This document shows, in pieces, positions 1 through 64,000 of a stretch of DNA of 64,000 bases. A program made the position numbers and the translations under genes. The notes under the pieces are model-generated. The model was given only the letters and a program-made list of their open reading frames with translations, did not search any database and had not been told where the DNA came from. Within the stretch, counting starts at the first letter, position 1; each line of letters begins with the position of its first letter. The stretch is from assembly GCA_029641185.1 (NCBI GenBank), contig JAPWGK010000004.1, positions 806,001 to 870,000 on the forward strand, given 5' to 3'. Source of the DNA: Pseudofabraea citricarpa (taxonomy: Eukaryota > Ascomycota > Leotiomycetes > Helotiales > Dermateaceae).

Positions 1-2016
1 ATCGTCCACCTCTCACCCGCCCACGCTTCCTATCGATCGATTCAAGTGCATCACAACAACCGAGCATTCGAATCCGCCGATTCCCCTCTTACCAGAACGT
101 CCAAGCCGTGACACCTGCGCCGCAGACGAATACTTCAACACAGGATCATGCGCCTGATACTCAGGTCCCTCGACTCGAACATAATGTATCGACACGGAGG
201 AGGAGTAGTTCAGAGCCCCAGCGCTTACACTTGAATTCGCCAGAGTTCCGTGCACGAGGGTTGTCAACAGTGGCATCTCAATCGCACATGCCCAACATCG
301 CAGAGGGTATCACTTCTACTGCCAACCTTGGACAAATACCAGCATCACAAGCACAACAAATCCCACTGAGGAAATCACGCACGCGGCTTTTTCGGACGCC
401 GACACACCCAAACCCTACGGAAGAAGAGATTCGGCAGAGCGAGTATGAGTCGAACCTTGTCGATGTCCTGGATCTCGTTGGTACGTCAATTGACAAATCG
501 GAGGGGCAATTTGTACAGAAGCTAATGCGCAGCAGATCCTGAAATCTCGACTTTGAATACCCTCACTAATGTACAAAACTCCCTCTTCGTGCCACAACTT
601 GGTTGGCTTGTGAATCGAAGACCTACATACACACTCACTCGACGAGAGCAGGAACTCCCGTTACCTCCACCTCCACCAGAAGTCCCGCCGCGCACGGAAG
701 ACGAGACTGAGGATGAAAGACGAAGTCGATTAGAGAGAAGTACAACACTTGATTCAATTACATCAAGGCCAGACGATCATCATTACGCTGTACTACCACA
801 TGGAATTGCGCTGGAAGGATGGAGTGCTGAGGATCGGCAAGAACTGAACGACCATGTGCGACACATGCTTCATTCTAGGAGATCGCGATTCAAGCGAAGT
901 ATGAAAGGGTTTGGACAATACGTTTCGAAGCGTAAGTTGTAATTCAGGTACCATGCAAGGATGCTCAACTAATGTACCTGCAGCTCTTGGATTTTTCGTG
1001 ACATTATACGCTACTCTGATTACACTCTTTGGTCTTGCGTGGGTTCTGTTTTTGATTGGTAAGTGGAATGCGACGCATCTGAGAAAATGAATCAAGTACT
1101 AACATCTTTTGTAGGCTGGGTCAATGTTGGAGGCAAACAGGAATATCTTATCAATATTATTGACAACATTATGGTTGCTCTCTTCGCCATCATGGGAGAT
1201 GGTTTAGCTCCCTTCCGAGCTGTTGATACATACCATATGTGCTTCATTGCCCACTATCACCACTTGACCTGGAGATTACGGAAGGAACAAGAACTTCCTA
1301 AACTACAGAATCCCAATGATCTGCCTCCGCTTCAAGAAACAGATGTAGAAGTTGGCGCTAAGGACGACGAATATTCTGTACTCAACGCTAGACAACAGAA
1401 ACGTCTGGTTCACCACCAGAACAAGTTTGCTCGATCACACACTTTCTACAAGCCCCACGAAACTACAACCCATCACGCATTCCCTCTTCGACTTTTAGTT
1501 GCTATTGTGTGCTTGCTAGACTGCCATTCTTTTCTCCAGATTGCCCTAGGAACTTGCACTTGGGCTATATCATACCATGTACGACCATTTGCTCTCACGA
1601 CTGTCATTCTTTGTTGCTCCATTACAGTCAACATCACCGCGGGTGTGCTGATTATGATTGGTGATCGACGGACACGGAAGAAGGATGTGCTTGAAAAAAT
1701 GCACAAGCAAGAATTGACAGCTGAAGCGATGGAGAAAGTGAAGAGGAAGCGAGAGAAAGAAAGAGAACGAAGTCGCATGCTTGACGAACCAGTACCTCCA
1801 CCTCTCAGCCCAGAGACGAGCAAGCCACTTCCTGGCAGCCCCGAGAACGAGAAGTTAGAACCTTTATTTATACCCAGATCCCCAACAAGCCCTAGATCAC
1901 CAACGAGTCCGGTATCAAGGAAGCCCCTCCCTCTATCAAAGGAGATAGATGATGAAAAGATTCGTCCGATGTCTATGAGCCCCACGTCACCAATCTCTTC
2001 CAAGACGAAGTTTTAG
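1..2016 (+). CDS. DUF2985 integral membrane protein, 5' partial
   Basis: The frame is open from the window edge (first full codon at 3), so the start lies upstream. Exons are 3-480, 536-931, 984-1058 and 1115-2016. They sum to 1851 nt, giving 616 visible residues, and each intron (52-56 nt) has a GT donor, a CTAAT/CTAAC-like branch site and an AG acceptor. The N-terminal half is Ser/Pro/Arg-rich and looks disordered. It is followed by a hydrophobic segment spanning the second and third introns (LGFFVTLYATLITLFGLAW) and a GGKQEY..NIIDNIMVALFAIMGDGLAPFRAVDTY-type block typical of DUF2985. Two more membrane segments follow (FPLRLLVAIVCLLD; TTVILCCSITVNITAGVLIMIG). The tail is charged, then rich in SPTSP motifs. 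The family is fungal and functionally uncharacterised. I assign the family from the conserved central block and give no function. Confidence 0.85.
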
Positions 2017-2572
2017 ATAGATATGACCACTTATACAACTTTAAATTAATAACTGTACTTTTTTGTATATTCGTATGCTTCGCTTTAGGAGAGGAAATAT
2101 TAGGATACCAGACCAGGCAGAAATTCTTCTGTCGTCTTTTTCTACTGGACATCTTTTATTCTAAGAACCGTGAATGCTGGCTGTACTTGTGAGGTCTAAA
2201 TGATTTACGGAACGTGGGATGTATGGAGTAACTGGGTTATAAAGCCGGTTTGGTGGAAAGGGTGTTGAAATCTTGTTGATCGCTCCCATCGCTTAGCAAT
2301 AAGTTCTCTAGTCACACCTCGATTCTTGTCGCTTACTTTAAATTAGCGTGGTACGCTTATACTTGCTGAGGCCTATTAAGCAGGAAAAGCTTTTATATAT
2401 ATCACATCTCAAGGTGCTTCTTTTATCAAATGTACGGTCAGTGAAGCGAAACTTCATGCGTGCATGTCTCTTTTGAAGTATGTGTGAAAGTATATATATA
2501 CAGGTGAAAATAGATGTCTGCCTGCGAAGAGAATCGACCTCTTCGTTCCTCGTTTCGGAATGGCCCAGGCTC
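2017..2572. other. Intergenic, convergent 3' ends
   Basis: This stretch separates the 3' ends of the DUF2985 gene and the GH12 gene. It is A+T-richer than the coding sequence, with short TA runs near 2390-2400 and 2490-2500. I see no further gene. Confidence 0.6.
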
Positions 2573-3590
2573 CTAGGCCAGGTCGATCTGCAATGCCAGC
2601 GTAGCATTCATGACGGCGTTGCCGTAGAAGAACTCGGTTCTGGTTTTCATGTTAGCATCATGACTGCCGCCCTTAACAACGAAAGAAGCAAAGAAGAAAG
2701 GAAAAAGAAAAGGGCGAAGAAAACTCACCCAGCATTCCCAACATTGACATAGGTCCCCTCAGCAAACCTGCCCAGCTTACTGAGCGCCAACAGCCAATCC
2801 TTCAAGTCGCCCTCAAAGGTGCCCTGGAACTGCGTCTTGGGCAGCAGCGAGCTGACGGTGATGCCGGTATCCTCATTAACGTCCTCGTACAGATCCCAGT
2901 CGGTACCGAACAGGTCGGAAATCGTGGCCGTGGGCCCTCCGACCCAGCCGATTGGGAGCTGTCCGCCTTCGTACTGCAGCCACAGCATCAGCTCCCTCGA
3001 CGAGGACGACGTCGAGTCTCCCTTCGCGTCGTTGGTCATGAAGTCGTAGCACACGTTGCCCTTGAATGCCGTCGTGTTGGTCCGCGTCCAGGTGTAGCTC
3101 GTCGGGATGGACGAGATACTCGATAGTGGGACTTCGAGGTTCTGCGTCAGGCCTACGAAGGAGTAGCCTTTTGGTACGTTATCCCTATTTCTTTCATTAG
3201 ACTTTCATTCTGACCCATTTCCTCTTCTGTTCCTTTCTCTTTCGTTTTTTTCTCTTTTCAACAGGGAGATGTGGGAATGACGAACGTGCTCTTCACATAT
3301 TCGATATCCGTCGTGCTGGACCACACGATCTCCTGCACCCCCGCAGCAGACGTCAGCATGCTCGAGTAGTACGTGCACTGGCTCCCGACGATCAGCGCCG
3401 CGTTGTACAGCATGTTGTAGACGATCCAGGGCGAGTCTCGCAGGATCACGTAGTTGTAGTCGCCGCAGAGGTTTACCGATGTCTGGGCCGTGACTTCTTG
3501 CGGTCTGGGTGCCGGTGTGGGGGATGCGAGGATGAGGGATGGTATGGTGGCGAGTGCCATGAAGGCCGTGGTGGGGATCGAGGAACGCAT
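2573..3590 (-). CDS. Secreted GH12 endoglucanase / xyloglucanase-like
   Basis: Exons are 3286-3590, 2729-3184 and 2573-2639, giving 828 nt and 275 aa. The start is the Met followed by SSIPTTAFMALATIPSLILA. That is a signal peptide, so the longer upstream frame reading is rejected. After a short Pro-rich linker comes a GH12 jelly-roll pattern: VNLCGDYNYVI, a GSQCTYY motif, SIPTSYTWT and CYDFM. ELMLWLQYEGG holds the expected nucleophile Glu. GTEFFYGNA, created exactly by splicing the last intron, holds the expected acid/base Glu. Intron 1 uses an unusual GTTCGT donor (3185-3285). It is the only donor there whose phase matches the acceptor. GH12 enzymes cut beta-1,4-glucan or xyloglucan outside the cell; which substrate this one prefers cannot be told. 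Both catalytic Glu are present, so it is probably active. Confidence 0.9.
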
Positions 3591-4351
3591 TCTTGGTTTC
3601 TTGGACTGAGATGGAAAAAACGAGTGTGTGTGAGTTGGAAGGCTCTCAGAGTCAAGAAAGGGAAAGAAGAGAAGGTGGTGAAAAGTGAGACGAGGTATGG
3701 AAATTGGGATCACGAGAGGTGAAATATACTTGTCACGATCCAAGATGTCGATGGGGAAAAACAAATCTCCGGTACTTGGACGCCATGCACGGCAGATCAG
3801 CTCGATCCTTAATTAAGTTTAGAGCACGGCGGAGATCAACTGTTGTTTAGGTGATGTTTTGGCGGAGATTGTTGTCGTTGTGAGGGAGGGGTTGTTGTAT
3901 CTATTTGAAACGGGGCTTCTAAGCGAGGAGATGGCTAGATGGCAGTGGAGTTTGGAGGTCGAAAGGGGAAGCGAGGATGGATAGGGGGTTTGGCGAGGTG
4001 GTGAGCTCTTTTGCTTTGAGTTTGGATTAGGTTTGGAGGCTCTTGGGGCAGTTGGCTGAATTTATGAGTGGCGTATGAATACTAAAAAATCTCCCAGATG
4101 GATAAAATAGCGAAGTATTTAAGAAACCTCTCAGATTTCAAGTAGCTAACAATTTGTCATGAAATTCAGGTTAGACCACATAGAAAAACATCCATAATAG
4201 ATTCATCATACGTTGAAATAATAACAAATTAGCACCAGGTCAAAAGCAAACAGCGCCAGAAAAAGAAAAAAAAAACGAAGACAAGTCAGAAAATAAAAGC
4301 CAAACTTGCAGTACCAATCAGGTCGAGGAAAACAAACAAGAAAAGAAATTC
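3591..4351. other. Intergenic, promoter side of the GH12 gene
   Basis: It holds the 5' flank of the GH12 gene and the 3' flank of the ankyrin gene. There is a purine-rich A run around 4260-4276. I see no gene or clear element. Confidence 0.5.
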
Positions 4352-7300
4352 TCAGGTCGTGGTTTTATCATCCTTGTCGTCTTCAATGTCCTCTGGAGCA
4401 TCTTCCCACTCCTCCTCATTCTCGCTACCACTTTCCTCGCTCGCCTCTTCCTCTTCAATCTGTCTGTTGTCTACAATTTCGACATCGCTGTCTAGCACCA
4501 CCCCTATGTCGGTTATTGCTTTGGCGTACTCTTTGTCCACAGCTTCTGACCTCCTCGAGTGGACTTCATCTAAGAATGAGAGAAGAAAATCTGTAAATTC
4601 GCCATCGTATTCTGACCACCGCTGTCGAGCCTCCTCGCATAATTTATCCAGTTCGATATACAGATCTTTTTCTTCTTCGTATATCTCGTTAACTTCTTCC
4701 ATCGAAGGACGAATTTTAGGTGGCTGAGGTAAATCCCTCGTAAAGAGATAGTAAGAAATCATCCACCACCGAGATTGAATACAACAGGTGTGTGTGATTT
4801 GTAGTTCCTGGAGCAATGCAAGTCGACAGATTCCCTCGTAGTCATTTTGAGTAGGGCTACCAGAATATAGTGTTTCGAAGCTCCATTTGAGGCAAGAATT
4901 CAGAGCATCCCTGTAGTACTGGCCACATATCGGGGGTGAGGAGACAATAGAGGCTTTCGTGACCTTTGAAAGATATTCATGGTCATTGCAGTAGTTACAA
5001 GCTCTTACAGCTTGTAGATTGGCGAATGAATATATAAGAAGCACTTTTATACAGATATCCTTAACTGAGCATCCAGCTGGACAGCATGGGGCCGTGCATT
5101 CATCCTTTTTATCCTCAGTGCCGTCCACAGAGTAGAGAACTTTATTATTTTTAGTATCCAGAAGAGAATAATCAGAGCTGCTAAAGTGTTTTCGTGGGTG
5201 CACAATATGTAAGTACCAAATTCTGTTCCACGAGACTGTGGCTACGGCAGCGCTAAGAGCATGGGCTTCCGTCGTTCCCAATTGAACCCACACGCTGGAA
5301 GCCTTGGCACCTTTCGAAACTAGCCATTTGAGCATTGGAAAGTATTCTCCTATCTCATTTTTGGTCCAGCTTAGAAAAGTGAATCTTACGACAATTCTTT
5401 CGAACGGAGTTATCGCCGAATAACCTTTACCTTCTAGTATGGTATCCAGATCTCGGAAACCGATCATGTATAATAAAATCATATGCCTCAGCTTAAGATC
5501 AATAGTATGGAATACAGACATTTTGGGAGGGAACACTTCAAGAGCTACAGGAACATCCACACCCATATTCTTCAGAGCCCAGAAAACATCATATGAGCAT
5601 GAATCAAGTAATGCTTGATTTGATCCAGCGAGGCTTTTGTATTCAGCTTGAGAGAGAAACATTTTAGCAAGGTGTTCGAGACGCCTACGCCGGTCAGCTA
5701 ATGCATGGCTTAGGCTAATGAAGATGGGCATTGAACGGGGCGAATAATCAAGCGTTGAAATTGGAGCCTCGTGTATCAGAAGCATCTCCAATGTCTCAAG
5801 ACATCCAAATTTTATTACATAATCCAGAGGGGATTCATCCCGGATATCACGCTGGTTGACATCAGCACCAGCTTGCAAAAGGTAATCTGTACCCCATGGC
5901 CAGTCATATGCTAGGTGAAGTGGAGTTTGTCCCAAAGTGTTTTTCTGGTTGATTGAATCTGGTCTTTTTAGAAGGGCTCTCTCGACCTCTGTCTTTGATT
6001 TTATGAAGATTGCTGAAGCGAGAGAGCTGCAATCATAAGCTGTGATTTTCAGATATTAGAATACTCGAACCAGACTTATGACAGTCCAGTGATAGACTTT
6101 TGGGGGGGGATAAGCAACTGACTCTCGTTGAAATCCAGGTTAGGGAAAGACTTTTGTATTCTTAGAATATCTAGCGGGTCGAAATAGGATGGAAATCTCA
6201 ATTCGGAAGAATCCACGAAAAGTTGAGCTGTCTGAAACTCGGGCAGAATGTTGTAGCGCGTAGACTCGGTGTTATGGAGTGACAATATTGATCCAGATAA
6301 ACCATGCTGCCTATCATGCGGACAACGGTTATTTAATGCTGTGCAACTGAGATTCTCGAACCACACTTACTTGTCTGTTAGAGGTACGCCAAAATGAGCC
6401 AAAGAAGTTATACAAGACTTCCGGATCTTCCAGAACTCTAGCTCATATCGAAGCCTGTCGTCAAAGTGATCTGATAACCACTGATGAATTATCTTAAGAT
6501 TATCAGGTAGCTATCAATAGTTGTCATGGAAATCTTACCATGATATAGGATTGGCCATAAATATTAACATCCTTAGGTGAGGCCTCCCCTCGCTTGATCA
6601 TGTCTTGGAGTTTACTGAATTTTTCAATAATATATCCAAGACACTGGCTTATAGATAGTGTACCGATGTAATACGCTTGTACCTCGGTAATTTTGAAGAG
6701 CTGGAATGAAGGACAGTCATCTCTGATAACAGTTTGGAGGCTCAAATTTGGTGCTATAGATAAACCGCCAGCCCCATAAGTCAATGTTACAGATATTGAC
6801 AACGCTTTCCATAGTAAGTTGCTCATGTAGTGACTCCCAAAATTTACAGATTTTGATCTAGAAGCTAACGTAGCGTGGTAGTAAGGGCAGGTTTTAGAGT
6901 GGTCACTAGAGCTTTTGGTGGTTATGTGAATGTTTTGCCACTGAAACAAGCTCTTAGTTGATTCATACCGCCTACGAGAGGGACAAGTACAAATTTGCCA
7001 CAAATATCCACCGGCGCTTCGAATTTGTGAGGCTATTTCCGTAATCTCAGTTTCTCGATTTGACCCCTCTAGGCATTCCTCGAGGTAACTGGGCTTACTA
7101 ATGCACCGCTGCAATTCCAAGTTTCTCATCTCCTGTATCAAATCGTAAGCGTATGTAGATCAGCAATAGTGATCACGTACCGCAGTCATTCTGTTGCTTT
7201 TCGCAAAGTTGCGGGCACCACTGTATCGTGGGAGTCGAGGTGGAAGAGTAGGCCCATTAGGAGGTTCGCGAGAAAGTATTAAAGCGACATCGGAAGACAA

Positions 7301-8195
7301 ATTAGCAAGCTCATGATGAATAATAGGTAATAATTCAAGGCTTGGATTCGCAATTTGCGTATTCTGGTTCAGAATTTCTATCGCCTCTATTGTGCTTTGG
7401 GTATGAGCTTGTATCATAGATACTCCATTGGTTATTTCTGGCAAGTGTTGATTGATCTTTTCGATTCCAAGGCCAACTGATTCAAATTTCTGGGTGGCTT
7501 TGTTGAAGTTGCTTTCCGAATCCTTGAAACCAAGCACCATTATCTTCTCATGGCGGTTCAGGGTTCCTGGTAATGTGCCGTTAAGATTTTCTGTGATTAT
7601 ACGGATGTTAGCCAAGGTTTCGTTCATGACTAGGCTGGTAGCATCTGATATTTCTTGCTTGTTGAGGATGGATGTTATTTTTCCATCGACGTTCTTCAAG
7701 TTTTCCCTTTAAATGATGTTAGTATCGTTCCAGATAATATGTATGTGTTAATACCCACATTTTAAATACATCTAGAGCAAGACCCAAGTTTGCACGCAAT
7801 TGAAGTCCATTAGTTTCAAGCTTTGCGATGGTACTAATCTTGAAAGGATACAACGCTCGATGTCTGAAAGCCTGGAACTTTCGTTGTTGGCCTCCCGGCA
7901 CCACTGTCCCCTCAATGATGTCCAGCTCTTGCTCCAAGCTTTTAATGTTATTGGCACAGTTTTCCATCGCTGAACTTATATGCTGCATCATAATTGTCGA
8001 GATTTGCGACCCGCTTAGAGATGACTCCAAGCTTTGCAGAATCCCGGAAAGATTTTCAAATTGAAGCTGAGCCTTCTTGATATCTTCCGGGCATTCCTTC
8101 CAGGTACTGTAATATTGAACAATCCCTTGGCATAATGTGATGCCTAAAGACAAGAAACCAGCGCCACTGGCTGCTATAGACAAAGGATCTGCCAT
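4352..8195 (-). CDS. HeLo-like N-terminal domain / ankyrin-repeat protein
   Basis: Exons are 7759-8195, 7181-7706, 6539-7132, 6371-6480, about 6083-6310 and 4352 to about 6026. The fifth intron is ambiguous: GTCAGT at 6122 with the acceptor at 6040 gives 1180 aa, while GTCATA at 6082 with the acceptor at 6027 gives 1189 aa. Residues 1-140 (MADPLSIAASGAGFLSLGITL...) match the fungal N-terminal Helo_like_N domain of STAND and ankyrin proteins. HeLo-type domains are membrane-targeting cell-death effectors in fungal incompatibility. A coiled region follows, then a middle module with clustered Cys/His (ICTCPSRRR, KTCPYYH). Ankyrin repeats come next (LGQTPLHLAYD, AGADVNQRDIRDESPLDYV), then a second Cys cluster (CTAPCCPAGC, CNYCNDHEY) and a very acidic tail. 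There is no NB-ARC or NACHT P-loop. It may be a sensor or effector of the fungal NLR-like network; that role is inferred. Confidence 0.8.
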
Positions 8196-8988
8196 CCTGC
8201 ACACCACAACTTGCGTTTGTGTTGTTCTCTGATCCGTCTGTGCGAGTAGTTTCTCGAACTTTCTGGTTTTGCTGATCGCAATTTGATATTCAATCGGCTG
8301 CCCGTCGCGGATGAAGGGAGGAGATGTGTCGGCGGTCGAGAAGAAATGGGTATGAGAGACGAACTAGGTCCGATGTTGAGTAAGAGCGATCGCTAACCGT
8401 ATGGTGGATCGGGTAAGTTTGTGGATAACTGTAGCTTTTGATGGAGGGTTTTTTGAATTGGATGATCGAATATGTTCGCGGGGTAACAGCAGAAAATAGA
8501 AGGGTTTCACGCAGCCTTGCGAACTTCTAGAAATGGAGAGAATCCGCGCCTAAAATTAGTTGCCAATGAATGATGATAGACGTGCCTGCGCTTACAGAGG
8601 TAGCACAAGCTACACGTGATGAGGCTCAGTAACTTACCCATGTAACTGGGATCAGGTACTTTCTCGAGCTGTGTACAGGAGGGCTTATATGTTCTAGGAG
8701 TTTTTAAGAAAACATGGTGTCTCATTTTGATGACTTATTACCTCGGTGGATAGTTAAATAGGCCTTTTTAAACTTAGCTTTGTGTATCTTATTGTGTAAG
8801 TGACTGTTCTTAAGTACTATGATGTCCAGAAGATTGATCTTAAGATAATAAGATCGCCTTTTCATGCTTGAAAGAGATAGAAAGGAACTATCGAAATTAC
8901 CGAACCATGAAATGCCTCCATAATGTTTGCGACACTGCCTTGGGAAATGAATCTTTTACGGTCAAGTTAGGTCTCCCCTTCCAGACTT
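8196..8988. other. Intergenic between ankyrin gene promoter and monooxygenase 3' end
   Basis: It includes the 5' flank of the HeLo-like/ankyrin gene. Short open frames here (for example 8507-8725) lack coding features. No gene is called. Confidence 0.5.
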
Positions 8989-11584
8989 TTACAGAACAGC
9001 CCATTTTGTTCCAGCCATAACTTCTTCCCTCCATGCCCAACCAAGAGCCATGGCAGCACCGGGACCAAAGAGGAGCGTGGCAACCCCTAGAACACCCACA
9101 ATTTTATGCCATCCAGCATCGAGTTTTCCAGCAGCCTTCAAATCCTTGAAGTGTAGAAGTTGCCAAAATAGCCCAGATCCGAAAGTGAAAAGTTGATCGT
9201 ACCTCAAGAATCTTCCAAATCCCTGAATAACGGACCCAATAGCGCCGTATGGAGAAGATATATCGCTGAAGAAGATTTCAGACATGGGAAGTGGAGATGT
9301 CAAGTGAATGTAGACGTATGTTAGTGCCGATAGCAATCCACCGACGATATACGCAAATCGAAGCGTAGAAAGGTTGTAATTGCTGATCGCTTTCGGATCA
9401 AGATGATCGGCAGTTTTTGAACCGTGAAAAACGTATGACAAAACAAGAGTCCAGATCGGGAAGGTTTGCCAGACTGCGTTGACTATTTGTCGATTATCAA
9501 CAGAGAGAAGCGTAGAGTACATGGCGAAAGTCGGGATAACATATCCCAAGACTACCGATATGATAATCGCTTTGACAGCTTGTACCGGAACAATCCGGTT
9601 TCCGGCAGCGTGGTAATTTTCTTGGGGACTTTGAACATAGTGAAAAAAGAAGTATAATGGCGAAAAGATCCCGATACCTTTCCATTGGTAAATGCATTCC
9701 AGAACAGATCGGAAGATTGACGTCAAGGTCATGAAGTTGCCGATGCGAGCACTCTCAATTGCCCAGATTACCTGAATAGGTATAAGATCAGCCATGAATG
9801 CCATCATCTGATATCGGTGAGCTTGATCCATGCTGGCTATTGATGGTGTAAATGCAAGAACATATCCTTTGAGGAGCCCATCAACTTTCGGTAGGCCATA
9901 ATAAGTTGATCTGATAGCTGTAGAAGTTCCATTCAGGGAAGGGATGGCACTAGACACATAAGCGGAGACAATAGGTCCTCGTGTTCTCCGGGCGATATCT
10001 CCAAAAATATGCATCACATACAGACTGACTGCTAGCAGTGGTAGAGCATATAGAGCTCGCCATAACTTGTTCTCTTTACAGCCGATTCCAGCGCCTGCTT
10101 TAAATGGTGCATTTCCAGCGAGTGCTTTGGTTGGTTCGGGGAGATATTCGACTCTCATTGCACCTATCATAGTATCTCCCATTTGATCAAGAAGAAGTTC
10201 TCCCATATGTGGGAGAAGATAATTTCCAAGTATCTTATCTTTCAAGGTTTTCATAGCTTCAAGTCTGGTCAAACTGTTGGCAGCATCCGAAATATGGCCG
10301 ACTCGAGTCTGTCGATCTTCTTGATAGCTTTTGAGAGCCACCTGAAGTGCCTCAAGAGGAACCTTCCCTTGAGAACCTTGGAGTTTAATAAGCTGGTTGG
10401 CCAGAGAAGCTGCGCTTTCGATTGCACTATTTCCTCCTTGACCCCTGTAGATAAAGGTATTAGTTGTAAGGACTAGTCTAGAACGGAAGTCTTCCGTACA
10501 TATTTGGTGTCATTTTGTGGATAGAATCCCCAAGGCAGACAAACCGGTCGACTGTCCAGTTTTCATGTTGAGCTTCTTCCAGACACACAAGATGAGAAGT
10601 GATTGTCTCTTTCCAGAGAGCACTAAAATTTACTTCATTGGTTATAAGACGATCCTTGAAACTTTCGACAAACTTTTCCTTGTCTTGTTGACTGAAGCGG
10701 GGAATTTCGTGTTCTTGATAACGTCTATCAAGCTTTTCGAATAGAAACCAGAAGCAACGCCTGTTTTTGCCGAGGATAACAAGGGAAGACCACCCTTCAC
10801 TAAATGTACGATGTGATACAGCGCCAGTCAATTTCGGGACTGGATTTGAGATACCAAAAAGACATCGATATTCAGAAGTCAAGGCTAGAAAGTGTTAGTT
10901 ATTCTATTAAGAATTAAAAAATAAAGGAAACGCTTTTTAGTATCGGTTACAGCAAATGCTTACCTGTTTTGTCCTTCTCAATGGAGTCGTTTCTTCCGAT
11001 GCTGTCAGAGTATTTCCACATCTCTTGTCTAATTGTACTATGAATTCCATCAGCACCAGCAACTATATCACCAGCATAGCTGGTACCGTCTTTGCAATGT
11101 ACGACGACTCCATTCGCAGAGTGATCTACGCGGAGAACTTTGGCTCCCAATTTTATTTTCGAGGGATCGGCAATCTTATCAGCAAGAACTTTGAGAACGA
11201 GTTGCCGATCTAGAAAAGCAACAGGATAACCGAAACTACAATGCTGTCAGTTTTATCCTCTTTATTGTGACACGAAGCTTACCGTTGATGCAGTTTCTCT
11301 GACTGTCTCCCTTCAGATATGACTTTGCCGTCGCGTTTCCAAATTGTTACCTTGTCGAGGGGCACTATGAGTTCATTGATACCATCCCATACTCCAAGCT
11401 GATCCAGTATTCGGGCTCCATTGGGAAGAATTCCTATGGAAGCCCCAACCTGAGGAGCAATTTCTGCGTGAGCTTCGAGAACAACAAAGTCAATCCCACC
11501 TTGTTGGAGACAGTGAGCCAGAGTCAATCCAGCGATCGATCCTCCAACGATTACGACCTTCAGGTCTTTGGTCTTTCCTGCCAT
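8989..11584 (-). CDS. FAD-dependent monooxygenase fused to a C-terminal polytopic membrane domain
   Basis: Exons are 11283-11584, 10964-11235, 10500-10884 and 8989-10444, giving 2415 nt and 804 aa. Residues 1-400 form a group A flavin monooxygenase. [17 protein letters not shown] is the Rossmann FAD loop, [14 protein letters not shown] the DG motif, and [12 protein letters not shown] joined by splicing to MGQGGN the GD motif with the flavin-binding tail. The family includes the PaxM/AusM/Pyr5-type epoxidases of indole-diterpene and meroterpenoid pathways. The last ~350 residues are unlike a normal monooxygenase. They hold about eight hydrophobic helices, including [44 protein letters not shown] and [21 protein letters not shown]. 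This domain could anchor the enzyme or act as a membrane cyclase-like module; I cannot assign it. A Zn2Cys6 regulator diverges from it. No polyketide or terpene synthase is in the window. Confidence 0.85.
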
Positions 11585-12751
11585 GACAAAAAGTTGGTAT
11601 TTTCAGAATCGATAATCGTATGATGAGAGCATAAATATAGACAGAGCAATTGGAATATGAATGTGGAAATCTTTGGAATAGAAGTATTTAGAAGATCTTC
11701 CAGAGAATAAAGGTATAGCTTTAAATAAGTTGAATTCGGATGTTCCGAGGACTGACAGCTTTGATCCACTCTTGTTACGGGTCCGGGACTTGAAATCATC
11801 GTCTTGGTCCGAACGCGTATTGCATGTTCTAGTATTGAGATCGACATGGCATTGTGCAGACAGTAGATACAAAAAATGGAGCATTAACCAAGGTAAATAG
11901 CGTTTATTACTTGTATGTTCATAATATCACTTGGGATAACTTTATGCAGAACCATTTTGTTCAGGTGGTCGGTAAATAAAAGTGTTGACAGCCGTGAAAT
12001 TTGTTGGATTGCATCAAAAACTGCTTGTCGTAATGGAAGGCCAAACACCAGATGATTCGTTTGGAAGGCTTGCCAATCAATCTTGTGCCTCGAAGTGGAT
12101 TCATAAGTGGATGTGGACTGACTCAAGCGACGAAATTCCGTCAGGAATCTCTTAGAACTCCGTTCTGCCGCTCGCTTACCTTAAAACTCCGCTGTATCAT
12201 ACCAAGTTAGAATCGCAGGGATTTACGAACGCATGACAGAAGCTCCGAATATACTTGCTATTGATCACCTGTAGTTGAATTATAATCTAAAATCATTTAC
12301 CAAAAAGAAAGATGCCAGGGACTTAAGGTGAAAACCAAATTAGGAGCATTTGTAATAGTCTCGCTTGTCCTTTATAGGAAAAGCTTCATGCTTCCCTCGG
12401 TTGAACATGTTCAGAAGAGATGGTTTTAGAATAGAATTTCGCAGGAGAACTCTATTAGATGCAAGATACACTTCTGTTTGAAACTCAAGACCCGAAAAGC
12501 AAGATGTTGCGCCATTCGGGCATGAGTGCCCATTTAAAGTTTTGGAATTAAGGTTGCCGTCGGGCGGGAGCGGGCCTCGGCGCCACACCGCACTCGAGTC
12601 CCGAAGTTAGAGATTTCTCTTAAAACTCCGAGCTCCCAAAACTCCTAAAACTGCGACAAATTCCAGAGACACACTCCTCTGGATGACCGGCAAATCCAAA
12701 TCAGGAACGATCTTAGATCTAGGAGAATAGCTAGACACTGGCAGATACAAG
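11585..12751. promoter_or_regulatory. Divergent intergenic region between monooxygenase and Zn2Cys6 regulator
   Basis: This 1.17-kb space holds the promoters of both genes. A conspicuous G+C-rich island lies at about 12555-12590, with several CGG/CCG triplets. CGG is the half-site type bound by Zn2Cys6 proteins, but I see no clean spaced pair. A minus-strand frame at 11884-12126 (80 codons) is open but resembles no family I know. No gene is called. Confidence 0.4.
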
Positions 12752-15400
12752 ATGCAACGTCGTAAGCGAAACAGGACTAGTGGATGGAAAAGACGCATTG
12801 CCAAGGTATGATACCCTTCTACGCTTCGGAGCCCTTGAAAGCCGTCATTGTCTAGTACAATTAGCATAAACCACTGCTGACTTCATGACCAGTAGGCTTG
12901 TAACTTGTGTAGGAGTAAGAAGTCAAAATGTGACGGTGACAGACCAAAGTGTAAGCGGTGTAGTACATCTGGGCTGGTTTGTGTTTATGCCGACGCAGAA
13001 GAAATGTGAGGCAAAATTGAGAAAAATAGTGCTCGACTTCACAAGTGACTGACTATCCTACTTAGTACACTCACACAACGCAGACTAGCTGGCCCTTCAT
13101 CCTCAAGTGGCCATTGCGATCAGCAGCCTGGCACCGAATTCTTTACCACAAAGTTCAATTCTGCTGATGACAATGGACTCTCTTCCACGCCAGATGGCTC
13201 ACAAAGTACTAGCACAGGAACATCCAGCAATCGACAAACTCCAAAAGTTTCCCTGTTCAATGATGATGCAACTCTATCAACAATATCATTGAATTCGGAT
13301 AAGTCTCAGGGCAAAACGTCAAATGAAAACGCGGGCAAAACAGGAGTGATGCTAGTAGGTAAAAAAGGAGACCAGCAGAGATATTTTGGTACATACAGAA
13401 GAAGTCAAGAGTGGTCATCAGAGCTGACCTTAGTAGGACCTTCGTCTTTTGTCTCCATACTGTCGTCCTGTGGGCTGAGTTGGATAGAATCGCAAACAAG
13501 CGAGCCATCTTCCAGACGCTTACGGGAAATTGTTCTGCGCGGAGACACACTGCCATCTTGTTTTGTCGATTCAAATCTACAACGATCGTTTTCCCGAGAA
13601 TCAACAGTTCCGCTGCCCCCATTACCAGAGGCTCTCGCGCTGATTCAAGAATATCTCGATAATTTCAATCACGTGTTACCAATATTTCATCCTCCAACTG
13701 TTATAACACTTCTTGGACAGCAGTACTCTGAACAATCGCGAAAGCCTAGCAAAAACTCAGCATGGTGGGTGTCTTTGAATTCTATGCTAGCTGTCGCTCA
13801 AAGACGAAGGGTTGAAATTAAGCAACACCCTCTTGAAGACATGAAAAAGGTTTGGGGCTATGTACAGAATGCAATGGATGTTCTCCTTGATGTCACACTA
13901 CGAAGCCCTAGCTTGGCTTCCATACAAGCTCTGCTTGCGCTAGCGTTATTCTTCCTGGGAACTCCAGATCCCCAGACAAGCTTTTCCCTTACCGGGTGCG
14001 CTGTTCGAAATTCTCAAATCATCGGGCTGCACATTGCAGTAACACACCCAAATCTGAGTCCGGAGCTGGTCGTGCAGAGAAAACGGGTCTTCTGGGCTAG
14101 TGCTATACTGGAGCAAGCTGCATCTCATCGCGCTGGCCGGTCAGCTACACTTGCCTTACAAGACCGAGAGATCGATATCCCATCTGAAGTTGACGCTGAC
14201 CGGGTAGGTCTCGTTAGATCGTGTGATGGATCGTCGGAAGTTAATCTATTTCGCGTGATGGCTCACCTTGCGGTAATTGAATCGAAGGTTTTCCATAAAC
14301 TTTATTCTCCGAGGGTCTCTGGTAGGACGGAAAAGGATATAGCAACCATAATTGAAGATCTGGATGGAGACCTCAAAGCATATAGAGACAGCATACCAGC
14401 GTCTTTCAATGCTGATTATTTTGAAGGCGACTCATGGTTCCAGCCTTTCAACTTGGAAGTTTGCCGCGTAGAGCTCGAGTTTTACTACTGTGTCATCATC
14501 ATACATCGGATTGACGGACATCGCTCTCATTCCTTACAAAGATCAGCCACTCAAAACAGACCTGGATCAAGAGGGCAGTTGTCGACCTCTTCAAACGAAC
14601 AATGTCTTCGAGCAGCCAGGTCCATTGTCGCCATTATAAAACGTGTACCTCGCTGTGCTAAGAGTGCTTCTTGGTACGTGATAAAAAGCAATATCCGAGC
14701 TCAAGCTGACCATAATCTGAAGGATTTCCTCCTACATTTCACTTGCCGCGCTTGTAGTCTTGTTCATCAACACCCTACAGCAACCACTTGGAGCAGAAGC
14801 ACACGCAGATCTTGAAGCAATAAAGACAGTAGTACAAATCACATCAGACGTGAATACAGAAGATGTGCAGTATGTGCAGACAACAATTGCTGTGATGACA
14901 GAGTTCTTGCAGATAGCTAGCAGTGTAGTCGAGAAAGCTTCTTCTGCTGGTGCCGTTCGTATGGAGAGATTACAGCGGAATGACATTAACCGAGATAGTA
15001 GTCTATCTCAGAGCAATTCTCGGGACGGAAACTCGTGTGGTGAGTGGAACAATCCGGAATTCAATTCTTCCATACCTTTGCTTCAACATCCAAAGAACAT
15101 GGAATTCTCCTCCGCGTCTTCAGTGCAGGAAATACCCTCGCAGGCTTCGAACACACAAATCTCATACACAAACACACGAAGTGACTACAATATGCCAGAA
15201 GCAAGCCAGAACAACTTTGCAATGAATGACATAGAAAATTGGGTAACCATTCCTGCTCGCTTATATCAGTGCGCTCGCTAATTTACCATCAGTACACCGA
15301 CCCGAGTTCTACTGAATGGGCGACAGATGTCATGTCCATGTCTCTACCTTTCCCATGGGATTGGCAGGAGTTATCAGAGATGCAAGCGCAGGCATTTTAG
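12752..15400 (+). CDS. Zn2Cys6 fungal-specific transcription factor
   Basis: Exons are 12752-12805, 12896-13005, 13066-14673, 14723-15242 and 15293-15400, giving 2400 nt and 799 aa. A basic N-terminal tail (MQRRKRNRTSGWKRRIAK) is joined by the first intron to ACNLCRSKKSKCDGDRPKCK and RCSTSGLVCVYA. This gives the spacing C-x2-C-x6-C-x6-C-x2-C-x6-C of a binuclear zinc cluster that binds CGG-containing sites. A Ser/Thr-rich linker leads to the middle-homology fungal_trans domain (around LPEALALIQEYLDNFNHVLP and the hydrophobic LASIQALLALALFFLGTP). Splicing at 14674-14722 restores WISSYISLAALVVLFINTLQ, typical of this family. The protein ends in an aromatic, acidic tail (WYTDPSSTEW...FPWDWQEL) that could activate transcription. 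It may be the pathway regulator of the divergent monooxygenase; this rests on position only. Confidence 0.88.
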
Positions 15401-15670
15401 ATTAGCAATAAAATTCATTAGCATTTTGCAGTACTAGCGAGACTTTTGGGTTGTGTTGACAATCCATAGACCTCGAAGCCAGCCCACTAAGCCTTGATAC
15501 CCGATAGTATCATATTCTCTAAAGCGCCGGGTATCTAACGAAGTAAAAAAGAGAGCCCATGGATTTCGCTCATAACGCTCCAACCCCATACCCACCAACG
15601 CCGGCCCATATGTGACTTGTGCTGAACAGGAGATAATACATAGGAAGCTGATCGTTACCGTCTAGAATTT

Positions 15671-18600
15671 TCAACCCTGAGACTCAATTCTGGGTCTCTT
15701 GGCTCCTCCCCTAAATGACTCATGCGACGGCTGTTGCTTCTCAAAAGCCCTAACAATTGTCAAGACGGATTGGGCGATCATCTTAGCAATAGGAGGTGGA
15801 AGAGCCTGAAGGGCTATCTGGAACTGGCGATGATCTTTATCGAAGAAGAAAAAGTCATCAGGGAAACCCTGCAGTCTCGCAAGTTCGCGAATGGTGAGAA
15901 GATCGCCTCGAGCTATCAAGTAGTAAGTACAGCGGTCTTAACTGTCAACAAAGGGCCAAGGACTTACTGGGGTGACCTAAAGAGGTGTAACAAGGATCGA
16001 TTTGTGGTCGAAAGTCAATAGCTGTCGCGTCAAAGTTCACAACTTCTAACACTTGGCCATCTGGATTGTAACCCGTGCGATGGTTGTAAATATTGGCGGT
16101 ACCGTCGGGGAGTGCGCAGATGGAGCTTATTTCGCCATTCATATTTTCGCGCTGATTCGCAAACGACAGATCTTCTATGCGGTCTCTAATGCTAACAGGA
16201 ACTGCCCTCGAAGGTTCCACCCAGGGCGAGGCGGCGAATCGGGGGGAGCCGATCAGAGCAATGATGGTGCGATCTTGGGGAATGCCATGATCAGGGAGAT
16301 AAATCTTTCTTAAATTGACTGAACGGCCAGATTCGAGCAGCGTAAGAATAAAATTGGCGAGTCTCGGGAAGGCCTTTTCGTGAAGGATGCCAGATGGCAT
16401 AGTTACAACGACAAAAGCGTCACCCCCCAAAGTCTCCAGAACAGAGTTGCTGAGATTGTTCAGCGGATTGAGGAATTCTTTCAAACTAGTTTCCGTAGCA
16501 TCCTTATTCCCGGTCAACGAGAATCGTTCGTTAGGTCCTGTTATGAGTAACACCTTTGGGACATCGTTTGCGAAGGTTATTGGTGGAGCTAGCTTTTGGT
16601 TGGAGAAATCCTCGAAAGTAGCTTCTGGGCTAGTGTCATAAAAGCTTGCTTCTTGATATCTCGCCTTGGCTTGTTAGCAGAGAAACACAGGCTGAATTTT
16701 GTTACTGACCTTCCATGTCATATTGTCGTCCTTCGCAAAGTTAAAACCAGCAAAGACGTCAAATTCAGCTTGCACGAAACCTTCACAGGCACCCAGGACA
16801 TTTGATGTCGTGTCGTAGACAAGAGGCCTGCTGGAGTAGGGATACTGTGGGGTCTTCCGTCGAAACTTTGGTTGGAGAAGATGGGCAGCGATCGGTGTTA
16901 GGCATGTGGAGCTTGAGTCGTCTTCGTTGCGAACCGCAAAACGACAAAAGAAATCTTCTCCTTCCACAGCTTCATCGCCTTGTACCTGTTAGTATAATTT
17001 GCTAAGTAGTTTTATTGGCAAAGCTAACTCACCTTTAAACAGAGCCCGCACGTAAACAAGAGGAAATTCTGGCATGTGCATCACTCCGACGTGCTCAGCG
17101 TCGTGAAAAATATCGCCAATCTCAATGACCTCGGCATCATGCTCGGTTCCCATCTCTTTATCGTTAGTAAAATGAAGAATCAGCTCAAATTCGGGATTCT
17201 CAACCGCAGCAAATGCTGGTATCTGTGTGGCGGGTGAGTATTTGGTGACAACAAGTTGTACTGAGCTTGCATTTTCCTTTGATCCACTGAATGCGTGTAT
17301 GAAGACGATACATTCCATAGTCTTTTGAGGGGACTGCGTAGTTTTCAGAAGTAGCCGGTAATACTCGCCTTGCCTAATCGTACAATTCAGCTGTTCATGA
17401 AATAAATAGCCGCCGCCCCGATCCTGCCCCTAAATGGTTGTCAGTAGTTATTGCGATTTGAGAAAGCTCTCTGTCTTACCTGTTGCTTTAGAATACGGGT
17501 CCTGCCAAAATTCTGCAATGCGGATTGGAGCTGTGTTGTCTCCCAGGTTTTCCAAGCAGCATCTTCCTTCGGCTGTCCTGACCGAGCTGTTATTTGATCA
17601 GCTTCTGTTGCCCAACCGATGGAAGTATAAGATAAGGCACATACCTTCGATGTCGTTAGCAACTGTTTGGAACCATGTTCTTCCCGTAGAGACGCTTCTG
17701 GCTTGAGATACTGGAGCTGGGCTTGCATCATATAGATTGGAGAGCTCGGAGGGTGCTGGCTTGCTTAAAGTTGGTGAGATATTGTAATTTTCAACGGAGT
17801 TTTCCATGTCGACATCGCTATCATCGTCGTCATCAGACTCAACTGTTGGCGCCTCATATCTAAAATTAGATGGAACATTGTTGGCCGCTGGTCTTTGAGG
17901 AGATACAGTTGCACGTGCCGCCCGACTCCGCGGTCTTTCGGCTGCAGGAGGAAGGCCATAAAAAGTCTGATCGCCATGGCGAGCAACCATGGGAAAATAC
18001 CACTCCAGCGGATCCAAATTGGGGAAGATAGCTTGCTTTTCTTCCTGCGATACAAGTTGCTGAGGACAACCGCACACTGCCGTATGTTGATCGTTGATAT
18101 CTTCTTTCTGGTCGTTCCCTATTTCAGGCTGGTATTAGTCAACAACCCCATTCAGTAGACGGGCTTTTAGACAAATATGGTTGCGAACGAAAAGCTGTCT
18201 GTGTTACGAATATACTCACCTAATTTGTATAGTAAAACCTCTCTTTCCATGGAGCACTTATCCTCGCAATGGAGTATGACGACGTACTTCATCAGAGAAC
18301 CATAGCACTTGGAAAACATTTGACTTTCGTTGTCCATCCAGGTGACTTTGAGTTCGCCAACTTTATCTGTTTGCATCAATTGAACGCAAGGCATTTGTCT
18401 CAGCTTGATCTGAACATCTGAGCGAAGGGTTTTCTTCAAGTCAGTTATGAGGCTCTGGCCAAGATCTAGTCGCGTAAGGACATCGTTCAGGGCTATCTCG
18501 TATAAGTCTTCAACCACATGCTGGCAGGTAAACTCCTGAGCCTGGCCTGTCATGGAGTCAGACATGAGCTTCAAATCACAGCTTGCACCTTCGTGAATCT

Positions 18601-20240
18601 TCTTCATGTCTAGCCATCTCTCGTGAATTTTGATGACCCCACTCAGAGGCAGGAACAGAAGCTGAATCGCTTCGTGTACAGCAACGCCGCCCTTGACAAA
18701 GACAATTACGTTATTTCGAGTATGGATATTCAGCTGCATAGCTGCGCTTAGACGCCTCTTGATATTGATTGAGAAAGGCGTATCCGGAGTTGACGACACC
18801 TCAGAATTCTTGAACATTTCTGTGAGATATTCTTGCGGTGACTGGATGAGTTTAAAACGTCTAAGCAGGTTCCAGAGCGATTCCGGGAGTCTAATCGGGT
18901 CCTTGTTTAGCATTTTTCGAATCAATTCGACGTCCTAATATAATATCAGCATTGCGGTTGAGCTTCAAGTGAGAATTAACAGACCTCGGCACCAGACTTT
19001 TCTGAAAAGTAAAATCCATTGGGCGCTCGACCATGCAGGTTTTGCCAGACCATCTTGGCAATTTCTTCCTTGACAGTCTTCTCTGCGAGATGAACATCCG
19101 GTGTCTTGGGATGGTCTTTGAGCAAATTGACATATTTCTGCAGTACATGATCACCCTCTGCTTGGATTGCATGCTTCCAGATGTTGGCAAACTGATCAGC
19201 TTCATCTGCGGGGTTAGACAAGCGTTGTCTATCTCGGTTGACCTTCCCCTCTAGAAAATTATAGCCGTATTGGAGAGGGTCGTTAGAAGAGCTCGAGGAA
19301 GAGAGGCGAATACCCTTGAGGTAAATTGCACCTGAAAACTCTTTGTCAAAGACCAAATCGCCGTACTTGGTTTTTATCATAGCTGAATTGGCTGGCCGGC
19401 CGTATCCTTCGATGTCGAAAGAAACCTTCAGCCACGACAAGAAATCTTCCTTCGAGATCTTGATGCCCTTCCCCATGACCCTTCCAACCGTGACGGAAAC
19501 GTCTTCCCAGATGTGAGATGTGAGAGTCCTAGGACGCGAAGAAGCACTTGCGGCCTTCGCTCGTTGCTGGTCCAGCTTCGCTCCTTTTGGTTCTGTCACT
19601 CGGCAATGGAAGCCAGTCATCGAGTCCTTGTTCTTAAAGCCGAAGTTCAAGTAGTATGAGCTAGTACAGTATCTGACCCGATAGCCATGGCGGCTCAGGA
19701 TCAAGGCACCAACTTTGAAACCTTCGCCGTGTACTCCAGCTAGGTCTTTCTGTCCTTGTTTGGTTGTACCTCCCAGTTCCAGGTTTGCGGCGGTTAACCT
19801 GGCCTTGAAATTGGTGAACTCAATGTTACCTTTAACTTTGTCGAAGCGGATATACCCAAGTAGTTTCCGACGAGAGCTGTTGTGTTCTAGATCACTCGGG
19901 TGACGGATCGTGACGACGATCTCCTTTGCCTTTTCTGGTTCCAGCTTCGCACGGTATTGTCTAGGGCCCAGCTTGAATGATGCTAGAATACCATCTTTCC
20001 TGGGAATTTATGAGCAGCTGCAAATTTAGAGCCGCATAGGACTTACTGATTCTGAAGAAGCTCTCTGATAGCATCTTGCAAATCCCAGCCCCGAACATAG
20101 GATTTACCTAGATTCATTGGCCATATACCAGGCCGCAGTGCGTCTGCACCAGGTGCAATGACCTGCTCTTTGTGGAACTCTTCATCATCGGAGAAGTATC
20201 CTTCCTCGGTGTCGCTCGAGCGATCATTATTGCCATCCAT
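15671..20240 (-). CDS. GHKL ATPase-like / degenerate C5-DNA-methyltransferase fusion (copy A)
   Basis: Nine exons: 20047-20240, 18985-19999, 18220-18934, 17645-18118, 17480-17586, 17033-17390, 16710-16978, 15968-16664 and 15671-15912. They sum to 4071 nt, 1356 aa, with all phases consistent. Residues 55-170 carry a GHKL nucleotide-binding signature. There is an N-box AIRELLQNQKD (E60, N64, D67) and a glycine lid GVHGEGFKVG (153-162), as in MORC/Hsp90 ATPases. The usual DxGxG box is replaced by IEFTNFKA. The middle holds an acidic linker and a BAH-like segment (weak). The last ~330 residues follow C5-methyltransferase order. Motif I is GACEGF. The PCQ loop reads ITGPNERFS (1088-1090 PNE, so no catalytic Cys). 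ENV is lost. Motif VIII GIPQDR and motif IX IRELARLQGFPDDF are intact. It is probably nuclear and non-catalytic as a methyltransferase; its function is inferred only. Confidence 0.82.
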
Positions 20241-21748
20241 TGTGGCGAACAGTAGAGACTAGCAGAAGATGCGTTGCGTAGGTAGATCTGTATCTCGTGC
20301 TGTTGGATAGATCTAGCGACGGGAGAAAGCGTGGCGATACATGTAGCAATGTGAGAAAGAGACGTCTGCAACGGGGATTTAAGATGCACGAATTTGGGTC
20401 GTGGTCGTTCAAGCTCGGGCAGAAAGACCAACGGCAGTGTAAAGCAGAAAGCAGATGATGGTTGAAATGCTGAGTTGGAAGAGAAGAGGAAAGAGGAACG
20501 TGCAGTCGAAGCGTGCAAGCGCTTGAACGGGAAGATCGAAGTTTCGCGATAAGCTTAAAGGCACGAGTATAGAGAGAGGCCAAATGAGCAGTCACAAAAG
20601 CAGAGGCGTGTGATCTTGCGGAGTACTCGCAGACTCGGAATATATTTGTGTTACAGAAGAAGATTAATAAGGGGAAAGCTGGTGGGGGATGTGAGATAGA
20701 TTTGAACTATAGAAAAAGCAAACATACTCGTCCTGTTGCCTAGCCAGAACCCCGCTCTCATATGCACTGTTAGAGATCCATGTCACGGAACCAAAGCGCC
20801 AATTCAAGTCCAAAAGCCAGGGGCTGAGTGATGATGGCTCAGATTCTATCCAGAGCACGGAGGAGGCGGAGAACCTGGTGACAACTTGTAACTGTATGCA
20901 TACACCACTGGTTTTATTTTCTCAGTATGATAGGTCAACAGATATCTGATGTTAATTCTAGGGGCATTGTTGAAGAGAAGGTGGGTTCAAAGGTCTGTGG
21001 TTGACAAGGCTGTGTTGCTGTGTTGGATTGTTGGATCGTTGGATTATCGATAGCCAATCAGCAATGCCGGATCCTTCAATCCGTAACACATCCGCTGATA
21101 AAAAGCAAGCACCGCCGATGAGACCACTTTTGCAGAATGTTATAGCTTTTGCCGTAATCTCAACGACTCACAAGCAACAGCGCATTCTTTTATGCTTCTG
21201 TTAGCTTATCGACAAACGCTCAGTGCTATTTTCTCTTTGTAAGCTTTTGCATTTCCAGCATTGAAAGTGAAATTTTAAACATTCATCTCAAAGCCCCCAT
21301 GTATAAACCAAGCAAATCAAAAAAGGAGGGAGGCGATTAAGGCGCACTGCTGTTTGTAGACGGAACTTAGGAGCGATCTTGCTACTCACAACTACTCAAA
21401 ATTAAGCGAGTAGCAAAAGCATTTTAGATACATGTAAACTAATACTCTACACCAGCTTCGTATATCTCGGACATGAAATCTTTACAATCTTGGCTACAAT
21501 ATACAAAGATGACCAGCAGGATTAAACTATGAAATTTTAAGGAAGATTATATCTTTGATATCTTAGCGTCCCGCTCGCTAGAAAGAAAATATTCCAGATC
21601 CGCCCTCTTGAGATATTTAAAGAGTCTTTATATTGCGTGCCTTTTTTAAAGTAGCAGATTCACAAATCAAGACAAAACGTTACCAAGTAGTCCTAACATG
21701 AAACACGTCCATTGTCTTCCCTTTCCTAACAAGACAAGGAAAAACAAG

Positions 21749-21750
<2 letters not shown>

Positions 21751-21780
<30 letters not shown>

Positions 21781-21800
21781 AAGAAGAAGAAGAAGAAGAA
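21751..21800. repeat. (GAA)n microsatellite
   Basis: About sixteen GAA units in near-perfect tandem. They create an artificial poly-Arg reading on the plus strand. Confidence 0.95.
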
Positions 21801-22024
21801 GCAGAAGTGAACAGAGACCCCGACAGGATAACTTGCAAGAACTTCAACCCATCTTTCCCTGTCCCCTCACTCCCTTCTCCTCATTTCCCCCCAAAAAGAT
21901 AACACAAGACAAGAAAAGAGAAAAGCGAGCAGCGACCCCACATAACAAGCAGCGGGGAAATGAGAAACCGTGCCGAACGCATGTCACAACGCACGGCCTG
22001 CCTGCCTCTGCTGAGCCAAAGCCG

Positions 22025-22054
22025 GCACGGGATATGATTTACGCGCAGCCGAAG
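22025..22054 (+). repeat. 30-bp direct repeat, copy 1
   Basis: It begins GCACGGGATAT and ends GCGCAGCCGAAG. A second copy at 22487-22516 matches at 27 of 30 positions by eye. The flanks share only scattered similarity (GACAACAG...AGG), so this may be the remnant of an older local duplication. Confidence 0.7.
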
Positions 22055-22165
22055 ACTGTGTGGTGCGGCGCTGCGCTGACAGCAGGAAGACGAGTGACAA
22101 CAGAAGGTTCACAGCGAGTTTCTGTCTCCTCCTACTCGCCTGGCATATCTCAGGCCTAGCACAAA

Positions 22166-22198
22166 TCCCAAGCCCAAGCCCAAGCCCAAGCCCAAGCC
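22166..22198. repeat. (CCCAAG)n hexanucleotide repeat
   Basis: Five to six tandem CCCAAG units ending in a CCGAAG variant. Confidence 0.9.
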
Positions 22199-22486
22199 GA
22201 AGCGACGTACCTACCCAAACCAAAGCCTTCAATTCGTCAAGCGAATACAAAGACGAATGCTGACCAACGGACGTATAGTGCCAATGGCATAGGTAAGCGC
22301 GTGCGTAAACAACGATACGCTAGAGGGATCTCCTTAGCCCGCTTGAGATGAAGCCTGATATCACAGATAGGCGGGGAAATGATATACCGCTATAGTTTAC
22401 TCGGAGAGTACTCTCTACCTACCTCTGCCTGCCACCTCCGTCCGCTAGCAAGCGACAAGCGACAAGTGACAAGTGACGGGCGACAT

Positions 22487-22516
22487 GCACGGGATATTGT
22501 TTAAGCGCAGCCGAAG
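22487..22516 (+). repeat. 30-bp direct repeat, copy 2
   Basis: Partner of the copy at 22025-22054, in the same orientation about 460 bp away. The differences are three substitutions with no gaps. Confidence 0.7.
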
Positions 22517-22874
22517 TGTAACACTGACAACAGGAGGGTGAATGACAACAGGAGGTGTAAGTGTCAGAAGTAAGTAAGAGGTGAGGAGTATACACGGTAG
22601 GTGGAGCCGAGATGTAACAACGGCCGACATAGTTACATTGAAGGGGAAGAATTCTCATTGAGTCTTCCCATGTGTGAACGAACGAACGAACGGTCAGTTG
22701 GTTGACATGATTGCAACATGGAAAGATACAAGTTCATCATCATCTTTTCTCTCTCTCTCTTTCTTTCTTTCTCTCTTTCTTTAAAAAAAAGGTCATAATA
22801 TTCTTCTCTACTCTAAACCCCATCTACGCATCTACGCATCTACCCCATCCACCATCTACCATCTACCCAACCAT

Positions 22875-23611
22875 CTACGCGCCGTAAACCTTGAAGCGGT
22901 CCTCGACAGGGAGGTGCGTCTTGTCGCCGGCGCCGGCCGCGGGGGTGCCGAAGACGAGCTGGGCCTGGAGCTCCCAGTCCGGGTCGACGTTCCACTGGGC
23001 GGCCACCTTGGCGTCGATGAGCGGGTTGTAGTGCTGGAGGTTGGCGCCGAGCCCCTCGGCCTCGAGCGCCGTCCACACGGCGTACTGGTGCATGCCGTCC
23101 GACTGCGTGGCCCACGTCGGGAAGCGGTCCGCGTAGATGGCGAACTGCTTCTGCATGGCCTGGACCGACGAGCGTGCTGTGTAGAAGAGGACCTATTTCG
23201 TCAACAAATCAGCTTTTCTTCTTCTTCTTCTTCTTCTTCTTCTTCTCCCTCTTCTCTTCTTCTTTCTCTCTCTCTTTTGGAATTGCCATTGGGTTTGAAG
23301 AAGGAAAATACACATACAGTTCCGTATCCGGCTTGGAATCCGTTCAGGCGCTCTTCCGTCTTGGGGTACTGATCCGCTGGCACGACGCCCTTGAGGACGT
23401 CCTTGGTGATGTCCCACAGCTTGTCGTGCTCGCCCTTGACGAGCAGGATGACGCGCGACGACTGCGAGTTGAACGACGACGGGACGTGGAGGATGGCTTG
23501 CGTGATGATCTCCTGGATCTTGGAGTCGGGGATGGTGGATTCCTTCTTCAGCGCGTAGACGGTGCGGCGCGCGGCGACGCTGGCCAGGAAAGCTGCGGAT
23601 CCGGCTGCCAT
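22875..23611 (-). CDS. Nitroreductase family protein (fungal Hbn1/Frm2 type)
   Basis: Exons are 23318-23611 and 22875-23192, giving 612 nt and 203 aa. The start MAAGSAAFLASVAARRTVYAL gives the usual length for the fungal branch (about 200 residues). Signature segments are ARRTVYALKKESTIPDSKI with its FMN-contacting Arg, VPSSFNSQSSRVILL, LWDITKDVL and, after the intron, WATQSDGMHQYAVWTALEAE followed by GLGANLQHYNP. These proteins bind FMN and reduce nitro compounds or quinones with NAD(P)H. The yeast relatives Hbn1 and Frm2 act in lipid and oxidative-stress responses. The family assignment is firm; the substrate is unknown. The 125-nt intron is phase 0 and is filled with a CTT repeat. Confidence 0.92.
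23214..23246. repeat. (CTT)n microsatellite inside the nitroreductase intron
   Basis: Tandem CTT on the plus strand makes up the purine-rich middle of the intron as transcribed (GAA on the coding strand). Confidence 0.9.
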
Positions 23612-25088
23612 TGTGGTAGTGGTAGAGATTGGGAGGTTTGGGGAGGGTGTGGAAGGGTGTTTTGTAGGTGGAGTGGGTGTTGAGTATAGAGAGATGTTTT
23701 GTTTTGTTTTGTTTGCGTTGTGAGAAGGCAAGATGGAGATGGAGATGAAGGTGGGGGATCGTGAAGGCTCTTATACTGACCTGATGTTGCTTGTGCTTCG
23801 ACGAGCTTCTTCGGCGGCTTCAATCGTCAATCACCCCCACTAGAAGGTACGACTTCTCCGTACGACGGTTCACTGCCAGGGGTTTGCATGAAGAATGCTT
23901 GTCTAAGAAGAAAAAAACCCCATCCCATACTGTAACTAGCTGTGTGAGTCTCTCTCTCTCTCGACCGATACAATAGTTGGCCACCAATCCATAGAGGGGC
24001 ACGTACGTCGTAAGGTAAAAGTACCCCTCCAACAAGACGAGCAAAACAGGGGCAGGACAACGATGCGAGTTTTGTGATTGGCTACTGCCCATGCGAACGA
24101 CCTGTGGGGCCTGTGCTGTGCTGTGCTGAGTCAAGCATGAATAAACACAAAGCAGGAGGCAGAATAATGGAAGTCGACAGAGCTCCGTGGGAACCAGTCA
24201 ACGGAGCTTGTACAGGACCAAAGAGCACCGGCACCCGTCGAGCATGGCGCAATACCCAATAGCTGAGAAATCCCGCGTCGGATGCGTTTCCGATAGTTTG
24301 GGAGTTGTCCATCTCGGCCGAGAGATGACATGACAAGAACCAAGGGCAACGAAACAGTCGCGACAGATGTCGCCATTGTTGTTATTTCCAATACTACTCG
24401 TACACAGATGGGTTGACCAAGTATTAGAGTTGCGACGCTTCGTAATACAATATATTGTCTCTTGCCTCTTGTCTCTTTTGGCTGTCGGATCAGGTCATAT
24501 CCGATAGGAGTACAGTAAGCCAGACAGCCAGATTAAGATCTGACATGATCGGTCTGCTTCTTCTCGCCTTGATGATTATTGGTCAATGGCTATGCTTTGC
24601 CTTGCCTTGCCTTGCCTTACATTGACACTCACTACCGACAGAGCTTCGTGCGACACCGAGTACCTACCTACCAATAAAAGCGTCGGGTCGTGTGGTCGTG
24701 AGAGCACCTGCATTGACCAACCGCCAAAATGCATACCTCACCCATAGAAAAACATCACCAGAAGAGAGCAAGTCAACCACAAACAAAGTAAAACCAGCTT
24801 GATCTCTCGAAATCTCTCGTGTTCAATTGACGCGTGTGCATCCAATCTATTTAATGTAGCTCATGTAGAAGTGCCAAAACAAATAAGAAAAGAAAAGACA
24901 AAAGCTACCCAGCGGGGTGCCTCTTTTTTGGTTTTAACCCCATCAAACGCCAATGCCGCCCAAAATATTCGTGCCCCCATGAAAGAGGTTCTCTACCTGA
25001 CTCCTTAGTCCCGCCCCCAAAAACAAACAAGGTATATACATGACCAGAGCGCTTTGCGCAAATCTACAGACTTTCTTTCTTCTCTCCC
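23612..25088. other. Intergenic, nitroreductase promoter and reductase 3' flank
   Basis: It contains a TTTTG repeat near 23697-23711, CT repeats near 23946-23962, a CCTTG pentamer run at about 24594-24617 and CTAC repeats near 24662. No gene is seen. Confidence 0.5.
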
Positions 25089-27038
25089 TCACCACGTCTC
25101 GGCGATGTATTGTCCGGCCTCTTTCTTCAACCCCCAGAACTTTTCGGCTTCCTCGCGACCGAGGTTACCCTTCTCCATGGCCACATCCACCAATGCCTCT
25201 TCCACTCCCTCGCCCATGCCCTTGCTGCTACCGCACACGAACACTCGTCCGTCCAGCGAGTTGATGATGAACCAAACAAGATCTGCTTGGGCTCTGACTT
25301 CATCTTGCACATATTTGCCAACCGGTCTTCCATCGGGTGTTGTGGATCCAGTAGGCTTGCGAGACTGGACAACCTTCTTCACCTCGTCCTCGTGAACACC
25401 CCACTCGCCAGAGTATAACTCATCGAGAAGAGAATCACGAACACCTTGGAGAACCCAGACCTTGTTTGCGCAGTTGGCATTCTTCAACCGTCTCTGCACG
25501 AATCCACGGAAAGGAGCAACTCCAACACCAGCACCGATCAACAGCATAGGTCCGTCAGACACAAACTCCTTTGCGAGAGGGTTGGCCATTAAGCCTTTGA
25601 ACATCGGGATGCGGAGGTCTGGTTTCTCTCCTCTTGCTTCAGCATCAAGGAAGGCACGCGCTTGGCGCTCGAAGAATCCAGATCCTACACCTGTGCGTTG
25701 ACCATATGGATGTAGTTCGGATTTGTACGAGGGAGATTCGTGTACGGTAACGGCGATCTCGATCAGTCTTCTGCATCCGTTTGCAGGGACACAGTTATCA
25801 TGGGGATCGTTCGAAAGCGAGTAGAATCGTGGCATGAGGGTTTGAAGTTGGGTCAATAAATCGTCAAGCGGTGGCTTTGAGGAGGGGAACGCAGTCAGAA
25901 GTTGATTGATGGTGACGTGTGGTCCGGTACGGAAATCACAGAATGTGCCCTGTCCTTCGGCCGAGCTTAGGAAGAGTAGGATCTTCTTCTCGTTGGGGTT
26001 TGTAGCGTGATCTGCGAGAAGGCGAAGGAGTGGCTTGGTCGGTGGGTATGACTGGATATCAGAGCACCAGGTAAGAAGATCGCGTCTTGTAGTTGTGATC
26101 TCACGAGCTTGCTCGTCACCCCAAACGGTAGGCCATCTTCCAGATTTGGTCTTGAGTAAGACCTTGCGGTCACGCAAGAATCTGGGGATGGAGAGGAGAT
26201 CGAGGAGTTCCTCAACCATGGCTGCAGAGTTTGGAGCCATGATCCCAATTGCTCCACCGACCTTGAAGTCCACGCCGAGTTCCTCGGGGTAGTCTGTCAC
26301 ATCGAGATCAAAATGGTAGGTTCTCTTCTCTGCCCCCGGGCGCGTGAGTTCTCGTGCCGAGTATATCTTCGCAGAGTAGACATTGTAGGGAGGATGAGGC
26401 TGGACAAAGTTGGGAGGGTGGATGGCGGTATCGATCTCGGTAGGGGCATCGGATGGGTGAGGAGTGAAGTCGATTGACATGGACCGTTCTTTTTCGAAGG
26501 GCTCGTCGACATGTGCCTCGGTAGTGGGGGAAGTGATTGAGATGGCGGAATCGGTTGGAGACGGGACGGCCGTTTTCGTCGAGTTGAGCGGGATGAACTC
26601 AACCGTCTTTGGGGGGATCTCTGCGAGGCTGGACAGAGTTGTTGGGATCAAACCAATCTTCAACTCGAGTGCGCGAAAGGCGTCGTTGTCGGGGAGGGGC
26701 ACTCGTTCGAAATTTTGGGCATCGGTTTTCGTCAAGGCCATGCAGCAACCCCCACCACAACACTGCGAGACCAGCTTTGTGCCTGGCTCCCCAATGATCC
26801 TTTGTACGTCGGCGGCATTTTGGGAGATGAGTCTGGTGGACGCGCGCCGCTGTCGAATGGGCTCTTCGGGTTCGGTCGAGTCGACAGAGGTGGTGGAAAA
26901 GGTAAGTGAGGGTGCGGTGGAGCGTGGGGATGCGGCTGCAGGCTCTTCGGGAATGCAGTGAGAAGTGGTCAGGGTTCGGATGGCAAGAGGGCGCGACATG
27001 ATTGATTGTGCAAAGTGACGACGAAGCATGTACAGCAA
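25089..27038 (-). CDS. FAD/NAD(P)H oxidoreductase of the CYPOR/sulfite-reductase type, lacking flavodoxin
   Basis: A single 649-codon exon. The Arg- and Ser/Thr-rich start (MLYMLRRHFAQSIM...RTLTTSHC) looks like a mitochondrial presequence. A later Met at residue 14 is an alternative start. A Cys cluster CCGGGCC lies at residues 93-99 within a long low-complexity linker. From about residue 215 the diflavin-reductase C-terminal half begins: connecting domain, FAD-binding RFYSLS (404-409), NADP pyrophosphate loop IGAGVGVAPFRGF (501-513), VFVCGSSKGMG (599-609) and a terminal YIAETW. The last Trp is in the place where these enzymes stack an aromatic residue on FAD. The N-terminal FMN/flavodoxin domain of cytochrome P450 reductase is absent. 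It would carry electrons from NADPH to a separate acceptor, perhaps in mitochondria; partner and location are inferred. Confidence 0.87.
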   Translation of the reverse strand: MLYMLRRHFAQSIMSRPLAIRTLTTSHCIPEEPAAASPRSTAPSLTFSTTSVDSTEPEEPIRQRRASTRLISQNAADVQRIIGEPGTKLVSQCCGGGCCMALTKTDAQNFERVPLPDNDAFRALELKIGLIPTTLSSLAEIPPKTVEFIPLNSTKTAVPSPTDSAISITSPTTEAHVDEPFEKERSMSIDFTPHPSDAPTEIDTAIHPPNFVQPHPPYNVYSAKIYSARELTRPGAEKRTYHFDLDVTDYPEELGVDFKVGGAIGIMAPNSAAMVEELLDLLSIPRFLRDRKVLLKTKSGRWPTVWGDEQAREITTTRRDLLTWCSDIQSYPPTKPLLRLLADHATNPNEKKILLFLSSAEGQGTFCDFRTGPHVTINQLLTAFPSSKPPLDDLLTQLQTLMPRFYSLSNDPHDNCVPANGCRRLIEIAVTVHESPSYKSELHPYGQRTGVGSGFFERQARAFLDAEARGEKPDLRIPMFKGLMANPLAKEFVSDGPMLLIGAGVGVAPFRGFVQRRLKNANCANKVWVLQGVRDSLLDELYSGEWGVHEDEVKKVVQSRKPTGSTTPDGRPVGKYVQDEVRAQADLVWFIINSLDGRVFVCGSSKGMGEGVEEALVDVAMEKGNLGREEAEKFWGLKKEAGQYIAETW

Positions 27039-30000
27039 GATAGAAAGGAAGGACGACCGTAGTTAAAGAGTCGTTCCTGTCGAGGAGGAGAGGGAGGAGG
27101 AGGAAGAGGAGGAGGGAGCGAGGGAGTGAGCGAATGAACAAAAGTAGGTTGGGTTGGGTTGGGTTGGTGGTAGTAGGTAGGGAAAGTAAAAACAAAAGTG
27201 GTGCAGTCAGCGATTGGGATTATCTAGTTTCTAGGTCGGTGTCGGTGGCGCCTTTTCTTCTTCCCCCCCTTCTAGCTTTTTTGGCGGTATCGGAAATCAA
27301 TCGAGCCTACACGGACTCAACCGAGAAGGAATGGGAACGCGGCAGTTTGCGCGTCGGGACTGGCTGAACTGGGGTCGCACTGTGGCAGGAATTATTATTA
27401 TCAGATGCTGCGCCCGGCCGAGGTTGTTCTTCCAGGAGTTCAGGAGATGCTCTGCTTTGCTTCGACAGATAGGGGTTGGGACGGGTTGAGGTTAATTTTG
27501 GATAAAGCAAGCAAGCAAGCCGTTCGTGCGTGCGTGCGTGTCCCAGGTTCATCGACTTTCTTTATTTATGCATCATCATAGGAGGAGCAAGTGGTGACGA
27601 AACGAAGTCGATCGCTGGAATCCGTGGAATGAAATGCTTCTCGGGGCGGTCTGGCGCTGATTGGCTGATTCAAGCCATGACATGACATGACATCGCATTC
27701 GTATTACTTATCCATTACATTACGCTCTCTTTCCGTCTGTCGTAACCGAGCTGAGAAATGTCAACTTCATCCTTACAAATGAATCTGTCCTCACTCGTTT
27801 TTTGTTAGAATGCAGTAATTGCTTCCCAATCACGAAGATCCCATTCATGATGCACTCGACCAATGGCCAACTCCCACGATGGTGTGCAGCAGCATGTCAT
27901 GTCGAGCAGCAGAAAACCAAAAATCCCCATCTTTGTGCCACATGATGCCATCGCACTTTTCGCTGCTCCAAAAGCGATCTCGTCACGATTCCGGCCACGT
28001 TTTGGGCTTAGCCCATCCACGCCAAGCCCTTAGCCTCCCACGGCCAATAATCTTATCAGATGGAGTTTTTATCAGATCATCTGCCCCACAAGCTAGAGTC
28101 TCAGTGTCAGTCTCGGGTCTGGGCATTGGGCAGGATGGAATTTCCCTCCTCCCTCTCCCCCCGGTGTCCAACCTTCTGTTTCTGTCGTATCGGCCTGGTT
28201 CCTGCTGTCTTGGTAGCGCATGCTTCATCTCCTACATCGGAGCCCTCTTTGTCGTTTCTTGTTGAATACTGCTGGTTGCTGTGCATTGCAGTACAGTACA
28301 GCATGCAGTATGCAGTATGCTGATTCCCCCCTCCCCTCCACACGAACGCCTCTAAACGGGCCAAACAAGGCGTTGGGCCTCCCGAGGCAAGTGGACACGA
28401 ACGAGCCACTGTTTACCTTTGCGTTCCTGGATGCTGGAGGCCCGGCTTTCTTCCCCGGAGCCCGAGGCTATGGGTGCATGAGAATCACTCAAGCTGGCTT
28501 TCTGCTCGGTGCCCTGGGGAGAGACACGGGGCTGGGAACCATCACATGATGGCTGTGGTGCGGCTCTTTGATAGTGGAGTGATTGCTGCTCTTCATCTCC
28601 CAGAGATCCGGTATCTCCTGTCTTCCGAGCAGGAGGAAGGTTGACATGTCTCGGCTGAAGATCAGTGCGTGTGGAATCATCTCAGTGGTTTGTTGGGAAC
28701 TTGATAACCTGTTACCTTGCTTGTAGTTGAGCTCCCGCTTCATTTGGCACCCGGCTTGACGGCTGCTGACAGGCGAGGGCTGAAAGGAAGCCGTCATACC
28801 CCTAAGGAGTAAGTAAGACCGTTGCTACCCTCGAGCATCTGCTGTTTGTGATTCTGCTCTGAAGAAATCAGACTCGTTCGCACCACTGATCGGTTTCTCT
28901 GTTCTCTCACTCTGTAAAGTTCTGTTATTGGCTCCAATCCGACTCTGGCGTCCTGGTGAGGAGCTGAACATGGTTGGTACCTAGGATACTTACCTGTTTT
29001 CAGATCGGCTGAGGAAGCCCATGTCGCTCTGTCAATGGATCAGCTCATAGCTGAGCCATGTATGAACACATGCATTCGCATCTCCAGCACCACCCACACC
29101 ACTGGAAGCCCTCCATCACCGAATACCACATGCTATGTCATGGTTACTTCATCGTGAAGCCAACACGCCTTGCATACCGCACCCTCCAGCCGGTTAAGCT
29201 TGCACTGAGCTACGGAGAACACAGCGGCCCAATGAGACTGGTGTCGCATCGGTACTCTCATCCACTGTCATCGAGATGCTCATGATGCGATAGCATTCTG
29301 CATCTCATAAAGTCTTGCTTACCCTGGACCATCGAATTCTCGTCTGACGGTCTGCGCAACCAGACAACCTCGGCTAAAGTCGTTGGATATCCTCCAGCCC
29401 TACGACTAGCACTCAAGTGACAGGTATTGCTGATGCGAAAAGATACTCTTGTTCCTTCTTCGACAAATATCCAACGATCCTGCGATAATATCTTTGGAGA
29501 TACCTCATCCGGCCTTTAAACACTCGCTCAAAGTGCTGATAAGGTAGGTTGAGGAGTTCATCTGAAATGGCTGTCGTCAATCAGGTATTGTATCGTTCTC
29601 TGCGATGTTCGATTCCGGGTTTCCATGAATTGAGAGTCCTGATGGAAAAGTATTGTGGTGATGATGTGGTGATGAGATTCGTGAAGCTATTCGCACGGAG
29701 AAACTTCCCTCCAGGCCAAGCGGCCGACCACACCGCATTTTAGTGCCCTTTCCTTCTTATTCTGTTACACGCGCCCAACCTTCTCTTGTTCAGGGCTCAT
29801 CTTCATGTTCTTTTTCATAGTTGCATGGACAACTGATGCGAGTTTTCTCTTCTTCGAAATCCAATTGCCGGTCAAGAGCTTGTAAAGACTTGTTATCTGC
29901 CAAAGGACACAGATTCCATCGCCTTTAGAAGGAAGTGCAGAATAAGTCCTACTTCGCGCTCAAGTATCGGTCGTCCCGAGTAGGTGATACAGCTTCACAT

Positions 30001-30368
30001 CTTTCTATTGTCCCCGTACTCAAGCCTTGCACTTCCCATTCTTAGTTCTCTCAGGAAAGCAGAAGATCGTTTGGGGTCTGATCCCAACCTCGTTAACCGT
30101 GTCGCTTTGTCTCGTTCGCGTAACTTTCTCTGTTCACGCACACACGCGTGCACGCAATACTCTTCAATCATCTGCAGCACTCTCAGCCCAGGGTGAATAC
30201 CTGTGGGCAATGTTTGCCTTCTCACATCATCACACCCTCTTCAATTTTCACACTTATTAAGCTCATCGCAACGCATCTCCTGGCACCTACCACGGGAATA
30301 GTAAGCACCTCTGACTCTCTCCCCTTGGCTGTAAGCTTGATCTATACTGATTTATTGGTTCAAGAAAC
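27039..30368. other. Intergenic, 3.3 kb, no gene recognised
   Basis: It holds the 5' flanks of the FAD reductase (-) and of GHKL copy B (+). Features are a GA-rich run at about 27075-27125, a GGGTT run, AAGC and GTGC repeats near 27505-27540, CATGA repeats near 27674-27692 and CAGTATG repeats near 28300-28320. Open frames are short and lack codon or domain signals on both strands. Confidence 0.5.
27146..27168 (+). repeat. (GGGTT)n run
   Basis: Four G runs separated by TT, 110 bp upstream of the FAD reductase start. It could in principle fold as a G-quadruplex on this strand. Confidence 0.8.
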
Positions 30369-33300
30369 ATGGCGGAATACTGGCCCCCTTCTAAGGAACA
30401 TCTTGTGGGCACCGTTCTCGAACCCGGCCACTACACGCTGAAACCGGGTGCGTGGCTTATCAATCTTGCCTATTCAGCTAGCAATCACTGGTCATTTCAT
30501 GATGCTATAGGAGAATTGCTACGAAACCAGTAAGCTACCATCTTCCTGGGGTCGCGAGTACCATTGTTTGCCATTTCTAACAGCTAGTAGAAAGGACGCT
30601 ATCATGAAGACTTTTGCTCTTGAGCCTAGAGAATACCTAGCCGTGGTAGAGGTGGATAACGAAAACCAGATCGTCTTAGCAATTCGGCATCCGACTTTCG
30701 AAGAAGACTATAGCATAAATGCAAACAAACAACTCCTTGGGTACATTAGTTTCGACAAGGAGAAACGCACCATTGAAATCGCCAATCTCGAAGCAAAATT
30801 ATCCCTCCGAAACATGCAACTGGGCGGCATAACAAAGACATCCGATCAACAGAGCCTTGGATTTCATGGGATGGGTCTGAAGCTCGCAGTCCAGCACTTG
30901 CTAAAAGGAGACTGCGATGTTCAGTATGCTGCTAATATTTACACTTGGACTTTTGAACTTCTGGGCTCGATGACGAATCCTGGTCTGGTCTGTCACCTCA
31001 AGCCGGACAGCAAGAAAACCCTGAAAGAAAAGAAAGACAAATTTGCAGAACAAAGAGGGGAATCAAGAGGCTTCACCTCTAACATTTGGGAGGATGTGTC
31101 TGTTCTCGTCAACTTGAATAAGAGAAACTTCACAGAGGATGATTTCTTGGAATTGCTTCATGTTTCTTTCGATACTAAAGACATTGGAAGACCTGCAGAG
31201 CAGGATATTATCAGGTCCAGTTTTGGAGATGTCGTTCTAGATAAAAAGTTCGAAAACATGGTCTTCTTGCGAGGAATTCGACTTAATACTGCGAACAATG
31301 GAAGACGACGTCTCAAGTACGGATACAATATCATTATGGATAGTCGCCATAATAGTCATGATCGGTTTGATGCCTTTAACAACGCTGGGTTCTTTTGCAA
31401 TGTTTATATGGGTGGTTATGAATCGACGAAGCTTAAGATCAAGTTATTGGATACATACATCGCTTTATTGAAGGTTCATCCAAAGTATGCAGAAACACAT
31501 CGGGCTAAGGAGATGCTCGGAGTTGCAGCAATTATAAGGATCTGGAATCGCTTGAAGGAGACATCCAACGATGGTTTCTATGTCTCCGAGGGAATTGGAC
31601 TTGAGGTATGTTCACGTCGCTAATCACTCTAAAACGAGCTAATTGTTTACATCTAAAGGAACTCGATTTCGCCCAGAATGTTTTAAAAAGAGATCCTATT
31701 TTACTCTCTGATTTCTTTTGGGGCCTTCTCAGACGACCTTATCCAATGCTTGCCAGAACACCACGAGAGTATGGAACTATGCTGTTTGATCAATCCCCTG
31801 CTGCGCGGCTCCCTGAAGATTCTTTTTCAATGGGGATTGAAAGAGGACTTAAGGCAGCCATGACCCTCAGCACATATACGAACCGTATCAACATTCTATA
31901 TGTGGTTGGGGGAGATGGTGATGACGACGCAATTCAATTGAAGTTTGATCCATCACAGCTTCAGGTTAAGGTCCACTCCCGGTGGTTGAGTTTCGATGAC
32001 ATGCACCGTCAAAGTCCCTGGATATGCTCTACATATGGAGATTCTACCTTTTGTTATCATGTCATTGAAGAGTTGTACAGACTTTTACTGAGCACAATCT
32101 ACAAGCATCATGGCTTACGAGAGAGTCGGCCTGCGGAAACCGAAAAGAATCTATTCAAGACACTGAAAAGCAAGGTTAACGAAATGCCAAGCTTGATAAA
32201 AGTTGAACCGACAGGGGTTTCTGGTGAGCTTCAGGTGAGTTGGATCACTAATGATAGCAGTTCTCATCCACTTCACGCTCATAAACCGTGGGTCGTTCTA
32301 CACCGTGAGAGAACTTGCTTTGATAAGAGAGAGCATTTACTAGCTAGTAAGATTCCCCTTTACCATTTATTATCATTTGTTCGTTCTGCTCTGACTAACC
32401 ATTCATCAGAGGTTGAATTTGAGCCTCATTCCGAGGGTGAAGTCTACGCTGGAACACATCAACGAAGAGCTATCTGCGGATGCTTTGTGATTGCAGATAT
32501 ATGCTCTCATACGAAACTCACATTCAAGGGTCTGAATAACGACGAGCTCTACTTTCCAATGGTAGCCAGTGATGGCCAGGAAGGGTTTTATGGAGTACCG
32601 CCCCCTTCCGTGAAGCCACAAACTAGCCACATTGGACCAAGCTCTTCCACCCCTACGTCCTCGCTACGCCTGAATCCGATTAATAATAATTTTAACGACG
32701 CTACTCCTTCAGCGGCAAGAATTCCAGACCAATTGAAGCCTGACTTGAATTCCAAACCTGTTCTACAACTCAACGAGGATGCTGAGTGGAACTCGTGGGA
32801 GGAGCTAATTTTGCCTTCGGCATTCGGAAACTTTGTGTCTGACAGACTACCTAAAATTGAGGCAAGTTGAATGGCAAAGCTTGTGTAATGATGACTAAAT
32901 TAATTACAGGTTCATCCAGCGTATGTCCGAGCAAGATATGATGATCGTCTTGACTTCACATTCAAGCGAGGAGAGTACTATCAGATCAAATCACGACTTC
33001 ATCAGAGAGGAAAAACAGTCAACTATATTATCTTGGTGCATGGTGTAATAAAACCAGAAGTACAAGATCAAACAAACAAGCTCCTAGTTACGAGATACTC
33101 TTTCTTAGCATCATCTTCCATACTGGACAGCAGCGACAAGCCTTTTCTCGACCCAACAATCTATGGAAAAGAATTGATCTTACATTTCTCTGAATTTGAA
33201 GAAATGGGTACAGAGTCTGATGCTGAGATCATGTCAACTGATCAATTTGTTCATGATGATAGTAATCCGGGCGTTGTTCATCTTCCAGAATTTCCCCTTG

Positions 33301-34703
33301 TCTACTCTGCTCAACTTCAAAAAGGTACGTTGGTTTTCTGTTGACCTCCACAGTATGCCATGTATACGAGCAGTTTCTGATGTATTTATATTCAGATACG
33401 GACGACCATTTCTGTCGCTTCGCTATCCATGCTGGGGTTGACGACAAAACAGCCTGGCTAACGCCTATTGGACCTCACCTACTCCAACCAAAAGATCGTC
33501 GAAATAACCCTGAATATCAGTATCCTTGCAGTCCTCTTCTTTGGGATGTAAATTCTGAGGTATTAGGCGCGTCGGAGGGCTTCTCGCAATTGAATTATAT
33601 GGTACAGGCTGGATTTAACTTCGACAAGAATAATAACATGACTTGGAAGGTTGGTAGAGGCACTCCATCTGGTTATAGTTCTTACTAATCAAAGAAAAAG
33701 GCAAGATATTCAGAAGCGACCGTCTATGATACTTCTCTGGCTGCCACAATTACGGATATCTCGAAAGAACATATCATAGGCCCTGATAATCTAGGACCTG
33801 AGACACCTCGAATTTTACTTATATCAGGAGCGAATAATCGATTCCATCTGACTGGCGACTTGAAAGATCAGGAGTCATCCCTGGATCAGTTCCTTAAGCC
33901 TATAAAGGACTTGCGCCCAAGAATAATCAATGGACTTGATCCTGATGATCTTGTCATTCTGGCAATGTCACCTGCGATTCTCCACGAGAGGGCAATCACA
34001 GTCTTTCAAAAGGCAATACTCGATCTTCTTGAAAGTCGAAGATCAGTACATATGAGAAAGATATACCTCCCTGAGTTGGGGATTCCGCAAGAGCGTACTA
34101 TAATCACTCTCGTCGGATCACATCCTGTGCACTTCTCTCCTTGGGCTTTAATTCCACCTCTCCCAAATCCGATCACGGTAGGGGATTTAATAGAAGATCT
34201 CTCATTTGAAAGTCGACGATCAAAGATCGATGGTCATTCTAGTTATGTGTGCGCAATGCCGAATCTCGAAGGAAATATCTACAATCATCAAACTGGATAC
34301 ATGATCGACGATTCAACTACTGTCGAAGTAGTCGATTTCGCCTCAACGGCCATGCGGCTTGGACCACAGCTTGGCCCGAATTATGCTTTTCTCAAACATC
34401 CCAGTAGGCCACTTCTCAGCCGTTCCCTTTTTATATTCTCCCATGCTAATGATTGCGGTTCGTGTAGCACGAAATGACTTTCTTACCGTTCGCGAGATTG
34501 CTCGATTGCAGGGCTTTCCGGATAATTTCATCTTCTACGACGATGATAAACGCCAGCTTCAACAGGTCATCGAAGCTTTACCACCGCCTGTCGCCAAGAT
34601 GATTGCTGCATCGGTTATGAACATCATCAAGAACTTTCGCAAGGATGACGACTTGGAGGAAGTGGAGTTTAGAGGTCGGAAGCGTGCAAGGGTTGATACT
34701 TAA
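30369..34703 (+). CDS. GHKL ATPase-like / degenerate C5-DNA-methyltransferase fusion (copy B)
   Basis: Eight exons: 30369-30529, 30591-31605, 31659-32346, 32410-32861, 32910-33324, 33396-33649, 33701-34403 and 34468-34703. They sum to 3924 nt, 1307 aa. The domain order equals copy A. N-box AIGELLRNQKD (E49, N53, D56) spans the first intron exactly as in A. The glycine loop is LGFHGMGLKLA (143-153), and the DxGxG box is again absent (IEIANLEAKL). There is a shared ELYFPMVA..G..GFYGVPPP segment and a conserved EMGTESDAE / MPEFPLVY / HFCRFA block. The methyltransferase-like end has GASEGFSQ for motif I, ISGANNRF in place of PCQ (1039-1041 ANN), GIPQER and VREIARLQGFPDNF. Intron 4 (32862-32909) has a GC donor. 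Intron phases match copy A except that one A intron is missing here. The second exon is 1015 nt in both. Confidence 0.82.
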
Positions 34704-34952
34704 CTTAGTCAACGTGCTATTTGTGGTTTGAGCGAAGTCTGGCGAAAATGGGTTCTTGTGCGTACGAGGTCTAGGGGCTTCCATCTCATTCTTATAGACC
34801 ATACAGTTTCAACGGAGAATTAAAGCACATGGTAACTCTATATACGCGAGACTCTACATACGCGAGACGCTCTGGTATCATAATGTGATTACTATCAAGA
34901 GATTTTAAACTGACCAAACCCCAAACGCCAATCCTTTTTAAAGCAGAAAATC

Positions 34953-37301
34953 CTAACCCGTAAATTCCACACCCACCGTCCTCTTCGACGGTGCAGTCCT
35001 TGCAGCTGTCCCATAATCCACTGTCCCGATACGCGTCTTAACAGCAATAGGCGTATTGACCTTAACGCCCGTAGTGCTATACGACCACTTACCCGTGCCC
35101 GTGCCCTGCTTGACCATATTAACATAAGCCGCACCACCGACCGAGATCAACATAAGAGCACTCGGATCCGCGACGAGATCCGAGTGTGCCGCAACAGTGA
35201 TCGTGCCACCTCCACTATTGGATCTCGAGTAGCCATCAATAACGACCTTATCCTTAACAGCCGCATCGGAACTCGACGTCACGACAATGCTATCCTTCGA
35301 CACCACACCGGACGAGTGCGTGACCGTCAGCTCGAACGTCCGCGCCACCACGCCCGTCGTGCCCTGCGTCGGCACCACCACCGTCGCCGACGCCGTCTTG
35401 CCGTTCGTCAGAGCGAGCTGCTCCCCGGCTGGTGCCGTCTGTGCCCATGAATACGAAAGTGCCGTCGTGTCGATCCCCGCTGAGGTCTGCTTGCCCGTCA
35501 GCACTACTTGCGTCCCTGGCCGTACCGTCACGTCGGCTCCTGCGTCGGCGGTTATCACTACCGCGGGCGCTGCTGTTGCGGTCGATGCTGCTGTTGTCGT
35601 TGCTGCCGCTGGTGGCGTCACGCGGTCTGGACAGGCTTTGGATGGGCTGGGTGCTGGGAATCGTCCTGAGGGGTGAGAAAGTTGGGGATTAGCGCGAAAG
35701 GAAAAGAAGAGAGAAAAAAAGAAAAAAGAAGCATACCCGGCCAAGGATTCAACTGGCCAAAGACATAATCATCGACAAACGGGCCAAACCCATTGGCGAG
35801 GTGGCTGATCTGCGAGAAGTCATTCGGCGGCGGCGCGGCCCCGATGGCCGTCAGCTCAGGAAAGACCCATTCGGTGACGGGCTGGTGGTACTGGCCCGCG
35901 AGGATGCCGTTCTTGGTCGTCACGGTGCCGCTGTGCAGGCTGACGTGGTACTCGCGCGTGTACTGGCCGATGGGTAAGCGATCGGTTAGGTAGCGAAACC
36001 GGTTCCGCACCGCTCCGGCGTCGATGCCGACGTTGAGCTGGATCACGCGGTTCGTCTCGACGCCCGTGCAAGGGTCCACGTCGATGGCGTTGATGTCGAT
36101 CACGCCGCTGGGGTCCGTCGTGAAGCCTATGAACTATTTCGTTGTTGAGAGTGGTGAGTCTTTTGGTTGTCTATCGTTTTGGAATTCTGCATCAGGCGGA
36201 AATGTCTTACCTTGGATTGCGAAAATGCTACGTTCGCGTCGTTGTCGATGATCCCGATCAGAGCATCTTCCATCCTTATATACCCCGGATTCGAACTCAC
36301 TACTTGGATGTTGGCTACGATGGTGTGGCATAATATTGCGCCGCCGACGGTGACGCCGGAGTAATCGATGAAATCGCCTACTTGGAAGGGCATCATGACC
36401 GTTGCATCGGGCATAGTACTACGTTGGGGGACCAAAAATCAGTTGGATTCCCATGACCTCTCCAGGAAAGAACGACGCAAAACAAAACAGGCAGAGAAAA
36501 AAGAGAAGTGAAAAGAAAAAGAAAAGAAAATGGAAAATACTCACTTATCAGCCTTCGGGCGGTTCGACGACGGGCACAGCGGATCGGCATCGACGCCCGC
36601 CACGCGCGGGATGCACATGGGAAAGCCCTGGAAGGAGGAGATGCTCGGGTTCTCGTCGTCGGCCGTGAAGAAAGGCCGGTCGCTGTTGCCCTTGCTGTAC
36701 ACGGCGCCCGGGTCGTTGATTTTGATGACGGGCCCGCCCTTGATCTTGATCGACGGCGGGTCGTTGGTGATGCTCTCGATGGCGCCCTGGGAGAACTGGG
36801 CCAGCGGTTGGGCGAGGTCGATTATCCCCGCTATGGCCTGACCGTTGACCACGTTTCCTATCACCTGGTTGGGGTCAGTGATGAATCTCTTTTTTGTTTT
36901 CCCCTTTTCGTTTTTTGTTTTTTGTTGTTTGTATGTTTGGAGAGGATCACGTACGGATACTTCTGGTGGCCCTACATCGCCGGCGTAGTTGGGTGTCGCG
37001 CCCAGCTGGGCGAAGGGGATGAATGCCGCTGGGAAATTGACCAGCAGGTTATCGGGAACCGTGATGCTGATCCCGTTGACGGTGATGGACCCGCCTGAAC
37101 GCGGATCGGCTGGGTTCTTGACCGACAGTCTGAATTTTCCCAAGGTTAGTTTTAGTACTGACCAGGAAGCTATGTTTGACTTGTGTTTAGGACGTACCCA
37201 GTTAAATAGCCATCAATCGAGAGAGGCGTGACTGTCTGAGCAGCAACCAGAGTAAAGGAAGCGAGAAGAAGAAAGAAATATGAACAAGAGAAGAACGACA
37301 T
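34953..37301 (-). CDS. Large secreted protein with PKD-like C-terminal module
   Basis: Exons are 37198-37301, 36955-37129, 36545-36864, 36211-36418, 35737-36133 and 34953-35665, giving 1917 nt and 638 aa. MSFFSCSYFFLLLASFTLVA is a signal peptide followed by AQTVTPLSIDGYLTG. The N-terminal two thirds has no family I recognise. It contains GGSITVNGISITVPDNLLV, QAIAGIIDL, YIRMEDALIGIIDND and QLNVGIDAG, and a Cys pair near FPMCIP/PLCPSS. It reads as a beta-rich extracellular domain. An Ala/Thr linker (about 417-435) leads to a PKD/Ig-like module (about 437-525: VVITADAGADVTVRPGTQVV, SYSWAQTAP, FELTVTHSSG) and a C-terminal beta segment ending VGVEFTG. No GPI signal or transmembrane segment is visible. 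It is probably cell-wall or extracellular; the function is unknown. Its stop lies 250 bp from that of GHKL copy B (convergent). Confidence 0.82.
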
Positions 37302-39563
37302 ATTAACTGTTCCTCAATCGAAAAGAGAATGCTTGGGAAGAGAAAATGCTGAGGAGTGAAGTCTCGCTGAGGTCTTAACTTGAGTTTTATAGGTTGTCTA
37401 CCTAACTTGATGATGCGTGCTTGCCACATGGTTAGCCTTCTGTATGCATGTATGGTCAAATGCTTGACAGTGGCAAAGCCTTCCATCCTCCTCCGAGGCT
37501 AGAACAATGCCATCATGTAAATTCCCATGCCAGCAGTGACAGCCTGACGGGTGCCATGCAACCACTACATGTCGTACGTCCTCTTTTTCAGCCTGGCTTT
37601 TAAGCTTATGTATGCGTTCCGCCGATCAGCTACTGCAATGCACCTCAGCTGACGGGACGTGTGGAGTGAGTGAGTGACTGACTGACTGACTGACTGACAA
37701 TCTGCACGTCGGAAGGAAAGAGTCTGGCTACCACGAGCCTCGAAGGCCTAGCTGTGGCTGAAGGAAGCACAATATCGTTGCCATGTTAGACGACTACCTG
37801 GAATCCTGTCGTCAAAATAACCTCACTCTCGAATACCGCATCGGAAAACTCACCTGCAGAATCAAGCCAATTCAATTCCATGTAAATTGTCATCACGGTG
37901 AGTACGATTGAAAATCAAGTTCCTGCATACATCCAGACCAAGAGATCTACCTCCGCAGCAAGCATTCATTCCAAGCATCGGAAATGCCGCATAAGGATTG
38001 CAGGCAGGCAAGCAAGCAAGCAGATGGATGACCCTATGATCAAGCCAGCAGCACCTGCAGGGACCTTTGCAAAAGACTCCGCCATGTAGCCCAGCTGGTA
38101 GGGTACGGCACTGGCAGTTTTTGATCTCCCTTCCCCACGGTAAGCACATCTCCGCTTCCATCTTTTTTAAACTTCGATAAGATCAGGAACAATCTGCATG
38201 TACGTCGGCGTTCCTCTAGCGGCTCAGCCTTCGTCGTCTGTCATTGGTCCTGTGCTCGCTAAAGCCAGGGTTCGCCACTAGAGTTGTATGTCACGCGAGA
38301 TCAGGTACACTGATACACGCATCTAGGTCCTTAGCGAGCGGAGACGGACCAGATGCCCAGCTGAAAAATAGAAAAACAAAGACAGAAAACGTGGATGGGT
38401 GCATGTTGAGCGCTGTCGCACAATGCCCTTGTTCACTGCTCGACTTGCTTTGGGGGCGGAGTGGCTACACTTGACTGTGAAAGCTGGCTGGCGTGCATGG
38501 CGGGCTCCGGAACATGTGCTTGTAGGTAGTTAGTGCCTCGTGTTGGAGTGGAGTGACACATAGCTACAAGGCGGTTAAATGTAAGGCGCATGTATGTCAC
38601 TCTGTCAATTGTTGCTTACTCGAATCTTGATAAGCTCGTGTATGTGACTTTCTAGCGCGGATTCTCAGCACCTGAGTAAGTAGCAATCGTGCGTGTTTTC
38701 ATATTGCATTAGGATGTAGATCTTTACTAGAGATCTACAGATGACTAAAAAAATATTTTTGTGGTACTAATATTAGCCAGGAAGATATCGTAACCTATTG
38801 GATCTAGGGAGGTTTCAAATAATCCTAGAGATTTAATCGCCGTTGGAGATTTTCGAGTTTGAGCTGGGTCAGTACTTCAAACCGTGTAGATAATCTTATG
38901 CGACCTTTTACTTGGACTTCTATTATGAACTTCTATAGACGTTATGAAAGAGGTATCCCTTACTGGATGAATAATTCCTTTTTCCAGAATCATCAAGCAA
39001 AATTAGTTTCTCTCACGAAGAAAGCACACCACCATCCCGGCGAGTAGACTTACCGCTCGGCACTACCACCCCCTCTTCGGATAATCCTCTGAGAGGGTTC
39101 ATATGTGATTTGATTTCCTGGATTATACATTCCAGCCAGTAACAATGGTATTGCAATATCATCTTTTTCTGTATCTCAAATCGAGATGGGTTTCAATGGC
39201 AACGGAATGCTTTCTGACACCGGAATGATCAGGTACATCAACTTTCAAGATCGAACAAAGGTTCGTCTGCTCAAAACGCTGATGGAGATGCATGCAATTC
39301 CTGTAGTGTTGCGATACATCTCTCAAGCAGGTTCTGGAAGTGCTGAGCAGGTAAATTTGTTTTGTGAAAGCGAGAAGGCGGAAATCAGTCATCTCTATAT
39401 ATATCCACAACAGAAGAGCAGCTAGGATTTCAAGGCAGGCGTAATTCAGGGATCTATTCGTCTTCCAGGTCTATTTTCTATATATTGGCAATTTGTACAA
39501 TTGAATAAGTGGGCGTCGCTTAGTCGACGATGAGGAACAAAACGTGAAGGATGAAGCTGCCTC
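37302..39563. other. Intergenic, 2.3 kb
   Basis: It is the 5' flank of the secreted-protein gene. It contains a TGAC tetranucleotide run, GCAA/GCAG repeats near 38005-38022 and A+T-rich sequence from about 38700 to 38840. A plus-strand frame at 39186-39425 is open for 79 codons but shows no recognisable domain. No gene is called. Confidence 0.45.
37673..37698. repeat. (TGAC)n repeat
   Basis: About six perfect tetranucleotide units preceded by GTGAGTGAG. Confidence 0.9.
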
Positions 39564-41141
39564 TCATTTAAAGTACTCTCCCGTGATGAATCGTTTGACC
39601 GTCTTGGCGAAGACCAGAGCCCAGACAAAGGTAACTGTGAAGGCAAGAACCTGATACCCGTAAGCTGTAATCCAAATGACAGGGCAAGAATACTCACGGA
39701 TCCGAAGATGTTGAAGACTATGGAGTTGAACTCTTTCCCAAGCGCAATAGTGGCAGTAGCGAGGACGCCTATTCCATCTTAATGCCGGTCTGATCAACAA
39801 TGGGGAAGGTGCATACCTATAGGAAATGTAAAGGCCCACCAGCCCATGCTGAAGGGGAATCTGCCCAGACTTATCGACGAGATTGCCCACACAAACCAGA
39901 CCATGGCGAAAGCCCAGAGAATCAGTGCCGTCAAGATACCACCCGCATACCATACATCGCCAGTAGCTTGGCCGCCAAGAAATCCTGTCTGCCAATATTT
40001 AGTTGAGGGAAGTTTATAGGGGCGAACGACACGAACCCTTGGAAAGACCATCCTTGAAACCCTGCCGAGCTGTATAAATCTATGCATGAAAATTAGATCA
40101 TGTTGCTCTACGTAACCAGGTGGCTATTGCATACCCTAAAGAAGTCTGAGCACTCAGCCCCAACGGCAAAAAAGTACTCGGAATCGCTGCTCTCGGCGGC
40201 AGTTTGTACAGAACCAATCTTGAGAAATAGACGACAGCGACCATGAACCCAGTCGGAAAGCTCAAGCCGATCAGGACATAACAAGCCAGAATAGTGGTAA
40301 TGGCGCGGTTGTCATCTTGCAAGATCTCGGCTACATTGGCGCCTGCTGCTGCGCTGACAATTCCGGGGACAATAGGCAAAACCCAGGCAGCTGTTACGCC
40401 TTGAAGCTCGGCGGGATGTTTGTGCATGCTTGAGAAGACTTAGCAGGATCCATAAGAGAATGATATAGACCTACATCAAGAAAGAAACAACTACGATGCT
40501 CAAGGCACTCAGTACAGCGTCTATCCACCATATAATCCAAAGGGCTGTAATGTACGTCTTTCCAGTTCTGGGTATGATGATGAACACTGATAGATTGATG
40601 AGCGTAGCGAGACCCATCGGGAAGGTTCCGATGAATAGAGAGTGCACGGGATTGTAAAGCATCTCCATGAACTTAGCCGGCCATATGGCATAACGTAGAA
40701 TGGATATCCCGGTGAAGAGCAAGAAGATAAAGGCGTTGAGGCCAAATAGAATGGTAACGATTGTATCGAGGCCAGGAAATTGAAGGAATTGGTTATGAAG
40801 AATGATGGGCACGATGCCCGTACCCATTGTCACTGGAAACCATCTATCAAGCATTAGCCTTATTGGAATTGCATTGCCGAGCGTTGTTTAAAGTTAGCAA
40901 CCTTCCCGCAGAGTACTTACATTGGCAAGAAATTCGCTACCAGCAGATACCAATATCCAGACTGCACAACTGGTACTTCTTCTTCCTCCACAATAGTCTT
41001 CTTGTCTGGAAAGAACTGCTCGGGGTTGAGATTGGAACGTTCATGGTCGGGATAGTAACCCCATCCCGAGGTCCTATGATTGAAAGTTGCCTTGCTGCCA
41101 CTGTGTATCCCCAGCCCCAGCGGCCCCGAAATCTGTACCAT
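39564..41141 (-). CDS. SLAC1/TDT family anion transporter (SSU1/Mae1-like)
   Basis: Seven exons: 40921-41141, 40475-40858, 40135-40428, 40033-40069, 39817-39988, 39698-39768 and 39564-39650. They sum to 1266 nt, 421 aa. The hydrophilic N-terminus ends in a short acidic stretch. About ten membrane helices follow, starting at WFPVTMGTGIVPIILHNQFL, the family hallmark. Other matches are HPAELQGVTAAWVLPIVPGI with VSAAAGANVAEIL, LGSAGFQGWSFQGF restored by splicing a 37-nt micro-exon, VWYAGGILTALILWAFAMVW and FPFSMGWWAFTFPIG. The tail is short and basic. The tellurite-resistance/dicarboxylate transporter family includes fungal sulfite pump Ssu1 and malate carrier Mae1, so the cargo is sulfite or a dicarboxylate at the plasma membrane. 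I cannot decide between them. The start at 41141 is the first in-frame Met before the conserved region and is less certain than the rest. Confidence 0.87.
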
Positions 41142-42617
41142 CGAAAGCGGAAGTATTTTGGAAGGACTGGTATCCCATATTTTTCACGAACCGGCTGTAG
41201 ACGCAAATAATATAATAATAATACAGAGGTGACCAGCACCGTTGAAGAAGAATAGGATAGGGAAGACCGGGACGAAGCAAGAAAAGATAATCAAATCAAT
41301 CACATGCGGAAGGATGACGACGGCGTCGCTCCGGCACTCCATCATGCCAAGAGGCTCCAAACTCCGTCTGGAGTCTCGACACCTTTGGAGGCCGATTCCT
41401 CCATCTCCAATGCCGGGAAATCAATCCCACTGGTGCATTCACTGCATTGGCCTACAAGCAGGAGCAGATCTGCGTATCTCGCCCCGCTGGGTTAGTGGGG
41501 CCCGCTTCAGGAAAACGTCTCGCTTAGCCCCAAATAGTTGTGCACGCAGCCCGTCGCAATCCGTGCCGCGTTACAGCCGTCGCTTAATACCCGGGTTGTT
41601 TTACTTGATGTTTGCCATTTCGTTGTGACTCGTCTCCAGTTTCTGAGATTTCGAGGTTTGAAGATCTCCAGCTGCCGGTCCAGACGCGGAAATATCTCGG
41701 CGTTGGGGTTTGACTCTTGTAGAATTACTGATAAGCCCCACCACGCCCTGCTGTGTCATCCATCTACTCTATGTCGTCCTCTTTGCCTATCCACAAATGG
41801 ATAATGAAAATCACTCAAATTTTTCTTTTTTTCCATTCTGAGGCTGTGGATCTATTGAAATGTCTTGGCAAACAGCAGAATAGTCAACGAAGCAAACTTG
41901 GATTGAATGTATGCTCAATCCAAGGAGTCAGTTGCCACATGCAGGCATTATTTGACAAATAACAGTCTGACTAGTCACCGTTGAAGTGCATATGTAGATC
42001 AGCACTCTGATTAATTATTAGATCTACTATTTTCAAGTGGACCCCTCATTCGGCGATATTTATGTCACAAAGTGGTTGCGACACGGCACAACAGCTATCC
42101 CGCTGTCAAATTTCCTCTGTTCTGAACTGGCCATCCACCCCGCCACGAAAGAAAAAAAGAAAAACAATTAGGAAAAAGAAAAAGAGCACGACTCTCAGAC
42201 CGGTGTTTCTATTGTCTCGCCAAATAGCATGTACAATCTCGTGCTCCACAAGCTACATATCGAGTATCAAACTTTATGAAAGCGGTTGCATTGTCGGTTC
42301 CTGGTGTCGTGCTATTTATTAGTCCTAAGAATCCGATCGGGGCTATTTTTGATATCTAACCGCTTATTGTAGTGGAGGAAGTCTGAACCGATACTGCCCG
42401 GTGGTGTCTTAGCTATTACCTGCAGATCGTTATAAGAGGGGAATCACTCACGCTACCACAATTATAGGAACTGGGTTATCCTAGATTCCTTAGTGTCCCA
42501 TTCAACTTTATACGTTATATTCCACAAAATATACCAGCACTACTTCGTAAACCTAGTGATTTCAGTAGATATTTAATAAATTATAGAGGTTAGCCTCCGG
42601 CTAAACTAACCTCTTAG
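41142..42617. other. Intergenic up to the A+T-rich block
   Basis: It is the 5' flank of the transporter gene and then the transition to A+T-rich DNA. Composition is gene-like to about 42500. Short open frames lack supporting features. Confidence 0.5.
42585..42614. repeat. Perfect-armed hairpin at the edge of the A+T-rich block
   Basis: Outer arms AGAGGTTAG (42585-42593) and CTAACCTCT (42606-42614) are exact reverse complements. A second inner pairing TAGCC/GGCTA (42591-42595, 42599-42603) encloses TCC. It sits where normal sequence gives way to the A+T-rich block and could be a terminal inverted repeat remnant. Confidence 0.7.
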
Positions 42618-43659
42618 AATATACCTAAAAAAAAAAAAAAAATTATCGATTATTTTTATTTTATACCCTCTTACGACCTAATTATATAATTATCTTCGGG
42701 TTTTATTAAAATTATATAAGGGTTATAATTTGCTTATATTTTATTATAATTATTATATTTTAGAATACTAGGATTATAATTTCTTCCTAGCTATTATATT
42801 CCCTCTAATCTTTTATAATCTCTCTCCTAATATTCGTAATATTAATAAAGCTAATTTTATTTTTATCTTAGTAGATATCTAATATTCTAATTACCTTATA
42901 AAAATCTTCGATTATTTATTATAAGTAAACCTTTATAAAAGCTAAATATTAAGAAATATTTATTTTTTTATAGTTTTAATTATTAGAAATTAGAATTAAT
43001 AGGATATTTTATTATTATATTATTAGACTAGTTTAGCTTATAATTATAATAAACGCTTATTTATTAGAAGCTTTTTACTTAATATAATATATAATATTTT
43101 ATTAAACTAAAATATTTAAACGATTAATTTAAATTATATAACCTTAAAATTTAATATTAAATAATATATAATAAGAGAATATCTAATTATTAAGTAATAT
43201 AAATAAAAAAGATATTTAAATATAACTAGTTAAATTTAATTAATTCTAATTTATTTAATTATTTAATATTATTAGAAGCTAGGATATAAACTAAAAAAAT
43301 TTAATATTCTAAAAACGAAAGAATATAAGAAGAATTAATAATTCTTTTTTAGAAATAATATATCCTAAGATTAAAAATAATTAATAGAAAAAGTAAAGAT
43401 TATTTATTACTTAATAAAAAGATATTAACTTTTCTTTTTATATAAATCTTAATTCTAAGATTAATCTTTCTCTTAATAATAATAATAAAAATAAGTAAGT
43501 AATTTTATTATATTTTCTCTAGATATTTTATTATATTTTTTCTCTTTTTTATTTTCTCTTTCTTTTACTTTTTATCTAACTTAGTATCTCTTATAAAAGT
43601 TATTATCTTTTATAGATTATTATATTATTTTAATCTAAAATCTATTAAGTAAATTTCTT

Positions 43660-43870
43660 TTAATTAATTTTAACTTTTAAGATTATCCTAATAACTTATT
43701 TTCTAAAAAAGCTTAATTTATTATTATAAAACCTAATTTTATTAAGACTTTATTATTAAAATAACTTTTTTCTTTAAAATAAGTTAAAGATTCTTATCTT
43801 CTTTTATTTTATTACTTAATATTCTACTAATTTTTTATAGATATTAGACTAAAAGCGTATTATTAATTAT
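43660..43870 (+). repeat. Dispersed A+T-rich repeat, copy 1
   Basis: Shares an extended similar stretch with 44988-45200 in the same orientation, including TTTATTATTATAAAA and AAGACTTTATTATTAAA. The differences look largely like transitions. It is an unidentified degraded element. Confidence 0.55.
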
Positions 43871-44987
43871 AATATTTATAGGAATATTAAAGAAACTAGT
43901 AAAAAGGTAAAATATATTTTTAATTATAATATTATAATTATAAGTTAATAACTTATCTTTTTTATAGTTTTTCTAATAATTTTAAGTCTTATAATATTAA
44001 AAATTTAGTTATTTCGAATTTTTAGAGGAAATATTAGCTTAAACCTAAGAATTAATCTAGATACTAAGCTAATTCTATTATTTATTAATAAATTCTAGGT
44101 TAAAATTAAAAAAAGTAAAATAAATAAAAATAATAAAAAGGAATTCTTAGTATTATTAAAGATTCTTAGTAATTAAGTTAAGAATCTTTTAGGAGATAAT
44201 AAGTATATAAATCTTATAAAAATATTATATTAGAATATAATTCTAGTAAAATTTAATATTAAAAAAACGTTATTATATTTCTAAATATTTTTTATTTATA
44301 TAAGTAACTAGGGAGGAAATTAATCTAAGTAAAAAAGATTATTACTAATAATTATAAAATATAAGTTTATACTAGAATTTAAGTATATAATAATATTTTT
44401 AATTTATTTCTATTAAGAATTAAAACTCTCTAAATTTAAAAATCTTATAAAAAGCTAAATAAAAGAATAATTTATAATAAGATATTATCTTAAGATTATT
44501 AAAAATAATAGAAAAAAACTTTTTATAAATATATTCTAAAATTAATTTTCTTTTATTAAAAATTTATATTCTTATAAATATTATTTCTAGGATTTATATC
44601 TACTAAGAATAACTACTAGATTTAGCTAATACGTATATCTTAGGTAACTTAACTAATATATTACTTAAATCGCTACCTAAATATAAATATTTATATATAT
44701 TAGTTAACTTTCTCTTTTTTCTAATAAAAATATTTATACGTCTTAATAAATTTTTTTCTTATTTTATTAATTATATTTATATATATTAACTTATCTTTTC
44801 TCTCTTTTAATAAGAATAATCTTATAAATAATAAGTATAAATTTCTATTATCTCTTAATATTCTTTTATTTTCTTCTTTTTTTATTCTCCTTTTATCTTA
44901 TTATTTTTTCTTATATCTCCTCTTATATATTAGTTAATTAATTATCTTTTATAAATAATCTATAGATTTTATTATAAAATAATTTAA

Positions 44988-45200
44988 GTAAGTTTTTTTC
45001 TTTAGATTTTAATTATAAAAGTAATTCTAATAATTTATTCTCTAAAAAAATCTAATTTATTATTATAAAATTTATTTTTATTAAGACTTTATTATTAAAC
45101 TAGATTCTTTCTTTAAAATAAATTAAAGAAATTCTTTTTCTTTTACTTTATTATATAATCTTCTATTAATCTTTTTTAGATATTAAGATTAAGATATAAT
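44988..45200 (+). repeat. Dispersed A+T-rich repeat, copy 2
   Basis: Partner of the copy at 43660-43870, about 1.3 kb away and in direct orientation. Confidence 0.55.
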
Positions 45201-46002
45201 AATCTAGGTTATATTAATTTCGATCTTCTTTTAAGTAAGAAAAATACTAGTATAATATATAAATATAATATTAAGGTTACTAGTTAATATATTTATCTTT
45301 TAGTTAGTTTTTTTAATAAATCCTTTAAGATTATATTATACTCTAAGTTATATTATTAGATAAATTTAATAAAATTACCTTTAACCTTATTATATAACTT
45401 ATTATATATCTAATTAAATTAATTATAATAAAATACTAGGTTTATAATTTAAGTAATATTAAGATTATAAAAGATCTTAATTATTATAAGTTTAATTAAA
45501 AAGTAATTAAGAATTAAGCTAAGAATTATAAGAGTAATAAAAAATATATAACCTTAGTAATTATTATTAAAAATAAGATTATAATAATTAAATTTAATAT
45601 AAAAGAAATAATAAAGTAATTCTAAGTACTTTTAGGTTTAGAGTTTAATAATATTAAGAAATTAGAGAAAAGAAAATAACTAAGAAAATTAATTAAAATA
45701 TATAGATTTATATTATAAATTACTAGTAAAATAATAAGTTAAGATTTCTTTAACTAGTAATTTTAATCTAAATAAATTTATAAATCTATAAAAAAAAAAA
45801 TCTAAATATAAATAATAATATTTTCTTATTCTTTTTAATATTAAAGTTAATAAGTTTAAACTTTTTAGTAAATATTATTATAAGACTTTTACTTTTATAT
45901 ATCCCCTAGAATTCTTAGGTAACTCCTTATAAATATTTTAATATATTTTTAAAGTATATTATATAATAGAATTTTAGGATTTCTAGCTTAATTTTAGTCT
46001 AA

Positions 46003-46258
46003 AATATATTATATAATAAAATTTAAGGGTTAAATTTTATTATATAATATACTTTAGACTTTAATTTTAATAATAAACTAATATAAATAATAAACGAATA
46101 TTTGATATATTATATAATAAAATTTAACTCTTAAATTTTATTATATAATATATTCTAGACCTTAATTTTAATAATAAACTAATATAAATAATAAACGAAT
46201 ATTTGATATATTATATAATAAAATTTAACTCTTAAATTTTATTATATAATATACTTTA
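46003..46258. repeat. ~102-bp tandem units, each with a ~50-bp palindrome (3 copies)
   Basis: Each unit contains arms ATATTATATAATAAAATTTAA and the reverse-complement arm around a 3-nt loop, followed by a spacer with AATAATAAACTAATATAAAT. Palindromes start near 46003, 46106 and 46207. Two further copies lie at 47028-47182. Confidence 0.8.
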
Positions 46259-46539
46259 GATCTTAACTTAATAATAAACTAGTATTTAGTAATACTAAGT
46301 ACGTAATATAATAAAACTTAAGAGTTAATAGCTTTAATTCTAGCTAATATATAAGAAGAATTTTATTAAATAATAAAATAATTATTTCTATAAAAAGTTA
46401 AAAGTCTACTTATTTATAATAAGATATTTATCTAATTATAAGCTAATTATTTATCTAAAAACTTAGAAGTTTACTTATTTATAATAAGAGGTATTTTAAA
46501 AGCTATTTTATTTATTATAAAATTATAAAAATTATAATA

Positions 46540-46812
46540 ATAACTAAAATTAGAATAATAACTAAAATTAGAATAATAACTAAAATTAGAATAATAACTA
46601 AAATTAGAATAATAACTAAAATTAGAATAATAACTAAAATTAGAATAATAACTAATAATAAAATTAAAATAATAACTAAAATTAGAATAATAACTAAAAT
46701 TAGAATAATAATTAAAATTAGAATAATAACTAAAATTAGAATAATAACTAATAGTAAAATTAAAATAATAACTAAAATTAGAATAATAACTAAAATTAAA
46801 ATAATAACTAAA
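46540..46812 (+). repeat. 18-bp satellite array
   Basis: About fifteen copies of AATAATAACTAAAATTAG in head-to-tail order. They are interrupted by a few variant units that carry an extra AATAAAATTAAA. Confidence 0.9.
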
Positions 46813-47027
46813 TAATTTTATATATTCTTAAATAGCTTATATAAGTATCTTCTTACCTCTTATTTCTTTTTATTATTAGTTATCTAAAATAAAACTAGGT
46901 ATAAGATTTATTAGTTATAAAAGATTAATATTAAATAATAAGATAAAAATCCTAAAATTTTATTATATAATATACCCTAGACTTTTAATTTAAGTAATAA
47001 ACTAGTATAAATAATAAACTAGTATTT

Positions 47028-47182
47028 AATATATTATATAATAAAATTTAACTCTTAAATTTTATTATATAATATACCTTAAATATTTAATTAGAATAAT
47101 AAACTAGTATAAATAATAAACTAATATTTAGTATATTATATAATAAAATTTAACCCTTAAATTTTATTATATAATATACCCT
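47028..47182. repeat. Two further copies of the palindrome-bearing unit
   Basis: Same inverted arms and spacer (AATAATAAACTAGTATAAAT) as at 46003-46258, separated from them by the 18-bp array. Confidence 0.75.
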
Positions 47183-47274
47183 AGACGTTTAATTAGAGTA
47201 ATAAACTAGTATTTAGTAATATTATATATATTAATTAAAAAAATTAGAAGCTAATAGCTTTAATATTAGCTAAT

Positions 47275-47582
47275 ATATAAGAAGAATTAAACGTTTCTTA
47301 GTAGTTATAACTTATTTTATTATAATCTAAAACCCTCTTATTATATTTTTATAAGAAAAATTAAATATTTCTTAGTAATTATAACTTATTTTATTATAAC
47401 CTAAAACCTTCTTATTATATTTTTATAAGAAAAATTAAACGTTTCTTAGTAGCTATAACTTATTTTATTATAACCTAAAATCCTCTTATTATATTTTTAT
47501 AAGAAGAATTAAATATTTCTTAATAATTATAACTTATTTTATTATAACTTAAAACCCTTTTATTATATTTTTATAAGAAAAA
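47275..47582 (+). repeat. ~74-bp tandem repeat, 4 copies
   Basis: Units read roughly AAGAAGAATTAAACGTTTCT, then TATAACTTATTTTATTATAA, then a CCTCTTATTATATTTTTAT end. Copies differ by transitions such as ACG/ATA and AGC/AAT. Confidence 0.85.
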
Positions 47583-47744
47583 TTAATTTAAAGAAGATAT
47601 TAAAACTAAAGAAAGCTTTATAAGTAATAATAAGCTAATTTTTTCTCTTAAAACTTAGAAGTTTATTTATTTATAATAAGACGACTTATATTAAATTTAT
47701 TATAATAATATAACTTTTAAGTATAAAAAGAATAAGAGGTATAT

Positions 47745-47845
47745 ATTTACTTATATATTATATATATACTTATATATTATATATATACTTATATATTATA
47801 TATATACTTATATATTATATATATATTTATATATTATATATATAC
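47745..47845 (+). repeat. 18-bp TA-rich tandem repeat
   Basis: About five copies of a TATATATACTTATATATT-like unit. Confidence 0.85.
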
Positions 47846-48056
47846 TAAAAGCTAGGAATTCTAGTAGTTTATAATAAGATAATACTAATACTTTTAAGAT
47901 ATTACTTAATTATAATAAGATATTTAAGAAGCTTATTTACTAGAATATACTAAAAACTAAGAATTCTAATAGTTTATAATAAGATAATACTAATATTTTT
48001 AAGATATTACTTAGTTATAATAAGATATTTAAGAAGCTTATTTACTAGAGCTTAAG
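47843..48056 (+). repeat. ~104-bp tandem duplication
   Basis: Two adjacent copies begin TACTAAAAGCTAGGAATTCT and TACTAAAAACTAAGAATTCT. They run through the same TTTATAATAAGATAATACTA core to AAGCTTATTTACTAGA. Confidence 0.85.
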
Positions 48057-51000
48057 ATTTATAATTCTTTTTATTATATACTTAGATTATCTTTTTATTA
48101 GCTTTAGCTCTTAACTTTAGTTTATTTTACTAATAACTTTAATAAAAAATATATTAAACTTTTCTTAAATTACTAATCTTTTTCTTCTTTTTCTTCGAGT
48201 ATATAATAGAGATTAAACGTACTAGTAATATATAATCTTTTATTTTAACTTAATTTAAAGATAATATTATTTTCTTTAGGTAAAATAATTATAATAATTA
48301 TTTAAGGAGTTCTTAGAAGGATTAAAAGTTTTATAATAAGCTTCTTTTTTTAAGTAACTAACTTTTTTTAGTATATAAGATATTATATACTTAGAGCTAT
48401 TATCTAAGTCTTTTAATTTATAATTATTTCTTTTATACTTTTACTTCTTAGTAATTATTTTATTAATTTAGCTAATTTAATTATAACTTATCCTCTTATA
48501 ATTATAAACTTTATTTTTCTTTTTAGTCTAAAGAATTCGGTTTCTCTCTTTTTATTAGTAATATCTAGTAAATCTCTTAGAAATATATTATTATTATTAT
48601 TAGTCTTTTCGAACTTTTTTTAATTTTACTTAGGTTTTTTAAATAATAAAAATCGAAACTAATATCTATTATTTTATTTAGATATTACTAAAATAAATCG
48701 TATATCTTATATAATTTCTAGCTAATAAGAATCTTAGCTCTTAGGTATAACCTAAGTTTATTAAGTTTTATAAGATCTTTTATCTTAGTAATATTACTTA
48801 TTTAAGAATATAATATATATAAAACGTAATATATTATAAGAAGCTTTTTAGTATAATCGCTTTTTTCGTTACTTTTATTATTTTATAAGTAATCTCTTCT
48901 TTTTTTTTATCTTATAATCGAAAATTTTATAAAATTTTAAGACCTTCTTATTATAATCTCTAGTACTAAGAAGTTTATCTTTAGGATCGTTCCTTAGTAG
49001 ATCGTTTTTATCTACTAATATTATATTTTAAGGAATCTTATATTCTAATAATTCTTATAAATCTAAATATCTTTTTTTAAATTTCTTTAATTCTCTTAAA
49101 CCTTTTTATTATTATTAAATACTTAATTTAATTATTATAAGTTTAATACTAAAAATACGTCTTTTTATAATTTCTAGTTTATCTTTTAATAATTAATTTT
49201 TTAAGAAGTTAATAAAAAAAATATAAGATTAAAGAAAATTTAGCTAACTAAAAGCTAGAAAATAATTAACTAGAAGATAAGATTTAAGAAATTTTAGTTA
49301 ACTAAAAGCTAGAATATTAATTAACTAGAGACTAAAATATTAATTAACTAAAAGCTAGAATATTAATTAACTAAAATATATATTAACTAAAGTTAATTAA
49401 AAGATACTTAATTAGTATAAACTTTTCTAGCTTCTCTCTATTATATACGTCTTAAATCTCTTCTATTTTATCTTTTATTTAAGATATTAAATCTCTTTTT
49501 ATTTATTTCTTATTCTAAGAGATATAAATCTTTTCTTATTTTATTTCTTATTCTAAGAGATATAAACTTCTTCTTATTTTATTTCTTATTCTAAGAAGTA
49601 AATTTTCTAGCTTCTCTTATTATATATCTTAAACTCTCTATTTATTCTTATTTAAGAGTAAATATCTTTATATTTTATTTCTATTCTAAGAGGTAAATTA
49701 AAGTAAAAATAAAAGTAAAAGATATATTTATATATAACTAAAAATATTTAATTAACTCTTTTCTCTTTTCTCTCTCTTTTTTTACTCTTAATAATAATAC
49801 TTAGATAAAATAATTAGAATTTATACCTAAGATTTAGTTTCTTAGAATAAGTAAACTTATTAAACTTATATTTAATCTTAGAGATAATTTCTTTATTCTT
49901 AATAAATTTACTAGTTATATTAAACTAATATATAATCTTAGAGAAACTATAGGTTTATAAAAATAATTATATAATAATAATTATATTTATAATAAAATAA
50001 ACTAAATATATATTCGTCTTAAGTTATATATTATTCTTATTATTATATAAGTATAATTATAAGATCTTAGAATCCTTAGAAGTTATCTTTTCTTTTTATA
50101 TTATCTTAGTTATCTTAGCTAAAATTTTATTAGTTAATTTACCTAAGATAAAAGAAATCTTAAAAAATCGATATAATATAAGTTATATATTTTAATTAAT
50201 CTTAATTATTATAATCTAGGTTAATTTTCTCTTTATATTATAAGAGAAAGATTTTCTTAAACTAAAGTAAGTAATTTTTCTAATATATTATATATTAAAA
50301 GAAGGTTTCTAAGAGTTATTCTTAGTTATAAGATAATAATTCTTCTTAGCTTACTTTTATCCTTAAATACCTAAGCCTAAGCTATTATAAAATAACAAAT
50401 AAATACTTTTTAGCTTATAATTAAATATAATATAATTAGGTATATCTAAAAAATTAAGTAAAGCTTAAGTTTTAATTAATTAAGTTAAAGTATATTATTT
50501 ATAAAAAAGAATAATACTAGAAGCTAGGTTAAAAATAATATTAATAATTAGGTTAATTAAAGAAAAAGATATTATAGCTAAAATACTTTTATTAGTAATA
50601 AAAGTAAAATAAAAGAATAAAAGAAATAAATTATAAAAGATTATTTTTATTATAAGTAATATTAAAAGAAGAGATAAAATTTAGCCCTAGTAATAATACT
50701 AAAGCTAGTTAAGAGACTAAGTATTAAATAAGTTAATAATATTTAAATATTTAATAAATAAATAATTATTTACTAGGAACTTATATATCTAATAAATTTT
50801 ATTAAGTATTAAGTAATATTATAAGATATTAGCTTTTTATAAAGAAAGTAAAAAGAATTAAATATATACTTCTTACTTTTATACCTAAACTAGAAGATTT
50901 ATTTATATTTTCTAAAAATATTATCTTCTTAATAAATATCTTTTTAATTAATATCTCCTTAACTAATATCTCCTTAATAAATCTTAGAAAAATATTAGTA

Positions 51001-54000
51001 AGTAAAATAAATTCGATAAAAGGCTAAGCTTATCGCTTCTTATTAATAGAAATATATATTATAACTTAAAATAACTTTAATTAAAATATTTAGGCTATAA
51101 AAAATAATAATAAGTTAGATTAAAGTTAAAAAAACGATAAATATAAATAAGACTAAAGCTAAGAAATAAGATAAAAAAAGGTAGATAAATATAAAATATT
51201 TATACGTATACTTTTAGAATTTAAGTTATAATTTCGTATTATTATTAGTTAATTTATAAAAGAGAAAGCCGGATTATATAAATAATTTATTATAAGAACC
51301 TTTATTATATATAAATAATTATTTAAAATATATAAAGAGATATTAGGTTTTAAATCTCGCTTATATAAATAAAGTAAAGATTTTATAAAAATAAATAAAT
51401 ATATTTTAATTATATTATTTCCTAATATTATTTTATTACCTAAAAAAATACTAATAAAATTCTAAGGTTTCTTATTAGTTTTTTAAGGCTATTAATCTCT
51501 TAAGTTTATATAAAAAATCGGATTTTAGCTTAATAATAATATTATTAAGAATAATTCGCTTTTTAAGCTAAATACCTTTAAGTAATTTAATTCGCTTAAG
51601 CTAAATATTTAATAATATTTATTTTTAATATATTAATACTCTTAGCCTTAGCTTAATATTAATAATAATATATAAATATATAAAGCCTTAAGATTTATAA
51701 TTTATAATTATAAAAGCTATAAATATAAGAATCTAAACCTAAGTAAGAAATTTACCTTAGATAATAAACGGATATATTATTAAGCCTTAAAATAAAAAGA
51801 TTAATATTAAGCCCGGCTTAATACTAGGAAATAAATATTTAATAGAAAAATCTTTTAGTTTAAATAATAAATAAGAAAATAATTTATTATATAAAATATA
51901 TATATTATTAAAAGATATCTAATAAATTAATCGGCCTAAGTTAATAAAAGAACTAGATAAAAAGAGATATATATTATTAAAACTTTCCTTAAGAATAACT
52001 TTTTTTATTATATTAATAATCTTATTTATAAACCTAAGATTTATTATCTAGTTATTAAGAAGAATTATAAATATTCTTTTATAATATTATAAGAAGCTAA
52101 AACCTTTTTATTATTTTTTCTTTTTACTTAAAGTATTTATTAATAAATTATATTATCTTTTTTATTTATATTTAATAATTCGGTTTTTATAAGAAATAAA
52201 AGGATTTTTTTACTTTTATTATATATAAACTTATAAAGTTTTCTATAATTCTAGATTTAATATTTAATATTTTATTATAAGATTATAAAATTAAAGATCT
52301 TATTATTATATATTACGTATTCTTTTATTATATAATTATTAAGAAGATTAATATTATTAGTAATAAAAGTTAAAATATATACTTAAGTTAAGAGAACTTA
52401 AAATTTAAGGTTTTTTACTTATTATATTTATTTTATAAGAAATATAATCTAATTAAACTAAAGCTAAAGCTTTTAAATAAGTTTCTCTTAATTATCTGCT
52501 TATACTTATAATTTACTCTAAAATATATTTTCTAATATAAGTTCGAATTATATAAAGTTCCTAAGAAGAATAATTATAAGTAAACCCCTAAAAATAATAT
52601 TAGAAGATATATTTATATTTTATAATACTTTATATTTTATATTAATCTAAGTAAGATTCTTTCTTAAGAATATACTTATTTTATTTATAATTATAATTCT
52701 TTTTCTAAGAATCTTTTAATATATTACTTATAATATTTTACTAATATTTACTTAACTACTACTAAGACTACTAAGCCTAAGGGTTATATAATATATAAAT
52801 CTACTAATATTTATAGTAATTATACTAGTTATTATATAAAAGATAATTTTATTATATTAGCTAATAATCTTAAGATTATATAAAAATATCTTAATTAGAT
52901 AAATCTTTTTAACTTCGTTTTAGCTACTAATATATTATAAGAGTTAATCTAAGGAGGATATAACTTATACTTTTATATATAAGATATAACTTAGCTAAGT
53001 TTAATAAAATTTCTTTTATTTTTTATTTAGTTAAAATTTAAGAAATATTAGCTTATATAAATTATTAATACTCTAATTATTTTACTACTAAGTTTATAAA
53101 TAAGTAATAGATATAAAAAGATCTTAAGACTTTCTAAGTTTAGTCTTAAAACTAATACTAGTAAATATTATAATTTTTATATTATAAAATTCTTCTTAGT
53201 TATTAGCTAAGATTATAATCTTAAGTATTTTTAATCTTTTTTAAAGTAATTAAATATCTTTAGAAAAAATAAAATATATATAATCGGTTAATAAAAAGAA
53301 TTTATTAATATTATTATTAGGTTATTATTAGTTAAGAAATCGATTATTTCTAGAAATATCTTTAATTTTAAGAGCGATAATATTTATAGTTTTTTATTCT
53401 TATAAAAAATCTCTTATTACTTTTATTTAATATTAGTCTTTTACTTTTTAATTATTCTAGATCTTAAAAGCTAACTTATTATTAATATAACTTTTATTAT
53501 TAAATATACGATTTTTATATTTTTTAATCTTAGTATCTTTCTTATAATAATTTTTATTTATCTTTTTTTTACTTTTATTTAAAAGAGTTATATTTTTAGT
53601 AAGTTTTAATAAATATAATAAAAGGGAAATAAATATCTTAGCTTATAAGTTTAGTAAAAAATAAATTCGATTATTATCTAAGAAATCCTAATAAAAGATA
53701 ATTAATCGATCTTATAAAATAAAAAGACTTAAGAAAACTAAGTAAATATTATCTTCTAATTTATTAGTTAATATCTAAATTCGTATTTTATTATTATAAT
53801 TAAAGAAAAATCTAAGAAGAGATAATATATTAATTATTAAAAGACTTTTAGTATTAATCTAAATATATAAGATATATAATAAATATAAAATATTAAAGTA
53901 ATAAAAGAATATATATTTTCTAACTTTTTCTCTTAAAATATAATTAATATAAGAAGCGTACTCGTATAAATAAAGAAAATATAACTAAGACCCTTAAGAT

Positions 54001-54929
54001 AAGTAATTTTAATAAATAATTATACTTTTTCGATTAAAAATATATATCTAATATTACTTATTATTATTTTAATCTTTATACTAAGTTACTAATAATATTT
54101 CTTTCTTAGCTAAGAAAGCCTACTAAGTATATAATTTTAATTATTAAGTATTAAGAGAAATTATATAATTTAATTTTAGATAATAATATTAAGTATTATC
54201 TCTTAAAAAAGTAACTATAAAAAGTCCTCTTACTTTAATATAACTAGTAAACCGATTATATACTTTTAAAGCTTATTTATTTAAAGGAAATTAAATATCT
54301 TATTTATCTAGTAAAATTTAATCTTTTAAAACCTTTATTATTATAAGTAAAATTATAAATATAACTATTAATACTTTCGTTTTTATTATATAATTAGTAA
54401 TATAATAGATTACTAATAAGATTTTTATAAATAATCTTATAAAGATAATATTCGTATTATAATATAATATAAATAAGATTATAAGATTAAACTTATTAAT
54501 TAATATATCTATTATAAAATAATAAATCTTAATATTTTTAAACTTTATAATATAAGTTTTCTTATAAGATAATTTTAAGAGATAAAACTAATATAAAATA
54601 ATTATATATTTTTATAATTATTTTTTATCTTCTTAAGATATATTATTCTTAACTTCTTTTACTTATTATACTTCTTTTAAGAAATATATAAAAGTATAAT
54701 TATAAGTTTAAAAATATATTATAATATTATTCGTATTCTTATATATAATAATAATAAAGTTAATAATAAAAGAATCTTTAGAAAGAATTTCTAGATATAA
54801 CTTAATAAGATTAAGCTTTTACTTAGAATTTATTATCTTTTAATTAAAAGTAATTATAATAATTAAGTTAATAAACTTAAGAATATATTTTTAATATTAT
54901 AAATCTTCTTAAATCTACTAAGATAATTT

Positions 54930-55274
54930 TATTACGATTCTTATATAAGTTACTTAAGATATATATTATATATTTACTTCTCTTATATATTTTACTTATC
55001 TTATATTATAACTTATTAATCTAAATTATATAACTAGAAATTTACTAAGTAGAATAAATTATATATAACTTATCTTATATATTTACTTACCTAAGAATAT
55101 ATATAATAAAGAATACTTAGAGAGTAAATACTAGTATAATAAGAAGGATTACTTATAACTAGCTTCTTATATTTTCTTTTTTTTTCTTTCTTTTTTTCTT
55201 CTTATACTTAGATCTTTTATTATTAATTAGTTATATTAATCTCTTATTTATTTTATATTTTATATATTATAATA
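54930..55274 (+). repeat. 5' LTR of the Ty3/Gypsy element
   Basis: Aligns with 60930-61274 over 345 positions with no indel. I count roughly 27 differences by eye, all C/T or G/A transitions in both directions, as expected if RIP hit the two copies separately. Confidence 0.9.
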
Positions 55275-55399
55275 TTATCTAAGTATTATCCTTTTACTTT
55301 TATCTTAATAAAAATAATAAAAATATATACGAACTTATAAAACTTTTATATTTTATTATATAAAAATCTAGATTCTTATATTTACTAAAAGTTATAATA

Positions 55400-58300
55400 A
55401 TATATAATAAACTAGAACCCCTAGAACCTAGAATACGTATAATAATATATTATTATATTAGATACTTATTAATTATAATAAAAGAACGAATAAAAATTAT
55501 ATCTAAGATATTAAAATATAAACTCTAAAACTAAAACTTTTAATACTTAGAAATATAAATAAACCTTTAACTTATAATTAAGAAAGATAATAAGAAAGAA
55601 TTAAATAATAAGATATTTACTTTTATATTAATTAAGACTAAAAAGAAACTTATAAAAGTAATTATAAGAATAATTAAATAACCTAGAAAAATTAGATATA
55701 TTATCTTAGGATATATATATCCTCGACTTTTAATACTTATAATAAAGGAAAATAAGAATATAAAAAAGTTCTAAGAAATTAAGAGCGTAAAAGAAATTAT
55801 ATTAATAAAATAAGAAAAGCGTAAGTATTCTCTTAAATTATTTAATAACTTTTATAAGAAATATAAGTATATATAATAAAAATAAGATTAACTCGTATAA
55901 GAAGTTTATAATATTATAAGAAACTTATATAAGAGACTAATAAAAAGAGAATAATAAATTATAAAATTAAAATAAAAGAATACTAGATTAATTAATAGAA
56001 ATAACTAATTAGATAAAATAATAAGTATAAATACTTATAATATTTAATATATCTAGGAAATACTTAAGAATAAGAAATAAATTATTTAGCTAATAAGAAA
56101 TTAAAATATAATCTTAAATATTTATAAGAATATATAAGAAGATAAAAACTAATCGTATAAAAGTAATAAGTTATTAGATTTACTTATTTTTTTTTTAGGA
56201 ATATATAAGAAATTTAAAGACTAAAAGTATATAATTAAGAATAAACTTAAGATTAACCGAGATTATTTTATAAGTAAAACTAATCGTATTAGTTATATAA
56301 GTAATAGAATATCTAGAGATATAATTAATTATATTTAAACTAAATTATATTAATTTTCTTTAAATAAATTTAATATTATAAATAAGGTCTTATATAAACT
56401 TAAACTCGTTTATAATAACCTAGATAAGAAAGAAATAACCCTCTTAAAAGTTAAGAAATTTTACTAGAATAATAACTTTTTTCTTATTTTTTTTATTAAA
56501 TTTAATAAACTTATAAGAAAACTTAGATAAAATAAATAATCTAAACTAGATAAACTTAATATAAAAGTAAATAAAAAACTTTAAGATTTTAGAGTTATAT
56601 TCCTAAATAAACCTAATTATAAGAGTATAATTATAAAATATAAGAGAGTAAATTAAAAGGTTTAAGAAAATAAGAAGATTTAAAAGAAATTAGCTCGATT
56701 TATAATAAATATCTCTAAAAGATCTTTTACCCTAAATAAGTTTATTAATAAAAAAAAGATAAATAATTATACTCCTAAGATAAATACTCTTAAGTTAATT
56801 AGATTAAAACTCTTTAAAAAAAAGAAATAAAAATTATTAAAAGAAAAAGCTTATTTTAAATATTAAAAACCTAGATATAAAACTAAGGATTATTTATATA
56901 AAAAAGCTAAGATTATAATAATAAAATCTTTAAAAAAGATTATTAAGTTAAAAAATAAAAAGCTTTAAGAGAAATTATATCTTAAGATATAAAAGAAGAA
57001 ATTTCTCTAAAAATTAATATTACTAGATTATCTCTAGAATTAGAGAATAATATCTCTTTTATATTATAATATAAGATAAAAAAAATAAAAATACTCTCTT
57101 TTATATTAATTAATATTAGATACCTTAATAAAAATTTTATAAATAAATCTATTATATAATAAATATCTTAAATTAAATAAATTAGACTAATAAAACTATA
57201 ATATCTAAAACTTTTTATTAGATTTAATAATAGATAAATATCTTTTATTAAATATAAAATCTTAGCTAGCTTTAAAGTTAATTAGAAATAAAAACTACTA
57301 AGTTTCTTCTAGATTATAAAACTTAGAGAATATAATATTATACTTAAGAAAGCCTAGATATCTTTATAAAATATATTACTAGATATAATAAAAAATAAAA
57401 TTATATTTAATATAAAAAACCTAAAAAAATTACTAAAAATTTAAATATTAAGCTTAACTTCCTCTTATATAAATAAGAAAGAAAATTTATATATTTATAA
57501 AAAGATAATTAAGATTATTAAGATCTTAAAGAAAAATAAAATAAAAGAATTCCCTAATATACTTTTAATTTCTCTAGAAATCTCTAAAAACTTAAAATAA
57601 CTAATTAAGAAAAAGATCCTTAAAAGCTCTAAAAAAAGAAAAAATAAGTATAAAAAAGAGTTAAAACCTAGATATATAAAAGAAAAAGTTATATAGAAAA
57701 TTAAAAAAGTAAAATAAAAAATAAAGTAAGAAAAAATAAACTTATTAAAATAAAAACCTTTATATATTAGTATTCTTAGATTTAGAAGAAAAATAAAATA
57801 AAAAGAAATAATAATATTTATTATTTCTTTAAAAAATATTATTAAATAATAATAAAAAAACGTTAAAAAAGAAATTAATATTAAGAAATATCTCTTAAAA
57901 AAATTATAAGACTTAATTAAGATATTATTAAAAAAGATTATAAACTAGTTATTATTATATAAGAGCTATAATTATTATATTAAACTTATAAGAGAAATAA
58001 ATCTTAGATATACTTTTTTATATAAAATATCTTAAGAAAAGCTTAAATTTATTAAAGCTTATATTAAAGAATAATTATTAAAAGATTTTATTAATATAAG
58101 TAAGATATTTTACTTATTATTAATTTTTTTTATAAGAAAGCTAGGAGAAGGATTAAGATTTTATATAAATTATAAAAAGCTAAATATAATTATAAAAAAG
58201 AATAAATACCTTTTACTTTTAATAAATAAAACTTTAGTAAAAATAAGAAAAGCTAAGTTCTTATTAAAACTAGATATCTAATATACTTTTAATAAAATTA

Positions 58301-60898
58301 GATTCTAAATTAAAGAAAATAAAAAGCTTATTACTTTTTATATTAGATAAAACTCTTATAAATATAAAATACTTTCGTTTAAATTAATTAATAAACTTTT
58401 AATATTTTAGAATTTTATAAATAAAATATTCTAGGAATATTCTAATAATTTTATTTTATCTTATATTAATAATATTTATATTTATACTAATAAAACTAGA
58501 GAAAAATATATAAAATATATTAGAAAAGTTTTAATTAAATTATAAGAGGTAAGATTTTAAGTAAATATTAAGAAATATATCTTTTATTAAGATAAAATTA
58601 AATTCTTAGAACTAATTATTAATATAAAAGGAATTAAAATAAATCCTAATAAAATTAAAGATATATAAGAATAAGAAATATCTAAGAACCTAAGAGATAT
58701 ATAAAGTTTTATTAGATTTATAAACTTTTATAAAAGATTTATTAAGAATTATTCTAAGATATTTTCTTTAATTAATAACTTAAGTAAGAAAAAAAAGAAA
58801 ACAAAAGATTTTAATTAGAATAATAAATACTAGAACGCTTTTAAAAAGCTAAAAAAGATAATTACCTTAGTACTAATACTTATATATTTTAATAAAAATA
58901 AATAATATATTATAAAATATAATTTATCTAATTATATTAATATAAGAGTATTATCTTAATATAAAGAAGATAAACTTTTATATCTTATAATATTCTTTTC
59001 TAGAAAACTCTTATTAGCTAAGTATAATTATAAAATCTATAATAAGAAACTCTTAGTAATAATTAAATATTTTAAGAAATAAAAACCTAAACTTTAAGAA
59101 ATAAACTTACTAGTATAAATACTTTTAAATTATAAGATTTTAGAATATTTTATAACTACTAAGAAGCTAATAAAAAGATAAGCTAGATAAATAAAATTCT
59201 TATTAGAATTTAATTTCTAAATTATCTATAAACTAGAAAAATAAAATAAGAAAGTAAATATTTTAACTAAAAGATCTTAAGATAAACTATAAGATAAATT
59301 AAACGATTAATAATAAGAATAAATATAAATTATTCTTCCTAAAAGTAGAATTAATAAAAAAAAAGCTTTAAAAATATTTAACTTATATATTTAAGTTATA
59401 AAAGTAAAATAAATAATTCCTAAGTATATCTAGGAAAGATAAAAAAGTAATTAATTTTATTAAGAAACTCTTAAGGTTTTAAGAAATAATAAACTAGTAA
59501 AAGATATTCCTAAGTTATATTATAAAAATCGAAATAATATCTTATTTTATAAGAACTAAGTCTAGGTTCTAGAAGCTTATAAAATAAAATTAATTTAAAA
59601 AATATATAAAAAACTTATAATTAGATATCTAGGTAAAAGAAAGATATTAATTTTTTTATAAAACGATTATATTTAGAAGAATATAAATAAAAATCTTAAT
59701 TAATATATTAGAAACTATTATATTTATAAGAAATTAAAACTAAATAATATTATTTATTAAGAATATTTAAAGTTATTATTAATATTAGATAAATCTTAAA
59801 GTTATATATTTATAAACTTTATAATTAGACTCCTAAAAAGTAATAGATTTAATATTATTTTAGTTATAATCTATAGATTATTAAAAGAAAGATATTATAT
59901 TTTTTATAGATATAAAGATAAAAGAATAAATATAAAAGAAATTACTAAGTTATTCCTAAAGAATATATAAAAATATTATAAATTACTTATAACTTATATT
60001 TTTAATAAAAGTTTTTAATTTATAAGTAAGATATAAAAAAAGCTTTATAAGATATTAGGAATTAATATTTAATTATTTATTATAATATATCTAGAAATAA
60101 ATAAATAAATAAAAAGAATAAACGCGAAAATAAAATATTACTTAAGAGCTTATATTAATTAATTATAAAATAACTAGAGTTAAATCTTATTAATAATAAA
60201 ATTTATAAGAAATAAATATTAATTTATAAGTATAAAGGTTATATTATTTTTTATAAATAAAAGATATAAATTAAGAATAAATTTCAACTAGGAAAATATA
60301 AAGATTAATTAATTATAACTAATAAAAAGTAAACTAGATAAAAAACAAGTAATAAAATTCGTAAAAAGAATAAAAGATACTTAGAAATTTATATATAAAA
60401 AAATAACTTAATCCTAAAGTAAGATAGAAAAATATATAAATAAGAAATAATTACTAGTATTAAATTATAAACTAGAAGATAAAGTTTATATCTTAATAAA
60501 AAATATCTAAATATAAAAACCTTTAAGGAAACTAGAATATAAGAATAAAAGATCTTATAAAATTAAAAAGAAAATTAAACTAAGCTTTTATAAAGTAAAA
60601 TTATTACTAGAACTTAAAATTTATCTTATATTTTACTTTAACTTATTATATAAAAACCTAGACGATTTATTACTAGAATAAAAAGAAATTAAATCCTTAT
60701 TAATTAATATAAAAAGAAATAATAAATAAAAAGTAAAAGATATTAAAAATATAAAGATAATTAAAAGAAAAGTTTTCTATAAAGTTAAATAAATATAATA
60801 ACTACTAGATCTAGAATAATATCTAGTAGAAAATTTTAAGAATATATAAGAAATTCTAAAAGATTTTTACTCTAGATATCTAGATAAGTCTTAACTAA
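55400..60898 (+). pseudogene. RIP-degraded gag-pol of the Ty3/Gypsy element
   Basis: Domain remnants are readable when Tyr/stop codons are allowed for mutated positions. A C-x2-C-x4-H-x4-C zinc knuckle lies near 56853-56897. Reverse transcriptase lies near 58070-58560, with its FCVDYRKLN-type block near 58165 and the YxDD box near 58460-58480 now altered. RNase H lies near 58920-59070 and the integrase core near 59930-60180. A chromodomain-like tail lies near 60770-60898, just before the polypurine tract. Stops are spread through all of them, and no frame can be translated. Chromodomains target such elements to heterochromatin, which fits its position. Confidence 0.85.
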
Positions 60899-60929
60899 TA
60901 TAAAAATTAAACGCTTAAAGGAAAAATAA

Positions 60930-61274
60930 TATTATAATTCTTATATAAGTTACTTAAGATATATATTATATACTTATTTCTTTTATATATTTTATTTATC
61001 TTATATTATAACTTATTAACTCGGATTATATAACTAGAAATTTACTAAGTAAAATAAATTATATATAATTTACCTTATATATTTATTTACCTAAGAATAC
61101 GTATAATAAAGAATATTTAGAGAGTAAATATTAGTATAATAAGAAGAATTACTTATAACTAGTTTCTTATATTTTCTTTTTTTTCTTTTCTTTTTTTCTT
61201 CTTATACTTAGATTTTTTATTATTAATTAATTATATTAATCTCTTATTTACTTTATATTTTATATATTATAACA
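60930..61274 (+). repeat. 3' LTR of the Ty3/Gypsy element
   Basis: Partner of the LTR at 54930-55274. It keeps the terminal CA dinucleotide and a CGG and an ACG triplet that are mutated in the left copy. Confidence 0.9.
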
Positions 61275-64000
61275 AATTTATAAAAAGATAAATTCCTAGT
61301 AAGCTAAGTAAAATTATATATATATAATATTATTTATTTAGTTAATTTAATAATATTAAAATAAAAGGAAATCTTCCTAAGAATCTTAAGTTTATCTAAG
61401 CTAGCTTTTAATAACTCTTTAAAAAAGTATTAAATAATAAGATTAAAAAACTTAGTAAGAATAATAAGATTTTTTATAATAAGCGTTTTAAGATATATTT
61501 ATATATCTCTTAAATTATCTAATAAAAAAAGATTTATTCTAGTAATAATAAATACTAGTAGATTATCTAAATTTAAGAGATTAATAATAAATTATATTCT
61601 AGAAATATTATATTAAATAAGCTTAGTAAATATTAGTTATCTTATATATTACTTTTTATCTTATAACTTAGGATTAAAAGATAAAATTACTTTTATATTA
61701 TTAATTAATCTTTTTAGAACTAGATTATTTACTTAATCTTTCTAATTAAATATTATAATAACCTCCTTTAATTTAAATATTAAAAGTTACTTTAAATCAG
61801 ATTTTATATCTTACTAATATCTTTTCTTAGTTTAAATTAAGTTATTATAAGATATAATATATATAAGAATATAATTATAAAGAAAAAATATAAAAGTTAT
61901 ATTATAATTAAATTTATTATAAGTTAATATAATTAAAACTAATAATAAAACTAATATAACTTACCTCTAGTTATAATAATTTATATATTATTTTATAAAA
62001 GCTTTAAGAGATATAAGTTTTAATCTTAATTTATTTTTATTACTAAGATAACCTTTAATCTTATAAGGAAATAAAGTTAAATAAATAATTAGAAAGATAT
62101 TTATATTTATATACGAACTTATAAGACTTATTCTAATATACTAATAATATTAAATATTTAATATAAAGAATAATAGATTATTAGAAAGCTCTTATAAATT
62201 ATTAGAATTATTATTAAAGAAAATATAATTATTAGCTTTCTCTAAATATCTAGGTTTTTATAACTTAGTTATAAGTTTAACTTAAATATTATTAAGAATA
62301 ATAAAAAGTATATTAATTATATTTAGCTTTATATTATAAGTTTCTAATAAATAAGAGAAAGATATAATAATTTTAGGATTAACCTTACTTAATTATATAT
62401 CTAATTTATTTTAATAAATATTATCTTAAAAACTTATTATATATCTTTCTTAAGTAAGCGAATTTTTATAAAATATCTTATCTTTAATTATTAATTATTT
62501 GATTTTTATAAGAATAAATAATTCTAAATCCTAGGAATCTAATATTAAATAATTAATAAAAATATTATTATACTTAGGATTATATTTATATAATTATTAT
62601 AAAATATATAATATTTTTTTTTTATTTATAAAATAAAATCTTACTAATATAACTTAATTAAGTTCTTTCTTATCTTTTTATATAATTATAATTATTATAT
62701 AATTAATAAGTTTTATAAATAATAATAAGATTAAGAATATACTTAAATCTTATTTAATAATAACTAGATATTTATAATTAAACTAAGTTACCCCTAATAT
62801 TTTAGTATTCTCTAATAACTTAAAAAAGAAGCTTATAATATAAGTTTTTATAATAAACGCTTCTTTTACTTAAGTTAATCTCTTAAGCTTTAGAAGATAT
62901 ATCTAATAAATAATAATATTATAAAAGTTTAATATAAAGAATTTTAGAGAAAGATTATCTTTTTAGATTAATATAATATAATCCGTATATAAAATAATAA
63001 TATTACTAGTAATTATATAATAATCCTAAGTAAAAGTATAATAATAACTTTTATAAGATTTAAGAAAAGCTAATAATACTAGATTATTTATATTTATCTA
63101 AGAAGCTTTACTTAATAAAAAAAGAATATTATAATAAGTATAAGCTTCTTATTTTATTTTAGTTTTTATTACTTTCTTAAAATCTTATATATAATATTAT
63201 TAAACCTTAGGTATTATTATTTCTAGAAATCTTTATAAGATAATTATAATATAATTATATTTTTTCTTAAGCTAAGAATTAGGAGAATAATTTATTTTAA
63301 CCCTAGGAAAAAGAATATTTATAGATAATTAAAGGTTCTAAGATCGTAAAATAAATAATTATATAAGTTATTTAAATATATTAAACTTAAGCTCCTAAAA
63401 TTAATTAATAAATAAAATATAAGAATATAAATCTACTTATAATCTCTTATTTAACTTATTATTAAGTATTTTATATCCTTTTACTCTTACTAATAATTTT
63501 AGCCTAAGAGAAATTATTATATATCTTAGAGCTAATATTTCTAGGTTAAAGAATAAACTCCTAAGTTATCTTATTTCGATTAATATTAAACTAAGAGTAA
63601 AAACAATTTATACTTTAACTTAAAGATTATAACTTTTATATAATATTAGAAAAATAAGTTAGATATATTTCTAAATAAAAACTTATATTAGAAATTAAAT
63701 TATAAAAATTAAAAGCTAATAGCTTAAGGAAATCTTATTATTTAGCTAAAACATAAGTATTTAATAAAGGTTTATTCTCTTAAATTATATCTATTATCTA
63801 AGAAGAAAATAATAATTTAGATATAAGTAGCTAAACTTATTATATTATACTAGGAGAAAAACTAATATTATATTATTTAACTTATTAAACTAAACTTAAT
63901 AATAATCTAGATATAAGCGGCCGGATTTATTAGATTAAGCTAAAAGAAAAAAAATAATCCTTAGACTTATAAATATATTAAGTTAAACTTAAAAAAGGAT

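What the first reader, a model, noticed from the sequence alone, without database searches (positions are those of the whole stretch)
15671..20240. GHKL ATPase-like domain fused to a degenerate C5-DNA-methyltransferase domain
Seen: one 1356-aa gene with an N-box (AIRELLQNQKD) and glycine loop (GVHGEGFKVG) at the N-terminus, and methyltransferase motifs VIII and IX (GIPQDR, IRELARLQGFPDDF) at the C-terminus. Known: fungal C5-methyltransferases described to date (DIM-2, RID/Masc1, DNMT1-like, DNMT5) do not, as far as I know, start with a GHKL ATPase. MORC proteins are GHKL ATPases that compact and silence chromatin. Inference: this is a MORC-like silencing factor that acquired a methyltransferase fold, possibly as a DNA- or methylation-reading module.
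Basis: partly seen in the sequence, partly recalled or inferred. Interest (0 to 1): 0.88.

Follow-up and report, generated by a model that had tools for sequence, protein, structure and literature searches.

The report
ATPase-like fold fused to dead methyltransferase
A fungal gene joins an N-terminal part predicted to fold like the ATPases of the Hsp90/MORC superfamily to a DNA-methyltransferase domain that has lost its catalytic residues, a combination also found in two classes of filamentous fungi; it would likely serve in the nucleus as a silencing factor that reads chromatin instead of methylating it.

Summary
A nine-exon minus-strand gene (20240-15671; 1369 aa in my model) has an N-box, a glycine-rich loop and C5-methyltransferase motifs VIII, IX and X. 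A paralogue (30369-34703, plus strand) aligns end to end; its seven introns match the first gene's in phase, six at the identical column and one two columns away. So this is one gene, not two. Relatives occur in Sordariomycetes, Eurotiomycetes and Leotiomycetes, the full fusion in the first two. AlphaFold2 models of Colletotrichum relatives give a GHKL fold (closest listed: Hsp90-type), fibronectin-III-like, BAH-like and DNMT1-like methyltransferase domains. Sequence profiles confirm the methyltransferase (HaeIII E 5e-18). In 12 of 12 members with that domain the catalytic Cys and Glu are absent, yet it is the best-conserved part between the paralogues (51%). The GHKL part keeps the N-box and loop, but the DxGxG motif is absent in 17 of 17, with an invariant Asn. 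MORC membership is therefore not shown. Most likely it is a nuclear, non-catalytic silencing clamp; function is inferred. Ten searches of open papers showed no description. A saturated RIP-like block starts 8 kb beyond the paralogue.

The parts
15671..20240 (-). Gene A: nine exons 20240-20047, 19999-18985, 18934-18220, 18118-17645, 17586-17480, 17429-17033, 16978-16710, 16664-15968, 15912-15671; 1369 aa
   Evidence: Splice model; introns of 45-101 bases; GC3 0.50 against intron GC 0.40
19405..20135 (-). GHKL (Bergerat-type) fold, residues 36-263
19993..20072 (-). N-box AIRELLQNQKD (E60, N64, D67), split by intron 1
   Evidence: Invariant in alignments A1 (8 of 8) and A5 (11 of 11 rows; 11 of the 17 members with an N-terminus were put in)
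19795..19818 (-). Place of GHKL motif II: FTNFKARL, invariant Asn N128 where DxGxG is expected
   Evidence: Asn in 17 of 17 members, DxGxG in none; the pairing with the Hsp90 motif was made by eye
19708..19737 (-). Glycine-rich loop GVHGEGFKVG
   Evidence: HGxG in 17 of 17
19153..19395 (-). S5-like region with GAIYLKGIRL and NRDR, residues 267-347
   Evidence: Conserved across members; the S5 assignment is inferred from position after the GHKL domain
17868..18406 (-). Fibronectin-III-like domain, residues about 580-725 (interrupted by an intron)
16875..17482 (-). BAH-like domain, residues about 835-1002
   Evidence: Foldseek to BAH domains (best E 4.1e-3, prob up to 1.00) and the BAH region of DNMT1 within the joint match
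15746..16847 (-). Pseudo C5-methyltransferase domain, residues about 1012-1345
   Evidence: Profile to HaeIII MTase E 5.3e-18, DNMT1 E 1.3e-11 over motifs IX-X only; fold match to DNMT1/MET1/DIM2
16518..16538 (-). Place of motif IV (PCQ): GPNERFS, no Cys
   Evidence: No Cys at the position in 12 of 12
16389..16406 (-). Place of motif VI (ENV): VTMPSG, no Glu
   Evidence: No Glu at the position in 12 of 12
16269..16286 (-). Motif VIII GIPQDR
15851..15898 (-). Motif IX LTIRELARLQGFPDDF
   Evidence: Kept in 10 of 12; P0001 and P0016 diverge there, probably by gene prediction
15683..15700 (-). C-terminal basic motif KRPRIE, likely a nuclear localisation signal
   Evidence: KRxR/K in 10 of 12; function inferred
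30369..34703 (+). Gene B, paralogue: eight exons, 1307 aa, same architecture, more degenerate GHKL part
42600..64000 (.). Context: AT-rich block with CpA/TpG almost eliminated (RIP-like), not part of the gene
   Evidence: GC 0.12-0.16 from 44 kb on; 8 CpA and 4 TpG in 44001-64000

Best explanation
The gene encodes a member of a family of filamentous ascomycetes in which a part predicted to adopt a GHKL ATPase fold is followed by predicted fibronectin-III-like and BAH-like domains and by a C5-DNA-methyltransferase domain without the catalytic Cys and Glu, and it would likely act in the nucleus as a non-catalytic silencing clamp. Proposed working: the protein likely enters the nucleus by its C-terminal basic motif; the BAH-like domain would bind a histone mark and the dead methyltransferase fold would hold DNA without modifying it; two GHKL domains would then close as a nucleotide-gated clamp, perhaps A with its more degenerate paralogue B, and so compact or mark the bound chromatin, alone or by bringing in the genome's RID-like and DIM-2-like proteins. 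Shown: gene structure, homology, the missing residues, conservation. Predicted: the folds. Inferred: nuclear location, DNA and histone binding, dimer, silencing.
Confidence: 0.45

Rival explanations
1. Dead-methyltransferase cofactor: the protein works like DNMT3L, binding and steering an active partner (the RID-like or DIM-2-like protein of the same genome) to targets, with the GHKL part as a regulatory switch and not as a compaction motor.
For: Catalytic residues lost while the domain is the best-conserved part between paralogues; the genome keeps four other C5-methyltransferase loci; of the three compared, the RID-like one matches the family domain best (hhalign E 1.2e-9 over 279 columns, against 5e-6 over 62 and 3.5e-3 over 56).
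Against: No interaction data; the MTase dimer face cannot be judged from a model with pLDDT under 50 in much of this domain.
Confidence: 0.25
2. Pseudo-ATPase scaffold: the GHKL fold no longer binds ATP, and the protein is a static reader joining BAH and DNA-binding surfaces.
For: DxGxG absent and Asn invariant in 17 of 17; paralogue B has also lost the loop Glu and the RDR element.
Against: E, N and D of the N-box are invariant in the aligned members (8 of 8, 11 of 11), which include three fungal classes, and the HGxG loop is kept in 17 of 17, hard to explain without a ligand.
Confidence: 0.2
3. A true MORC protein of fungi, a lineage in which MORCs were reported lost.
For: N-terminal GHKL-like fold followed by an S5-like stretch with a GxIYLKGxR element resembling the MORC motif; chromatin-type domains at the C-terminus.
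Against: Strict MORC S5 motif in 0 of 17; DxGxG in 0 of 17; nearest listed folds Hsp90-type.
Confidence: 0.07
4. A decaying relic: a once active methyltransferase fusion now under no selection.
For: Catalytic motifs lost; several members lack the domain.
Against: Open frames with GT-AG introns throughout (one GC-AG intron in B), intron phases kept between paralogues, and the domain kept in two named classes plus the window's fungus, best in A/B.
Confidence: 0.03

Closest known systems
MORC ATPases (animals, plants, apicomplexans)
   Same: GHKL-type N-terminus plus S5-like stretch, chromatin-reader domains, proposed clamp
   Different: No DxGxG, no strict S5 motif, C-terminal half is BAH plus pseudo-methyltransferase; MORCs were reported absent from fungi (PMC2292703, passages)
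DNMT5 / Rad8-type (SNF2 ATPase plus C5-methyltransferase, fungi)
   Same: One protein joining an ATPase and a C5-methyltransferase fold
   Different: SNF2 not GHKL; DNMT5 is an active methyltransferase (PMC13297926 and PMC5073141, passages); domain order recalled as opposite
RID/Masc1
   Same: Best hhalign match of the three own-genome C5-methyltransferases compared, of four; a BAH-like stretch before the MTase, by eye; non-canonical motif VI
   Different: RID keeps PCQ and EQT/EET (PMC6709928, passages); no GHKL
DNMT3L (recalled; named as catalytically inactive in a passage of PMC13297926)
   Same: Catalytically dead methyltransferase fold kept for a non-catalytic role
   Different: No GHKL, FN3 or BAH; animal lineage; DNMT3 branch (recalled)
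SMCHD1
   Same: GHKL N-terminus in a silencing protein
   Different: SMC hinge instead of BAH-MTase (PMC6620310 and PMC4628070, search listing only)
Bacterial GHKL-HhH-GPD-C5-MTase protein P0017
   Same: GHKL and C5-methyltransferase in one chain
   Different: Canonical motifs (PCQ, ENV, DxG by eye), a DNA-glycosylase-like middle, no BAH or FN3 in Pfam; likely an independent fusion

Membership tests
MORC | N-terminal GHKL fold | tested here: met
MORC | All GHKL ATP-binding motifs, DxGxG included | tested here: not met
   N-box and loop present; DxGxG absent in 17 of 17. The paper states that MORCs keep all four motifs
MORC | S5 motif GhXhhpXXRhl | tested here: not met
   Strict pattern 0 of 17; a looser GxIYLKGxR element is common
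MORC | Closest fold is a MORC structure | tested here: inconclusive
   No MORC among the rows shown; absence from that list excludes nothing
Hsp90 | Hsp90 family match over the whole chain | tested here: not met
   No Hsp90 family in Pfam at E <= 1; only the fold resembles it
C5-DNA-methyltransferase fold | MTase fold with motifs VIII-X | tested here: met
Active C5-DNA-methyltransferase | PCQ Cys and ENV Glu | tested here: not met
   Absent in 12 of 12
Active C5-DNA-methyltransferase | AdoMet motif I FxGxG and motif X GN | tested here: not met
   FxGxG absent in 12 of 12; no GN in the 10 that have motif X
RID/Masc1 | PCQ plus EQT or EET | tested here: not met
   against PMC6709928 (passages)
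RID/Masc1 | Short target-recognition region (about 80 aa) | tested here: inconclusive
   105 residues between motifs VIII and IX in A (from coordinates)
DNMT5 | SNF2 ATPase in the same chain | tested here: not met
   No SNF2 match in Pfam at E <= 1
SMCHD1 | SMC hinge | tested here: not met
   No such Pfam match at E <= 1
BAH-containing DNMT (DNMT1, DIM-2) | BAH before the MTase | tested here: met
   By predicted structure of relatives; no BAH match in Pfam for A at E <= 1

The most novel reading that the evidence does not exclude
A further class of fungal DNMT-like proteins: a nucleotide-gated clamp that uses a dead methyltransferase fold to read repeats or RIP products and a GHKL fold with an altered base pocket (Asn for the adenine-binding Asp, so perhaps a nucleotide other than ATP) to lock chromatin silent, filling in fungi the place that MORC and SMCHD1 hold elsewhere and acting as a heterodimer of A with its degenerate partner B.
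Probability: 0.25. Interest if true: 0.88.

Novelty: new variant of a known kind. Interest (0 to 1): 0.74.

Why it matters
The papers on fungal DNA methyltransferases that I saw in passages list DNMT1/Masc2, DIM-2, RID/Masc1, DNMT5/Rad8 and DNMT2, and searching four of them for GHKL and HATPase found no occurrence; MORCs are reported absent from fungi. A conserved GHKL-BAH-pseudo-methyltransferase family would give fungi their own GHKL silencing factor, would be a fungal counterpart in principle to DNMT3L, and would offer a concrete candidate for what recognises repeats around RIP. It also warns that 'modification methylase' and 'C-5 cytosine methyltransferase', names that two of these proteins carry in databases, are probably wrong as to activity.

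Tried and rejected
Pfam, NCBIfam and PDB sequence-profile searches for the GHKL part gave nothing usable; hhalign of the N-terminal profile to an own sacsin-like protein, an own MutL-like protein and P0017 was insignificant. The Morc6_S5 family search of the genome rang nowhere, controls included, so it says nothing. No MORC chain appears in the fold lists shown; that is not an exclusion. A zinc site (LHx4C ... CxC) was suspected in the FN3-like region, but my pattern found the first half in only 2 of 18 members, so it is dropped. The two-gene reading was rejected on intron positions and on fused relatives. A tree of the MTase domain against other DNMTs was not tried, as the divergence is too great; its origin stays open, since a bacterial-type MTase matches better than the own RID-like protein and HaeIII leads the PDB list. 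In that hhalign test the own C12 locus was left out, the C7 sequence was three exon pieces strung together with a gap, and single sequences served as templates. DNMT labels for the loci on C7 (DNMT1-like) and C12 (DNMT5-like) are recalled, not tested. The AT-rich block was checked for extent by six 3-kb samples: 0 of 6 show the depletion. Paper searches: one search was ill-formed, as its underscores were dropped, and found nothing; of the others I saw titles and starts of abstracts of the rows listed (searches list only part of their hits).

Full report
What is there. The minus-strand gene runs from ATG at 20240 to a stop ending at 15671. GC at third positions is 0.50 and intron GC 0.40.

A second copy. 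The genome search with PF00145 showed a second hit inside the window. It belongs to an eight-exon plus-strand gene, B, at 30369-34703, 1307 aa, which aligns with A from end to end at 39%. All seven of its introns agree with introns of A in phase, six at the same alignment column and one two columns away; A has one more. A search of the whole genome with A finds only A and B: 15 of 15 matches lie in these two genes. In a maximum-likelihood tree of the N-terminal 700-760 residues of 17 members A and B are sisters (99/98), B with a branch about four times as long (2.1 against 0.49).

A family. Three searches of 5.8 billion proteins, each scoring about 7,990 candidates, returned 16 relatives (P0001-P0016) and one bacterial outlier, P0017. 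They are from Colletotrichum and Thozetella (Sordariomycetes), Exophiala (Eurotiomycetes), Knufia, Fonsecaea and Aspergillus (placed in Eurotiomycetes from recall) and Phialocephala (Leotiomycetes). Names given by sources include 'putative modification methylase' and 'hypothetical protein'. Counts below use 18 members: A, B and the 16. For the N-terminus 17 count (P0010 lacks it). For the methyltransferase 12 count: P0004, P0005, P0006, P0007 and P0008 end before it and P0015 skips its first motifs, so these six were dropped. The full fusion is thus seen in Colletotrichum, in Exophiala, Knufia and Fonsecaea, and in the window's unnamed fungus; the one Leotiomycete member, both Aspergillus members and Thozetella lack it, by loss or by gene prediction.

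Dead, but kept. In 12 of 12 members the Cys of motif IV and the Glu of motif VI are replaced; motif I FxGxG is absent; GN of motif X is gone in the 10 that reach it. Motifs VIII and IX and the PP of motif X remain in most. Between A and B the methyltransferase part is 51% identical and motifs IX-X 62%, against 38% for GHKL, 31% for the S5-like part, 33% for the helical part, 35% for FN3, 30% for the linker and 37% for BAH. Against three Colletotrichum and Exophiala members the parts of A are about equal (28-38% without the linker), so the skew belongs to the A/B pair; motifs IX-X are at 45-46% there. A C-terminal KRxR/K motif is present in 10 of 12.

Context in this genome. Besides A and B there are four loci with PF00145: C11 with SPCQGF and ENV (DIM-2-like), C41 with SPPCQ and EQT (RID-like by the EQT triad reported in PMC6709928), and C7 and C12, which I label DNMT1-like and DNMT5-like from recall. 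Of the three compared with hhalign (C12 left out, C7 incomplete) the RID-like one matches the family domain best (E 1.2e-9); the bacterial-type MTase of P0017 matches better still (3.4e-18), so the origin is open. From about 42.6 kb to the window's end GC falls to 0.12-0.16, and 44001-64000 holds 8 CpA and 4 TpG, the signature of saturated RIP; 0 of 6 samples elsewhere show it. This shows that strong RIP-like mutation has acted in this genome, not that A or B takes part.

How it most likely works. The parts suggest a nuclear silencing factor: BAH to a histone mark, a non-catalytic methyltransferase fold to DNA, and a GHKL dimer as the gate. [quoted passage not shown] Everything about function is inferred. 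The main doubts are the lost DxGxG motif and the absence of any experiment.

Novelty. Ten full-text searches of 5.39 million open papers (the last ill-formed) showed no description of a fungal GHKL-methyltransferase protein in the rows listed. In the passages seen of PMC7862722, PMC12543289, PMC13297926, PMC5073141 and PMC6709928 no GHKL-linked class appears. Subscription papers and preprints were not covered. Each kind of domain is known, the combination is not in what I saw, so I file it as a new variant of a known kind.

Noticed in passing
window 42600-64000: Over 21 kb with GC about 0.12-0.16 and near-total loss of CpA and TpG (8 and 4 in 20 kb, observed/expected 0.01): RIP-like mutation at saturation, ending before C34:880001.
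   Followed up: partly
window 45960-48049: Tandem repeats with spacings of 18, 74, 101-102 and 105 bases inside the AT-rich block.
   Followed up: no
P0017; loci L039, L041, L042, L043, L046: Bacterial chain with HATPase_c_3, HhH-GPD glycosylase and an intact C5-methyltransferase; 5 of 18 loci found match it from near its start to its end (one chain or neighbouring genes was not checked), possibly an unnamed restriction or defence enzyme.
   Followed up: partly
G000 C7:601974-602291 (L014): Another own-genome GHKL protein, sacsin-like by eye, with NNG in place of the DxG motif.
   Followed up: no
window 30369-34703: Paralogue B has lost the loop Glu (HGMG) and the RDR element and evolves faster in its N-terminal half, as might be expected of an inactive dimer partner.
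   Followed up: yes
window 13049-14815, 22875-23192, 25089-27062: Neighbours: a fungal-specific transcription factor, a nitroreductase-family fragment and an FAD/NAD-binding reductase; nothing obviously tied to chromatin.
   Followed up: partly
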